Shown: positions 1-64,000 of the stretch, piece after piece
Position numbering within the stretch: the stretch's first letter is position 1
Layout of the letters: the number at the start of each line of letters is the position of its first letter
Assembly: GCA_018296165.2 (NCBI GenBank)
Contig: JACKQL020000001.1
Span: 1,116,001 to 1,180,000 of the forward strand
Length of the DNA stretch: 64,000 nucleotides
DNA from: Termitomyces sp. T153
Lineage: Eukaryota; Basidiomycota; Agaricomycetes; Agaricales; Lyophyllaceae
Direction: 5' to 3'
The notes under the pieces: model-generated
The model's input: only the letters and a program-made list of their open reading frames with translations
What the model was told of the DNA's origin: nothing
Databases searched by the model: none
Made by a program: the position numbers and the translations under genes

Positions 1-3000
1 ATCCACCAGGCCTTCCTGAAGTGCATCGAAATTGGGGTCCAGGACGGTATTCTGCTCACCACCATCGGACTGTGCCTTGTAGTTGTTGAATTGATCGAAT
101 AAATCCATGTTGGCTCTCGTCGAATCATTCCCAAAGGTCGATTGATCTAAAGGAGTTGCAAAAATTGACGCAAAATCACTTTCCAGATATTCCACCAATT
201 CTTCATCGGTGCAAGTTGAGAGTTCGTTGGTGCAATTTGAATCTGACGGGACTTCAGAGTCGGTTGGACAGGGATCAGCGTCTGATGTCACGGCTGGAAG
301 CATTGTGTCGTCAGATTCATCATCCTGCGGCATAAGCAAAGGGCTTGTAGGGGGTGGTGGAGAAGATGGGGGAAGTCCGACCCAATGCTGCTTTGTTGGA
401 ATCTCGGCATCTGTGTCTTCGTAGCTTTCTGATTGCGTAACAACTTCTTCTTGGTTGCTTGAAACGGTTTCGTTTTCCATCTCCACATCGCTGCTGACTG
501 AAGGTAAGGAACCGGAGGGCATATCGAGCTCGTCATACGCATTGTTGAGTTCCCGATTCAAAGCGTATTCGAGTTCGTCCTCACTCTCTTCTCCAGAAGC
601 TTCATTACCATCTTCAGTTCTTTTCTTCGAAGCTCTGGGGGTCTTTGGTGTGTTCAATGAGAGCTTCCTTGCAGGCTCAAAACTGGCAGGAGTTCTCATG
701 TTTGAGAACACTCGACCAGGTACAGGAGTGAAGAGGGAACCGTCCTCTCCAGGGCTGAATAGATCTGAATTACGTTTCCGTGGTGGCGTACACGGCAGCG
801 CTGGTTTGCCTGATCTAGGTGACTTGGGTTCGGAGGATACAGGACTTGAAAATGCCGCTATTCGATCTTGAATAGCCATTGCAAACATTGGACCATCACT
901 CGCTACTGTAAGAGGAGGAGGGCATCCTGTAGTCTGTGGAGTAGGTCTCTTTTGTCGGTTCGCTGTATCTCGAGGAGAAGGACTTGGGCTTTGTGCTAGT
1001 CGCTTCTTTTTCTTCTCCACCCGCAGGGTTCCTCTTTTGCGGGCCTTTCTCTCTTCCTGCTTCTTCGCTTCAGCAAGTTCGAGTGCCTTAGCAGCATCCT
1101 CAGACAATCGAGGTTGCATTGACGTCGAGGTCCGTGCCCACGCAGGAACAATGTACGGTTTACGGAATTTTGTAGTGACTGATCTAACGGGAGACGACGC
1201 CGAAACCTTGGGAAGCCCAGGAGAGTCAGTGATGGTTATCGGCCGCTGGTACGAGTTTTCATCCGATTCGTGGTATCCATTGCTTGGTTTACTAGGGGAC
1301 GACCATGTTTCTGCTGTTCGATAATAGGAACCTGACGCCTTTCGGACGGACTGAGCGATGTCAGACACCAACCTAGGATAATGTCGGATTGAAGAGAGCT
1401 CGTTTCTTCTTGGTGATGACTGTGCATATCGGTGTGAGTCCCTTCGCTCCACCCATTCCCGGTCCCTAAGCTTTCCCTTCCCCTTGCTGGCTTCTCGCTC
1501 ATCCATGAAGTCGCTAAGAGTACGCTTGCGACGGGTGCCACTAGTGGAGTTTGGTGGGGGCGCTGCTAATGCAGGTGGGATTGGAGTCGTATTAATATTG
1601 CCATTGAGGCGAGTGGTTAATCCACGAGTGGTAGGTGTCTCAGTGTTCGACTGCCCCGAAGATAGAATTGAAGGAGTAGCAGGCGTAGAAGCATCGGAAT
1701 CCAATAATTTGCCTTCTCTCTCACTCCGCCGCCGAAACACGGTTGGATTGACATTCTCTTTATCCAACAAGACAATGTCATCATCAGGTAGATGATTGCG
1801 ATTGTGATTGTTGGCAGGCGGATGAATGTTGTTGGGTGCCGACGGCGGAACAGCTTGTCTTTGAGCGGCTGCAGAGATAAGTTCGCGGAGAGCATTCACA
1901 AGGAGCGGCCCAGGTGGTTTCTCTGACCCTGCGGAGGTTCCATTGGCTTGACTCGAGTCGATGGCATTGAGAGCAGCCAAAAGGGCAGAGTTCTGAACGT
2001 TTGGATCAGAAGATGACGAGGAAGAAGATAGAAAGGTAAGAATTTCAAGAAGGCTCCGAGGTTCTGGATCTCGCGGCGAACGAATAAGGGGCGCAGATGT
2101 AAATGGGTGGGTTGGAGGCTCCTTGGATGATTTGACATGGGATTTCGCATTATTCGACTCTAGGTGAGATGGTTGAGCTGTACGAGAGTGTGTCGGTTCA
2201 ATAGAATTAGACGGGCCTGCCGTCTTTGAATCTACAGTAGTTGACGATGAGGCTTCGGAAATATTCGCGGCAGATGATTTGTTGGATTTTGACCCAGAGG
2301 CAGTCGCATTCGGCGGTCTACCTGGCTTCTTTCTCTCTGGCCCAATGTAGTGTGACACAAGGAGTCGGTCGGCTTCACTATTCTCGGGATCAATAGAAGG
2401 CGTCTTGATAGGTTTCTTCGCTTTGGCCTTAGCACGCTTGTGTTGAGAGCGCATGTGTATTGATGCGATTGTGGCAAGCGTTGCACTATCAGTAGGGACA
2501 TGGTCAAGGGAAGAAGATGATGGCATCAAAATGGAACTTGAGGCTCTTGTCGACTGAGATGCCGAACAGTGCGTCTGATGAGAAGAGTAAACGTCGTGAC
2601 GTTCGGATGAGCCGGGGTGATGGCTGTTGCACGCCGTAGGGGCATTGACTGCTGAACCAGAAGAAGAATTTGGAGTTTTGGGAGGAAGGCCCCAAGTCCG
2701 AAGAGCAGCAGGAAGAGAAGACTTTTCCATTGCAACAGTCTATGAAAGATTTGTTAACACAGGTATTTTGGGCCAGTTATCAATATCATACCTCTTTCAA
2801 GGCAAAGATGATCTCTAATGCCTCTTGACCAGTTGGCAATTTAATGACGGTACCTGTCACAGGTGTACTGTCTCGTTCGTCTTGCATCAGGGCCCAGGAC
2901 ATGAGCCCAAGGGCAACAGCCAGCCCACGAGGGTGTTCTGGAGCACTTTTTGAGTCTGAAGGTACTGCGTTGGGTATATTGACCCGTGCGGGGGCAGAAT

Positions 3001-3277
3001 TGGACTCAAGTGGGTCGAGCACGTAGACAGAAAAATCGCGGCGTTTGTTTTGAACAAGCTCTGGACTTGATATACAGATCGCGTCGAGACATGTCTTGAG
3101 AGAAGCTGTACCAAACTCGGGGCGCGTCTCGGGTTGCTCGGTGACGGGGTGGTGGTCGTAGCCGGTGTGGGTGGGGGGGATGAGTACAACGGGAACAGAA
3201 GAGGAAGAACGGGCGAGGATGTATTGTGAGCCGCTGACGGTATAGAGAATCCGCAGCGCAAGTTTTCGCGTCTCCAT
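1..3277 (-). CDS. Ams2/Spt21 N-terminal-domain-like chromatin regulator (3' end outside window)
   Basis: Two exons are visible, 3277-2792 and 2739-1, separated by a 52-bp GT-AG intron (2791-2740, phase 0). The second exon stays open to the window edge, so the C-terminus is missing and the product is at least about 1,075 aa. The first ~160 residues form a compact domain. It begins METRKLALRILYTV, has a conserved S-L-K-T-C-L core, and resembles the N-terminal domain of S. pombe Ams2 and yeast Spt21, which act in histone gene transcription and chromatin. The remainder is low-complexity and Ser/Pro/Lys-rich. An AT-hook-like KKPGRPP lies near residue 300, and a basic stretch sits in the middle followed by acidic stretches. 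The ATG at 3277 is the first Met, and the domain starts directly at it. A nuclear histone-gene regulator is inferred from the N-terminal resemblance only. Confidence 0.6.
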
Positions 3278-3380
3278 GGTCGTTCGTGGTACACCTCGTT
3301 GCTGACTAATCGTACGCGCTAAAATTCACACGTGATGCGACGCGTCAAACACGAGACCGTATATAATTATTAAACGCTAT

Positions 3381-4347
3381 CTAAACCTCAAATGCAACAA
3401 TAATCGAAGCTCGCCGTTCCACAGCATCTGGAATCCGTACTAGCGATCGACTGAGTGAGAGTGGGCGGCTCTGAGTCGCCGTAGGAACGCCGACAGATGG
3501 ACATTCAGAGTCCGTGGGGTATAGTTTGCTAGTACATTGGCAGCCAGGGAGGCATATAATTGTTTGCGGGTGAGGCGGTTCGCGGACCATGCCTTGAGTA
3601 GGAGCTGATGCCAGTGAAGGTGGACGACGAAAGATACAAGGCAACACAAAGCTGACAAGTACTGGCACCGGAAATGGAGACGGTGAAGAATCAATATCAC
3701 GCGTCCATATATTCGAGTCAAACGCCGCAGAGGTGATCAGTGCGATGAGAAGGAAACATGCAGTATAACTCAAATCTATTATCCAAATTCTTTCTCAAAA
3801 CGTGTCCTAAAGTGAAGGATATGTCTGTCTTACTGATGATCGTGTTGACAAGTATGAAGATTCGAAGGACAAGGGGAAGTGGATCCAAAGTATGCTCGCG
3901 TTCTAGAGGAGATGTCGATACTATCAACGCGAACACTGATTGAAGGTCAGTGTAAAGCTACCACCATGATTAATAACAACCAACCTAGCTCAAACGGAAG
4001 GAGAAAGAATAAGCTTACAGTCTCGCTAGCTACAGAATGGAGTTGTTTGAGAAGGGGCTTTCGCAAAGCCCTGAATGAACCCGATAATCCTAATGTGCCA
4101 GCATTCAGAGAGGAAATGACTCACGACCATAAGGACCGCAGCAGGCAAGCGCTCTGAATAGAAACATGCAGCCAGAAGATATGTTGGTGGTTCAGAATCG
4201 GTCGAATAGATATAGACAGTCCAACAGAGACGCAGCAAAGGGAAATTATTAGACCTACTGACAAAGTTTGATAGATTCCTTGTGATAGGAGCGGACTTAG
4301 GACTTACCGAGCAGGACTCTGCGAAACGTTCTAAAGCGAAACGACAT
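3381..4347 (-). CDS. Predicted small multi-exon membrane protein, function unknown
   Basis: A hand-spliced model gives five exons: 4347-4308, 4254-4128, 4089-4034, 3935-3834 and 3775-3381. All junctions are GT-AG, phases agree, and the total is 720 nt (239 aa). The product has several hydrophobic stretches, LIISLCCVSVGLSI near the N-terminus and a long pair around LVLRIFILVNTIINLSYTACFLLIALI, so it is probably a polytopic membrane protein with a Ser/Pro-rich tail. I do not recognise the family. One intron (4127-4090) is only 38 bp, shorter than any other here, which weakens the model. It is divergent from the TFIIIA-like gene with about 195 bp between start codons. It could instead be a decayed gene. 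Confidence 0.4.
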
Positions 4348-4542
4348 GGAGGAATGTCAAGTTACTGACAGCGTATTATCCAGTGGAGAGCCTCTGAGGC
4401 TGACATTTCACATCCTGCATTATCTGGTTGTCGATAGGAGGCAGACTACAAAGAGCTTCGAAGAGAAGACGGCTCGGAGGGCGATCGGTGGCTGTGTTGC
4501 GATCTCGTGTACATATCGTCCGAAATTTTTGATGTCGTTCAA

Positions 4543-6284
4543 ATGACTTCCACGACAGTTCTTCAGTCTGAATCCGTCCTCGGCAAGCGCAATCGCAGTT
4601 CCTCATTTGTTCTACGTCTTGCATCTAGTCCTGACCCCCAATATAATACCTCTCATTCGGATTTTGACGACCTTCCTGACAAAACACGTTCCAATCCATT
4701 TATTCTAGTAAATGGAGCTTTGGTAGCAAATACAAAGAAACGATATCAGTGCACCTATGCAGGCTGCGATAAATCCTACTCCAAGCCCTCACGCCTAGAA
4801 GAGCACCAGCGGTCCCATACAGGACAAGTAGGTCATGATGAAACTTGATGTTATTTTTCTTATCATCATTAGCGACCATATGTGTGTGAGACTTGTAATA
4901 AGGCCTTTCTGCGTGAAACACATCTGCACGCACATTCGCGAAAGCATCTTCCAGAATCATCACGACCACTCGTCTGTCCCAAAGATAACTGTGAAAAGCG
5001 CTTCTGGACCCAACAGCACTTACGCGTACACATCAATTGGCACGAAGGCGCTAAAACATTTCAGGTTTGTTTTTGCATCGAATGCAATGCGAATGTGGTG
5101 TCTTGACAGTCTGGCAGTGTACGGAAGATGGGTGTGACGAAGCATTTGCGAAACATCACCAATTGCGCAGCCATATATGTTCTGCACACGCGCCTGGAAC
5201 CAAACCCTACCGGTGTGCACACGAAGGATGTACAAGGTCATTTGATACTAACCAGCATCTACGTACTCACTCCAAAGTTCACGACGGTAAATCCAACCAT
5301 TCCTAGAGTTTCCTCAAGCTCAATGACTTTTTAGAAAAACGTTATACCTGCGTGCACGCATCATGCCTCCCCAATTCTGACAATACACCCACCTACTATC
5401 CAACTTGGACCGCTCTTCAACATCATATCCGTACCGTTCATCCCCCTACTTGTACCCATGCGTCTTGCAATGGACGCGTATTTGCTACTCAGAAGGGACT
5501 CCGTGCTCATCAAAAATTGCACGAACAGCGTGATTTAGAGGAAGAAATGGCAGCTTCAGATACCGAAGAGGCTGATAGCTTACAACCGCCGCGGAAAAAA
5601 CGACGCGGCGGAGAAATCGGTAGAGATTGGCAATGCGATGTAGACGGTTGTTTGAAGGATTTCAAATCTGTCAGTGACATAATTGCCTTGGAATGTTGTC
5701 ATACTGATTTCATACAGAAAAAGGCTTTGAATACTCATACTCAAGTAACACATCTAGGCCGTCGTGACCATATTTGTCCACACGATGGTTGTGAACAGAC
5801 ATATGGTTACAAACATCTTTTGCAGCGCCACCTTGCAAAAGCTCACCACACGACGTCTGATGATGATTCACCTCACGACGACGACCCGGATGAATCAGAT
5901 TGGGGATCAGGCCACAAGACCTCACGGAAGATGACCTCCACCTTGTTAGACATTGACACGATCACAGGCCGTTCCTATGCGCAACGCGCACGTGCAAATG
6001 TGGCGAATGCCATTGCCTTGTTCTGCCCATACCCCCAGTTGGAAGGTAGAATGCTCGCAGAGAAGGATGCGGGTGAATATGGCCCACAGACAAGCGCAAC
6101 GCGCCCGTGTGAATACGCTTTCAGTCGGGCGTACGACTTGCGACGTCATCTTAGAGCAACTCATGGCGTCAACGCCATTAAGGAAAGCGTCGACGAGTGG
6201 GTCTCGGAACAAAAACGTATGCGGCGTCTGTCTATCGACTCGAGATCAGCCCCAGCACCTACCTCTGTCATGCCCCCCTCTTAG
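4543..6284 (+). CDS. TFIIIA-like C2H2 zinc-finger protein
   Basis: Five exons (4543-4827, 4873-5064, 5118-5286, 5335-5669, 5718-6284) give 515 aa with all phases closing. I count nine consecutive C2H2 fingers. They begin CTYAGCDKSYS, CETCNKAF, CPKDNCEKRF, CTEDGCDEAF, CAHEGCTRSF, CVHASC (long spacer), CTHASC, CDVDGCLKDF and CPHDGCEQTY. An acidic linker follows, then a degenerate tenth finger near CEYAFSRAYDLRRH. Nine fingers with TGE-like linkers and irregular spacing in finger six is the TFIIIA architecture. TFIIIA binds the 5S rRNA gene and 5S RNA to recruit RNA polymerase III. The ATG at 4543 is the first in frame. The last intron (5670-5717) is 48 bp, in frame and stop-free. Splicing it out restores the canonical Cys-Cys-x12-His spacing of finger eight. 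A basic PPRKKRRGG stretch could be a nuclear signal. Confidence 0.85.
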
Positions 6285-6519
6285 ACTTTCCAGGGGAAAC
6301 GGACTTACTTCAGCTCGAATGACTTTGAGAGTAAACTTGTAAAGACCAAACCAGGGGCGAGATTGATGCGAGCATCGGTGCAAGGATTCTTGTGCCTTTA
6401 ACTTTTCCCACACACAAAGACCATGTTAACAGTTTGGCACATCTGCGGTATTAGTACGGTATGTCATTAATAATGTGCAAGATATGCCTTTTAGACTTCC
6501 CAATCCAACTGGGTTTGTT

Positions 6520-6840
6520 GGGAAAGCTCTCAATTCTGTTCTGCTACTGCATGCTTTGGAGCCCACTTTCTCAAAATTTTCCTTTATGACTATGGGCCAT
6601 GCCCAACCCATGAGCATCATCAATAAAGACTCTATAGCTGTTTTGACCTGAACAGAATGCTGTGTTCTCACAATTCTCTTCTGCAACTGTAGGATGCACC
6701 AAAGCCATGAACATCCTAGATAAAGACTCCACAGTTGTAACAACTTATCCAGTCTAAAGAGGACACTGCGTTCTCTTGATCCTTCTGCAACTATGGGTCA
6801 TGCCTTACCTCTGAGTGTCCTTGATAAATACTACAGTTGT
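6520..6840. repeat. Imperfect tandem repeat, about three ~110-bp units
   Basis: The phrases TTCTGCAACT(A/G)T, GGGCCATGCC / GGATGCACC / GGTCATGCC, ATGAGCATC / ATGAACATCCTAGATAAAGACTC and ACAGTTGT recur in the same order at roughly 110-130-bp intervals. The copies differ by many substitutions. There is no convincing open frame on either strand. The repeat lies between the TFIIIA-like gene and the F-box remnant. Confidence 0.55.
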
Positions 6841-6899
6841 TCCAACCCACTCACTGCAATACCCGGATGATTTCTAAACCTTCTTCCCTAGGACAACAC

Positions 6900-7576
6900 A
6901 GCGTAGCTTTATCAGCCTTTCTGTGATCTGCGGGAAACAGGAGAGCAATACCAAACAATCTGTGGTTCGAAGGGACATCCCGGTGACAAACTTTCCAATA
7001 TTTGGCCATGTCAACGAAGAAATGGAAATGGAATGTGAAAATCCCAGTATAAATCAGACAGGGTTGGTATGGGTGCAAGAGTGGAAATGATTTTGGCGGC
7101 TTCCTCCTTGGTAAAACGAAGTTCGTCACAGGCAAGGACTCGGATGTGTACCTTTTTGAGCAAAGGGACACTCTCTGGCCGCAGTCCCAAAAGCTTAGCA
7201 TATGTCAATGGCTGTAATACAATCATATCGGCCCACTGTTAGCTATGCGAAAAAAATAGAGTGATAGCAGTGTCAAATTCCCTATCATGGTAGAATTTAT
7301 CAAGGTTGATAACCGAAGGGGCACCACGAGTACGTTCAAGCCAGAGTCGATATAAGGCCATGTCACTATTTCTTCCTCCAGAATAGGCTTTGAAAGTTGA
7401 CCAAGGCATCGGTATCGATATCGCAACGTCTCGACACCATCTACAAACCCCGCAAATTACTATGGGTGGGTCGTTGAATTAGGTGTGTATTTTCGCCTAG
7501 CACACAAAGGATCCAGAGTATAGATGAAAATGAGACCCAAGATTTCTGCGGGGAGGAGATGGATAGGCGTCTCCAT
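6900..7576 (-). pseudogene. Decayed F-box/LRR-type gene
   Basis: Reading down from the ATG at 7576, the protein opens METPIHLLPAEILGLIFIYTL, the F-box pattern usual in Agaricomycete F-box/LRR proteins. After a frameshift comes VCRWCRDVAISIPMPWSTF and a LWLERTRGAP motif, both standard second and third blocks of that family. A second frameshift near 7240 leads into WADMIVLQPLTYAKLLGL and a leucine-rich stretch ending near 7011. The blocks are collinear but lie in three frames, with stops between them. I found no splice sites that rescue all of them, so I call it a pseudogene. Upstream, 8073-7711 on the same strand also holds a leucine-rich frame (LPQLLCLVTSLQTLII) that could be the tail of another copy. 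Family members are presumed SCF ubiquitin-ligase adaptors. Confidence 0.55.
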
Positions 7577-8922
7577 GGATGCCGTTGGTGGCTCAAGGGA
7601 TGACTTAGTTGTTGTTAAATTGATGATAGACGAGGGGGATCGAGAATCTGAAAGCTTGGTTAGAATATCTCAAAAGATCTGATATGTCCCGCTCACCGTA
7701 ACCTTGAGGATCAGGTACATTTTGCAACGGTCGAGTTTTCCGCCTCCTGATCCGAGGGAGAAGTCGTTTCAGTGTTGATGGCATAAAAGTATGGTCGGTG
7801 AGAGGGGGGCATATAGATCAAGCAATGTAAGGCTAAAATCTCTTTCAAACCGGAGACGTTCCTGGGAAAGCCACTGCAGGAGATAGTACAATTATTCCAA
7901 GGCATTTCATTGTCCGCAATAATAATTCTCGTTGACCTGAAGATTTTGCCATGATACCAGGTTGGATTGCTTCTAATTATCAATGTCTGTAAACTGGTGA
8001 CAAGACAAAGCAATTGTGGAAGAGCAATGATGTGAGCCTGCGCGCGTTGTGTTAAGAGCAGACAATAACGCACAATTGCACAGGAATAGATATGAATATT
8101 GTAACTTGATGCTTTACATAGGGCTTCCTACAGACGCTCCGTCCTACATACCATATGACGTAGTGAAGAGTATAATAAGTATAACAAGTAATAACAAGAG
8201 CGGAGGACAATCTCTGACCGTGATCGATTGATCCGTGACGCGACTTGCCATGGCATTCAACGAAGCCGGTCTCTCGCAGTAAACGAATTGAATCCGTCAT
8301 CTACGCCCGCCCGAGATACTTAGTTTCTCTCCCTAACTCCTGCTCTAGCGGAACAAGCAACGAGAGGTCACCAGAGCCCAATCCTGCCAGCGCGGGGAGC
8401 CAATTTTCGACAAAACGGTTCATGGAATATAGGTCAGTGAGGTCTTATTGACATGTCTATATGCTCAGAATGTATTGAGTATTAGAAATACATCACAGAA
8501 AATTCAGTGGAAAGATTAGTTAAGTTTGCTTGTCCGCGACTGTATGCGTACAAGCACTACATTACGGTATAGACATTCATATCTTCATAGGCATGTAAAA
8601 TGAATTGCCTTAGTCCCGCAATTTAGTAATGGCCGTATAAGTTGCAATGTTCTCGGTGAGTGCCATGTACAGATACTGGATGATTGGAATGACATGGCTT
8701 GTGAAAACCTTGGCGAGACATCGGGTCGTCAGGACCGTTGGTGTCAACGACGGCCATGGTCAAGCCAAGATCCGTACATATATGTCACATAGGCGTTATG
8801 CTTCGTTCTCACATTCCTTCCGGATAGCTTCCATGTTTACAAACCTTCGCGTAAACTTTGTAACAACCTTCTTCACTGGATAAAAGACCTGACGTGTCGA
8901 GCCATCCCAGCATTACCCCAAC
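7577..8922. other. Intergenic stretch upstream of the glucoamylase gene
   Basis: This holds a leucine-rich minus-strand frame (8073-7711) that may be F-box gene debris. Otherwise I see no gene on either strand. The last few hundred bases must contain the glucoamylase promoter. A TATA-like GATAAAAG lies at 8879-8886, 37 bp before the start codon. Confidence 0.4.
8879..8886 (+). promoter_or_regulatory. TATA-like element of the glucoamylase gene
   Basis: GATAAAAG lies 37 bp upstream of the ATG at 8923 and is the only TATA-like sequence close to that gene. If used, the 5' leader would be very short. It is assigned by position only. Confidence 0.3.
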
Positions 8923-11020
<2,098 letters not shown>

Positions 11021-11107
11021 AACAATCTGGGTTTTTTTTCTACAACTGTAATATACATACACATACAAGTGTTTATCCGTGAACAGTTCGTTGGGTTATA
11101 ACATTCG

Positions 11108-12322
11108 CTAGGATTTTCCTGCCTCTACTTGCTGGAGAAGAATAGCGCTGGCTTTGAGTTGGACTTGGTTTCGTTCGACGTCTTCTTGGACGCGTTCGAT
11201 GGATTTGAAGTATTTGACGGTCTTGACGTGTAGTTCTGTTTTGGGGATTAAGATGGAGCTCTATGTGGTACGACAGAGGACGCACCTGATGTTGCGTCTT
11301 CGTCGGCGACGATGAGTGCCCAAGGATGCATTTGCAGTGCGGATACGGTCCAGAGATGGTTGACGCCGTCCTCTGGGGTGCAAGTCAGGGACGACGATTC
11401 AAGATGTGTGAACACCACGGACCGATTGCCTTGCTCAGAGCAAGTGCTTTACGGAGACCAGTGACAATAATGATGACCTCACGGCTGTCCATGACGGTGG
11501 CAACGCCGACAGTGAGTGCCATGCGAGGGACGGCGTTGATGTTGTTGCCAAAAAAGCGGGCGTTGGCGAGGATAGTGTCGTATGCGAGAGTCTTGATGCG
11601 TGTTCGGGAGGCAAGGGAAGAGCCGGGTTCCTGAAGCAAGAAGCAGGTCAGATACAGAAAAGAAAAAGGGAGTCGTAGTCGAACATTGAAGGCAATGTGC
11701 CCGTCCTCGCCGATACCACCGAGGAAGAGCTCGACGCCGCCGTAGGACTTGATCTTTTCCTCGTAGGCTTTGCATTCTGCGACGAGATCGAGGGCATTTC
11801 CGTCGAGGATGTGTACGTTTTCAGGTGGGATGTCGACTGGAGGGGGGTGTCAGGGAGAGAGAGAAGGATAAATGGGGATATGACGGACTGTGTGCAAAGA
11901 ACTCGCGGAACATGAAGGAGTGGTAGGACTCGGGGTGTTCGCGCGGGATACCGACGTACTCGTCCATGTTGAATGTGACTACGTGCTTGAAGCTGGAGGG
12001 AGGATGAGAGTAGATAAAGTGGATGGGGACGAGGAGACGCACGAGAGAGCGCCAGCCTTGACGATCTTGATGAGGGCCTTGTAGGTTGGGATGGGAGACG
12101 AGCCTGTGGGGAGACCGAGGACGAACGGGCGCTCTGCGGTGGGCTTGTAGTCATTGATGCTGGGAGGGACGCTGAGCGAGAACAGAGTAGACGCTGTGCT
12201 GGGTGCTCACCGTTTGGCGACATAGGAGGCCACGAAGTCGCCGACGGCGAGGGGGTCGTCGCGGACGATGAGGCCTGTGGGAGGTCAGGACAGGAAACGA
12301 CAGAGCGAGGAGACTCACGCAT
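11108..12322 (-). CDS. NAG1: Glucosamine-6-phosphate deaminase/isomerase
   Basis: Eight coding exons (12322-12319, 12274-12211, 12159-12043, 11992-11889, 11836-11685, 11630-11423, 11372-11286, 11235-11108) give 287 aa. The enzyme converts glucosamine-6-phosphate to fructose-6-phosphate plus ammonia, a cytosolic step in catabolism of chitin-derived amino sugars. Family blocks are clear: [17 protein letters not shown] at the N-terminus, [10 protein letters not shown] phosphate loop, [10 protein letters not shown] with the catalytic Asp, [29 protein letters not shown] with the catalytic His, and a lid-helix region with [18 protein letters not shown]. Length matches the family. The first coding exon is only four bases, ATG plus one base of codon 2, before a 44-bp intron. 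No other upstream ATG gives the MRLI start. The gene is divergent from the IMPACT-family gene with 60 bp between start codons. Confidence 0.92.
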
Positions 12323-12382
12323 TTTGGAGAAACGCCGGCATGATGGCAGACTTTTGAATCGGGATCGGATTTGTTTTGTTCC
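12323..12382. promoter_or_regulatory. 60-bp bidirectional start-to-start spacer
   Basis: Only 60 bp separate the start codons of the deaminase (12322, minus) and the IMPACT-family gene (12383, plus). Core promoter and 5' leader elements of the two genes must overlap each other or extend into the neighbouring coding sequence. I see no TATA box in it. Confidence 0.55.
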
Positions 12383-12769
12383 ATGCGCGCATCGTCGTTC
12401 CATTTCTCCGTCTTTGCGTCCTCGTCGGTCCGCCTGCGCAAATCCACTTTTATCGCGCACGCCGCCAGTCTCAACGGCCCCGGCGACGTCGAGCCCGTTC
12501 TCGCCCGCATAACCGCCCTCCCCGCCCTCAAGCGCGCAACTCACTGCATGTACGCCTACCGCGTCGGCCCCGCTGCGGGCCAGAGCGACGGCGGCGAGGG
12601 CGGCGCTGGGGACCGTCTCGCACGTCTTCTCCAGCTCTCCCGCTCAGACAATGTCCTCGTCGTCGTCTCGCGCTGGTACGGCGGCGTCAAGCTCGGCTCC
12701 GACCGCTGGAAGTGCATCTCTACCGTCGCAAAGGATGCTCTGACCAAAGGCGGTTTTATTACGAAATGA
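12383..12769 (+). CDS. IMPACT N-terminal-domain (UPF0029) protein
   Basis: Single-exon frame of 128 aa from the ATG at 12383. It contains the UPF0029/IMPACT signature: RKSTFIAHAA near residue 18, an ALPALKRATHCMYAYRV segment in the middle, and DNVLVVVSRWYGGVKLGSDRW toward the end. In Yih1/IMPACT this domain sits C-terminal to an RWD domain that binds Gcn1 and restrains Gcn2 signalling. Here only the UPF0029 half is present, as in the stand-alone bacterial YigZ type, so a Gcn1 role cannot be assumed. A Gly-rich insertion (about residues 67-76) lies between the two halves of the domain. The stop codon overlaps the last coding bases of the convergent gene at 12759. Confidence 0.8.
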   Translation: MRASSFHFSVFASSSVRLRKSTFIAHAASLNGPGDVEPVLARITALPALKRATHCMYAYRVGPAAGQSDGGEGGAGDRLARLLQLSRSDNVLVVVSRWYGGVKLGSDRWKCISTVAKDALTKGGFITK

Positions 12770-13947
12770 GTTTCAACAGGCCCCCTAGGAACACCCTCTG
12801 CATTTCTTTTCCCCGTCTTGTCGTCGTCGGCCCATACAGCAGACAGTCGGCCGCAAACTTTCCCCCTCCTTCCTCACTCTCTGCCATGTCCAGTGCATAA
12901 AACACCCCTCCCAGATGCGGCATTAGCCCATACATAACCCGGTTCTGCATGTACACTATGTATAGTCAGTGCACGACAACACAAATCGGGCATTCACCAA
13001 AAACCTTGTGTATTATAATACAAAGTCCAAGGATCACCCACCAATCGCCTATTCAACCAATCATTCAACACACGTTTCTTGCGGTCCGGACATCCCGCGT
13101 CCATCAGCCAACTCCCATGCCACACCACCACTGGTCGCTTTTTCGAGCCGAGGCCTGCGAGCACATGCAGCGCACGCACGGTCGACGGAAGGAACCGCGT
13201 CAACGTCGCGTGTACTGCCGCATTGACTACAGGCGCCCCATCAACATACGTTGGCTGGTCTGGAAACGTCCAATTTCCAGTCTCGTAGGTCGATACCGGT
13301 GCGGGCAACGGCCCGTGGTTCAGCACGATCATATCTGCGTATCGGGCTTGACGCAGCCAATACGCATTGTGCACGCGCACACCTGTGAAGTCATCCACTA
13401 TAGGCTGTGTATATGCCCGGTCTTTCGGGTCGTCGGCCGCATGCAGTGTGTATGAGCGAACGTAGCGGATGATGCAAGAGTTGGTCGCGAGGAGCTCGTC
13501 TTGATGTGGGAATTTCACGATTCGTCCCTTGTAGGTTGGTGTAGCGTTGCCGCAGACGTGGTGGAATGTGCAGAATTGGGGTCCGTTGCAGGCGAGCGAT
13601 CTGTTGGTATAAGGCTGAAGTGCGTCCAGCCAGAGCGTGTGTAGGTAGTATGTAGTTTCTGGGCCTATGAACAGCACGCGTTTACCGATGAGCGCTGTGC
13701 AGAGATGAGCTACGGTGGTCGATGTGTTGTCAGTCGTGCAGCGGTTGCTGGTTGTGCAGATGAGAGAATCCTGCAAGTCGTAGACCTCGTCGACATTGGC
13801 ACGCAGATGTTCCAAGATGGCCTGATCCAGAATGAGATCCACAGAAGATTTGAGTGCTGCTTGACGTCTAGAAGGCATGCACAAGTAGAGCCCGACGACG
13901 ACGAGGAGGACGAGGACGAGGAACGGGACGAGCCTGCTGCGGCGCAT
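12759..13947 (-). CDS. Type II membrane protein, weakly PMR5/TBL (SGNH)-like
   Basis: Two exons (13947-13005 and 12955-12759; 49-bp intron) give 379 aa. The ATG at 13947 gives a short basic head, RRSRLVPF, then a single hydroph­obic anchor (about residues 6-24). That is typical of a type II Golgi or plasma-membrane protein with a lumenal catalytic body. Visible blocks are GKRVLFIGPETTYYLHTLWL, FCTFHHVCGN, a central NHGPLPAP, a VVVWHGSW strand end and, in exon 2, DCLLYG. The order resembles fungal relatives of plant PMR5/TBL polysaccharide O-acetyltransferases, but the GDS serine is replaced by GPE. Catalytic activity is therefore doubtful and the assignment is tentative. The gene shares a 93-bp divergent spacer with the lipase gene, and its stop overlaps the convergent IMPACT-family gene by 11 bp. 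Confidence 0.6.
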
Positions 13948-14046
13948 GATGATGAGAGACGACGCGACGGACGCGATACGCCATAAAATCACGTGGCTCT
14001 CACATGACGCTCACATGACACTCCTGGGGTTGGACATCACATGACG
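13948..14046. promoter_or_regulatory. Divergent promoter with repeated TCACATGAC motifs
   Basis: Between the two start codons lie ATCACGTGG and three copies of TCACATGAC (from about 14000, 14010 and 14037). Each contains a CANNTG E-box core. The last copy overlaps the lipase start codon itself. E-boxes are bound by bHLH factors; which factor acts here is unknown. Confidence 0.5.
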
Positions 14047-15562
14047 CACTTGGCCATGCCTCTGCCGTTCCTCGGGCGGCTCTCTCTGCGCGAATACGCC
14101 GCCGTCGTCGCAGGCTTCTCCTTTGTCGTCTTCGAGGCTCTCCTGCACATCGTCGTCGCCTTCCTCCCCACTCCCATCATCCGCTGGTTCTACAACCGCT
14201 CTCGCACCCTCTTCAACTCCCTCAACCCAGCCCAGTCCCCGCCCCGTCGACCCAAGTCCGACGAACTCAGGGCCGCCGAACGCGTGCTTAGGGCTAGGGA
14301 CTTTGTTGATTTATGCAGGATATATGGGTATGCGCCCGAGGAGCATGTCGTGCTCACCAAGGACGGCTATCTCCTCGGCCTGCATCGTCTGCCTGCACCC
14401 AAGGGCGAGCAGAGGGTCGGCAGGAATACGAGCACGGGCAAGCCGGTGGTGTATTTGCACCATGGGCTGCTTATGAATAGCGAGGTGTGGGTGTGCTTGA
14501 CGGACGAGCAGCGCGCCCTGCCGTTTGTGCTTGCGCAGCAGGGGTATGATGTCTGGCTCGGAAACAATCGGTTTGTTGTTGATCGTGTCTCGTGTCGTTC
14601 CAGCGGTTGATCACTATTCCATGACAGAGGCAACAAGTACTCCAAAAAATCTATCCACAACGGTCCCAACTCGAGCGCATTTTGGGACTTTAGCATCGAC
14701 GAGTTCGCATGGCATGACATTCCCGATTCCATAGAATACATCCTCGACATCACAAAGTCTGCCAAGCTGAGTTACATTGGATTTAGCCAGGGCACTGCAC
14801 AGGCGTTTGCAGCCCTCAGTATCCATCCCCGGCTCAACGAAAAAATTAATGTCTTCATTGCTCTTGCGCCCGCTTTGAGCCCGGCCGGTCTCGCCAACAA
14901 CATCGTAGACGGCCTAATGAAAGCTTCGTGAGTGCCTCCTCTCCACACCAGCTCGTCATGTATCGACTCCCCGACACAGACCAGCGCTCCTCTTCCTCTT
15001 CTTCGGTCGCAAAGCCATCCTCTCTTCCGCCACAATGTGGCAATCCATCGTCTACCCGCCCCTCTTCGCCAAAGTCATCTCCACGTCCCTCGTCTTCCTT
15101 TTCAACTGGCGCTCCCTCAACATCACACGAGACCAGCGAACAGCCGCCTTTGCGCACCTCTACTCGTTCGCCAGCGTCAAGGCCGTCGTGCACTGGTTCC
15201 AGATCATGCGCAACGGCGCGTTCCAGATGTATGACGACGATACGCCGCCCGTGTTCAGAGTCCGATCCGCTGTATCCGCTTACCACCCCGCGCGGTTCCC
15301 CACAAAGAACATCGCTGCGCCGGTGGTGCTCATGTATGGAGACGTGGATTCGTTGGTCGATGTCGACGTGATGCGGACTCAGCTACCGCCGCATACGGTC
15401 GTGCATCGTCTGAGGGGGTACGAGCATCTTGATGTGCTCTGGGGAAAAGACGTGCATAAGGATGTGATTCCGCATGTGTTGGAGTATCTCAAGGCACCTT
15501 GTGAACAAGATGCTATTTCAGACGAGTCGCACACGGTTGTCCGGCTCGACGAGAACAGGTAA
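14041..15562 (+). CDS. Steryl ester hydrolase / acid-lipase-family AB-hydrolase (TGL1/YEH-like)
   Basis: Three exons (14041-14570, 14628-14927, 14980-15562) give 470 aa. An N-terminal hydrophobic segment (about residues 16-45, YAAVVAGFSFVVFEALLHIVVAFLP region) is likely the membrane or lipid-droplet anchor. The AB-hydrolase-lipase domain follows. It has a YGY-PEEHVVLTKDGYLLGLHR entry strand, oxyanion segment VYLHHGLL, the WLGNNRGNKYS block, nucleophile elbow GFSQG, acid loop MYGDVDSLVD and catalytic histidine in LRGYEHLDVLWG. These match yeast Tgl1/Yeh1/Yeh2, which hydrolyse steryl esters. The second hydrophobic patch PALLFLFFG is also family-typical. Introns are 52-57 bp. Substrate is inferred from family membership. 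Confidence 0.85.
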
Positions 15563-15661
15563 CCGAGTCTGAATTTGGTCCCATATAATCACGCGTGATC
15601 ATGGACTATAATTGTACGCTAGCTGTATAAGTACTCGTAATAAGAACTTGACGCCGTCAAT

Positions 15662-17143
15662 ATGTTGCAGGAGCAAAGCAAGCTGCTATCGCTTAGTGAT
15701 GAAGTCATTCTTCTCATCTTGGGCTTGACGTCCAACCCCGTGCTTATAGTGATAGCCAAAACTTGCCGTCGGCTGTATTACCTTGCTCTGCCCGTCTACT
15801 TCCAACGATATGGTATCCAGTCCAACCCTGCGCCCAGGTCTTTGGTCCTCTGCGACAGGACTCTCCGCGCACTCCCTGGCCTGACTGCCGCCTTCTTCAT
15901 AACATCGGTCGACGACCTCTTGTGCAAGTTCCCAGGCCCTGAGGAATACTGCTTCTCAAAGGGCGTGAGGGACCTCCACCGGTTTGTACACCGGCTCTCT
16001 GGTGTCTCTAGCGTCTCGTTGGACATCAGCAACATCGACACGCGCTGGACCAGCGGTCTCGCAACTGCTGTAAGCGACGCTTGGAAGCCGAGGTTCATAC
16101 GCCTGCTAGACACGATGTTGGAGCGGGGCTGCAGCTCACTTACTATTGCTTACGGCCACTTCAACGTCGCGCCGTCACTACTGACTCGAAGACGGATGGA
16201 AGAGCCCAAAGCCGAGAGGACGTTTCTGGGACGAGTCCCTCTGCTCTCTCTGTTTCGCAGAAAGCAAGCCTCGAAGGTCAATATGCGAGCGGGAAGCAAG
16301 CTGAGCTCTTTGTGTATACACTCCAACATGCTCCTCTCGCCGCCGTTCTATGAGTGGACGCTGCAGACGCTCCATGCAAATCCCATCACTTCCCTCTCCT
16401 TCCGCGTCTCCGGCCTCTCGCAGGACGCCTGGGCCCGACTCCTCAGCGCCCTCACCCTCCCATCTCTCGCCTCCTTCTCCCCAGAAAACAGCGGCATCAC
16501 CTTCCCCGCCCTCCTCGCCTTCCTCCAGCGCCACCCTACAATAACCACACTAAACTTGCACCCCCACGTCCCCCATGCCTGCAGCAGACTTCCCAAACCC
16601 AAGTCACAGGACAAAAAGAACAACCTTTTGCCGCGCCTCGTCGCCCTCGGGGGGTGCCCGAAGAACGTCACGGCCCTCCTGAGCCACCTCCACCCCGACA
16701 CGGCCCTGCGCGTGCAGAAAATCACCCTCGTGCTCCACATGGACCAGCACGTCTTCCACCCGTCCGACTTTGCTGCGCTCAGCGCGCAGATCATGGACGT
16801 GGTTAAAGGCAAAGGCGTGCGGCCCACGTCTCTCGCGCTGAGGTTCTTGGTCCCATACGAGATGCTCCACCCGCCCCTTGCGCTGGAGAATGATGGCCGG
16901 TCGTTGAGGGAGTTGTCGGGCAGCGTGAGGACTCTCGCGTTTAGCACGGATGGGCAGTATGCGTTTGCGCGGTGGGTTATGCCCCGCTTGCCTGCGTGGC
17001 TTGGCGCGAATTTTGTCCAGCTGAGGAACGTGTGGTTAAGTGAGGACTGTGTGGCAGGTGTTCAAGATGTGTGCGGGGTAGTGCAGTCGATTAAAGAGTG
17101 TACGGGGGTGGAGAACGTTGTGTTGAGGGACATGGTCACCTAG
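15662..17143 (+). CDS. F-box/LRR-like protein, uncharacterised
   Basis: Uninterrupted 493-aa frame from the ATG at 15662, which is unusual here because most neighbours are heavily spliced. The N-terminus SLSDEVILLILGLTSNPVLIVIAKTCRRLYYLALP has F-box character, and the rest is Leu-rich with helix-strand periodicity (for example LRELSGSVRTLAFSTDG) as in Agaricomycete F-box/LRR families. These are expected to be substrate adaptors of SCF ubiquitin ligases, but no substrate can be named. It is convergent with PXR1, with 54 bp between stop codons. Confidence 0.65.
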   Translation: MLQEQSKLLSLSDEVILLILGLTSNPVLIVIAKTCRRLYYLALPVYFQRYGIQSNPAPRSLVLCDRTLRALPGLTAAFFITSVDDLLCKFPGPEEYCFSKGVRDLHRFVHRLSGVSSVSLDISNIDTRWTSGLATAVSDAWKPRFIRLLDTMLERGCSSLTIAYGHFNVAPSLLTRRRMEEPKAERTFLGRVPLLSLFRRKQASKVNMRAGSKLSSLCIHSNMLLSPPFYEWTLQTLHANPITSLSFRVSGLSQDAWARLLSALTLPSLASFSPENSGITFPALLAFLQRHPTITTLNLHPHVPHACSRLPKPKSQDKKNNLLPRLVALGGCPKNVTALLSHLHPDTALRVQKITLVLHMDQHVFHPSDFAALSAQIMDVVKGKGVRPTSLALRFLVPYEMLHPPLALENDGRSLRELSGSVRTLAFSTDGQYAFARWVMPRLPAWLGANFVQLRNVWLSEDCVAGVQDVCGVVQSIKECTGVENVVLRDMVT

Positions 17144-17197
17144 CGCAAAGCATTCTATAGCGGGGGTATACATGCTGATCGGGGGTACATAATAACA

Positions 17198-18622
17198 TCA
17201 CTCCTCGCGATTCTTCCTCTCTTTCCGAAGTCGCCGCCGCTCCTCATTCGACAAGACCGCTGTTCCCTCTTCTTCTTCAACAGCCTCGTGTCCATCTTTC
17301 CGGCGCTTTTCCTTCTTGCTCTTTTGGTCAGTGGCGGACTCGTGGTCCTCTCCAGCCTCCTCCCGCGCAGCCTTCTGTCGCTTCCTTTCCTTCTTTTCCT
17401 TCTTCCTGAGCGCACGCGCTGCCTCGCTTTCCTCATCTTCTCCTGATTCCTTCTTCCGCTTCTCCTTTTTCGTCTTCGTGGAGACTTCAGAACCTGACGA
17501 CGGTGTCGATTCTTCGGCCAATGGAGTTGTAGAGGACGCTGTTGGGAAAAGGAACGAAGACGACATCAACGAAGAAAATTTGGACAGCCCGATCCGTTGG
17601 GTCTCTGCGTCAGCAGTTTCTAAATCCATTTTCAAACGCGAGGCCCCCAGGCCAATTCTAGGCATGTCATACGCATCTTCTTCTTTGGAATCAGGTGTGC
17701 TCGTGAGGGATGATTGAGTCCCGGATTTGGACGATTTAGCGAGTAGCTTCTCTTTGAAGTAGTCCGCGACGCTTTTAGTAGATGTTGTTAGTTTTTCGAG
17801 GGTCATGGCACCATCTTCAATCGGAGTGAGCTTCCCGCCAATTGGGGTCTCGGAACCTGAGGATGTAGATGGTGTAGGTGCGATACCCAGAATTTCGGCT
17901 ATGTGTACAGATGATTTGGAGGCAATCGATTTGGATGCGATAGCTCGTGCACGGTGACTAGAGTCCGGCTTCAGTCAATGTTCGTCAGGGAAATGAGTTG
18001 AAAAAACTTACGCTCTGTTTCGAGGAACGAATGGTCTGGCAGGTGCGGCAGGCTCTGCAATTTTCGCGCCGTCCTCCTGGGTTTGAGTGACCTCCACACC
18101 ATTTTCCGAGTCCTTCTTTCGCTTTTTCTTCGCCTTTTCCTCAGACTTCCCCTCCTTCTTCTCCCTCCGTTTCCGCTTCCTTTCCGTCTCACTACACTCG
18201 CCGTCTTCCTCAACCACAGTTCCCACATTCTCCACCTCCTCCTCCGCAGCATTCGATTCAGCCTGAACATTGTTCTCATTCAGCCTCTTCAAGAGATTCT
18301 CAAAATCCCTGTTTTGCTTCCACGCAATTCCATTGGGGTCCTTTTGGTGCGCGGCACCGATACCTAACATATCAAGCTTATGGGTGACTTTTATATGAGA
18401 GGTCCGTCCTTCGCCATGTACTCCAAGGCCTTTGGAAGCGTCCCATCCAAATTTTGAGAGGTAACTGGAGCCAAATTTCGCCGCATCTATTGGTGGTGGG
18501 CTTTTTTGTTTAGCACAAGAGTTCTTTGATGTTATCGTGAAGTAAAACTGACCGTCTGCCCAGGCGAGATTACGAGGATCAGCAGCAATGCGCTGCTTGA
18601 CTCTCCTCCCTGCGAGTCCCAT
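17198..18622 (-). CDS. PXR1: PinX1-related G-patch protein
   Basis: Three exons (18622-18553, 18486-18012, 17957-17198) give 434 aa. The N-terminus MGLAGRRVKQRIAADPRNLAWADDAAKFG runs into a G-patch (SYLSKFGWDASKGLGVHGEG) and then a SHIKVTHKLDMLGIGA block. This order is diagnostic for yeast Pxr1/Gno1, a nucleolar protein that stimulates the Prp43 helicase in rRNA and snoRNA processing and is related to human PINX1. The middle and C-terminus are Lys/Glu-rich with repeated KKEKRKK-type nucleolar-localisation-like stretches. A second conserved piece, AHRARAIASKSIA, starts in exon 3. The spliced intron 1 (66 bp) restores the WADDAAKFG motif. Confidence 0.9.
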
Positions 18623-18868
18623 TTAATTTGCAAAATAAAAACAAACGTTGTTTTCGGATTCCTTTTTTGTATATGGATGTGATGGTGATTTGTAAGCGGG
18701 ACATTTGAGTTTTAGCGTTAACTTCAAGGTAAGTAGAAGTCCCGTAAGGAGTGCTAGTAAAATATACAAAATCATGACATGAACAAGGAAAACTTGGTTC
18801 CAGAAGCCTAAGAGATACGTATAAGGAAGAGCAGGATAATATCGCGAAGTTCGAACGACGGTTGCCAT

Positions 18869-20950
18869 TCAAATGTCCATGCACCAAAGTTCCAACTTTC
18901 CCTCGGGTTTGCCCCTGGAGGTTTCCCGTGCCGTTTCAATAGCAAGCTCATAATCAGATTCGTCCCTCAAAGTGACTTTGCCACCGTCCTCGTCTTTGAA
19001 TTTGATCCCGAGGCCGTTGACACTCTTGTCAAACTTGGTAGTGAGTTTCTTCATGAATTCTTCAAACGGCATTTCAGGACTTAAAGTCATGCCACGAACA
19101 TCGTCCTGATAGTGGAGCTAGTGGAAAAATGAGACGAGTTCTTGTATCCAGAATGAAAGTACGGCTTACTTTGACGCGGATCTTGACCAGCTCAAATGGA
19201 ATGTCCTCAAAGTCACCACTCACGTAGCCTTCCTCCTCGTCATATGTGCTCTGGCCACGACTGCGTGTAGTACCTCGTCTTGTAACCTTCCGGCGAACTC
19301 CGCCAGTATACGAATTGGGAAGATAGTTGCTAGGAGCACGAGAGCCCGATCGCGAGAGTGAGTAATTCGAGCTCACGGTTGACTGAGCCCACGCAGAAAC
19401 GCGCTCAGGTGGAACAGCCGGCACACCTCCACTGCGGATGGGTAGAATGTAAGGCACATCCTCACCACCGTTATTACTGTACGAATCGAGGTAGTCATCG
19501 TAAAACTCGGTGAGCCGATTATCTGACTCTAGAAAACGAGTGTCAGTACTTTTGTTCAACTCAAAACAATATCTTATCAGACCTTGAGCGGAGGGTGCTG
19601 GTGCTTGTGGACTGATAACAGGGCGCTTAATACTCAAACCTCGTACGGGGCCACCAAATGGATGTGGTTGCTTTAAACTGTTACTTCTGGCTGGGGCAGA
19701 AACAGGCGGAGCCCGCAATGAGGTCGGAGAGGGTTCTTTCCCGGACGTCAGTTCGTGGGCATTGGTAGGGACGTTGAGGGTAGTCTTCGAACGTTCCAGT
19801 ACAGGTGCGGCCGAAAACGGCGTTTCTTCGTTCGCGGATTCTAGGATAGCCACGATCAGACGAAAGGCACGAGTAAAATGAATGACTGGACCCACTGGAA
19901 GATCCTGCAGGGGCAGTTGCACTGCGATTGAGGTTGCCTTGGCCAACAGCTGAATTGAGGTCTGTGCGATCAACGAATATACCGCTGGGCGATATGCCTT
20001 GCTTTAAGCGAGTACTACCCGTGAAGGTGGTGAAGGTATCTTCAAGATCACTAGCTGCGACTAGTTTCTAAGCAAGTTTGAGAACTTGTTCTGAGAGGAT
20101 AAACCGGAGATAGCCTACAGCTTTACCCATGTAGTCCTTGGTCACGGCATTCTTCAACTTTTTCTCGGAAGGTCGATAAAGCACTCCAACAGGCTGAGAG
20201 AAGCGGATCAGAAATCAAGGTCTTAGAGAGGAAAAAGTGACCCTGAGAGACTCACAACACTGAACACCGTATAACCTTCCCCTCGATCTTGGATAGCATC
20301 GTCGATGACGTTGTGTTCCTCAGTTGCCTTTTCTCCCCTCGCTCGCTCCATTCCCGCCAATCCGTCTTGCATGCGACCGAAATAGATCTGGGATAGGCCT
20401 TGATTGAAGAGTACCTCAGCCGAATATAGTCGAAATTTGAGACCAAGCTGTTCATAATTGCTGCGATGGAATTGTGAGTGGTCAATGCGGTTGATAACAA
20501 TAACAATAAAGTGGACGTACATATTCTGGTTCCCCCTCAAATATTGGAAGGCGTCCTCGAAATTCTTGTCCGCCAAATCGTACCGGGTAAGCAGGAAGTT
20601 GGATACTCCGCACTGAAAGTATCTGGTATTCAAGTCAGGATCGAATTCGTGGATCGGTGAAAGAGAACTCAGACTGACGCAACAGCGAGGTATTGATCGA
20701 GACTAGTAGCTTCCATGAATCGCTCAACAGCAGCTTCATGCTCCCCGAGCGTTGCGTATATAAGCCCCATGTTGAACAGAATCTTGGAAGAATCAGCAAT
20801 TCGCTGCAATATCGAGATCAGTGGTGTTTGCAAGCCAAAGTGACACTAGTGTCAACGCACGGTGAAGAGATCGAGTGACTTCTCAAAGTCCTCCTCATCG
20901 TATGACTTGAGAGCAGCAGCCCATGTTTCCAGTTCAGCTTTAAGAGACAT
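18869..20950 (-). CDS. noxR: NADPH oxidase regulator NoxR (p67phox-like)
   Basis: Nine exons (20950-20861, 20803-20679, 20622-20521, 20460-20256, 20193-20119, 20067-19896, 19840-19583, 19528-19170, 19117-18869) give 544 aa. TPR repeats fill residues 1 to about 175, with blocks ETWAAALKSYDEEDFEKSLDL, LFNMGLIYATLGEHEAAVERF and YFQCGVSNFLLTRYDLADKNF. They are followed by the VPVGVLYRPSEKKLKNAVTKDY activation-type segment. A Ser/Pro-rich linker follows. The C-terminal ~80 residues form a PB1 domain (FEEFMKKLTTKFDKSV, then KDEDGGKVTLRDESDYELAIE with the acidic OPCA motif). This is the fungal NoxR layout. NoxR binds Rac and activates NoxA/NoxB for ROS signalling in hyphal and fruiting development. 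All introns are 51-62 bp. It is complete and appears functional, and is the last intact gene before the transposon island. Confidence 0.92.
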
Positions 20951-21275
20951 GGCCAGCCAATGATGGGTTCTGGGGGTTAAAAGAGTGGATAGAAGTATAA
21001 AAGATTACAAGAGAAAAGAAAGAAAGAAAGAAAAATGAAACGAGACACAGTCTCCGAACTTCGAAGGTGCAAGAGTAGAAGAAACGGTATATGATGGTGG
21101 GGGTATATAACCTTCGCGACAGTCTTTGATTGTTGACAATGTTGTTGCCAAGACCTACTTGCTAACAAAACAAATTCACTATCAACTCGGTGTAGACCGT
21201 CCACACCCCCACGCTATCATTATTATTATTCTCTCTCGTCTAGGTTCATCCAGACATCATTCCAGACACTCCAGA
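20951..21275. other. noxR upstream region
   Basis: No gene is seen. A purine-rich run (GAAAAGAAAGAAAGAAAG, about 21012-21030) and a GGGTATATAA TATA-like box on the plus strand near 21100 are the only notable elements. The TATA-like box may serve the truncated plus-strand gene at 21276. Confidence 0.4.
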
Positions 21276-21413
21276 ATGGCGAGCCCGACCCCGTCATCAG
21301 TCTACAACACGTTTCATTGGTGGTCAAAAATGGTCATATTGACCAGAACAAATAAGCGATGTCTGACGCTTGTCATCCTTTCACATGGCAAGTTCATAGA
21401 CCTCCCAACTTGA
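21276..21413 (+). pseudogene. 5' fragment of a gene cut off by repeats
   Basis: A frame of 45 codons begins with a good ATG: MASPTPSSVYNTFHWWSK, then a LTLVILSHGK strand. The pattern of an HWWSKM-like motif followed by R-L-T-L-V-I-L-S/G-H-G matches, from memory, the start of a multicopy family of uncharacterised Agaricomycete proteins. Base composition switches to AT-rich, CpG-free DNA immediately downstream, and no continuing exon is visible. I read it as the 5' end of a gene whose body was replaced or separated by the transposon island. Confidence 0.4.
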
Positions 21414-23971
21414 ATGCTGTCTTCCATTATTAGTGCCATTATTGAGGCATCATTTATTGTTATCTATTGAACTTGTTGCTCTTTATTCTACTCCAAAATT
21501 TTCCTTTCCCATTTGAAATTTACTTCTTATTTGGGTTATCATAATTTGATGATAACTCATACATCCTAATAGTATAAATACATCTCTTCCTTTGTTGCAT
21601 CCCAAGCAGACAAAATGTAATTATTGCTTTTTGGTTGGTAGTATTTGTATTTTGCCATGCTATTGAACACATTGGAATTATGTAATATTTTGTTCCACAC
21701 TTTAGGCTATACTTTGTACAAGGTCCCTCCACTACTTTCTCCTCCAATGGCAACAATGATTGTACTGCCACTGCTCCTTTATGTACATTGTCAAGCAGGA
21801 TTTTGCTTGAATATCTATCCCCGGCCTCAGACTTGGCAGCTCTAACATTGACATGCCCAAGTATATCCAGCACAATCTTATTTTCTAGCATGATCACCTG
21901 TGAGCATCTTCCCCCATTATCTTCATTTGTTTCTACATTCACACCAGAATGGTATCACTGGTGAAATGAGAGGGAGGATGGAGTGTTTGATTGAGTGGAT
22001 GATTGGAGTTTTTATAGGGATGGTGATAAGACCCTATTCCTGCTAAGCACTGATTTCTGTTACTTACTATGTTTTTGGTGACTTCCACATTTCCTGGTTT
22101 CCACATGGACATAATGGACATGTGACAAAGTCACATGTGGTCTAGGTTTTCAGCCCATCAGATGACTCTCCCTTTATGACAACTGGTGACCTCTAGCAAC
22201 TCCTAGCAAAGTTACCAATCATATTTCTTTTCTTGGTATTATTGATATGGTTTGCTTGTTACTTCATTTAGTTTTATTTACTTACTACATGACACCCTAG
22301 TAACTGGCATACTGACTCTCATTCCAGGTGTCAACTTTAGCTACATTTTGTGTTACTTACTTTCACATGGCATTCCTCCTGACTCACCTATGTTGCTAGC
22401 AACCAGTTCCCTGTTGTTGGCTCCTTTTTGTTTCATTAGTTTTACTTACTATAAATACTGTCATGTTTTCTATACTATCATTGAAGAATCATACCTTGTT
22501 ATTAGCCCCAGACTTCAGATTTAAGTCTTGCAACTTGAAAGTCTCTTCTTTCACCCTAGTGCTCTCTCTATTGAGTTAGCATCCTTGTTGTTTTGCTAAT
22601 ACCACCTCAAGGTACTATTTTGTCAAATCTATGTTTAGTGCTAGCACCTATGGCCAGTTTCATTTTGTTATTGTTCCCCTTTGCTATGCTAATGCCCTTT
22701 GCTATTCCTAGTGCCTCTCTGGTCCAGCATCACTAGCAACCTCTGCTTGGCAACTTAGCACTCACTCTAGTTGGGTTTACCTGCAGAGTCCCTCTCTTTG
22801 CTACCACTTTCTACCAACCTCACACTAGTGACCTAGCATCATTTGTACTTAGTGGGCTTTCTGGGACCTAGCTTGACTTGCACCCTCATTTCTATAGTCT
22901 GTTCACACTCTACTTGAAAAACTGCTGGTTGTTGTGTCCTCTGCACAGCAGCTAGGCAGCAACAGACATCATCAATGGACTTATTTTGAAGTTGAAAGAT
23001 ATAGACAATGGCAATGTGGTGATAAGATCCTATATCCACTAAGCATGAATTCTCCTCCCCTTTTCCCCAAGACTATCAACTTCACCAATTTTCCTGAGTT
23101 CTATGTGATGCAATCAATAGTCATGTTACCAAGGCAAAGCTGGGTTGCAGAAAGCAGAAATGTGCTTATGCTATAATAGTGCATCAGGAGTTATCCTCCT
23201 AATGGGTATATATGCAGCCTATTGTTGTGACATGATAATAAGTTCACAAGTCATGAATACTGTTTTTTGTACTGGACTCACTTCAAAAGTTATATCAATG
23301 GCATTTGGCCAAGCCTTGAATGTTATGAATTGACAGGTGATCTGGCTGGTCTATTCAGAGATGCAAGTATTTCTGACATCAAAGATGATCAGGACCAACC
23401 AGGCAAAGAGGATTGTGACTAGAACATTGAATATTCCATATTGTCAAAAATCATGGAAGAACCAGATGTAGTATTTATCACCTGTGATGATGAGGATACT
23501 TTGCAAAAAAAGGCATCTGCAACAACTCATTATATATGTGGTGCATTTAATAAGAGATACAATTAGCCAAGATCTTGTGTCAGCTTTTTTCCTACAGCAG
23601 GTGAGTTTATTTTCTCCCACATAAAGTTATAAATGCTGAATATGTTATCAGTCATTGATCATAAAAACACAAAGAAAGTCTTAAGTAGAGAGATTGAAAG
23701 AGGATGCAGCTTGATACCTCAAGAATCTACAACTCCAATGCAAAGTATCAGTCACAACAAATCTGCTCACTTAGCCTGGCATTTTTGACAGACTGCATCT
23801 GCTGCAGTATATTTCCAATAGTAATTTCCATTGTCACTGACATGCTGTATCTGCCAGCATGCATTTCTAGTAAGAATTTCTGTCATTTCTGATAGAATCT
23901 TTGTCCTCCACTAGTGATACTTCTTTCTAGTACCTTCATCATTTTTGTTATACAGTCAAAACTCTCATAAC
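21414..23971. other. CpG-depleted AT-rich repeat debris
   Basis: No gene on either strand; only short random frames, the longest being 140 codons on the minus strand at 21942-21520 without a recognisable domain. CpG is almost absent for hundreds of bases at a time while TpG and CpA abound, the mark of old methylated transposon DNA. A 28-bp near-identical direct repeat (22022-22049 and 23018-23045, sharing GGTGATAAGA-CCTAT and CTAAGCA) suggests an old element of about 1 kb between or around the copies. Confidence 0.5.
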
Positions 23972-24934
23972 TGTCAGGTTCTGCTGACCACAGGAGCTCA
24001 GCTTAACTGAGCATGTCCTTACTAGGTGGATGCAATGTCCTGTGCTTATAACCTAGTGCTCTGGGATGGTCTGGACTTCAGATACTTATGAGGAAAAGCC
24101 AAGGGAAGCAGTCTGAGCAAGTCTGGGGTGGTCCAAGGAAGTCTAAGACCAGGCACAATGAGGGTTGGGCTTGACAGCATATCAGGCACAAGGCCAGAGG
24201 CAAATATATGGACTGTGGGGCAAGCAGAGGCTACACAAGTGATGGGAGTGGGGCTGGAGTCCAATGGGGAATCAATTAATGATGATGAGTTCTGGGGCTG
24301 AGTGTAGAGTGAGGTCCAGGGTTAATTATGAATGTTGGAGAGTCATAACATATGTGCAGAGTTTGTAATGGCATTAGAGTCGAAAGGAACTTGAATGACA
24401 ATAGAGGGAATAGAGACAGGTGAAATGAGACAAAGAGGAGAAAGAAGTAGATTGACAAGACATGAGACTAGAGACAGGAACAGAGATGAAACATAACAAG
24501 AAACAGGTAACCACAAGTAATATCAAGACTAGAGTAAGGAGTGCTGCTCTACAATCTATATACTGATTGCTAGAGCTCCTCTGGAGACTAAGGGTGTGAT
24601 GGCAGGGCTGGCAAGTGTCAGTTCTGATCAGATGGCAGGCCATGGTGATATTCTGATGGGAACTGATGGTAACACAGTCTGCCCCATAGTTGTTGGGAAG
24701 TTCCAGAGTGGTTGAGTGGGTTGAGAAGGGGGAAGTGACAGGGCCTGCAGGGAACATGTCAGGGTTTGCTAGGGGGCCATTGGGGTTTGCCAGGGAAGCA
24801 TCAGAGTTAGCCAGGGTAGCTGCCATGAGTGAACAAAGGTTGGAGTGAGTTGAGGGGGTGTTGGAGGGGACTCTGGGGAAGTGAAGTGTGGTAGCTTTGA
24901 GAGGGGTTTGAAGGTCTGGGAGTGGGTCATGACA
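23972..24934 (-). mobile_element. Solo LTR of the B-type gypsy family, heavily decayed
   Basis: It starts TGTCAGGTTCTGCTGACC and ends GGGTCATGACA, matching the inverted ends of the element B LTR (TGTCAGGTTCC at one edge, GGTCGTGACA at the other). Internal landmarks align, such as CCTTACTAGGTGGATGCAATG against CCTTACTAGGCGGACGCGATG in B. Nearly every CpG of B has become TpG or CpA. Flanks are ATAAC (23967-23971) and ATAAT (24935-24939), an imperfect 5-bp target-site duplication. No internal region is attached, so it is a solo LTR of 963 bp. Confidence 0.85.
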
Positions 24935-25199
24935 ATAATCAATGGCTCTTGTAACTGATAACCTCTAGACTGATAGGTTTGGGTTTTGGCTGTCCACCAA
25001 CTGATTCACAGGAAATTTCAATGACCCTTTGATACCCAATAACTAATAGGCTACAAAGAGCATCATAACCAATAATCTGCCCACAAAATAAAATGACAGA
25101 AACAATGAACAATGATAATAAAAAAAATATGGTCAACACAATAATGAGAAAATGCTACATATCAGAATAAATAGTTTAAATAATAAAATTGTGGCATAA

Positions 25200-25740
25200 G
25201 AGCATATATGTTGTCATGTGTATTTAGCCATGCCATACTTGTATATGTTTTTCTTGATTGGTTATAATGGTTGACTGGATGCCAGTGCACATAGGAATTG
25301 AATACAAGGCAATGAATGCATAGATAAGAAGGCAAGCTATGCAGCTGAGAGCAATGAGACAGAACTGGAAGAGTTACCATTCTTATAAAAGCCCCTCAAA
25401 GCATCAAGAGCAGCAATCCTAGAAATGCACAAGAAACAGTGGGGAAACAACATAGAAGAATGCATATACACATTTCTCACATATAAGAAGCTAAAGACAA
25501 TTGACTTCAATGCCCCCAATATGGAGAGCATACTTTAGACTCTAGCTAGTGTACCACAAAAGCATGTGTTGATCCTCATACAAATGTATATGGGACATTG
25601 CTCCCTGAACCAATACTTATACAGATTTGAGAAAGTCAAGACACCACTTTGCACAGCCTGCAACTACATAGAAGAAACAGTCAAGCACTTTCTGCTACAC
25701 TGCAGCACATATAAAAGACAGTAGGAGATACCTATGGCAG
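25200..25740 (+). mobile_element. Non-LTR (LINE) retrotransposon 3' remnant, decayed
   Basis: Across several frames, plus-strand translation gives collinear fragments of the RNase H and C-terminal region of fungal LINEs. These are VDWMPVHIGIE (RNase H end), AAILEMHKKQWGNNIEEC, then GHCSLNQYLYRFEKV followed by TPLCTACNYIEETVKHFLLHC, the conserved Cys-rich tail (C-x2-C-x8-H-x4-C). Stops and frameshifts are frequent, CpG is absent, and no upstream reverse transcriptase is visible. It lies between the two solo LTRs. Confidence 0.75.
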
Positions 25741-25998
25741 GAGGAATGAGCATGATGCTTGGTGGCCTGTCAACACACAATGGATGGAGAGAGGGCATAA
25801 GAAACATGAAACTTTGTCTTCAGCTAGATTGTGTTGAGATTTCATAGGAGTGCACAGAGTGGAGGCAGGAGGCAGGATGCATGTAGGAGAGAAAAGCCAG
25901 TGGGTACAAATTGATAATTTGAAGAAAGGTTGACATGAAGAAAAGGCACAGAACCAGAACTCAAAGTAAGGCCTGAAGGGTGTGTGTCTAAACCAGGA

Positions 25999-27168
25999 TG
26001 TCAGGTTCTGCTGACCACAGGGGCTCAGCTGCACTGAGCAAATCCTTACTAGGTGGACATGATTCCCTGCACTGACAACTGGGCACTCAGAGAAGTCCTA
26101 AACACAAGGGGCTTGCAAGGATAAGGGGTGGGAAGTGATCCAAGCAAGTCCGAGGTGGTCTGGAGGAGTTGGGAATGGTTGTGGTGAAAGGGTTGGGCTT
26201 GGCAGGGCACCAGGTACAAGTCTGTAAGCAAGTTTTATAGGTGCAGAGGAAGCAGAGGCTACATGAGTGATGGGAGCAGAGCCAGAGCTTGATGGGGGAT
26301 CAATGAAAGTTGATGGAGTTTGGAGCTGAGCATGTAGTGAGGTCTGGAGTTGGTTAAAAGAATGTGTTGATGTTTGTAATTGTAATTGTAAGCATGGAGT
26401 TTGTAAAGGCATTATGGTTGGAAAAGACTTGAACACAATAGGCAGAACAGATCAAACAAGACAAGATGGAGCTGAACAGAATGAAACAGAGTCAAGATAA
26501 GATTGAGACAAGAACAAAAATAGATTCAGGTGGAGATACAAAATGATAATGAGAACAATGACAGATAGAGACAAACCAAGACTGGGAGACTGAGATAAAG
26601 AGAAACATAACATAGAATATGAAACATGAGAGAGAAGCAATCAGACCATAGGTAACTTTAAGCAATAGGTAATATCAAGACTAGAGTATGAAGAGCTACT
26701 CCACAACTTATATACTGACTACTGGGGAGCTCTGGGAGACGTTGGCTGTGGCAGCGGGACTTGGCAGAGCTTGGCGGAGTTGACAGGTGTTGGTTGTGAT
26801 TGGGGGGCAGGCTGCATTGATATATTGATGGGATCAATTGGGAATGTGGGCCATTCCAAAGTTGTTGTGATACTTCAGAATGGGTCTGAGGAACCAGGGT
26901 GGTGAGTTGATAACATGTAACAGAGTCAGGAATGGTAGGGGATGGTCCCAGGGCTCAGAAGATCCAGGGGAAGTGTTGGCAGCTGTGGGGAAGATGTCAG
27001 AGTTGGCCAGGGGGCTGTTGGAGTTAGCCAGAGAGGTGTCAGAGTTAGCTGGAGTGGGCACAGAGGGTAGATGATGGTTGGGGAAGTTTGGCAGGGTATT
27101 GGGGGAGGCTCTGGGGGAGTGGGAGGGTTGGAGGCAATGTGTGGGGGTCCAGGGAACAGGTTGTGACA
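25999..27168 (-). mobile_element. Solo LTR of the C/X-type gypsy family, decayed
   Basis: It starts TGTCAGGTTCTGCTGACC and ends GGTTGTGACA. It is 1,170 bp, the same size class as the element C LTR (1,165 bp) and alignable to it along its length. Perfect 5-bp target-site duplications CAGGA lie at 25994-25998 and 27169-27173. The conserved AATATCAAGACT and TATATA blocks are retained at the expected positions, although CpGs are mostly converted. There is no internal sequence, so it is a solo LTR. Confidence 0.88.
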
Positions 27169-27232
27169 CAGGAGGGTTGGCTAGGCCAGAGATTGCCAAT
27201 CCTGCTCCAGTTATTGGTATTATTGAGGTAAT

Positions 27233-28392
27233 TGTCATGACCCGTCCCCTGAACCCCCGCACATTGTCCATCAACCCCCCGACCCCCACAAAAACCCCCG
27301 ACGCTCCGCTGAACTTCCGCCCACGCCCCACGCCTATTTCGGCTAACTCCGACGCCTCCCTGGCTAACTCCAACGGCCCCCTGGCCAACTTCGACGCCTT
27401 CTCTGCAGCCACTGACACTTACTCTGGATCTCCCGAACCCTGAGAACCATCCCCGCTGTTCCCAATCTTTGCCACCCATCATCAACTCAACACCCTGGTT
27501 CCTCCGACCCATTCCAGAGTGTCACGACAACCTCGGGGCGACCCGCGTTCCCCAATGATCCCATCAACGTATCAGCGCGGCCCAATCCTTGATTGCAACC
27601 GACACCTGCCCACTCCATCAAGCTCCACCAAGCCCTGCCATCGCGGCCGATGTACCCCGAAGTTCTCCGGTAGTCAGTATATAAGCCATCGAGTAGCTCT
27701 TCGTACTCTAGTCTTGATATTGCTTAACGTTACCTATGGTCTGATTGTTTCCTTCTCGTGTTTCGTGTTTCGTGTCTCGTTTTCTTATCTCAGTCTCCTG
27801 GTCTTATCTCAGTCTCCCGGTCTTATCTCAGTCTCCCGGTCTTGTCTTGTCTCCATTTCGTTATTGTTCTTGTTATTGTTTCGTATCTCTACTCGAATCT
27901 ACTCTTGTTCCATATCAACCCCATCCCATTTTGTCTGACGCTGTCTCGGTGACTCCGTCCGACTGTTGTGCCCAAGTCTTCATCAACCCTAACAACCTCA
28001 CAAACTCCACAATTACAATTACGAACCCTGACACTTCTTCACCAGGTCCGAACCTTGCTCTTCATTCGGTCCTGGACTCCATCAACTCCAAATGATCTCC
28101 CATCAAACCCCGGCTCCATTCCCATTGATCACACAGCCGCCTACTCCTTCACTTCCGTGAATCTCCCATACAGTCTTCTGCCTGAACCCCGCCAAGACCG
28201 TCTCGTTTCATTGCAATCTGACTTCTCCAGACCTCCCCGGACCTGTCCGGATCACATCCCACCAACTATCCACACAAGCAATCAGTGCCCAGAATGCTTT
28301 TGAGTGTCCGGTTGCCAGTGTCAGGGGATCACGCCTGCCTAGTAAGGACTTGCCCAGTGCAGCTGAGCCCCTGGGGTCAGCGGAACCTGACA
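27233..28392 (+). repeat. 5' LTR of element X
   Basis: TGTCATGACC...AACCTGACA, 1,160 bp. It contains a TATATAAG box at 27678, the conserved AGTCTTGATATT at 27710-27721, and three 19-bp tandem copies of TCTTATCTCAGTCTCC(C/T)GG at 27783-27839. Confidence 0.92.
27678..27721 (+). promoter_or_regulatory. LTR core promoter and predicted transcript start
   Basis: TATATAAG at 27678-27685 is followed after 24 bp by AGTCTTGATATT at 27710-27721. The same box, 24-bp gap and 12-mer occur in the B and C LTRs although the gap sequence differs between families. The 12-mer is therefore the likely 5' end of the element RNA. Confidence 0.65.
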
Positions 28393-29899
28393 TAATATCA
28401 AGACTCTACCTTACCCTGTCCGTGATGCCCGCACTATCTCCGCACACGCAATCAAATAACTCTGATGTCTATGGTCTACCCGTGCCTGAAAACCCTTATG
28501 ATTCATATGGCCCTGCCCAATTTGCTGAGGCACATTGAGTCACGGATCCGACACCAAATGTCCCCTCCACTCCAGTTACATCCATACAACAGCTCCCCCA
28601 TGGACACCCTCCCCAACTCACACCTAACCTCCAACCCCTCGCGCAAACTGTCAAATCATCTCCCACCCCACCCTTACCCTCTCCACCAACTCCGTTCCCT
28701 TGCACAAAGTTGACCCCGACATCACCCAAAGAACAGCATTCCAAAACCCAGCGACCACCCAACCAAATGAGTGACAATGTCTCTGGCACCGCAACAACCC
28801 TCTGACAAACAATAACGCCAACCCGCTGCGAGACAGTCACCCATCGTGCAAAGGATCGCCAGCCACAATGAGACCACTGAGAACACGCTTCCCCAAAGCC
28901 CGCCTGTGGATCCACTGAACCTCTAGCAACCCCAAAGGCTGATGCGACTAATCATCAACAACAGAGCAAGAACCCCAGATCTAGGCTACGCCCCAACTCC
29001 GGAACCTGCTTCTGGACCTTGGCCGACTCGACCGTCACCCCCGCCCCACAAATAAAGGGGCCCCGACACCCCCGACCTGACCCCGACAACCCCAGAACAA
29101 GACCAAGACATCCCCGAGCCTCTAGACGTTAATAAGGAGAACCACAGCACCCCACTCCCGACAAGGGACAACTCTGGACCACACAGCTATTTCACCACCC
29201 TCCCCCACACAATCCGGAGCCCCCGACAATGAGGACCCTGGATGCCAAACCCCCCCCCACATGCCACCCCTGAACCTAAACTCCACCACCAGACCCCGCC
29301 ACCTCCCATGAAGGAATCCCCAGCATAGGAGCCACCCCAAACTAACTATAGGAAAAAGAACCCTATACAAAGTAGTTTCCTAAGTACTCTAAATTCGCTG
29401 ACATGTTCATATAAGGGAGGGAGAAGCCCCACCACCACCCAGAAAACAACGATCGGCCGTTTAAGCGACCTGACGACCCAAAGGGCACATGCTCCGACAT
29501 CCTCAAAGGACCTCCCCCACCTGGCTCGACGACCCAAACAACCCCGCGCCAGCCCAAAACTGCCCGACCCAGACCCCCTCCAAACCCTTCAACACAGCTC
29601 CAGACCCTGGCGACACAACTCCTGGGCCTCCGCTCCAACCACAACATTTGATCAAGAGAACTCACGGCGCCAGCCCAACAATTATGCCCTGGTAGCCCCA
29701 ACTCCGCGACATAAAACACCACCCGCTCTGGATCCCGCCCCTATGCCAGAATATGTCCGTCGAACAGGGACCACATCATCGGAGCATCCAGAAAAGCGAG
29801 CGGTGCCTCTCCCCACTGCCATCCCCACACTTGCAACAATCTCTGGGCCGCTCTGGAACACAAATGAAGAGTTGCCTCAACCCTGCCACGACTCCCAGG
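28393..29899 (+). other. Left internal part of element X
   Basis: After the primer site a 37-codon gag-like start (MPALSPHTQSNNSDVYGLPV...) ends at a stop near 28538. The same arrangement occurs in element C. The rest is GC-rich, Pro/Thr-coding-like but stop-laden sequence with a small pol remnant near 29380-29406 (AAATTCGCTGACATGTTC, reading KFADMF as in the gypsy polyprotein). This marks X as an internal-deletion derivative of an autonomous element. The segment ends at the element B insertion site. Confidence 0.7.
28394..28405 (+). other. Primer-binding site of element X (self-complementary to its LTR)
   Basis: AATATCAAGACT starts one base after the LTR end, where a primer-binding site belongs. 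It is the exact reverse complement of AGTCTTGATATT in the LTR at the predicted transcript 5' end. It does not look like a tRNA 3'-end complement, since there is no TGG start. Confidence 0.75.
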
Positions 29900-30898
29900 T
29901 GTCAGGTTCCACTGACGATGGGGGCTCAGTACACTGGCGAGTCCTTACTAGGCGGACGCGATGTCCTGCGCTTATAACCAGGCGTCCAGAGTTGGAGCGG
30001 AGGTGGGGAAAGCTTGCAAGGGGCCCCTAGGGAGAGCGGCCCGAGTAAGTCCTGAGTGATTTGGAGGGGTCTAAGACCGGAGGTACTGGTCGTTGACCCA
30101 GGGCGGGTGTCAGGGCTAGTTAGTGGGCGCACGAGTAGATTGCGGGGTAGGTGGAGGCTTCTTGGTTGATGGGGGGCGGGGTCGGAGTTGGACAGGGGAT
30201 TACTGGGGCTTGGTGGGTTCCGGGACCGAGCAGGTAGTGAGGTCCGGAGTTGTCATTAAGAATGTTCAGGTCGTGGCATGTGCGCGGAGTTTGTACTGAC
30301 GTAGGGAGCAAGGGAACTTCAGAGGAACAAAGGAAATATGTACAGTCGAGACAAGACGGAGACGAGACGAGACTGAGAAAAGATAGATTCGAAACCTAGA
30401 AACAGAAATAAAGACGAGATGAGAGACGAAACATAGGAAACTGGTAAAATGTAATATCAAGACTAAAGTTCGAGGAGTTATTCTATGACTTATATACCGA
30501 CTACTGGGTGCCTCCGAGGGCGGCGGATATGATGGCGGGGGTTGACGGAGCTGTGCTGAGTCGACGGGTGTCGGGTACAATCCGAGGTCGGGCCGCGGCT
30601 GTATTCTGATGGGATCAGTTGGGGGCGTGGCCGCTCCGGGGACGTCGTGACACTCCGGGACGGTCGGGTAAACTAGGGTAGGGGGTCGGGGACGTATGAC
30701 GTGGCCAGGAACGGTGGGGGAAGGTTTCAAGGGGGTGTTGATGGCTACGGAGAGGGAGTTGCTGTCGGGGTTTGCCGGAAAAGCGTCGGAGTTGTCCAGT
30801 GTGGGCGTCGAACATGTGGGCAGGGTCCCGGGGAGTTAGGCGGGAAATTGGGAGGGGTTGGGAGCAGTGTCTAGGGAGCTAGGGAGCGGGTCGTGACA
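29900..30898 (-). repeat. 3' LTR of element B
   Basis: 999 bp, TGTCAGGTTCC at the left edge and GGTCGTGACA at the right. The reassembled 5' LTR is also exactly 999 bp. The differences I see between the two are mostly C/T and G/A. Confidence 0.92.
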
Positions 30899-30973
30899 TC
30901 ACCCCCCCTTCAGCGTTGAGACTCTCGAGATGCGGGGAGCGAGTCGGGGACTGGTAGGGCATGGGAATCGAAG

Positions 30974-30991
30974 TTGATCAATATTGATCAA
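30974..30991. promoter_or_regulatory. 18-bp palindrome upstream of the antisense gene in B
   Basis: TTGATCAATATTGATCAA is a perfect palindrome about 120 bp before the antisense start codon. Its right half, followed by CCGCAG(C/T)GAG, is conserved at the same place in C (41592-41611) and X (48862-48880). It may be a protein-binding site in the antisense promoter. Confidence 0.5.
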
Positions 30992-31111
30992 ACCGCAGCG
31001 AGCGGCGGCGGCATGGGGAAGGAAGTTGAGGTGCGGCCGCCATGCGTTAGGGGCCCCTTCTTAACTTATTAAAAGGGGTGGACGCACCCAGGAGTCCGCC
31101 AGCTTGTTGCA

Positions 31112-32746
31112 ATGTCTTCTTCAGCTTATTCTCCCACAGCATCTAGGTTGCCGTCCCCGCCTTCCCAGCCATCGTCCTCCAAAGATTCAGAGGGTCGCCG
31201 AGATTGCCGTCGGGTCGAGGCGATGTACCGTAGTCATGAGTGCGGCCCATTCCATGTACCCCAGAACACTGATTGTCCCTTCGCAGAGTTGTCTGCGGCC
31301 ATGGCTGGTCCCTCAGGGCCACTGTCTGGTGCGGATGTGACGCAGCCCCCGGCGGGCGTGGTCACTTCTACGCGTTCCAAGTCTGGCATTTGCCCGGGGT
31401 GGTCCGGCTTGTCCCAGAGGGTTCGAGGGTGGTCCAGGCGGAGGTGACGCCGGAGCAGTTTGCCGAGGCAGTGGGTCGGGCAAGGGGTCCCCCCACCCTC
31501 GAGTGGTGTCAGGCGGCGGCTCCAGTGAGTGGCCACTTAGCTTTATGTCTCCCAGACTAACATGCCCCTGCAGTGTGCGTCTTGTACCTGACAAGGGGAG
31601 CAGGGTGAGTTTGAGGAACCGGCATCGGGGGTATGGCGGGACATGTCGGTGTGCCTTCCATGCCGTTCGCGGCACGAGAAGTGCTCCGTCACCCTGAGTT
31701 GGCGGGCCGTTTGCGTCGTGGCGGAGCAAGGGTGGTACCAGGGTTGGGTCGCAGCGCAGCTGGAGGAAGGACGGAAGGGCAGGGTGTCGGGGAGGGGCTC
31801 CGGGGCTGGGGAAGGGGAACGGGACAGCGTGCCTGTCATGAAGGTAGGCCCTCTGCAGGGTGGACGGAAGGAGGGGGCCCCTTCCAGGCAGGAGAAAGGG
31901 AAACGGAGGGTGTCCCCTTCACCCGAGGCGGGTCCCAGTAAGCGGGCGCGGGGCGAGCAGGTGATGGGGGGCCCCCCTGGTTCCGCGGTGTATTCCCCTG
32001 CGTCTGGAGCCCCCGTTGAGCAGTCCGCAGACAGGTCATGGTCGGTTGCGGAGGCCTATCTGCAGCGTCGGGTAGAGGGCTTGGAACGGTTGTTGGTTGT
32101 ATGCGAGGAGGAGATTCAGGGGGTATGGGAGGAGAGGGACGGGGCTCGACGGGAGTTGGACAGGGTTTGGAGGGAATGGGACCTGGCACGGAAAGACAAG
32201 GATGTCGCCGTCGGGACTGCTGCGGAGCGATTATCTTGTCTGCAGGAGTTGGAGGTGCGGACGGTGCATTTGCAGGCGCGGGTGGAGGCGGCGGAGGTGG
32301 CGATGCAGCAGGCAGGAGGCTCAGGGGTGCAGGAGACTCAGCAGGGTTCCAGCACTGGGGAAGTCCGGGCGGCGGCGGAGAGGGCGCGGCGGCGGGAGGA
32401 GTGGCTCGCTAACGAGGCGGCCTCGGGCCGGCAAGGAGTGCTTTGTGAGTGGTCTTCCTGCTTTCTTCTCCTAAGCGCTGATTCGGGTTCCACAGACTGG
32501 GCCCAGGAGCATCGCATCCTTCTCGACAGAGCGTCGGCAGTGCTGGGGTCCATCCATGATGGGTTGGCGAGGATGCCCGGGGACCTCCCACCAGAGTTGG
32601 GTTCAGGGGTTACGCAGATGGGGTGCCTGTTGGCAGGGCATCGGCGGAGGGCGATGGCAGACCCCGGGGCGTGGTGGGAGATAGCGACGGACGTGGGGGA
32701 ACCGCTCCCCGGGCAACCCGAGGTTCTGGCGGTGGTAGTGGCATAG
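31112..32746 (+). pseudogene. Antisense accessory gene of element B (coiled-coil protein), decayed
   Basis: It lies on the strand opposite to gag-pol, starting 214 bp from the 3' LTR with ATG TCT TCT at 31112. The N-terminal half does not resolve into one frame: it has a frameshift near 31380 and a TGA near 31589. From 31643 a long open frame continues. Residues CLPCRSRHEKC (C-x2-C-x6-C, like half of a Zn2Cys6 cluster) are followed by a basic GPSKRARG motif, a long coiled coil rich in Glu/Arg, and EEWLANEAASGR. After a 51-bp intron (32445-32495) comes the conserved tail WAQEHRILLDRASAVL ... LLAGHRRR ... GAWWEIA. The coiled coil, intron position and tail match the intact copy in element C. The Cys-rich part is absent from C. 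Function is unknown; a DNA- or chromatin-binding role is a guess. Confidence 0.65.
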
Positions 32747-33029
32747 TTGGAGGTGTTCATGGTGGGAAGGGTAGCGGGGTTGGGGTCGGAGGAGGAGGGA
32801 GAGTGAGGGGAATTCGGACCCCATCGCTGACCTGTTCCCTGCCCATTTCTTGTTCGAGTATATACCTGTACACTGCTTGCTCCTATACAGTCTTCGGACC
32901 TTCTGCTGAGTGTGGGGAGTTTCAGATAGAGCGAGGAGAGGAGTAAGTGGAAACACGTAGGAGAGTATTGGTGGGAGTTGAATCCCTGGTGAACCCAGAG
33001 GCGGGGGTTACGCCCACTATTGCCATCTG

Positions 33030-36000
33030 TGTTGGGTCAGTCCCGGGGGTTCCGGGGCTTGGCGGGATTCCATTGGTGGAAGTCCCGGAGTTTGTCGGGG
33101 GCCCTGTCAAGGTTCTTTCAGGGTTCTCACGTATTGTCCTCAGGTCCGTAGCCCTTCCAGCGGACCAAGTACTGGAGTCAGCCACGAACTACCCGGGAGT
33201 CGAGGATCTCGTCGACCTCGTAGTGGTACTCGTCCTCGACTTCGACGGGGGGCGGTCGGCTGGGGCGTTGGCCGGGGAAGGGGTCCGGAGCGTGCCTTTC
33301 AAGGAGTCAAACGTGGAACACAGGGTGGAGACCCTTCAGACCCGGAGGCAGGTCGAGCTTGTAAGCGTGGGTGGAGACCTTCCGGAGGATCTTGAATGGA
33401 CCGAGGCGTTTGTGGTCGAGTTTGATAGAAGGCCTCCGGGTCTTAAGATTTCGTCGGTCGAGCCAGACCAAGGTGCTGGGGGGCCAGTCGGGGGTCGGCT
33501 GGCGACGGGCGTCGGCGTGCTTGGAGTAGGCTTGGTTGGCGGTGTCGATCTCGTCCCAGAGGAATTGGTGGAGGGATCAGAGGTCCTCGGCGACTTCGTG
33601 GGCCACGTGGGAGGGGATGTCCTTAAGGGACAGCGTGAGTCAGGGATTGTAGCCCTTGTTGGCGTAAAAGGGGGAAACTCCAGTGGCGGAGTGAGGCGTG
33701 TTGTTGTAGGTGAATTTGGTGAGGGGGAGCTCCGCGCGCCAGTCGTTCTGTAAATAGTTAACGTAGAGGTGAAGATACTGTTCTAATGTCTGGTTTACGT
33801 GCTCGGTTTGCCCGTCGGTTTCCGGGTGGTAGGCAGTAGAGAGGCTGGTTTTGATCTCAAGTGCCTTGCACAGCGATTGCCAGAAATGAGATACGAATAG
33901 GGGTCCACGGTCAGAGACGATGTCGTTGGGAAGTCTGTGTTTGGAGAATACGTGTTCTAGAAATAGTTTGGCAAAATCCGGGGTGGTGTCAGTGGTGTGG
34001 CAGGGAATAAAGAGGGCTTGCTTGGTAAGGCGGCAGACGACGACGAGAATTGCGTCAAAACCTTTAGAGTCGGGGAGTTCGACGATATGATCCATCAATA
34101 TTGAAGACCAGGGGCGGCGACTGATGGGGAGGGGTTTCAGTAATCCGTGGGGGCGATGGCGGGGGACTTTGGCCCGTAGGCAGGGTTTGCAGGCCCTCAC
34201 GTATTGCGTGACGTCCTTCTTCATTCCTGGCCAAAAATAAGTCCGGGAGATGAGTTGAAGGGTCTTACAAATTTCCAGGTGCCCCCAGAGTTTGTGATCG
34301 TGGTGCTGCCGGAGTATGTCGAGGCGAATGGACTTGTGGTCCAGGGCGTAGATTCGTCCACTTCGGAGCAGCAGGCGGTGGTCCAGAGATAGCGAAAAGG
34401 GGTTGTCTACGCTCGACTCGTCGGGGTTGTTGCGGGGGTCGTGCTGGTTGAAGAAGGGGTCCAGGGGTGAATTCCTGATTTGCTGGAGGATTCCTTCTTT
34501 GTTTAAAATCAGCACGGCATGTAGATGTTTGGGTGGGATTACCACTCGATGGTTGAATGCATTTTGTTTGGTTTCAAACAATTTCTTCGGATACACGTCG
34601 GGTCTCCGAGTGAGGGCGTCGGGCTTTGCGCCGAGTTGCCCAGGGCGGTAGTGAATGGTAAAATCGTACTCCAAAAGGGTTTTGGACCATTGAGCCTGGC
34701 GGCGGCTGAGCTGTTTTGTGGTCGTGAAGTATTGCAGGTTGTTGTGATCGGAGTAGACTTGGATGCGGTGCGGGGACCCTTTGAGGTAGGCCCGCCACTG
34801 ATGAAAGGCTTCGATGATCACGAGGAGTTCCTTGTCGTAAATGTCGTAGTTGAGTTCCGCTGGGATCATCGATTGGGTGTAGAAGGCGACGGGGCGGAGA
34901 TCCTTGCCCTCCGAGTTCGACTGGGAGAGTATCCCGGCAATAGCGTAGTCGGAGGCGTCACATTTGAGCACGATTGGTAGGGAGGGGTCGAAATGGCGGA
35001 GGACCGGAGCGGAGGTGAAAGCCTTCTTCAGGAGGAGGAATACGCCCTGGCACTTGCTGTCCCAATCCCAAGGGGTGTCCTTCCTTGTGAGCCGGTTGAG
35101 GGGTTTGGTGATTCTGGAGTAGTTGTCGATGAAGCGGCGATAGAAGTTAGCAAACCCCAAGAATGACTGTACCTCCTTGACGTTCCGCAGGGAGGGCCAG
35201 TTGAGTATCGCGTCGACCTTGGCGGGGTCCATGCGCACACCGTTGGGGGTGACGATGACCCCAAGATATTCGACTTCCGCTGTGTGGAATGAGCACTTTT
35301 TGGGTTTAGCATGAAGGTGATACTCTCGGAGTCGTTCCAGGACACGGCGGACGTGCTCCAAATGCTCCGCCAGCGAATTTGAGTAGATCAGGATATTGTC
35401 CAAATATACGATGACAAAGACGTCGTTCATGTTGTGAAAGATGTTGTTCATGAAGTACTGGAAGGTGGCGGGGGAGTTAGTCATTCCAAAGGGCATTACG
35501 AGATACTCAAAGAGGCCGTAGCGGGTGCGAAAGGCGGTCTTCCACTCATGCCCCAGGGTGATCCGGACGTTGTTGTAGCCGGAACAAAGGTCAATTTTCG
35601 TATAAATCTTGGCGCTGCGAAGGCGATCAACAAGGTCTCCGATTAAGGGGAGGGGGTACCGGTTCTTCTTGGTGACTTTGTTGAGTCCCCGATAATCCAC
35701 ACAGAGTCGGAGGGATCCGTCTTTTTTCTTGGCAAACAAAACCGGAGCACCAGCCGCGGAGATCAAGGGACGTATGAAACCTTTGCCGAGCATGTCGTCG
35801 AGGTATTCCTCCAGGGCCCGGAGCTCGATTTCGGACATGTTGTAGATCTTGCCAAACGGGGGTGAGGTGCCTTCTTCGAGGTCGATCTGGTGGTCGTAGG
35901 AGCGGTGCGGAGGGAGTTCCTTGGCACTTCCTTCGGAGAACATGTCAGCAAACTTATGATACTCCGGGGGAACTACTTCGGATAGGATCTGTTCCTCTGT

Positions 36001-37248
36001 CTTCTTTTCTGGCGTGGTAGTCCCTGCGCGGAGGTATTCCTCTGGTAGGGCCGGAGTGACTTGCAACTGGAAGGCGGGGGTGCCTTCTCGTAGGAGGCGT
36101 GCGAAGGGGACAGCGCTGATGATTTTAATGTTGAGGTTTCCGGAGTCGACGGGGCTGGGTCCCGTAGGTGTAGCAGTTGGATCCGGGGTGGCATTGGGGT
36201 CCGGGATAGGCTGGAAGCAGAGGTGGATGGCGGCTGCTAAGCTCGCTTCGGGGCCAGGGAATTGCATGGTAAGGTTCTTCCAGTTGATGTTGGGGTTGAC
36301 GTCTCGCAGCCATGGGAGTCTGAGCACGATCGGGGTCGACGGGGGTAGTTGGGTAACGAGGAGTCGGGCCTGGAACTGCAGGTCGTTATCGAGGGTGAGG
36401 GTGTTGTCGTGGTACTGCGTGATTCTTGTCGTGGCGGGGCTCCCATCGAAGAGTTGGAGCTCGAGGGGTTTGTCAAGGTCGTTGCGTCAGAGGTCGAGTT
36501 GGTTGCTGACAAAGACACTGGAGGTGCCGCTGTCTACGAGGGCGGGAAGTACCTTGAGCAAGCCGCCAAGTCGGACATAGATGACGAACGATCGTGCAGA
36601 CCTAGAGCAAAGTTGCGGCGGGGTCCAGGGTGGGTTGATCGTGGTCTTGGAGCTCTCGGAGGGGGGTGAGACATGGAAGGGTACCAGTCCGGAGTCGGTG
36701 GGGTTGTCCCGGCCAAGGCGTAGGGTGAGACTGGGCCAATCAACGTGGGGATTGGTGGAGCAGAGCCATGAGAACCCTAAGACGACGGGGGCAGAGGGGT
36801 GTAATTTTGTGACGAGTAGTTGGAGTTCTTGCTGTTGTCCATCGGCGAAGGTCAGGGTCGTTTCTAGGCAATGAGTGATGTCTCCCGCTGGGGTAGAGTC
36901 TCCATCAAAGAGTTTGAGGGAGATCGGGGCGGAAAGACGGCGGAGGGGTTGTGGGGCAAGCGCTGCCAGGGATTCGTCAACAAAGTTATCGGTGGCGCCG
37001 CTGTTGACTAGTGTGGGGACGGGTTTGTTGGTGAAGGGAAGAGTAGTGCGGAGGAGGAGGTTTGTGGAGGATTGAGAGGGGAGGTGTGCTGGGGGGTTGT
37101 CCGGGGCGAGCATCATTGCGTGGAGGAGTGTGGCTGGGGCGGAGAAGACGTCGGGATGTGGTCCGCGGTCTAGTGCATCTTCCAGACCTAAACCGCCGAC
37201 TCGTTTTCCGTGAACTGGTAGTTGCAGTCTTCTCCGTCGATCGTCCAC
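33030..37248 (-). pseudogene. Element B pol: tandem protease, RT, RNase H, integrase, chromodomain
   Basis: The frame from 37248 downward is interrupted by TGA codons at 36489-36487 and 33642-33640 and by further stops near the end. Order: a first retropepsin-like domain with LVNSGATDNF (catalytic Asp replaced by Asn at 37005), a second with LVDSGTSSVF, then RT (DYRGLNKVTKKNRYPLPLI, motif YLDN instead of YLDD at 35397). RNase H (DASDYAIAGILSQ), the HHCC zinc finger (CKPCLRAK), the integrase core (SDRGPLFVS, HPETDGQTE) and finally a chromodomain ([19 protein letters not shown]) close it. It overlaps the gag frame by 61 nt in the -1 frame. The lost Asp residues and the TGA stops fit CGA-to-TGA or CpG G-to-A transitions. 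It encodes the replication enzymes of the family but this copy cannot act. Confidence 0.9.
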
Positions 37249-38321
37249 ACAGCGCGTCCCATCACCTGTCGTTTAGGGCAACTGCGAATAAAATGTCCCT
37301 GCTCACCACATAGGATGCACGCGCCCTCCTTCTGTTGTTTCTCCTGCATTTCTTCCGGCACGTCGATCCACTGACTGTCCTGGATCCTGTTTGCGCATAG
37401 GGCCTCCTGATTGTCGGCGGGGTCCGGGATGTCGTCGCGATCGTTGGGGTTGGTATCCAGGGGTACTGGGGTGTCGTGGAGGTCGGCGGCATTGAGCTGG
37501 GTGGGTGGTCGCTGCCCCGGGAGCCGGTTAGTGTTGGAGACTCCTCGGCCCGGGGGGAAGCGGGGTGCAGGGTTAGCAGGGTTAGCGGGGATGGAGGATT
37601 GGATGCCATTGGTTGCTCCGGCCTGCCAGTTGGTGTTACCGGAGGTATTCCACGGGGTCTGGGGCGCCGTGTTTTCGCTGCGATCTTCCCAATAACGTTG
37701 GTCGACCTGGGTAACGAGCGCCTTGTACCCGTCGTAGGTGGTTTGTTTGGGCGCGAGGCAAAGGACATCCTTGATCCGTTGGGGCAGGGCACGACGGAGG
37801 GCGAACCGGAGGGCGTTGTAATTCCAGCCAGTCTCGTAGGCCTCTCGTTCAAATCGTACAATGAAGGTCATGAAGCGTTCGTTGTCGCACATTCAGAGGT
37901 TGAAGAGATTTTCCTCCGCCTCTGCTACGGTGTCAAAGATGCCAAACTTACTCGAGAACTCTTGAGTGAAAGCGAGCCAATAGGAGAGTACGGGATTGTT
38001 TGGGTCGAACCGGAGTAGCGCGGTGTAGTGGTTGAAGGCGATGCCCTGTAAGTATGATGCGGCGAAGGCCACTTGTGAGCTCTCAAGCTGAAAAGTGATG
38101 GGCTTAGCTTGAAACATAGTTAAACACTGGGTCAGGAAGATTTGCCACTTCCGGGGGTCGCGGCTGGTGAAGGGTTCAGGCTTCTGGATGTCGAGCTTTC
38201 CTTCCCAGGCCAGTGCGTTGTGGGTATCGTCCTGCAAATTTTGAGTTTGAGGTGGGGGTCCGGCGTTATAGTAGTAGTAGTAGTTATTTCCGTTTCTGCG
38301 CTGGGGGGGAAAGCTGTCCAT
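37188..38321 (-). pseudogene. Element B gag core with CCHC zinc knuckle, one internal TGA
   Basis: Two abutting frames in the same phase (38321-37893 and 37892-37188) are separated by a single TGA. The first carries the retrotransposon gag core (DPRKWQIFLTQCLTMF, SYLQGIAFNHYTALL, FSSKFGIFD). The second continues RFEREAYETGWNYNALRFALRRALP and ends with the knuckle CILCGEQGHFIRSC. The stop sits where an Arg codon CGA would read through, consistent with CpG decay. The upstream frame (39697-38381) is in a different phase. Confidence 0.85.
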
Positions 38322-38380
38322 CGCCGGGCCCCATCCTCCCGGGGGTCCGCCATTGGGTGGTCCCCCACTGGGGTTTTGAC

Positions 38381-39697
38381 CTACACTACCCGGGGCAGGT
38401 CCTGGGGCCCATCGAGGGGGAGGGAGTCCTCCGGGATTTGGGGGTCCGAAATAGTTGACGTCGTTGGGGGGTTAGGCATCAGGGCAGGCGGGGGACGAGA
38501 GGGGTTGACGGAAAGAGGAGGTCGGGGCGCCCCGGGGCCCAGGGGCTGTCGCGGGGGAACTGGGGCATTGGGACGGGGCGGAGGGGCATTGCTACGAGGG
38601 GCGCGGAGGTCGAAGTGGGGGGGTTGGTCTCGTTGGGGCCCGTTGCGCGGGGGGTGTTCGTCGGCGGGGTTGCTCGGCTCGTCGATATAGGAGAGGGTCT
38701 GGTTGTTGTTGTCGACGCGTAGGGGCGGTTGTTGGGAGCAGAGTTCAGGGATGGCGGGTTGGTCCCAGGTTCGGAAGGCGCTGGGCACTGAGCTGGCCCA
38801 GGGCCGGGCGGAGAGGGCCAGGGTGTGGGCGGCGGGTTGGTCAAACAACCCCCCCGCGGGGTTGAGATTCCTCAAGATGCTGGAGGCCGCGTTGAGTTCT
38901 TCCTGCTGGCGGGGAATGGAAGATGGGGCTTCGTTTTGTGTCCCGACGGGTTCCTTGCGTTGCACGTGGAAGGAGCGGGCGGGATCCAGGGGATCTTCGA
39001 AGGGGCAGGGGTTCAGGCTAGTGTGGATTTCTTCGACCAAGGCATGGAGCTTGTTCTGTAAGTTGTCGTTGAGGCCCAGGGTGCCTTGCGTATTCTCCGG
39101 GAGGTTCCCTTGTAGGTAGCGTTCGTGGAAGTTGAGGAGTTGATCCGCCCAGACCTCCGGGGTTGCGGAGGCGTCGGGGTAGCCTAGGTTGGTAAGGAGG
39201 GTGCGGGTACGCCTTGTGAATTCCGCAGGGGACAGGCGGAGGAAGCGGAGGACTTTGTCGCGTTGCTGGGCGTAGGCTTCGATCCTTTGCTGCCTAGGAG
39301 AAGGAGGGGTTTGAACGGCGAATGGTGGGCAGGGTGGGGAATAGTTATCCGTGGCTTCCAGAGGGACTGGGGCTGCAGCGGGGATTGGGTATGCATAGTA
39401 ATGGGCGGGGGGAAGGTAGGCGGGGTTGGGGGGTGCTGCAGAGTATCCTCCGGGGTTGATATGGGGGTTGTTGCCATCGGCGTGGAATGCGGGAGGGCGG
39501 CGCCAGCTCGGGGGTATTCCCTGGCTGATGGAGGGGGCGTAGAACACCTGGTTGGGGTCAGGGGTCCAGTGACGGGGCACGTATTGGTCCACAAAGGGAC
39601 CTGGGTAGAATGGGGCGTAGGAATTTTCCAGTATGGGCTGGCCGTAGGCGTCGGTTGGGTAACCAACTGGGTTGTACGCGGGGTTAAACGCAGACAT
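38381..39697 (-). CDS. Element B gag N-terminal frame (Pro-rich)
   Basis: 438-aa frame from the ATG at 39697, the first ATG after the primer site: MSAFNPAYNPVGYPTDAYGQ. The first ~130 residues are Pro/Tyr/Asn-rich. A helical block follows (RQQRIEAYAQQRDKVLRFLRLSPAEF ... NLGYPDASATPEVWADQLLNFHERYLQG), then a Pro-rich tail. Elements X and C begin with a related start (MPALSPHTQSNNSDVYGLP) that stops after 37 codons. Whether this is a separate protein or the N-terminus of Gag joined by frameshift or splicing to the next frame cannot be decided here. Confidence 0.65.
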   Translation of the reverse strand: MSAFNPAYNPVGYPTDAYGQPILENSYAPFYPGPFVDQYVPRHWTPDPNQVFYAPSISQGIPPSWRRPPAFHADGNNPHINPGGYSAAPPNPAYLPPAHYYAYPIPAAAPVPLEATDNYSPPCPPFAVQTPPSPRQQRIEAYAQQRDKVLRFLRLSPAEFTRRTRTLLTNLGYPDASATPEVWADQLLNFHERYLQGNLPENTQGTLGLNDNLQNKLHALVEEIHTSLNPCPFEDPLDPARSFHVQRKEPVGTQNEAPSSIPRQQEELNAASSILRNLNPAGGLFDQPAAHTLALSARPWASSVPSAFRTWDQPAIPELCSQQPPLRVDNNNQTLSYIDEPSNPADEHPPRNGPQRDQPPHFDLRAPRSNAPPPRPNAPVPPRQPLGPGAPRPPLSVNPSRPPPALMPNPPTTSTISDPQIPEDSLPLDGPQDLPRVV

Positions 39698-39716
39698 TGA
39701 GAATGGGGTAAGGGGG

Positions 39717-39728
39717 AGTCTTGATATT
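39717..39728 (-). other. Primer-binding site of element B
   Basis: On the minus strand it reads AATATCAAGACT, one base after the 5' LTR edge at 39730. It is complementary to AGTCTTGATATT inside the LTR (plus-strand 40283-40294). Confidence 0.75.
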
Positions 39729-39729
39729 A

Positions 39730-40347
39730 TGTCAGGTTCCACTGACGACAGGGGCTCAGTACACTGGCGAGTCCTTACTAGGCGGACGCGATGTCCTGCA
39801 CTTATAACCAGGCGTCCAGAGTTGGAGCGGAGGTGGGGAAAGCTTGCGAGGGGCCCCTAGGGAGAGTGGCCCGAGTAAGTCCTGAGTGATTTGGAGGGGT
39901 CTAAGACCGGAGGTACTGATCGTCGACCTAGGGCAGGTGTCAGGGCTAGTTAGTGGGCGCACAAGTAGATTGCGGGGTAGGCGGAGGCTTCTCGGTTGAT
40001 GAGGGGCAGGGTCGGAGTTGGACAGGGGATTACTGGGGCTTGGTGGGTTCCAGGGCCGAGCAGGTAGCGAGGTCCGGAGTGGTCGTTAAGAATGTTCAGG
40101 TCGTGGCGCGTGCGCGGAGTTCGTACTGATGTAGGGAGCAAGGGAACTTCAGAGAAACAAAGGAAATATGTACAGTCGAGACAAGACGGAGACGAGACGA
40201 GACTGAGAAAAGATAGATTCGAAACCTAGAAACAGAAATAGAGACAAGACGAGAGACAAAACATAGGAAACTGGTAAAATGTAATATCAAGACTAAAGTT
40301 CGAGGAGTTATTCTATGACTTATATACCGACTACTGGGTGCCTCCGA
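39730..40347 (-). repeat. 5' LTR of element B, first part
   Basis: Homologous to 29900-30517 of the 3' LTR. It is interrupted at 40347 by element C; the last five bases TCCGA are the target duplicated by C. Confidence 0.9.
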
Positions 40348-41512
40348 TGTCAGGGTCCGCTGACCTCGGGGGCGCAGCTGCACTGGGCGAGTCCTTACTA
40401 GGCGGGCGTGATTCCCCTGCATTGGTGACCGGACACTCAAAGACATTCTGGGTCCTGGTGGTTTGCACGGGTAATTGGGGAGATGTGATCCAGACAGATC
40501 CGGGAAGGTCCGGAGAAGTCGGATTGTGGGGAAATGAGACGGTCTTGGCGGGGTTCAGGCAGAAGGCCGTACGGGAGATTTGCGGAAGCAAGGGAGTAGG
40601 TGGCTGTGTGATCAATGGGGGCGGAGCCGGGGTTTGATGGGAGATCATTTGGAGTTGATGGAGTCTGGGACCGAGCGAAGAGTGAGGTTCGGACCTGGTA
40701 AGGGGTGTCGGGGTTCGTAATTATAATCGCGGAGTTCGTGAGGTCGTTAGGGTTGATGAAGAATTGGGCACAAGGGTCAGACGACGTCACCGAGACGGCG
40801 TTGGACGAGACAATATGGAACAAGAGTAGATTCAAGTGGAGGTACGAAACGATAACGAGAACAATAACGAAAAGGGGACGAGACAAGACCGGGAGACTGA
40901 GATAAGACCGGGAGACTGAGATAAGATCGGGAGACTGAGATAAGACCGGGAAACTGAGAGTAAGGAGAAAAAGACACGAAAACGAACACGAAACACAAAA
41001 AGGAAGCAATCAGACCATAGGTAACGTTAAGCAATATCAAGACTGCAGTACGAAGAGCTACTCGATGACTTATATACTGACTACCGGAGGACTTCGGGGT
41101 ACGTCGGCTGTGGCGGCGGGGCTTGGCGGGGCTTGACGGAGCGGGCGGGTGTCGGTTGTGATCGAAGATCGTGCCGCGCTGATACGTTGATGGGATCGCG
41201 GGTTGTTCCGAGGTTGTCGTGATATTCCGGAATAGGTCGGAGGAAGCAGGGTGTTGAGTTAATGATGGGTGGGCGAAGATCAGGAGTAGCGGGGGTGGTT
41301 CTCGGGGTTTGGGAAGCCCAGGGTAAGTGTCAGTGGCTGCGGGGCAGGCACCGAAGTTGGCCAGGGGGCCGTCGGAGTTAGCCGGGGAGGTGTCGGAGTT
41401 AGCCGAGGTAGGCGTGGGCATGGGCGGAAGTTCGGCGGAGCGTTGGGGGTCCTTTTGGGGGTTCGGGGGTTTGATGGACGATGTGCGGGGTTTTGGGGAA
41501 CGGGTCGTGACA
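40348..41512 (-). repeat. 3' LTR of element C
   Basis: 1,165 bp, TGTCAGGGTCCGCTGACC ... GGTCGTGACA. It contains four to five 19-bp tandem copies of GGGAGACTGAGATAAGACC (about 40885-40958) and the TATATA/AATATCAAGACT promoter block. Confidence 0.93.
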
Positions 41513-41722
41513 TCACCCCCCTTTCAGCGTCGAGACCCTTCGAGACGCGGGGCAGGATGGGGATCGGCGGGGCGTGGGAGTCGAAGCCGAGCAATATTGA
41601 TCAATCCGCAGCGAGTGATAGCGGCGTGGGAGGCGAAGTCGAAGCGCGGCCGCCGTTTCGTCAGGGTCCTCCTCACTCAATTTAAAGCTTTGGGCGTGCC
41701 CCGGGGTTTCCCAAATTTCGTC
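41513..41722 (+). promoter_or_regulatory. Antisense-gene promoter in element C
   Basis: This 210-bp stretch between the 3' LTR and the antisense ATG is matched in length and in islands of sequence in B (30899-31111) and X (48750-48961). Conserved elements are the polypurine tract, AATATTGATCAAtCCGCAGcGAG at 41592-41615, and a TATA-like ATTTAAAGC (ATTAAAAG in B and X) about 45 bp before the ATG. Confidence 0.55.
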
Positions 41723-42847
41723 ATGTCTTCCCCCAGCGTTCCAGTGGTTTCTCCCGCCGATTTAGACGAGGTGGTGGTGTATGACAGTGGGGGTGAGGAG
41801 TTCGAGCGTCGGCGCCGGGGTAGCGTTAGGGACCGGAGTCGTAAGTGTTGTCGAATTTTCCTTTCGGGATGGTTAACGGGGTTCCGGTAGAGTCGTCCGT
41901 AGTAGTAGTGGTGGACTTTCTGGGGGTTCCGAAGCGGACCAAGTTTCGTCCCGCGGTGCCAAAGGGGAAGGGGGCGTCTTCGGTGGTGGTTCGGGGAAAG
42001 CGTCGAGCTTCCCCACCCTCGGGGGCGGGACCCAGCAAGAGGCCGCGTGGGCGCGAGTTGTCGGCGGGGCCTCCTTCCCTCTTTTCCCCTGTCCCTGGCG
42101 TTCCCTCGGAGCGGTCGTCGAGTCCCTCCGCGCCGATTCCTTCAATCACGGAGGTCTTCCTTCGCAAGCAGGTGGAGGCCTTGACGACATCGTTGGCAGT
42201 ACAGGAGGGGGAGCTCCGCCGGGCGAGGGAGGATCGTGACGCGGCGCAGACGGAGAAGGAAGCGATGGAGCGGGAGAGGAATATTTCGGTGCGCGTGGCG
42301 ACGGAGCGGGCGCTAGAGGTGCGGGGTCTGCGGGAGCGTCTGGCGCAGGTGGAGGGGCAACCCGCGGGGGAAGCGGAGGGGCGGGGACGAGTTCCGGAGG
42401 GGGATGCGTTGTGGGCGGAGCTGGAGGCGGCGAGGCGGAGGGAGGATTGGTTGGCCAACGAGGCCGCCTCGGGTCGCGCGGGGATTCTTCGTGAGTTGTC
42501 TCCCGTTCCTCCGTTCGTTATTGACGGTTCATTTTCGGAGTTTAGGCTGGGTGCGGGAGCATCGAGTCCTCTTGGACGGTGCCTCCGCGGCGTTCGCGTC
42601 GATTCAGGACGGGTTGACGCAGGGGTCCGCGGTCCAGCCTCCGGAGTTGCAGCAGGGAATGGCGCGGTTGGAGAGGTTGCTGGCGGGGCATCGGCGACGC
42701 AATGCGGTGGCCCCGGGGTCGTGGTGGGAGGTGGCGGCCGATGCGGGGGAGGCATTGCCGGGGTTGGCGGAGATCCTAGCGGTGGTGCGGGCCCAGATGG
42801 AGGTCGACCTGGGGGTTGGGCTTCCGGGAGGTCCGGGGAGGGAGTGA
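41723..42847 (+). CDS. Intact antisense accessory gene of element C, coiled-coil protein of unknown function
   Basis: Three exons (41723-41840, 41891-42490, 42546-42847; introns 50 and 55 bp, GT-AG) give a complete 339-aa protein, transcribed opposite to the retrotransposon RNA. Residues 1-40 are acidic then Arg-rich. A basic, possibly nuclear-targeting cluster with GPSKRPRG lies near 86-93. A Ser/Pro linker follows, then a Glu/Arg-rich coiled coil (about 125-235) ending EDWLANEAASGR. The conserved tail (239-315) contains WVREHRVLLDGASAAFASIQ, LLAGHRRR and GSWWEVAADAGEALPG. The element B and X copies share the coiled-coil end, tail and second intron position. No known domain is recognised. 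It is the only complete frame in a young mobile element. Possible roles (Gag partner, transcription or targeting factor, silencing suppressor) are speculation. Confidence 0.75.
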
Positions 42848-42903
42848 GATGGGCGTGGGCCTCGTTTCTTGTCGCTCTCGGACTTGCTGCCTTCCCCGCC
42901 TAA

Positions 42904-44898
42904 TGTATATATGATCTTTTGTACGCGAACATGTCATTTCTTGGTCCCTGGGCGTGTGAAGTGAGATTTTTAGTTTTGTCGGAGGGCAAAGTAAGCGAAA
43001 CACGCAGGGGTGTGAGAGGGAGTTGAATCCCTAGTGAGTCCAGAGGCGGGGGTTACGCCCGCTAGTGCCGTCTGCGCTGGCTAGTCCCGGGGTTGGTCGG
43101 GACGGGGCGGGGCATCGCAGGAGGGCTCCCGGGGTCTGTCGGGGTTGGTGGGAGTTCTCCGGTGGGGTCCCCGGCATTTCGGGCGGTGTCGTTGAATTCG
43201 TTTCTCGGAAATTTTCGACTGGGGGTGTAGGGGACGTGCGCCGTTTTGGTAGTAGAGGGTGGCCTTTGAATTTTGTACGGCGCCCAACGGGTTCGGGGCT
43301 TTGGTTGTCTTGGCGGTGCGGTGGGCGGGGGGTAATGGGGGTCTTCCCATGGTCTAGCCCTTACGTCGGTATTGGTGGTGAAGGCGGGCGGGCCCTTTTT
43401 TATTGGCGGGGTTGGGTGAGGCGGGGTTCGTCTTCGCAGTATAGTTGGTCCGGGTCGGGGTTGTGTTCTGGAGTGCTGCGTCTGTGGGCGGGCCTGCTTC
43501 GGGTGGCGCTTTGGTGTGCTCCGGAGTGTCGATGACCGAGGGGGTAGGATGCGGGGTGATCAGTCCCAACCAGTTCCTTCGGGCCCGGGGCCCAATTTGG
43601 GGTTCCGGGTCATCTACATGATATTGCTCTCCTGACCAAAGGTAAGCCCGCGGCGGACAAAGGGGGTCTTACGTATTTCTGATACTTCCTCGAGTTCGGA
43701 GGTTCGGGGGTCTGTGGTCCCTTCATCGGGAAGAAGTGGGTGGTCCCGGAGTCGACTCAAGGGTCACTCGGTGGGGGTTTGTTGGTTGTTCATGGTTGTT
43801 GGGGCGGCGGGAAGGTCGGCCGCGGGAGGGCACTGGAGTGGGGCTCCCCGGGGGATGCGGCAGGGTCGGATTTACTCTTCATTCGTGTTCCGGAGCGGTC
43901 CGGAGATTGTGCAAGTGCAGGGGTGATAGTGGGGGGAGGCACTGCCAGCTTGTCTGGAGGCCCCGGTGATGTGGCCCCTGTTCGGGCGGACATATTCCGG
44001 TGTAGGGGCGGGGTTCGGAGTGGGTGGTGATTTCTGTTGCGGAGTTGGGGCTACCAGGGCATCGTTGTCGAGCCGGCGCTGTGAGTTTTCTTGGTCAGAT
44101 GTCGGGGTCGGAGCGGAGGCCCTGGAGTCGTGTCGCCAGGGTCCGGAGCCGGGTTGATGGGTTCGGAGGGGTCTGGGTGGGACTGTTTCGGGCTGGCGCG
44201 GGGTCGTTTTGGGTTGTCGAGCCATATGGGGGAAGTCTTTTGAGGATATGGGAGCGCGTGCCCCTGGGGGTTGTCGGGTCGCTTAAATGGCCGATCGTTG
44301 TTTTCTGGATGATGGTGGGGCTTCTCCCTCCCTTATATGAACATGTCAGCGAATTTAGAGCACTTGGGGAATTACTTCGTATAGGGTCCTTTTTCCTATA
44401 GTTGGTTCGGGGTGGCCCCTATGCTGGGGATCCCTTCGTGGGAGGTGGCGTAGTCTGGTGGCGGAGTGTAAGCTCGGGGATGTTTTGGTCCTGTTCCGGG
44501 GTTGTCAGGGTCGGGTCGGGGAAGTCGGGGCCCCTTCATTTGTTGGGCGGAGGTGACGGCCGATCGATCGAGGTCCGGAAGCAGGTCACGGGGTTGGAGC
44601 ATAGCCTAGGTCTGAGGTTCTTGTCCTGTGGTGGATTCGAGCTTGATTTCGATGGTTTCGGGGTTAGTTGTCGGAGGGTTTATTTCCTTGGAGGGGGTCG
44701 ATAATAGGGTTTGGTGATGTTGTTGGTGATTAGTCGCGTTCGTCGGTCTGCGGGGTTGCTGGGGGGCCGGTGGAAGATGATTTGACGGTTTGCGCGAGGG
44801 GTTGGGAGTTGGGTGTGAGTTGGGGAAGGTGTCCGTGGGGGGAGCCGTTGTATGAAAGTAACTGGAGCGGAGGGGACGTTTGGTGTCGGATCCACGAC
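42904..44898. other. Non-coding internal region of element C
   Basis: GC-rich, no credible gene on either strand. The sense strand keeps scraps of the parental element: a pol fragment near 44340-44385 corresponding to KFADMF of the polyprotein, and weak likeness to the chromodomain-end region near 43080-43200. It is collinear with the internal region of X, so the deletion predates both copies. Confidence 0.6.
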
Positions 44899-45012
44899 TC
44901 AATGTGCCTCGGCAAATTGGGCAGGGCCGTATGAATCATAAGGGTTCCCCGGCGCGGGTAGACCATAGACATCGGAGTTATTTGATTGTGTGTGCGGAGA
45001 TAATGCGGGCAT
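44899..45012 (-). pseudogene. Truncated gag start of element C
   Basis: 37 codons from the ATG at 45012 (MPALSPHTQSNNSDVYGLPAPG...) to a TGA. It aligns to the first residues of the element B gag frame (V-Y-G-x-P ... N-x-Y). It is too short to be Gag. The same truncation in X shows it is an ancestral feature of the subfamily, possibly a retained packaging or initiation region. Confidence 0.7.
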
Positions 45013-45031
45013 CACGGACGGGGTAAGGTCG

Positions 45032-45043
45032 AGTCTTGATATT
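45032..45043 (-). other. Primer-binding site of element C
   Basis: AATATCAAGACT on the minus strand, one base from the LTR edge at 45045. It is complementary to the LTR 12-mer whose plus-strand copy is at 45730-45741. The TATATAAG box is at 45773-45766, giving a TATA-to-start distance of about 32 nt. Confidence 0.78.
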
Positions 45044-45044
45044 A

Positions 45045-46209
45045 TGTCAGGGTCCGCTGACCTCGGGGGCGCAGCTGCACTGGGCGAGTCCTTACTAGGC
45101 GGGCGTGATTCCCCTGCATTGGTGACCGGACACTCAAAGACATTCTGGGTCCTGGTGGTTTGCACGGGTAATTGGGGAGATGTGATCCAGACAGATCCGG
45201 GAAGGTCCGGAGAAGTCGGATTGTGGGGAAATGAGACGGTCTTGGTGGGGTTCAGGCAGAAGGCCGTACGGGAGATTTGCGGAAGCAAGGGAGTAGGTGG
45301 CTGTGTGATCAATGGGGGCGGAGCCGGGGTTTGATGGGAGATCATTTGGAGTTGATGGAGTCCGGGACCGAGCGAAGAGTGAGGTTCGGACCTGGTAAGG
45401 GGTGTCGGGGTTCGTAATTATAATCGCGGAGTTCGTGAGGTCGTTAGGGTTGATGAAGAATTGGGCACAAGGGTCAGACGACGTCACCGAGACGGCGTTG
45501 GACGAGACAATATGGAACAAGAGTAGATTCGAGTGGAGGTACGAAACGATAACGAGAACGATAACGAAAAGGGGACGAGACAAGACCGGGAGACTGAGAT
45601 AAGACCGGGAGACTGAGATAAGATCGGGAGACTGAGATAAGACCGGGAAACTGAGAGTAAGGAGAAAAAGACACGAAAACGAACACGAAACACAAAAAGG
45701 AAGCAATCAGACCATAGGTAACGTTAAGCAATATCAAGACTGGAGTACGAAGAGCTACTCGATGACTTATATACTGACTACCGGAGGACTTCGGGGTACG
45801 TCGGCTGTGGCGGCGGGGCTTGGCGGGGCTTGACGGAGTGGGCGGGTGTCAGTTGTGATCGAAGATCGTGCCGCGCTGATACGTTGATGGGATCGCGGGT
45901 TGTTCCGAGGTTGTCGTGATATTCCGGAATAGGTCGGAGGAAGCAGGGTGTTGAGTTAATGATGGGTGGGCGAAGATCAGGAGTAGCGGGGGTGGTTCTC
46001 GGGGTTTGGGAAGCCCAGGGTAAGTGTCAGTGGCTGCGGGGCAGGCACCGAAGTTGGCCAGGGGGCCGTCGGAGTTAGCCGGGGAGGTGTCGGAGTTAGC
46101 CGAGGTAGGCGTGGGCATGGGCGGAAGTTCAGCGGAGCGTTGGGGGTCCTTTTGGGGGTTCGGGGGTTTGATGGACGATGTGCGGGGTTTTGGGGAACGG
46201 GTCGTGACA
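45045..46209 (-). repeat. 5' LTR of element C
   Basis: 1,165 bp, same length as the 3' LTR and about eight substitutions from it by eye, mostly transitions. Confidence 0.93.
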
Positions 46210-46214
46210 TCCGA

Positions 46215-46595
46215 GGGCGGCAGATATGATGGCGGGGGTCGACAGAGCTGTGCTGAGTTGACGGGTGTCGGGTACAATCTGAGGTCGGGCCGCGGCTGTA
46301 TTCTGATGGGATCAGTTGGGGGCGCGGCCGCTCTGGGGACGTCGTGACACTCCGGGACGGTCGGGTAAACTAGGGTAGGGGGTCGGGGACGTATGACGTG
46401 GCCAGGAATGGTGGGGGAAGGTTTCAAGGGGGTGTTGATGGCTACGGAGAGGGAGTTGCCGTCAGGGTTTGCCGGAGAAGCGTCGGAGTTGTCCAGTGTG
46501 GGCATCGAAAGTGTGGGCGGGGTCCCGGGGAGTTAGGCGGGAAATTGGGAGGGGTTGGGAGCAGTGTCTAGGGAGCTAGGGAGCAGGTCGTGACA
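46215..46595 (-). repeat. 5' LTR of element B, second part
   Basis: Continues the B LTR after the element C insertion (the 46210-46214 TCCGA is the duplication). It ends GGTCGTGACA and is homologous to 30518-30898. Confidence 0.9.
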
Positions 46596-46600
46596 CCGGG

Positions 46601-47619
46601 GAGCCCCACTCCAGTGCCTCTCTGTGGCTGACCCCCCCGCTGCCCCAACAACCATGAACAACCAACAAATCCCCACCGAGTGACCCTTGTGTCGACTCCA
46701 GGACCACCCACTTCTCCCCCGATGAAGGAACCACTGACCCCCAGACCTCCGAACTCGAGGAAGTATCAGAAATACATAAGACCCCTCTGTCTGTCTTGGG
46801 GCTTACCTTTGGTCAGGAAAGCAATATCATGTAGATGATCCGGAACCTCAAATTTCGGCCCCGGACCTGAAGGAACTGGTTGGGACTGATCACCCCGCAT
46901 CCTGCCCCCTCGGTCATCGACACTCTGGAGCACACCAAAGCACCACTTGAAACATGTCCACCCACAGACGCAACACTCCGGAACACAACCCTGACCTGGA
47001 CCAACTATGCTGCAAGGACAAACCTCGCCTCACTGAACCCCACCAATGAAGAAGGCCCCGCCACCTTTGCCACCAGTGCCGGCATAAGGGCCAGATCACA
47101 GGAAGACCTCCGTTCCCCCCTAACCGCACTGCCAAGAAAACCAAAGCCCCAAACCTGCTGGGCACCATGAAAGAGTTGAAGGTCCACCCTCCAATACCAA
47201 TATGGTGCACGTCCCCGCCACAGACAAAGGAAAACCCCTACACCCCTGGTCAGAATTTCCGAGAATCGAACTCAATAACACTGCCCGAAATGCCACGGAA
47301 CTCCACCGGAGAACTCCCACCACCCCCGCTGAACCTCGGAAGCCCTCCCTGCGATGCCCCGCCCCGTCCCAACAAACCCCGGGACTAGCCAGCACAGACG
47401 GCACTAGTGGGTGTAACCCCCGCCTCTGGATTCATTAGGGATTCAACTCCCTCTCACACCCCTGCGTGTTTCACTTACTTTGCCCTCACACGAACTAAAA
47501 CCTCACTTCACATGCCCAGGGACCAAGAAAAGGACATGTTCGCGTACCAAAATTATATATACAAAAGGTGAGGGAGGCAGCAAGTCCAAGAGCAACAAGA
47601 AACGAGGCCCACACTCATC
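46601..47619 (+). other. Right internal part of element X
   Basis: Resumes element X after the B insertion; GAGCCCCACTCCAGTGCC continues the sequence found uninterrupted in C (near 43830 on the other strand). No gene is seen. It is collinear with the C internal region but has lost many CpGs. Confidence 0.65.
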
Positions 47620-48749
47620 TCACTCCCTCCCCAGACCCCCCAGCAACCCCACCCCCAGGTCGACTTCCATCTGGGCCCACACCACCGCTAAGACCTCCGC
47701 CAACCCCAGCAATGCCTCCCCTGCATCAGCTGTCACCTCCCACCACGACCCCAGGGCCACCGCATTGCATCGCCGATGCCCTGCCAACAACCTCTCCAAT
47801 CGCGCCATCCCCTGCTGCAACTCCGGAGGCTGAACTGCGGACCCCTGCATCAACCCGTCCTGAATCGACGCGAACGCCGCGGAGGCACTGTCCAAGAGGA
47901 CCTGATGCTCCCGCACCCAGCCTAAACCCAGAAAATGAACCGTCAGTAACGAACGGAGGAACGGGAGACAACTCACAAAGGATCCCCACGCGCCCCAAAG
48001 CGGCCTTGTTGGCCAACCAATCCTCCCTCCGCCTCGCCACCTCCAGCTCCACCCACAACGCATCCCCCTCTGGAACTCATCCCCGCCCCTCCGCTTCCCC
48101 TGTGGGCTGCCCCTCCATCTGCGTCAGACGCTCCCACAAGCCCTGCACCTCTAACGCTTGCTCCATCGCCACGTGCACCGAAGTGTTCCTCTCCCGCTCC
48201 ATCGCTTCTTTCTCCATCCGTGCTACATCATGGTCCTCCCTCGCCCATCGGAGCTCACCCTCCCATACTGCCAACGACGTCGTCAAAGCCTCCACCTGCT
48301 TGTGAAGAAAGACCTCCATGACCGAAGAAATCGGTGCGGGGGGACTCGATGACCGTTCCAAGGGGATGCCCGGGACAGGAGAAAAAAGGGAGGACTCCGG
48401 AGGCCCCACCGATGACTCATGCCCACGCGGCCTCTTGCTGGGTCCCGCCCCCGAGGGCGGGGAGGCTCGACGCTTCCCCCAAATCACTGCCAAAGACACT
48501 CCCTTTCCCTTCGGCAACGTGGGACAAAACTTGGCCTGCTTCGGAACCCCTGGAAAATCCACCACCACCACCACGGATGATTCTACAAAGCCCCGTCAAT
48601 CATCCCAAAAAGAAAAGTCAACACCACTTATGACTCCAGTCCCTGATGCTAGCATGGCGCCGACGCTCAAACTCCTCGCCCCCACTGTCGTACACCACCA
48701 CCTCGTCCAAATCAGCGGGAGGGACTACTGGAACGCTGGGGAAAGACAT
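47620..48749 (-). pseudogene. Antisense accessory gene of element X, decayed
   Basis: Third copy of the gene at 41723 in C, again opposite to the element's own direction. Its start codon (48749) lies 213 bp from the 3' LTR. The start, DEVVVYDSGGEEFERRR block, GPSKRPRG motif, coiled coil and tail (WVREHQVLLDSASAAFASIQ, LLAGHRRC, GSWWEVTADAGEALLG) are all recognisable. The first intron donor is destroyed: GTAAGT has become ATAAGT at 48631, a CpG transition. Numerous Arg-to-Trp/Gln/Cys/His changes are those expected from CpG decay. It is therefore probably non-functional. Confidence 0.8.
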
Positions 48750-48961
48750 GACAAAATTTGGGAAACCCTGGAGTACATCCAAAGCTTTTAATTGATTGAG
48801 GAGAACCCTGATGAAGCGGCGGCCGCGCTTCAACTTCGTCTCCCATGCCGCTATCACTCACTGCGGATTGATCAATATTGCTCAGCTTTGACTCCCACGC
48901 CCCGCCAATCCCCATCCTGCCCCCCATGTCTCAAAGGGTCTCGACGCTGAAGGAGGGGTGA

Positions 48962-50142
48962 TGTCACGACCTGTCCTCTGAACCCCCGCACATCGTCCAT
49001 CAACCCCCCAACCCCCACAAAAACCCCCGATGCTCCGCCAAACTTCCGCCCACACCCCGCGCCTATTTTGGCTAACTCCGACGCCTCCCCGGCTAACTCC
49101 GACGCCTCCCCGGCTAACTCCGACGGCCCCCTGGCCAACTTTGACGCCTTCCCTGCAGCCACTGACACTTACCCTGGATCTCCCGAACCCCGAGAACCAT
49201 CCCCACTGTTCCCAATCTTTGCCACCCATCATCAACTCAACACCCTGGTTCCTCCGACCCATTCCGGAGTGTCACGACAACCTCGGGGCGACCCACGTTC
49301 CCCAATGATCCCATCAACATATCAGCGCGGCCCGATCCTCAATCACAACCAACACCCGCCCACTCCGTCGAGCTCCGCTAAGCCCTGCCATTGCGGCCGA
49401 CGTACCCCAAAGTTCTCCGGTAGTCAGTATATAAGCCGTTGAGTAGCTCTTCGTGCTCTAGTCTTGATATTGCTTAACGTTACCTATGGTCTGATTGTTT
49501 CCTTCTCGTGTTTCATGTTTCGTGTCTCGTTTTCTTATCTCAGTCTCCTGGTCTTATCTCAGTCTCCCGGTCTCATCTCAGTCTCCCGGTCTTGTCTCGT
49601 CTCCATTTCGTTATTGTTCTTGTTATCGTTTCGTATCTCTACTCGAATCTACTCTTGTTCCATATCAACCCCATCCCATTTCATCTGACGCTGTCTCGGT
49701 GACTCCATCTGACTGTTGTGCCCAAGTCTTCATCAACCCTAACAACCTCACGAACTCCGCGATTATGATTACAAACCCTGACACTCCTTCACCAGGTCCG
49801 AACCTCACTCTTCGTTTGGTCCTGGACTCCATCAACTCCAAATGATCTCCCATCAAACCCCGGCTCCGTTCCCATTGATCACACAGCCGCCTACTCCTTC
49901 GCTTCTGCAAATCTCCCATATGGTCTTCTGCCTGAACCCCGCCAAGACCGTCTCGTTTCCTTGCAATCCGACTTCTCTGGACCTCCCCGGATCCGTCTGG
50001 ATCACATCCCACCAACTATCCGCACAAGCCATCAGTGCCCGGAACGTCTTTGAGTGTTTGGTTACCAGTGCAAGGGGATCACGCCCGCCTAGTAAGGACT
50101 CGCCCAGTGCAGCTGAGCCCCCAAGGTCAGCGGAACCTGACA
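48962..50142 (+). repeat. 3' LTR of element X
   Basis: 1,181 bp, TGTCACGACC ... AACCTGACA, followed by the GTAAT duplication. It has three in-phase copies of GGCTAACTCCGACGCCTCCCC-type 21-bp units near 49069-49130 where the 5' LTR has one fewer. Confidence 0.92.
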
Positions 50143-50147
50143 GTAAT

Positions 50148-52190
50148 GACATAGATGTGGCATCTTCAAGAGAATCCTTGTAGTCCATGCCCTGTGTCTA
50201 AGGGCACATTTTCTTTCTCTACATCTTCTACAGTTAGTCTGTAAGAAGCTAGAGCATGCCCACTTGATCAAGACTAGTGGTTACTTTCAAAAATCATTGG
50301 TCCAACAGGAGAAGCCAGTTGAAAATGAGTACACAGTTGCCTAGTAGAAGTATATTTTGTAGCAGTAAATTCAGAAACAGTGTCTAGAGAAAAAGTAGTA
50401 ATTGTCAAACACAGAGATATCCATAGTAAAAACTTAGAAGGTATTGCAGATGTGCAAGATGATAGTACAAGGCAGAGAATATATAACATGTGACCATGAT
50501 GACCATGTTATAAATATGTTCCACATTCATCCCATTCCTCCTTTGTGCAGACTTCCAGGCTTAGTAGACTTTATGAAGGCATCCAAAATGCCAACATCCA
50601 TCATTAAAGACCCAGCCAGGGAAAGATTGAAACCATTGTTGTTAATATTGCTACAAATAATGTCAGAGTAGAATCAAAAACATAAAAAAGAATCAAAAAT
50701 ATAAAAATATAAAAGCATAATATTTACCTTAGTAAATTCCAGGTGAACCATCTACAAGATGTTGTATCAGTGGTACTGATAAAAAACAAAGATATTTGAT
50801 TCATCTTGATATAGACATAGACATGACAAATTAATCAGCAACTTACTGCTGCAGGAACATTCTTCTGGTTAAACAACAGATTTGTGGCAACTCATGATAT
50901 AGTTATATATCCAAGGCATGGGACTGAAACCAATAATGAATCTCACAATCATCTAACTTTAAAAAAAGAATCAAGTGTTAAATCAACTTTGAGAGTGGAT
51001 GATGATGATGATGAATCTAATTGTTTACTTAAAGACCTATTTTACACATGAACCATCGTGTTTTAGGTCCTGCAGTATGGTAGGGGTGGTAATTACGGAC
51101 ACATCTGGTAGGTACTCTGGCCAGACACCTTTTTCAAGTGTGCCGGTTACACCTTGTAGCCATTTTACTACAATTTGATCCTTTGGAGTTCATACTACTT
51201 CCCACTTTGCAATCCCTCCCCATCTGCCACTAATGTGCCTTCCCAATTTCTGAACTCAGCTACACTTGGTACAGCTTAGTTGGAGTTGATTGGTGTAGGA
51301 CTTTTGAATAGCCCAATTGGCAAGCTCATGCCTTCCTCTAGTTGACCCACAACCAAGGGTAGTCATGACTCCACCCTTCCCCACACCCAGATGTTACTTT
51401 CAGAAGGCCAATCCCAAGATTTGGAACCTGTGTCAGAATGAGCCAGCCAAGGCAAAACTTACTTGTGACAGTATGCCGCACCATATTAGGCTAGGCACCC
51501 AACCACTTATTTCAGCTTGCCAATGACCTCAACAGTCATACCAACCCATCTGATGAACCACACATTATGTTGGCAGCCTGATCAACCTATATTGGCATCC
51601 TATCCTCACACCTACTTGTACCATGACCCACTTGGTCAGTGAGGTTCCTTCTCAGCACTTGGTCCAGACCCTCTCCCAAATCTATCACATCAAGGAACCC
51701 TTTCTTTTTCTGATTGGGCACAAGCATGGTGGTCACCTAACCTCATCATGTCACATGCTGATTGGTCTGTTCCAAATTGGCTGACCCACAAAGCCTCCCT
51801 AGTCAACACGTGTGAGCAGTGGCTTCCTGGCAGCATTGAATAAGCCAGGTGCAGTGTCTAAATTGTTTTCTGCCAAAGGCCACAGTGCATACCATGTCCA
51901 TTTTAGCCGAGAGTCAAACCCCTGACCTCCAGGTTAGGTGCTTGCCACTTGGAATCATCACATCATCCCTAAGGACACAATGGTGCCAGCTGAGCCACTG
52001 TGCCCAGCACTTTGAGACTGGAAATTATAATAAAGACTAACATTCACTAACATGAACAATAACAACTATAAGCACATTGATTGAACAAAGAAAGACCCAA
52101 GTCAGCATAGTAAGGAGATAAGTGGGAAAGCTTCATTTATATGACAGTCTTGATTACTTCATTGAGGAACTCTTACAAATAAAAATCAAA
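50148..52190. other. CpG-depleted repeat debris right of element X
   Basis: Continuation of the AT-rich ground into which X inserted. No gene on either strand; all frames are short. It includes the SINE-like piece at 51850-52004. CpG is nearly absent. Confidence 0.5.
51850..52004 (-). mobile_element. tRNA-derived SINE-like fragment
   Basis: On the minus strand an RNA polymerase III A box TGGCTCAGCTGG (51997-51986) is followed about 65 nt later by a B box GGTTTGACTCT (51920-51910), one CpG transition from the GGTTCGA core. The intervening sequence does not fold into an obvious normal tRNA, and the spacing is long for one. A SINE head or tRNA relic fits better than a working tRNA gene. Confidence 0.5.
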
Positions 52191-52590
52191 GACCCAAGTA
52201 GACAAAGTGAGGATGGGGCTAGGTCTTGGCAAGGTATGATTTCATGAAATATAAAGACCTAATCAAACAGAGTGAGGTTGGATCTGGATCACAGCGTCAA
52301 GTTCAAATTCAAAGCCTTAACCAAAAAATGTGAGGTTGGGTCTGGGTCTCAACACTGACACAACAAGATTCAGAGCCCTAACTGAATGAAGTGAGGTTGG
52401 GGCTGGGTCTTAACATTAAGTCAGAATATCAATGACCTAACTGAACAAAATGAGGTTAGATCTTAGCATTGAGTTAACAAAATACAAAGACCTAACCAAA
52501 AAAAGTGAGGTTGGGTCTTGATCTCAGCATTGAGTGAGATTGAGTCTGAATCCTCAACACTGAGTCAACAAAATTCGAAGCCTGAACAAA
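52191..52590. repeat. Minisatellite, about seven ~60-bp units
   Basis: The phrase GACCTAACCAAA-AAAGTGAGGTTGG-TCT recurs with starts near 52191, 52256, 52314, 52375, 52434 and 52489, with a partial copy after that. Spacing is 55-65 bp. Each unit ends with a variable CTCAACATTGAGTCAACAAAAT segment. Copies are diverged and CpG-poor. No coding potential. Confidence 0.75.
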
Positions 52591-52740
52591 TGGATGGCAT
52601 TCTATCTTAGCAAGAGGATACAGGACTATGCCAAAGGCATGAACTGTAGCTTGTCCATAAGAGTCAGGGAATGGTGCTTGCCACCACTAAGATTAGATAA
52701 GGAATGCTGATATAAATTACACTGTCCATTCCTCATTAGT

Positions 52741-55700
52741 CTAATAACCCGTAGGCCGTGAATGTGATTTGGAAGTATCATATGCTCGTATCAGTTTGGC
52801 TTGATCCTGCTTGCCATTCTCCGTTTGACTAAACGCAAAGCCACGGTTTCGACGCATGCGTTGGGTTGCTCGAACTTTTTTAATCGCCTTTTGAAACCTT
52901 GAAGCACCAAAATTAGTCACTTTATTAATCACTTCTTTCACACTTACTGTTCCTGCCGTGGCCGATAATCTGGAATATTGTACTTTTGCAATTCCTGAGC
53001 GATGTGATATGAAAGAGGTCGGTAAGTTCGCCGATAGCTGTTGTGTGTATGAGCTGGAAGCTCTCGGAAGAACAGGATCAAAGTGAAATACATACTATTT
53101 CCATGCAAAGTCACGGGCAAGACAAAATATGGGAATCAGAAGAAGTACAAAATAAAAGACCGCATTAGTCCATAGGCGAGGAACAATGCCAGCATATTCG
53201 GTAGAGAACCCTATGACTGGAGCAAGGAAAGCATAAAAAGGCAAGAATAGCATTGTAAAGATAAATGATCCAGGTATGGCTAGAGACCGCTGATCAAAAA
53301 GGTGTCTTTGTAACTGATAGGATTAATTCACCTGCGACGGTGTACTTCGTCCAGAGACTGTACGAAGAGGGTAGTAAGTAGAAGCAGCTGTAAGGCATAA
53401 ATTACTTACTCTGAGATTAAAGCAGCCTTTCCAAGGACAGTTAGAAGGACGGCGAGATACAGTGTCGTCCCCCAGAACCAATGTCCAGAATCAAGTCCAT
53501 CAGCTAGTTTAAGATCTCCCCAGAAAAGAACAACAGAGAAACCAAACAAGAGCTAGTAGAGAGGATGACATGAGAGTTTAGAGAAGCACCTTGTGCTGGA
53601 TAGAGTGACGCACGATACTGTGGTACAAAGCGTTCGCAACCCACAGCCAGAAGGCCGTTTTGGTGAAGAATTCATTCTTCTGACCGTGCATGTAGAGTTG
53701 CGGATATCGGTCGAGAATTCGAGCGGAAACAAATTGATCGAAAATGCCAATAACAAGAGGAGGCAAAACAGTGAATACGACATTGTACAACGACAATGTC
53801 CATGACTCGTACGCAATTTGCCCAGAGAAGTTGTTGAAAAAGGAATACTATTCAGATAGTCAATCAACCAAAGGACAAGGAACGAGGCATTCGGATGTAC
53901 CCAGAACTGTGTCATGTATAGTACTATATTCTTGTAGAAGGAGTCTATTGCAAACCGAAGTTAGATGGATCCGCGACAGTAACAGATCACATACATAAAA
54001 TCAGTTTAGAGAGGCGGCGGTAGCTCCAAGCCCCATGGACTAGTAATAGTTTCTTTAGATACCGGAACTGGGAGATTGCAACATCGGCAGAACGAGCCGC
54101 TTGAAGACCCTGTTGATGAGTATTAGTCATGTGTTCAAGTAACTATGAAAGGATAGTACCTCGACCCCAGATATGCCGACTCCGACATGGGCGGCTTGAA
54201 TCATGCTTACATCGTTAGCACCGTCGCCAATGGCAAGCAGGATTGCCTTTTGATTCTTCTTGACGAGCTTGACAACAAGTGCTTTTTGCAACGGGGAAAC
54301 ACGACCTGGTGAGAGGATGTTTAGCAGTAGAATACCTTCATGGGCGCAAAAGACGTACAACAGATGACAGCTTTACACATGATCGCCAGCTCAAGGAAGA
54401 ATTGGGAGATGTCCTTTTCCAAAGCAAAACTTAGGCTTTTGCCATCTAACATGTCAATCATTTAGGAACGACAGGTTGAGTTGTCAGGGCATTGTCTTCA
54501 TACCGATAATGAGCGCTAGATCTTCCAACTCTCCGGAGTTACGTTGATTTTTGATGGCATTAAGCCGTTTAGTAAGGAATTGTTCAGTTTCGCGGGCAGT
54601 CTCTTCATTGACAATGATCTGAGAAGGGTGAGATGAGCGGTATTTCAATCCTGGGTAAAAACCACCCAACCAAATTCATAGATTCTGAAATCAGCCGACA
54701 AGACATTCCAATGTTGATAGCAGTTTCTTGCCGATCTCCCGTGAGTACCCAGACCTATGAGAGTTCAAATTGTGTTTGCAATATCAGGACTGCATTATAC
54801 CTTAATGCCAGCCATTTGTAAAGTGTGGATAGTGTCAGGAACACCATCTTGCAGCTTATCTTCTATAGCTGTAGCACCCAAAAGAAAGAGATCCTTTTCA
54901 ATCAATTCAGCCGCTTGATCAAGTGCTTCTCCTCGCCCATTGATTGTAGCAGCAGCTTGATTGTAGATGACAGACCATTGTCGATATTCTTCGTCCGATA
55001 CGTCACGATACGCCAGACATAATGTTCGAAGACCTTCGGTAGCGTAGTTCTAATCCAATACCTTTGAACTGACAACAGAATGAGACTGAATCGTGAAACT
55101 ATTCACCTCAAGATGAGCCAAAGTTTTGTCCGTGTAGGGCTGGTTCTTACTCAGTCGCTCCAGGATGACAGTGTCTGCGCCTTTTGTGTAGATCTTGATT
55201 TTCCCATTTGGCGCCCGTATCACGGTTGACATGCGTTTTCGTGCAGAGTTGAATTCGCAGACATTTAGGATCTCGAATTCTTGATCTTGTCCCTGAATGT
55301 TGACAAAGACTGACTTCGGTTTCCGTATCTTGTATAGAAAGTCAAGGCATGATTCTGAGCGCATCAAAAAAACGCACGTGGAACTGATAGCCCAATAATT
55401 CGGCGCCGGCCACCAAAGCTGCTTCATCCGGGCTGCTGGCTTGGAAAACAGTTTTACCATCCCTCACCTCAGGAATGACAGTATGACAGACTGCCAGCAT
55501 TGTCAAGAATTCCTGCAGAACTTCCCTTTCCCGCTCTTCTGGAGTATATGCGCCAGACCCAGAACCCACGAATGGGTTAGTGTTGTGTTCAAGGACGGCT
55601 CTCATCTCAGCAAATGTTTTCCATCCATCGCCACCTTCCGCATCGCGCTTACTCTCATCTACAACATCTGCATACGCCACCCCTCCGATACTACAACATC

Positions 55701-57625
55701 GAAATTCCATTTCGTTGCACGTAAGTGTTCCAGTTTTATCGCTAAAAACATATTCGATCTGGCCGAGCTCTTCTACGAGAGAGGAGGTGCGACACAGAGC
55801 AGGGGTGTCTGTTCGGGCATAATACATGTCGAGGTCGAAATTGATCAGTAATGCTTGCTGAAACTTGACAACTTCCATTGTGACGATCAGCGAGATGGGG
55901 ATCAGATTATTGTAGAGGATGATAAATGTAAGAATATCTGAGCGAAAGAAGTTACCAAGTTAACACATCGTAGTTCAGTAGGTAGTATGCAAACCTTCAA
56001 TAAATCCTTTGGCTGGGCCCGTATTCAGTACCAATATTCTAAAAACGAGTCAAGATACCTCACCTCTGCCAGTCAAGGTCGTAGCCTCCGCAAGGTACCA
56101 CTGTTGAGATGAGAAGAACCATGTACGGATGCTGCTTCCTATAGTAGACCCAACAGAGAGAGCAAGGAGAAGGATGAACAGGAAAACAATTTGTACATTG
56201 ACCTGCCTCTCCACGGCAGTCCGTTTGATAGGAGCAGCACTGACGGAAAATAAGGATTGTAACAAAGAACAAACAAGGGGAGACTCACGTTGCATTTCGC
56301 ATTAATTTGGTCTCATGTCCAGTGAAGACAGTCAGACCGTATACCCAGTGCGTATTTCGAATTTGTGCTCCTCTTAATAGCATCTGATCTGGCCCTAAAG
56401 GCACTTGTCTCGGCGTCCCTTCAGGAGTGATGAGTTCCAGCGTTCCCTCGTACGTATACAGAGAATTGTTGGGGTGTTCCGAGCGAAGAGAGCCGCGTAA
56501 CGTATTAACAAGAGACGGAGCTGTGAGCGACGATGTATGCGGTGATGCTTGCTTAATCTTGAGATTGGTCTCTCTGTTGACGTAGCGTGAAGATTGAAGA
56601 GATAGTCAGATTGATAGAGGGATTTCGCGTACCCGTCCAAATTCGACGTTTCAATATAACAAAGGCCCTCCGGTTCGCTTGAACTTAGAAGAATCATGTC
56701 GGCAGAGATGAAATCGTCGCTCTCCAAGCGAACAACATCTCCGACCTTGATATCCTTCCACTTCTTCTCCGTGAAGATTGACTGAGAAGTAAGGACTTTT
56801 CCTTTCCGTGCGTTAAGTTCTGCGTCTGATTGATGTCGTTTCTAACGGTCAATGAGAGCTAGACAAATCACATCTAAATTTCAAGAGCTTACTAGGTCTT
56901 CCTGTACCTCTTTGAAAGCTGAGGCCAACAGAACTACCGCCAGCGGTACAATTGTAGTATAACGATTTGTAGGTGATACACCGGGAATTTGTTGAATACA
57001 TGCCGTGAAGAGGAAGAACAGATTGGCGTATTTGGAGAATTGTTCTGACGGTGAAGAGCAATGAAGTTCGGAGTATACGTGATTTCGAAGTAGACGTACC
57101 AAATAGAAACTTAGGTATAAAGGTGACAAGGTTGTATTTGGATGTTGAAACAGAATTGGAAGGAAACTCGCCGTTGGCTGCGGTATTATTGAGTGCGATG
57201 ATCCGCTCTCCTGTAAGGACTTTTTCCCTTTGCCACGGCCATTTCCAATTTCGCTTAGCCGGAGGCTTTGCAGGCTGAGTTGGAAGCGCGCCAGCCGGTT
57301 GAAAGTCATCGTCGTCGAAATTCCAACCCTGTGGAACTCCGTCACCCAAGCTTAGCTTTGAAGGACCTGCACCAGCAGGTGGTACTGCAGAACGAGCTAG
57401 GGGCAAACCACTGTCTTGCGATTCCATTGCTTTCCGTCTACCAAACACGGAGTCTGACACGTTGTCGTCATCATCATCGAAAAATGGATCCATTGCCGGC
57501 TGCGGTTGGTCGGAATAAGGACTCATTGAGGAAGACGGGGGGTATCCATTATAGGGATCATTGGCTGGTCGGTAACGAGCAGCTTGGTTTGCACTCGACA
57601 CCAGCCGTCGGAAGTCATCAGTCAT
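52741..57625 (-). CDS. DRS2: P4-type ATPase, Drs2-like phospholipid flippase
   Basis: Twenty-one exons and twenty introns (46-61 bp) give 1,273 aa with all phases closing. Exons: 57625-57100, 57044-56893, 56841-56633, 56573-56289, 56239-56064, 56012-55995, 55937-55378, 55328-55107, 55049-54801, 54754-54671, 54618-54504, 54445-54359, 54305-54160, 54109-53995, 53944-53901, 53847-53614, 53552-53410, 53357-53332, 53279-53096, 53037-52948, 52897-52741. Motifs: LDGETNLK, phosphorylation site [15 protein letters not shown] (Asp near residue 522), [19 protein letters not shown] and [12 protein letters not shown]4 signatures [25 protein letters not shown] and a C-terminal [19 protein letters not shown] tail match Drs2. 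It flips phosphatidylserine and phosphatidylethanolamine at the trans-Golgi with a Cdc50 partner. Exon 6 is only 18 bp. The stop codon abuts the repeat island. Confidence 0.95.
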
Positions 57626-57848
57626 GGTCGTTGAGATGTTGAGCAAATGTCTGTGGTTGCCAAGAAGGAAACCGCGCTATGTACCATCATCACTTGATCC
57701 AAACATAGAAATGCCATTTCTCATTGTCAAGCTTTGGTTATACAACGACGTTATACAACGATCATGATATTACAGTAGGTATAGATATGTCCGTAGAGAC
57801 CACAAGAACATGTTGTTACCTCTGAAGCGCAGTATGATCAGTACATAC

Positions 57849-58668
57849 TCAGACATGATGAACTCCGCCTTGATTTCCGAAAGCATGAGGACCGTTCCCA
57901 TAAACGTATGGCAGGTTTGCGTGAGGTACGGGAAACGCATGTTCTGAACCAGGTACTGGTGCGTAGACAGGATTGACTGTCAGAACCACGTCTTTGTCCC
58001 GCTTTTGTTGGAGGAGTCGGTTTTTGTATGCGGAGACAATGTAGCAAGCATCTTCACGATAACTAGTCAATATAAGACCGTAGAACCACACTCAGATCAA
58101 CGCACACATCTGAATCACAATCGGGATGATAGCTGAGGCTATAACGGCTCCCTGAGGTATTTTGACAGCTTCTTCACATATATCATAAGTTGAGCCATTG
58201 CTCTGGATAAGACAGTCCGGACCAGTTGCGTGTCTCAAGTTGTAGAAGCTGATGAGACTAAAGACCGTGACTGCGATTTGGAGGATGAGTGTCAGGTAGA
58301 GAACGAAGAGATATGTCCTGATGGCTCCCAATTTTCTTGCAAGAGCGCCAATGAAGCTGATAGATCATCAAATCATCTGTATTTCAACAGGAGGCAGACT
58401 TACCCGGTCAAGCATACAAGAGCGCTCACCGTGTAAACAACTCCGATGAGGATGATGCCCGTCTTGAGTTTCTGGGTGAGCTGAGGTTCTAACGAGTATG
58501 TCAAGTACAGAAGGAATTCAGTGGGTATCGGAAAGACGTACCATTATTTGCGTCCAAAAGCGACCACCAGACTGCTGCGGCAGTGGCTCCTGTGATGAGG
58601 AATTGGATGAACGCAATGACAAGGACACCAAGGCGGAGAGGCAGACAACAAAGGAATTTAGCCGCCAT
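57849..58668 (-). CDS. Four-TM membrane protein, uncharacterised
   Basis: Four exons (58668-58542, 58488-58404, 58356-58106, 58051-57849) give 221 aa. Hydrophobic segments: LGVLVIAFIQFLITGATAAAVW, GIILIGVVYTVSALVCLTGFIGAL, TYLFVLYLTLILQIAVTVFSLISFY and GAVIASAIIPIVIQMYACYIVSAY. This is a tetraspanin-like arrangement with an extracellular Cys-containing loop (GPDCLIQSNGSTYDICEE) between TM3 and TM4 and a Pro/Val-rich cytosolic tail. The third intron (58105-58052) contains an in-frame TGA and must be removed to join IQM to YACYIVS. It is a conserved type of basidiomycete protein with no known role. Divergent from the MAP kinase with 230 bp between starts. Confidence 0.75.
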
Positions 58669-58898
58669 TGAGGAATGATGATGAAGCTGGTAATAAGTAG
58701 GATTTTATCATGGTGCGCTGAAAGCGGTGCCCACGCCGGAACATGCTGCGCTCAACGCTCAGGGACGGAGACTTTGGCGACGGTTGAGGCTGTGCTGCCC
58801 GCCAACACCGCGTTGTTTGCGATTCTTTGCTCCAAGGATCGATCGATACGCGCCCAAAGGGCCAGTTGTCAGAGTCCTCACCTATTTGTTGCGGAATT

Positions 58899-60735
<1,837 letters not shown>

Positions 60736-60893
60736 TGTGGACCGAAAGACGATATGATTTCAGTGATCTAAATACATGTAAAATAAAAGTATCGATATCC
60801 TGTACTTGTCTTGTTCTGTGTGGAATCAGTTACTTACTCAAAGACTTTTTCGTGGCTTTATTCGAAATCGCAGATTTCTGTTTCATTTCAGCT

Positions 60894-63406
60894 TCAAACT
60901 GCCCAGACCGTTGTGCCTTTCACTGCCTGTACAAATGCCAAAACTTTATTAAGGTCCTTGCCTTTACGATCTTCAGTTTCGACCCCGCTCGCCACGTCAA
61001 CAGCCCAGGGACGAACTGTTTTAATCGCTTCTGCAACATTGGTGGGGTTAAGACCACCAGCAAGAATGATAGGAAGAGGAAGTTTAGGAGACACAGCTTT
61101 AACTGCAGTCGCAGCCACAGCAGCGTCTTCCTTCTGTTTCCCGTTGTTCGTCGATGGAGCTGGTTGAGTGGGAAGAGAGTAAGAATGAGCCGTCCTCACT
61201 ATTTCTCCGGCGTCAACAACGCTCCTAGCAAAGTTCCAGTCAACCGTTTCTCCAGAGCCCCCACTGAGTTTACTGCCGTCGTCTCGCAGACTGTCGAGGA
61301 GTACGAACTGATGAACACCAGCTCTCGTGATGCCGTCGGCCCCAGATCCTTTTCCAACATGGAAGACGCGGATGACAGGTACAGGAATGTGATGCGGCAG
61401 ATCAATAGGTTCGGACCCATGCAATTGGACGAGATCCAACTGGGCGTAAGAGACAGCGTGGAGAATTTCTGCGAGGGGTGCATCTTGGAAAACACCGACC
61501 AAAAGAGGGCGCGACCCAGAGACAGAGAGCCGTGATGCGTGAGCACTGAACCACGGGCTATTACCAACTTCAGGTGGAGGCGAAGCTGAAGCATTGGAAT
61601 AGCGCAGAGTCCGAATTGCTGCTGATATTTCTTTCGCAGTTTCCATATCAATGTGGTTTCTCGACCTTTTTACAAACATCAGACCAAGCATATCGGCACC
61701 GGCTTGAGCGACAGCGAGTGCTTCGTCTTTGGACCGGATGCCACAGATTTTCACCAGTGGCCGAGCCTTTTGCCATAGTGGTGAGGAGTCTGGATGAGCT
61801 GGTAACGAAAGGAGATGACGAATGAATGAAGCAGGATCTTCCGCGCGCATGAGACTCTCGCCGATCAAGACAGCTTTCACGTTGTCAGACGAATATCGTT
61901 GGATATCTTCTGGTGAAGATATCCCGCTCAATGCACACAGAATCACATCCTTCCCCTTGATCATATCACTCAAGCGGCTGGTGGTCCCCATGTCGACCTT
62001 GAAATCATGGAGATTCCTGTTATTGACCCCGATGACCTTGGCTGGAAGCGCGAGAGCCAACTCCATCTCCCTTGCGTTGTTGACTTCAACTAATGGCTCC
62101 ATTCCTAATTCCAGACTGTATTTATACAGATCTCTAAGCAAAGCTTCGGGAAGCATGCTCACAATGAGCAAGATGGTGTCTGCACCCCAGATACGTGCTT
62201 CAAGCACCTGGTAACGGCTCAGGATAAATTCTTTTCGGAGAATAGCTGGCCTGTTTGGAAGGTGCGCTACGCTAAGGCGGGCATGAAGCATATCCTGTAA
62301 CGATCCCTTGAACCATTGAGGTTCAGTTAAAACGGATATGGTTTGTGCACCAGCAAGAGCATATGTTAAAGCCTGAGCGGCAGGAGAAGTAGAGAGAGAG
62401 ATGGGGCCTTTGGAGGGAGAAGCACGTTTGATCTCAGCAAACAAAGCTGGGCTGTCCGATTCTGTCTGTTTAATGCGGTGTAGGAATGATATCAGCGGTG
62501 GTGCGACGTTGAGATGATAAAGAGTTTCTAGGTCAGCAAAGGTCGTCCCGGGAGTCGACTGGGCCAAAGCAACGTCCTTTTTCCGCTGCGCATATATCTT
62601 TTCGAGTATCGTAGGCGCCTTCACCGCAATACTCGCGTCCGAAGCAATCTCTTTCGAAAGAGCTTCTACAGGAAACGGTGGGAGGATACTATCGAGAACA
62701 TCTGAGTGAGGGTTCTCCTCCCATAGTCCACCCCGCAAAGAGAGAAAATTGCGAATAAGGTCATCTCCACCTTCGCTGAGAATACTCTCTGGATGATATT
62801 GAACGGCCTCTAGAGTATATTTGCGATGGCGTACACCCATGATGACCCCAGAATCAGAGATAGACGTGATGGCAAGATCTGGGGGCAATGTAGCATGGGA
62901 CGCGCTCAAGGAATGGTAACGTATAGATTTAATTCCTTGAGGGATTCCTTTGAAGCACCCCCTGTTGTCGTGACGGATGTTACTGACTTTGCCGTGCATT
63001 ATCTCTCCGGCATACCTAGAAAACATCAATTAGATAAATGGCTATGATCAACTTCGTAGATTGCGAAGAAAAACACTCACCCAATTTCTCCTCCATGTAA
63101 GTCTACGAGACATTCGAGCCCCATGCAGACCCCGAGTATAGGAACCTTGCCCTTGAAATAATCAATAGCAGCCTTGGATATTCCCGAGTCGGTTTGTGGA
63201 TGACCTGGCCCCGGTGAAATTATCAAAGAGTTAATCTTCAATTGGGGAAAAGATTCAGGCTGAATGGCATCGTTCCGAATGACGGTGACATTCGCCCCTA
63301 GCAGAGATATCTGTTGGTAGAGATTCCATGTAAACGAGTCGAAATTATCGATCATGAGAACGTCGATTTGGCCGGCCAAGGTTGGCGGAAGTGGGGGCGC
63401 GGACAT
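60894..63406 (-). CDS. TRP1: Trifunctional tryptophan enzyme: glutamine amidotransferase / IGP synthase / PRA isomerase
   Basis: Two exons (63406-63081, 63015-60894; 65-bp intron) give 815 aa. Residues about 1-210 are the amidotransferase subunit of anthranilate synthase: DNFDSFTWNLYQ, SPGPGHP, nucleophile Cys94 in GVCMGLECL, and YHPES with the catalytic His and Glu. About 240-510 is indole-3-glycerol-phosphate synthase: FAEIKRASPSKGPI, SVLTEPQWFKGS, RKEFILSRYQ, GVNNRNL, SGISSPEDI, LIGESLMR. About 520-815 is phosphoribosylanthranilate isomerase: VKICGIRSKDEA, GADMLGLMFVKRS, LVQLHGSE, LAGGLNP and DVASGVE. This G-C-F order is the usual filamentous-fungal trpC/TRP1 protein. The gene is complete and convergent with the MAP kinase gene, with 158 bp between stops. 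Confidence 0.96.
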
Positions 63407-64000
63407 GATGACAAGGACAGAATAAAGGACGATAGATGTGAGAATAGGTACTTATAGTGAGCCGGTTTGTTCGAGGTAAATATTAGTCACTCGGGGTTAC
63501 AATGATCGGACTGAGGTAAGCATCGATGGAACGACTGACACTCAGAATGGCACTTATAACGACACTCATCACGAATGATAACGAATGACACTAATAACAC
63601 TTTCGCTGCGGACCGCGCTAATGGCTTATTTTTGTCCTGTGAGGCCGATGGAACTTGGATTGGACCTTTGACACTAATCAACAACGTTGAACTACACAAT
63701 AAATATATCGAGAGGATCAAGAGGAAGGTGAGTCCTGATGACCCAACAAGTAAGAAATCACATTAAATGCAGCCCAAGGAACAAATTCTGTGCAAGAGAA
63801 TTTGTATCAAAAATAGTGACAGTGTAACGACAATTGAGCAGGCTTACGAGGAGTCATATGTCCACTAAAGAAGAATTCAACGTCTATGACCCGTAATCAG
63901 TATAATCGCACAATCCTTCGTCAGATTCAAACGTACAAGCAAGCCCCCGTTCGATATGCATGTTTCCATATACTCCCATATCTTTGATCAGGAAGTTCTC
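63407..64000. other. Region upstream of TRP1, no gene seen
   Basis: Only short frames on both strands (63 and 77 codons) without recognisable features. CpG is normal, unlike the transposon island. It should include the TRP1 promoter and perhaps the edge of a further gene beyond the window. Confidence 0.4.

Follow-up and report, generated by a model that had tools for sequence, protein, structure and literature searches.

LTR retrotransposons that carry antisense genes are known in plants, and a few retroviruses have such genes as well. According to the parts of PMC11963269 and PMC7264820 drawn on here, the plant elements Retand, Grande and RIRE2 carry antisense ORFs (aORF-3R, with a TRP28 domain) between pol and the 3′ LTR, which are kept in most copies of a family and are suspected of a nuclear or DNA-binding role, and some recently active Retand elements are without coding domains. 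These parts leave the roles of the ORFs undecided, and the words "intron" and "fungi" are absent from the main text of both papers. Among the retroviruses, the part of PMC10186651 used here describes HBZ of HTLV-1 and APH-2 of HTLV-2 as spliced antisense genes, read from the 3′ LTR side, that encode nuclear regulators; APH-2 has no bZIP domain but is nevertheless able to interact with Tax2 and CREB.

The gene analysed here adds a fungal case with predicted introns, a DNA-binding-like motif and selection at the codon level. It lies in a stretch of 64,000 nucleotides (hereafter the window) from the genome of Termitomyces sp. T153, Termitomyces being a mushroom farmed by termites, and is carried there by three related elements, B, C and X; a further copy, Z, lies elsewhere in the assembly. 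The antisense gene of these Termitomyces elements is almost certainly a conserved, spliced, protein-coding gene. As a whole, the results are best explained, with a probability of roughly 0.6, by an accessory gene of a chromovirus lineage, whose product is a probable nuclear regulator.

We regard the gene as analogous to, rather than homologous with, the plant Retand ORFs and HTLV-1 HBZ, as the best reading of the likenesses found. As in the Retand type, it lies 3′ of pol and antisense to gag-pol; this arrangement was found in all but two of the 48 best pol copies. It differs in being fungal, in having no TRP28 match, in its spliced model with shared introns and its six-cysteine motif, and in the existence of a non-autonomous family with the antisense gene as its only recognisable gene. 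Like HBZ, it stands antisense by the 3′ LTR, with a spliced model and a TATA-like leader, as far as its sequence alone can tell. In contrast, the function of HBZ has been tested (PMC10186651, in part) and the Termitomyces protein has no bZIP match, the likeness being one of description rather than of sequence alignment. APH-2, without bZIP in the same source, resembles the C form, which is without the cysteine domain. Searches for TRP28 (PF04195) and for bZIP gave no match in the C protein, the protein of the X-type copy L030, 10 X/Z exons and 22 Termitomyces proteins.

Nested elements and the short form of the gene

The window holds a nest of three Ty3/gypsy-type elements, in which X is inserted in the interior of B, and C in the 5′ LTR of X (Table 1). 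The gene models agree with the first-pass annotation, which had placed an antisense gene beside the 3′ LTR and opposite to gag-pol in all three elements, starting 211-214 bp from the LTR; we measured distances from the ATG to the LTR edge of 210 bases in C, 213 in X and 212 in B, close to these values. Likewise, the LTRs of C were found to differ at 8 sites across 1,165 bp, where about eight had been counted. As a refinement, the antisense genes of X and B in the window are broken, and the C copy is intact.

Table 1. Features of the nested elements, in window coordinates
Feature	Position	Strand	Remarks
Element B	27233-29895 and 46596-50147	+	split by X
Element X	29900-46595	-	inserted in B
Element C	40348-46209	-	inserted in X
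5′ LTR of B	27233-28396	+	91% identical to B 3′ LTR at 48962-50147
3′ LTR of X	29900-30898	-	partner 5′ LTR at 39730-40347 and 46210-46595, split by C
3′ LTR of C	40348-41512	-	1,165 bp
5′ LTR of C	45045-46209	-	1,165 bp; target-site duplication TCCGA at 40343-40347 and 46210-46214
Polypurine tract of C	41513-41524	-	adjoins C 3′ LTR
X gag-pol stretch	33640-39856	-	protease, RT, RNase H, integrase and zinc-knuckle matches
X antisense gene	31112-32806	+	longer form with six-cysteine exon; broken here, complete in other copies
AATATTGATCAA	41593-41604	+	identical in C, X and Z leaders; candidate control site
TATA-like TTTAAAG	41681-41687	+	starts 42 nt upstream of C ATG; putative promoter element
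C antisense exon 1	41723-41840	+	ATG at 41723
C antisense exon 2	41891-42490	+	basic KRRASPPSGAGPSKRPRGRE stretch, helical region
C antisense exon 3	42546-42847	+	conserved WxxEHxxLLD..LLAGHRRR..WWE tail and stop
Conserved segment of about 105 bp	42980-43085		just 3′ of the antisense gene; common to B, C, Z and X
B antisense gene	47620-48749	-	exon plan as in C; decayed (stops); lower end approximate

In its spliced model, the C gene has two introns (50 and 55 nt, bounded by GT..AG) and encodes a product of 339 aa, which matched no Pfam family at E values up to 1. The claim that this is the only complete coding sequence of C, gag and pol being gone, is borne out by the sound spliced model and by searches of the C interior with the pol, protease and gag-side frames of X, none of which was significant; the best match (E 0.044) falls in the leader beside the 5′ LTR. 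The long coiled coil ascribed to the protein is not demonstrated: a heptad test was non-significant in each of the 23 stretches of the C protein to which it was applied (lowest P 0.06), and AlphaFold2 predicted helices for this region with low confidence. The part with the cysteine motif is missing from C, and from B as far as B aligns with C.

With its LTR pair, target-site duplication, polypurine tract, X-like primer-site region and no gag-pol, element C is a non-autonomous LTR retrotransposon. The primer-site region, which follows the 5′ LTR at 45015-45049 in C and at 39700-39735 in X, reads ATAATATCAAGACTC in both and does not begin with the usual TGG. Over positions 26000-51000, Rfam gave two overlapping matches only, far under the gathering score and outside C, and ARAGORN found no tRNA. 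Directly before element B, at 25997-27168, stands another LTR-like copy, which shares about 67% identity with the C LTR.

We searched the assembly (72.4 Mb, 307 contigs) for further copies. The C gene used as a DNA query gave at least 40 copies at 98-100% identity (the best 40 of 557 first-look candidates), and at least 150 matches to the C-type exon 3 were present in the genome. A sample blind to the gene was drawn by a search with the 5′ interior of C, which gave at least 40 places including the window's own; 20 of the other 39, those most similar to the C interior, were examined. All 20 consist of an LTR, the antisense gene, about 2.2-2.5 kb more interior and an LTR, with no space for gag-pol, the exceptions being confined to the LTRs (one interrupted or rearranged in L018 and in L028, the two unlike in L015). 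A 5-bp duplication was found in 10 of the 20, L012 being counted only with its LTR ended two bases short; seven of the remaining copies are cut by a contig end and three are without a duplication. The LTRs differ at 7-25 of 1,125-1,183 sites in 17 copies, and the other three are those with rearranged or unlike LTRs. Protein searches with X pol, protease and gag-side sequences on the C interior, the B interior, L015 and the Z copy L059 gave nothing significant inside, except for one match of 55 residues in the LTR/leader region of L015, whose pol match falls outside the element.

The gene is intact, with its frame, start, stop and all splice ends, in 21 of 25 distinct C-type copies, one of the broken genes having a stop and three an altered splice donor. 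These 25 are the window copy, L003-L017, L019, L020 and L022-L028; six of them (L003-L008) were selected by gene similarity, and two of the six are the same loci as L018 and L021. The copies selected without regard to the gene carry it intact in 16 of 20 cases. Several contigs start or end in or beside a C-type 5′ LTR (C8, C35, C39, C52, C152, C158 and C177 and, by position, C32, C251 and C284), which indicates that the assembly breaks at these young repeats, and the C-type copy number is thus probably underestimated.

Autonomous relatives and the long form

Element X of the window gives matches to protease, RT, RNase H and integrase, and its frame at 38381-39856, the upper end of which extends into the LTR, has no Pfam match. 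A chromodomain was found in the X relative L057 (Chromo, E 2.1e-17, above the cut-off), whereas the pol frame of the window X ends before it. On the basis of the RT, RNase H and integrase matches in X and the chromodomain in L057, we assign the X lineage to the Ty3/gypsy chromoviruses.

The relation between the two genes was examined by comparing the best 48 of 6,753 pol candidates with 93 of the 134 listed antisense-gene matches, shorter or weaker ones being left out. In line with the placement beside a gypsy 3′ LTR and on the opposite strand, to which the first-pass annotation had drawn attention, the 46 conforming copies have the antisense gene opposite to pol and no more than 3 kb beyond its 3′ end, at a spacing of 898-903 bp in 42 of them, and same-strand cases number 0. 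The two misses are C1:1046843, where an antisense match lies about 7 kb beyond, on the far side of a C-type copy, and C290, with no antisense match among the matches listed. In L057, the two genes stand tail to tail, with about 230 bp between the end of the sense gene and the antisense stop.

The antisense gene of X is longer. Its window copy has an exon 1 of 413 instead of 414 nt and in-frame stops (TGA at 31589, TAG at 32744), and a complete spliced protein of 531 aa is encoded by at least 12 of the 30 X-type loci (L029-L058, the best matches to the X gene), a lower bound given the fixed splice patterns applied. The X-type gene has exons of 414, 871 and 311 nt, separated by introns of 49 and 51 nt; the second of these introns keeps the reading frame, and its read-through, possible in those copies, would give 548 aa. 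The long-form protein begins this series of features with a C-x2-C-x6-C-x15-C-x2-C-x6-C motif, after which come a stretch of basic residues, helices by prediction and finally the conserved tail. None of the six cysteines is lost in the 10 X copies inspected or, with a spacer of 10 residues, in Z (L059, at G000:C28:485000-488400), a copy with a four-exon plan and with no pol match within 1 kb downstream. Since Z keeps the cysteine exon and has no such pol match, the short form may have arisen, presumably by loss, from a non-autonomous family in which the cysteine part was still present.

Introns are unexpected in a retroelement gene unless it lies on the strand opposite to the genomic RNA. C, Z and X-family copies agree in the place and phase of the tail intron, and the gene of B can be aligned to their layout; the second intron position that had been noticed as common to B and C is shared more widely. 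Furthermore, the intron before the cysteine exon has the same place and phase in Z and X. From the way in which LTR elements replicate, these antisense introns would be retained through retrotransposition, since the genomic RNA is read from the other strand and they would never be spliced out of it.

The motif resembles that of fungal Zn(2)Cys(6) factors (PUT3, Cep3; PF00172) in its six cysteines arranged in two CxxCx6C halves, in its basic residues and in the helices further on, but differs in scoring under the Pfam cut-off, in having its halves swapped in two alignments and in its spacer of 15 (X) or 10 (Z) residues. The Zn2Cys6 family (PF00172, Zn_clus) scored 18.3 bits on the full L030 protein against a cut-off of 21, matched weakly in seven of 10 single exons (at most 15.2 bits; none in L042, L050 and Z), and gave no match at E <= 0.1 in a set of 22 Termitomyces proteins, some of which bear the motif. 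A sequence search of the PDB returned three matches only, all of them weak (E 0.4-0.7) and all to Zn2Cys6 domains, and the two alignments inspected have the motif halves in swapped order. The AlphaFold2 model of the cysteine-bearing protein P0068, built with 21 relatives, was poor (mean pLDDT 48) and had no PDB fold match at E <= 0.001. Judged by these comparisons, the motif is Zn2Cys6-like and outside family PF00172 as scored.

Purifying selection and distribution

Purifying selection acts on the antisense protein at older depth. Omega (dN/dS) was 0.42 for the antisense gene of B against that of C, 0.28-0.63 in most pairs of intact X copies (0.42-0.70 in five pairs after CpG correction), and 0.29-0.40 between families; Z was compared by exons 2-4, its junction codon being a stop in that copy. 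Across 30 X copies, omega was 0.50 for single variants (P < 1/2000) and 0.78 for shared variants (P 0.026), values that are diluted because broken copies were included. The young C burst gave no sign of selection, with omega of 0.82 and 1.05, and near-neutral values are the expectation for recent insertions whatever their history. The first-pass annotation had named a dN/dS near 1 across many young copies as an argument against the gene; such values were indeed found in the young C copies, whereas the older B-C and X comparisons lie well below them, so that the argument fails at the depth where it is informative. Its broader proposal of a spliced antisense gene on related gypsy elements, kept for the element or for another reason, is supported by the copy pattern and by this selection.

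In B and C, one sense-strand frame shares the wobble position, with omega of 0.50 in exon 2 and 0.55 in exon 3, and since this frame also has a low omega, neither exon alone separates the strands. A sense frame is also open in exon 2, which, together with the youth of the C copies and their neutral-looking mutations, is what would be expected of chance long frames in G+C-rich repeats, intact only through the youth of the copies. The purifying selection seen in the spliced frame in all of the B-C, X-X, C-Z and Z-X comparisons effectively refutes that reading. It is also quite improbable that only antisense transcription matters, with an RNA tuning the element and the open frame as a passenger. 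Antisense RNA control is discussed for other retroelements in the part of PMC7264820 drawn on here, and both the conserved leader and the lack of codon-level selection in young copies would suit it, but the amino-acid selection between older copies in the predicted frames (omega about 0.3-0.5), the shared introns and the conserved cysteines all argue for a protein.

A protein search with the C product gave 201 matches, and the 120 listed are all Termitomyces proteins, under four strain or species labels. Four of these 120 show the cysteine pattern, and all four also have the tail. The gene is thus not confined to one genome, contrary to the suspicion that it might be a host gene unique to this one. 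The capture of a host gene on the antisense strand, spread for a host function, would agree with a spliced model without a Pfam match above the cut-off, and is rendered very improbable by the occurrence of the listed matches as Termitomyces proteins in many copies. The antisense gene also explains many of the "hypothetical proteins" recorded in gene catalogues of Termitomyces. None of the papers listed by a limited literature search mentioned Termitomyces, and our claim of novelty in fungi is a weak one. As another fungal gypsy element with an additional gene, BcGypsy3 of Botrytis reportedly carries brtn.

Possible function and control region

We suggest that the antisense gene between pol and the 3′ LTR would be transcribed from a promoter beside the 3′ LTR and spliced in vivo, and that its product most likely enters the nucleus via the basic stretch. 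The long form would bind DNA by its six-cysteine, Zn2Cys6-like motif, and the product would regulate the element's own transcription from the LTR; a role as transcriptional regulator of the element is, in our judgement, probable. The short form of B and C, without the cysteine domain but with the helices and the tail, probably works via partner proteins, which is conceivable since APH-2 interacts with Tax2 and CREB despite having no bZIP domain (PMC10186651, in part). The B/C family would have spread with the short form as its only gene, borrowing the enzymes of X-like relatives, on which it would depend.

In a multicopy non-autonomous family, selection would have difficulty in maintaining a trans-acting regulator, and this counts against the explanation just given. 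The selection, and the fact that a non-autonomous family has retained the gene, are compatible with any factor of benefit to the copy that makes it, and nothing links the product directly to transcription. It could accordingly be a real protein that acts elsewhere, as an integration or packaging cofactor or as a suppressor of host silencing, and not as an LTR regulator. We consider this unlikely, if worth serious attention: the basic stretch, the Zn2Cys6-like motif and the antisense position by the LTR resemble those of known or suspected nuclear antisense factors of retroelements, although these are resemblances only. A more specific form of the regulator reading, which we offer as speculative and rather doubtful, is that the lineage evolved its own antisense zinc-cluster-like regulator, its introns protected by their place on the silent strand, and that the non-autonomous daughter kept it, minus the DNA-binding part, under selection and as its only gene, as an interfering or partner form by which this parasite of a parasite exploits its parents' control for its own spread. 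The long and short natural forms in many copies provide a concrete system for testing the function of an antisense gene, and bear on why non-autonomous elements keep a gene and on how introns persist in retroelements.

Between the LTR edge and the ATG, C, X and Z have a well-conserved leader. The sequence TTAAA has a comparable position in Z and the 10 X copies inspected, and a TATA-like site lies 42-46 bp before the ATG across C, X and Z. By these features, the leader is a putative promoter of the antisense gene, with a candidate target site.

The conserved segment of about 105 bp that follows the gene recurs in the window at 32942-33051 and 47374-47479 and in L059 at about 2480-2585, and lies in X between the gene stop and pol. 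The segment is more conserved than the gene, with 83% identity between X and B compared with about 65% over the part of the gene that aligns. It has been retained in non-autonomous copies and holds the short inverted repeats GGGA..TCCC and GGCG..CGCC; possibly it is a shared 3′-end, packaging or dimer signal. Beside the repeats, at 60894-63029 on the minus strand, the window also contains a 711-aa frame with glutamine amidotransferase, indole-3-glycerol phosphate synthase and PRA isomerase domains, by which it is recognised as an ordinary fungal tryptophan gene.
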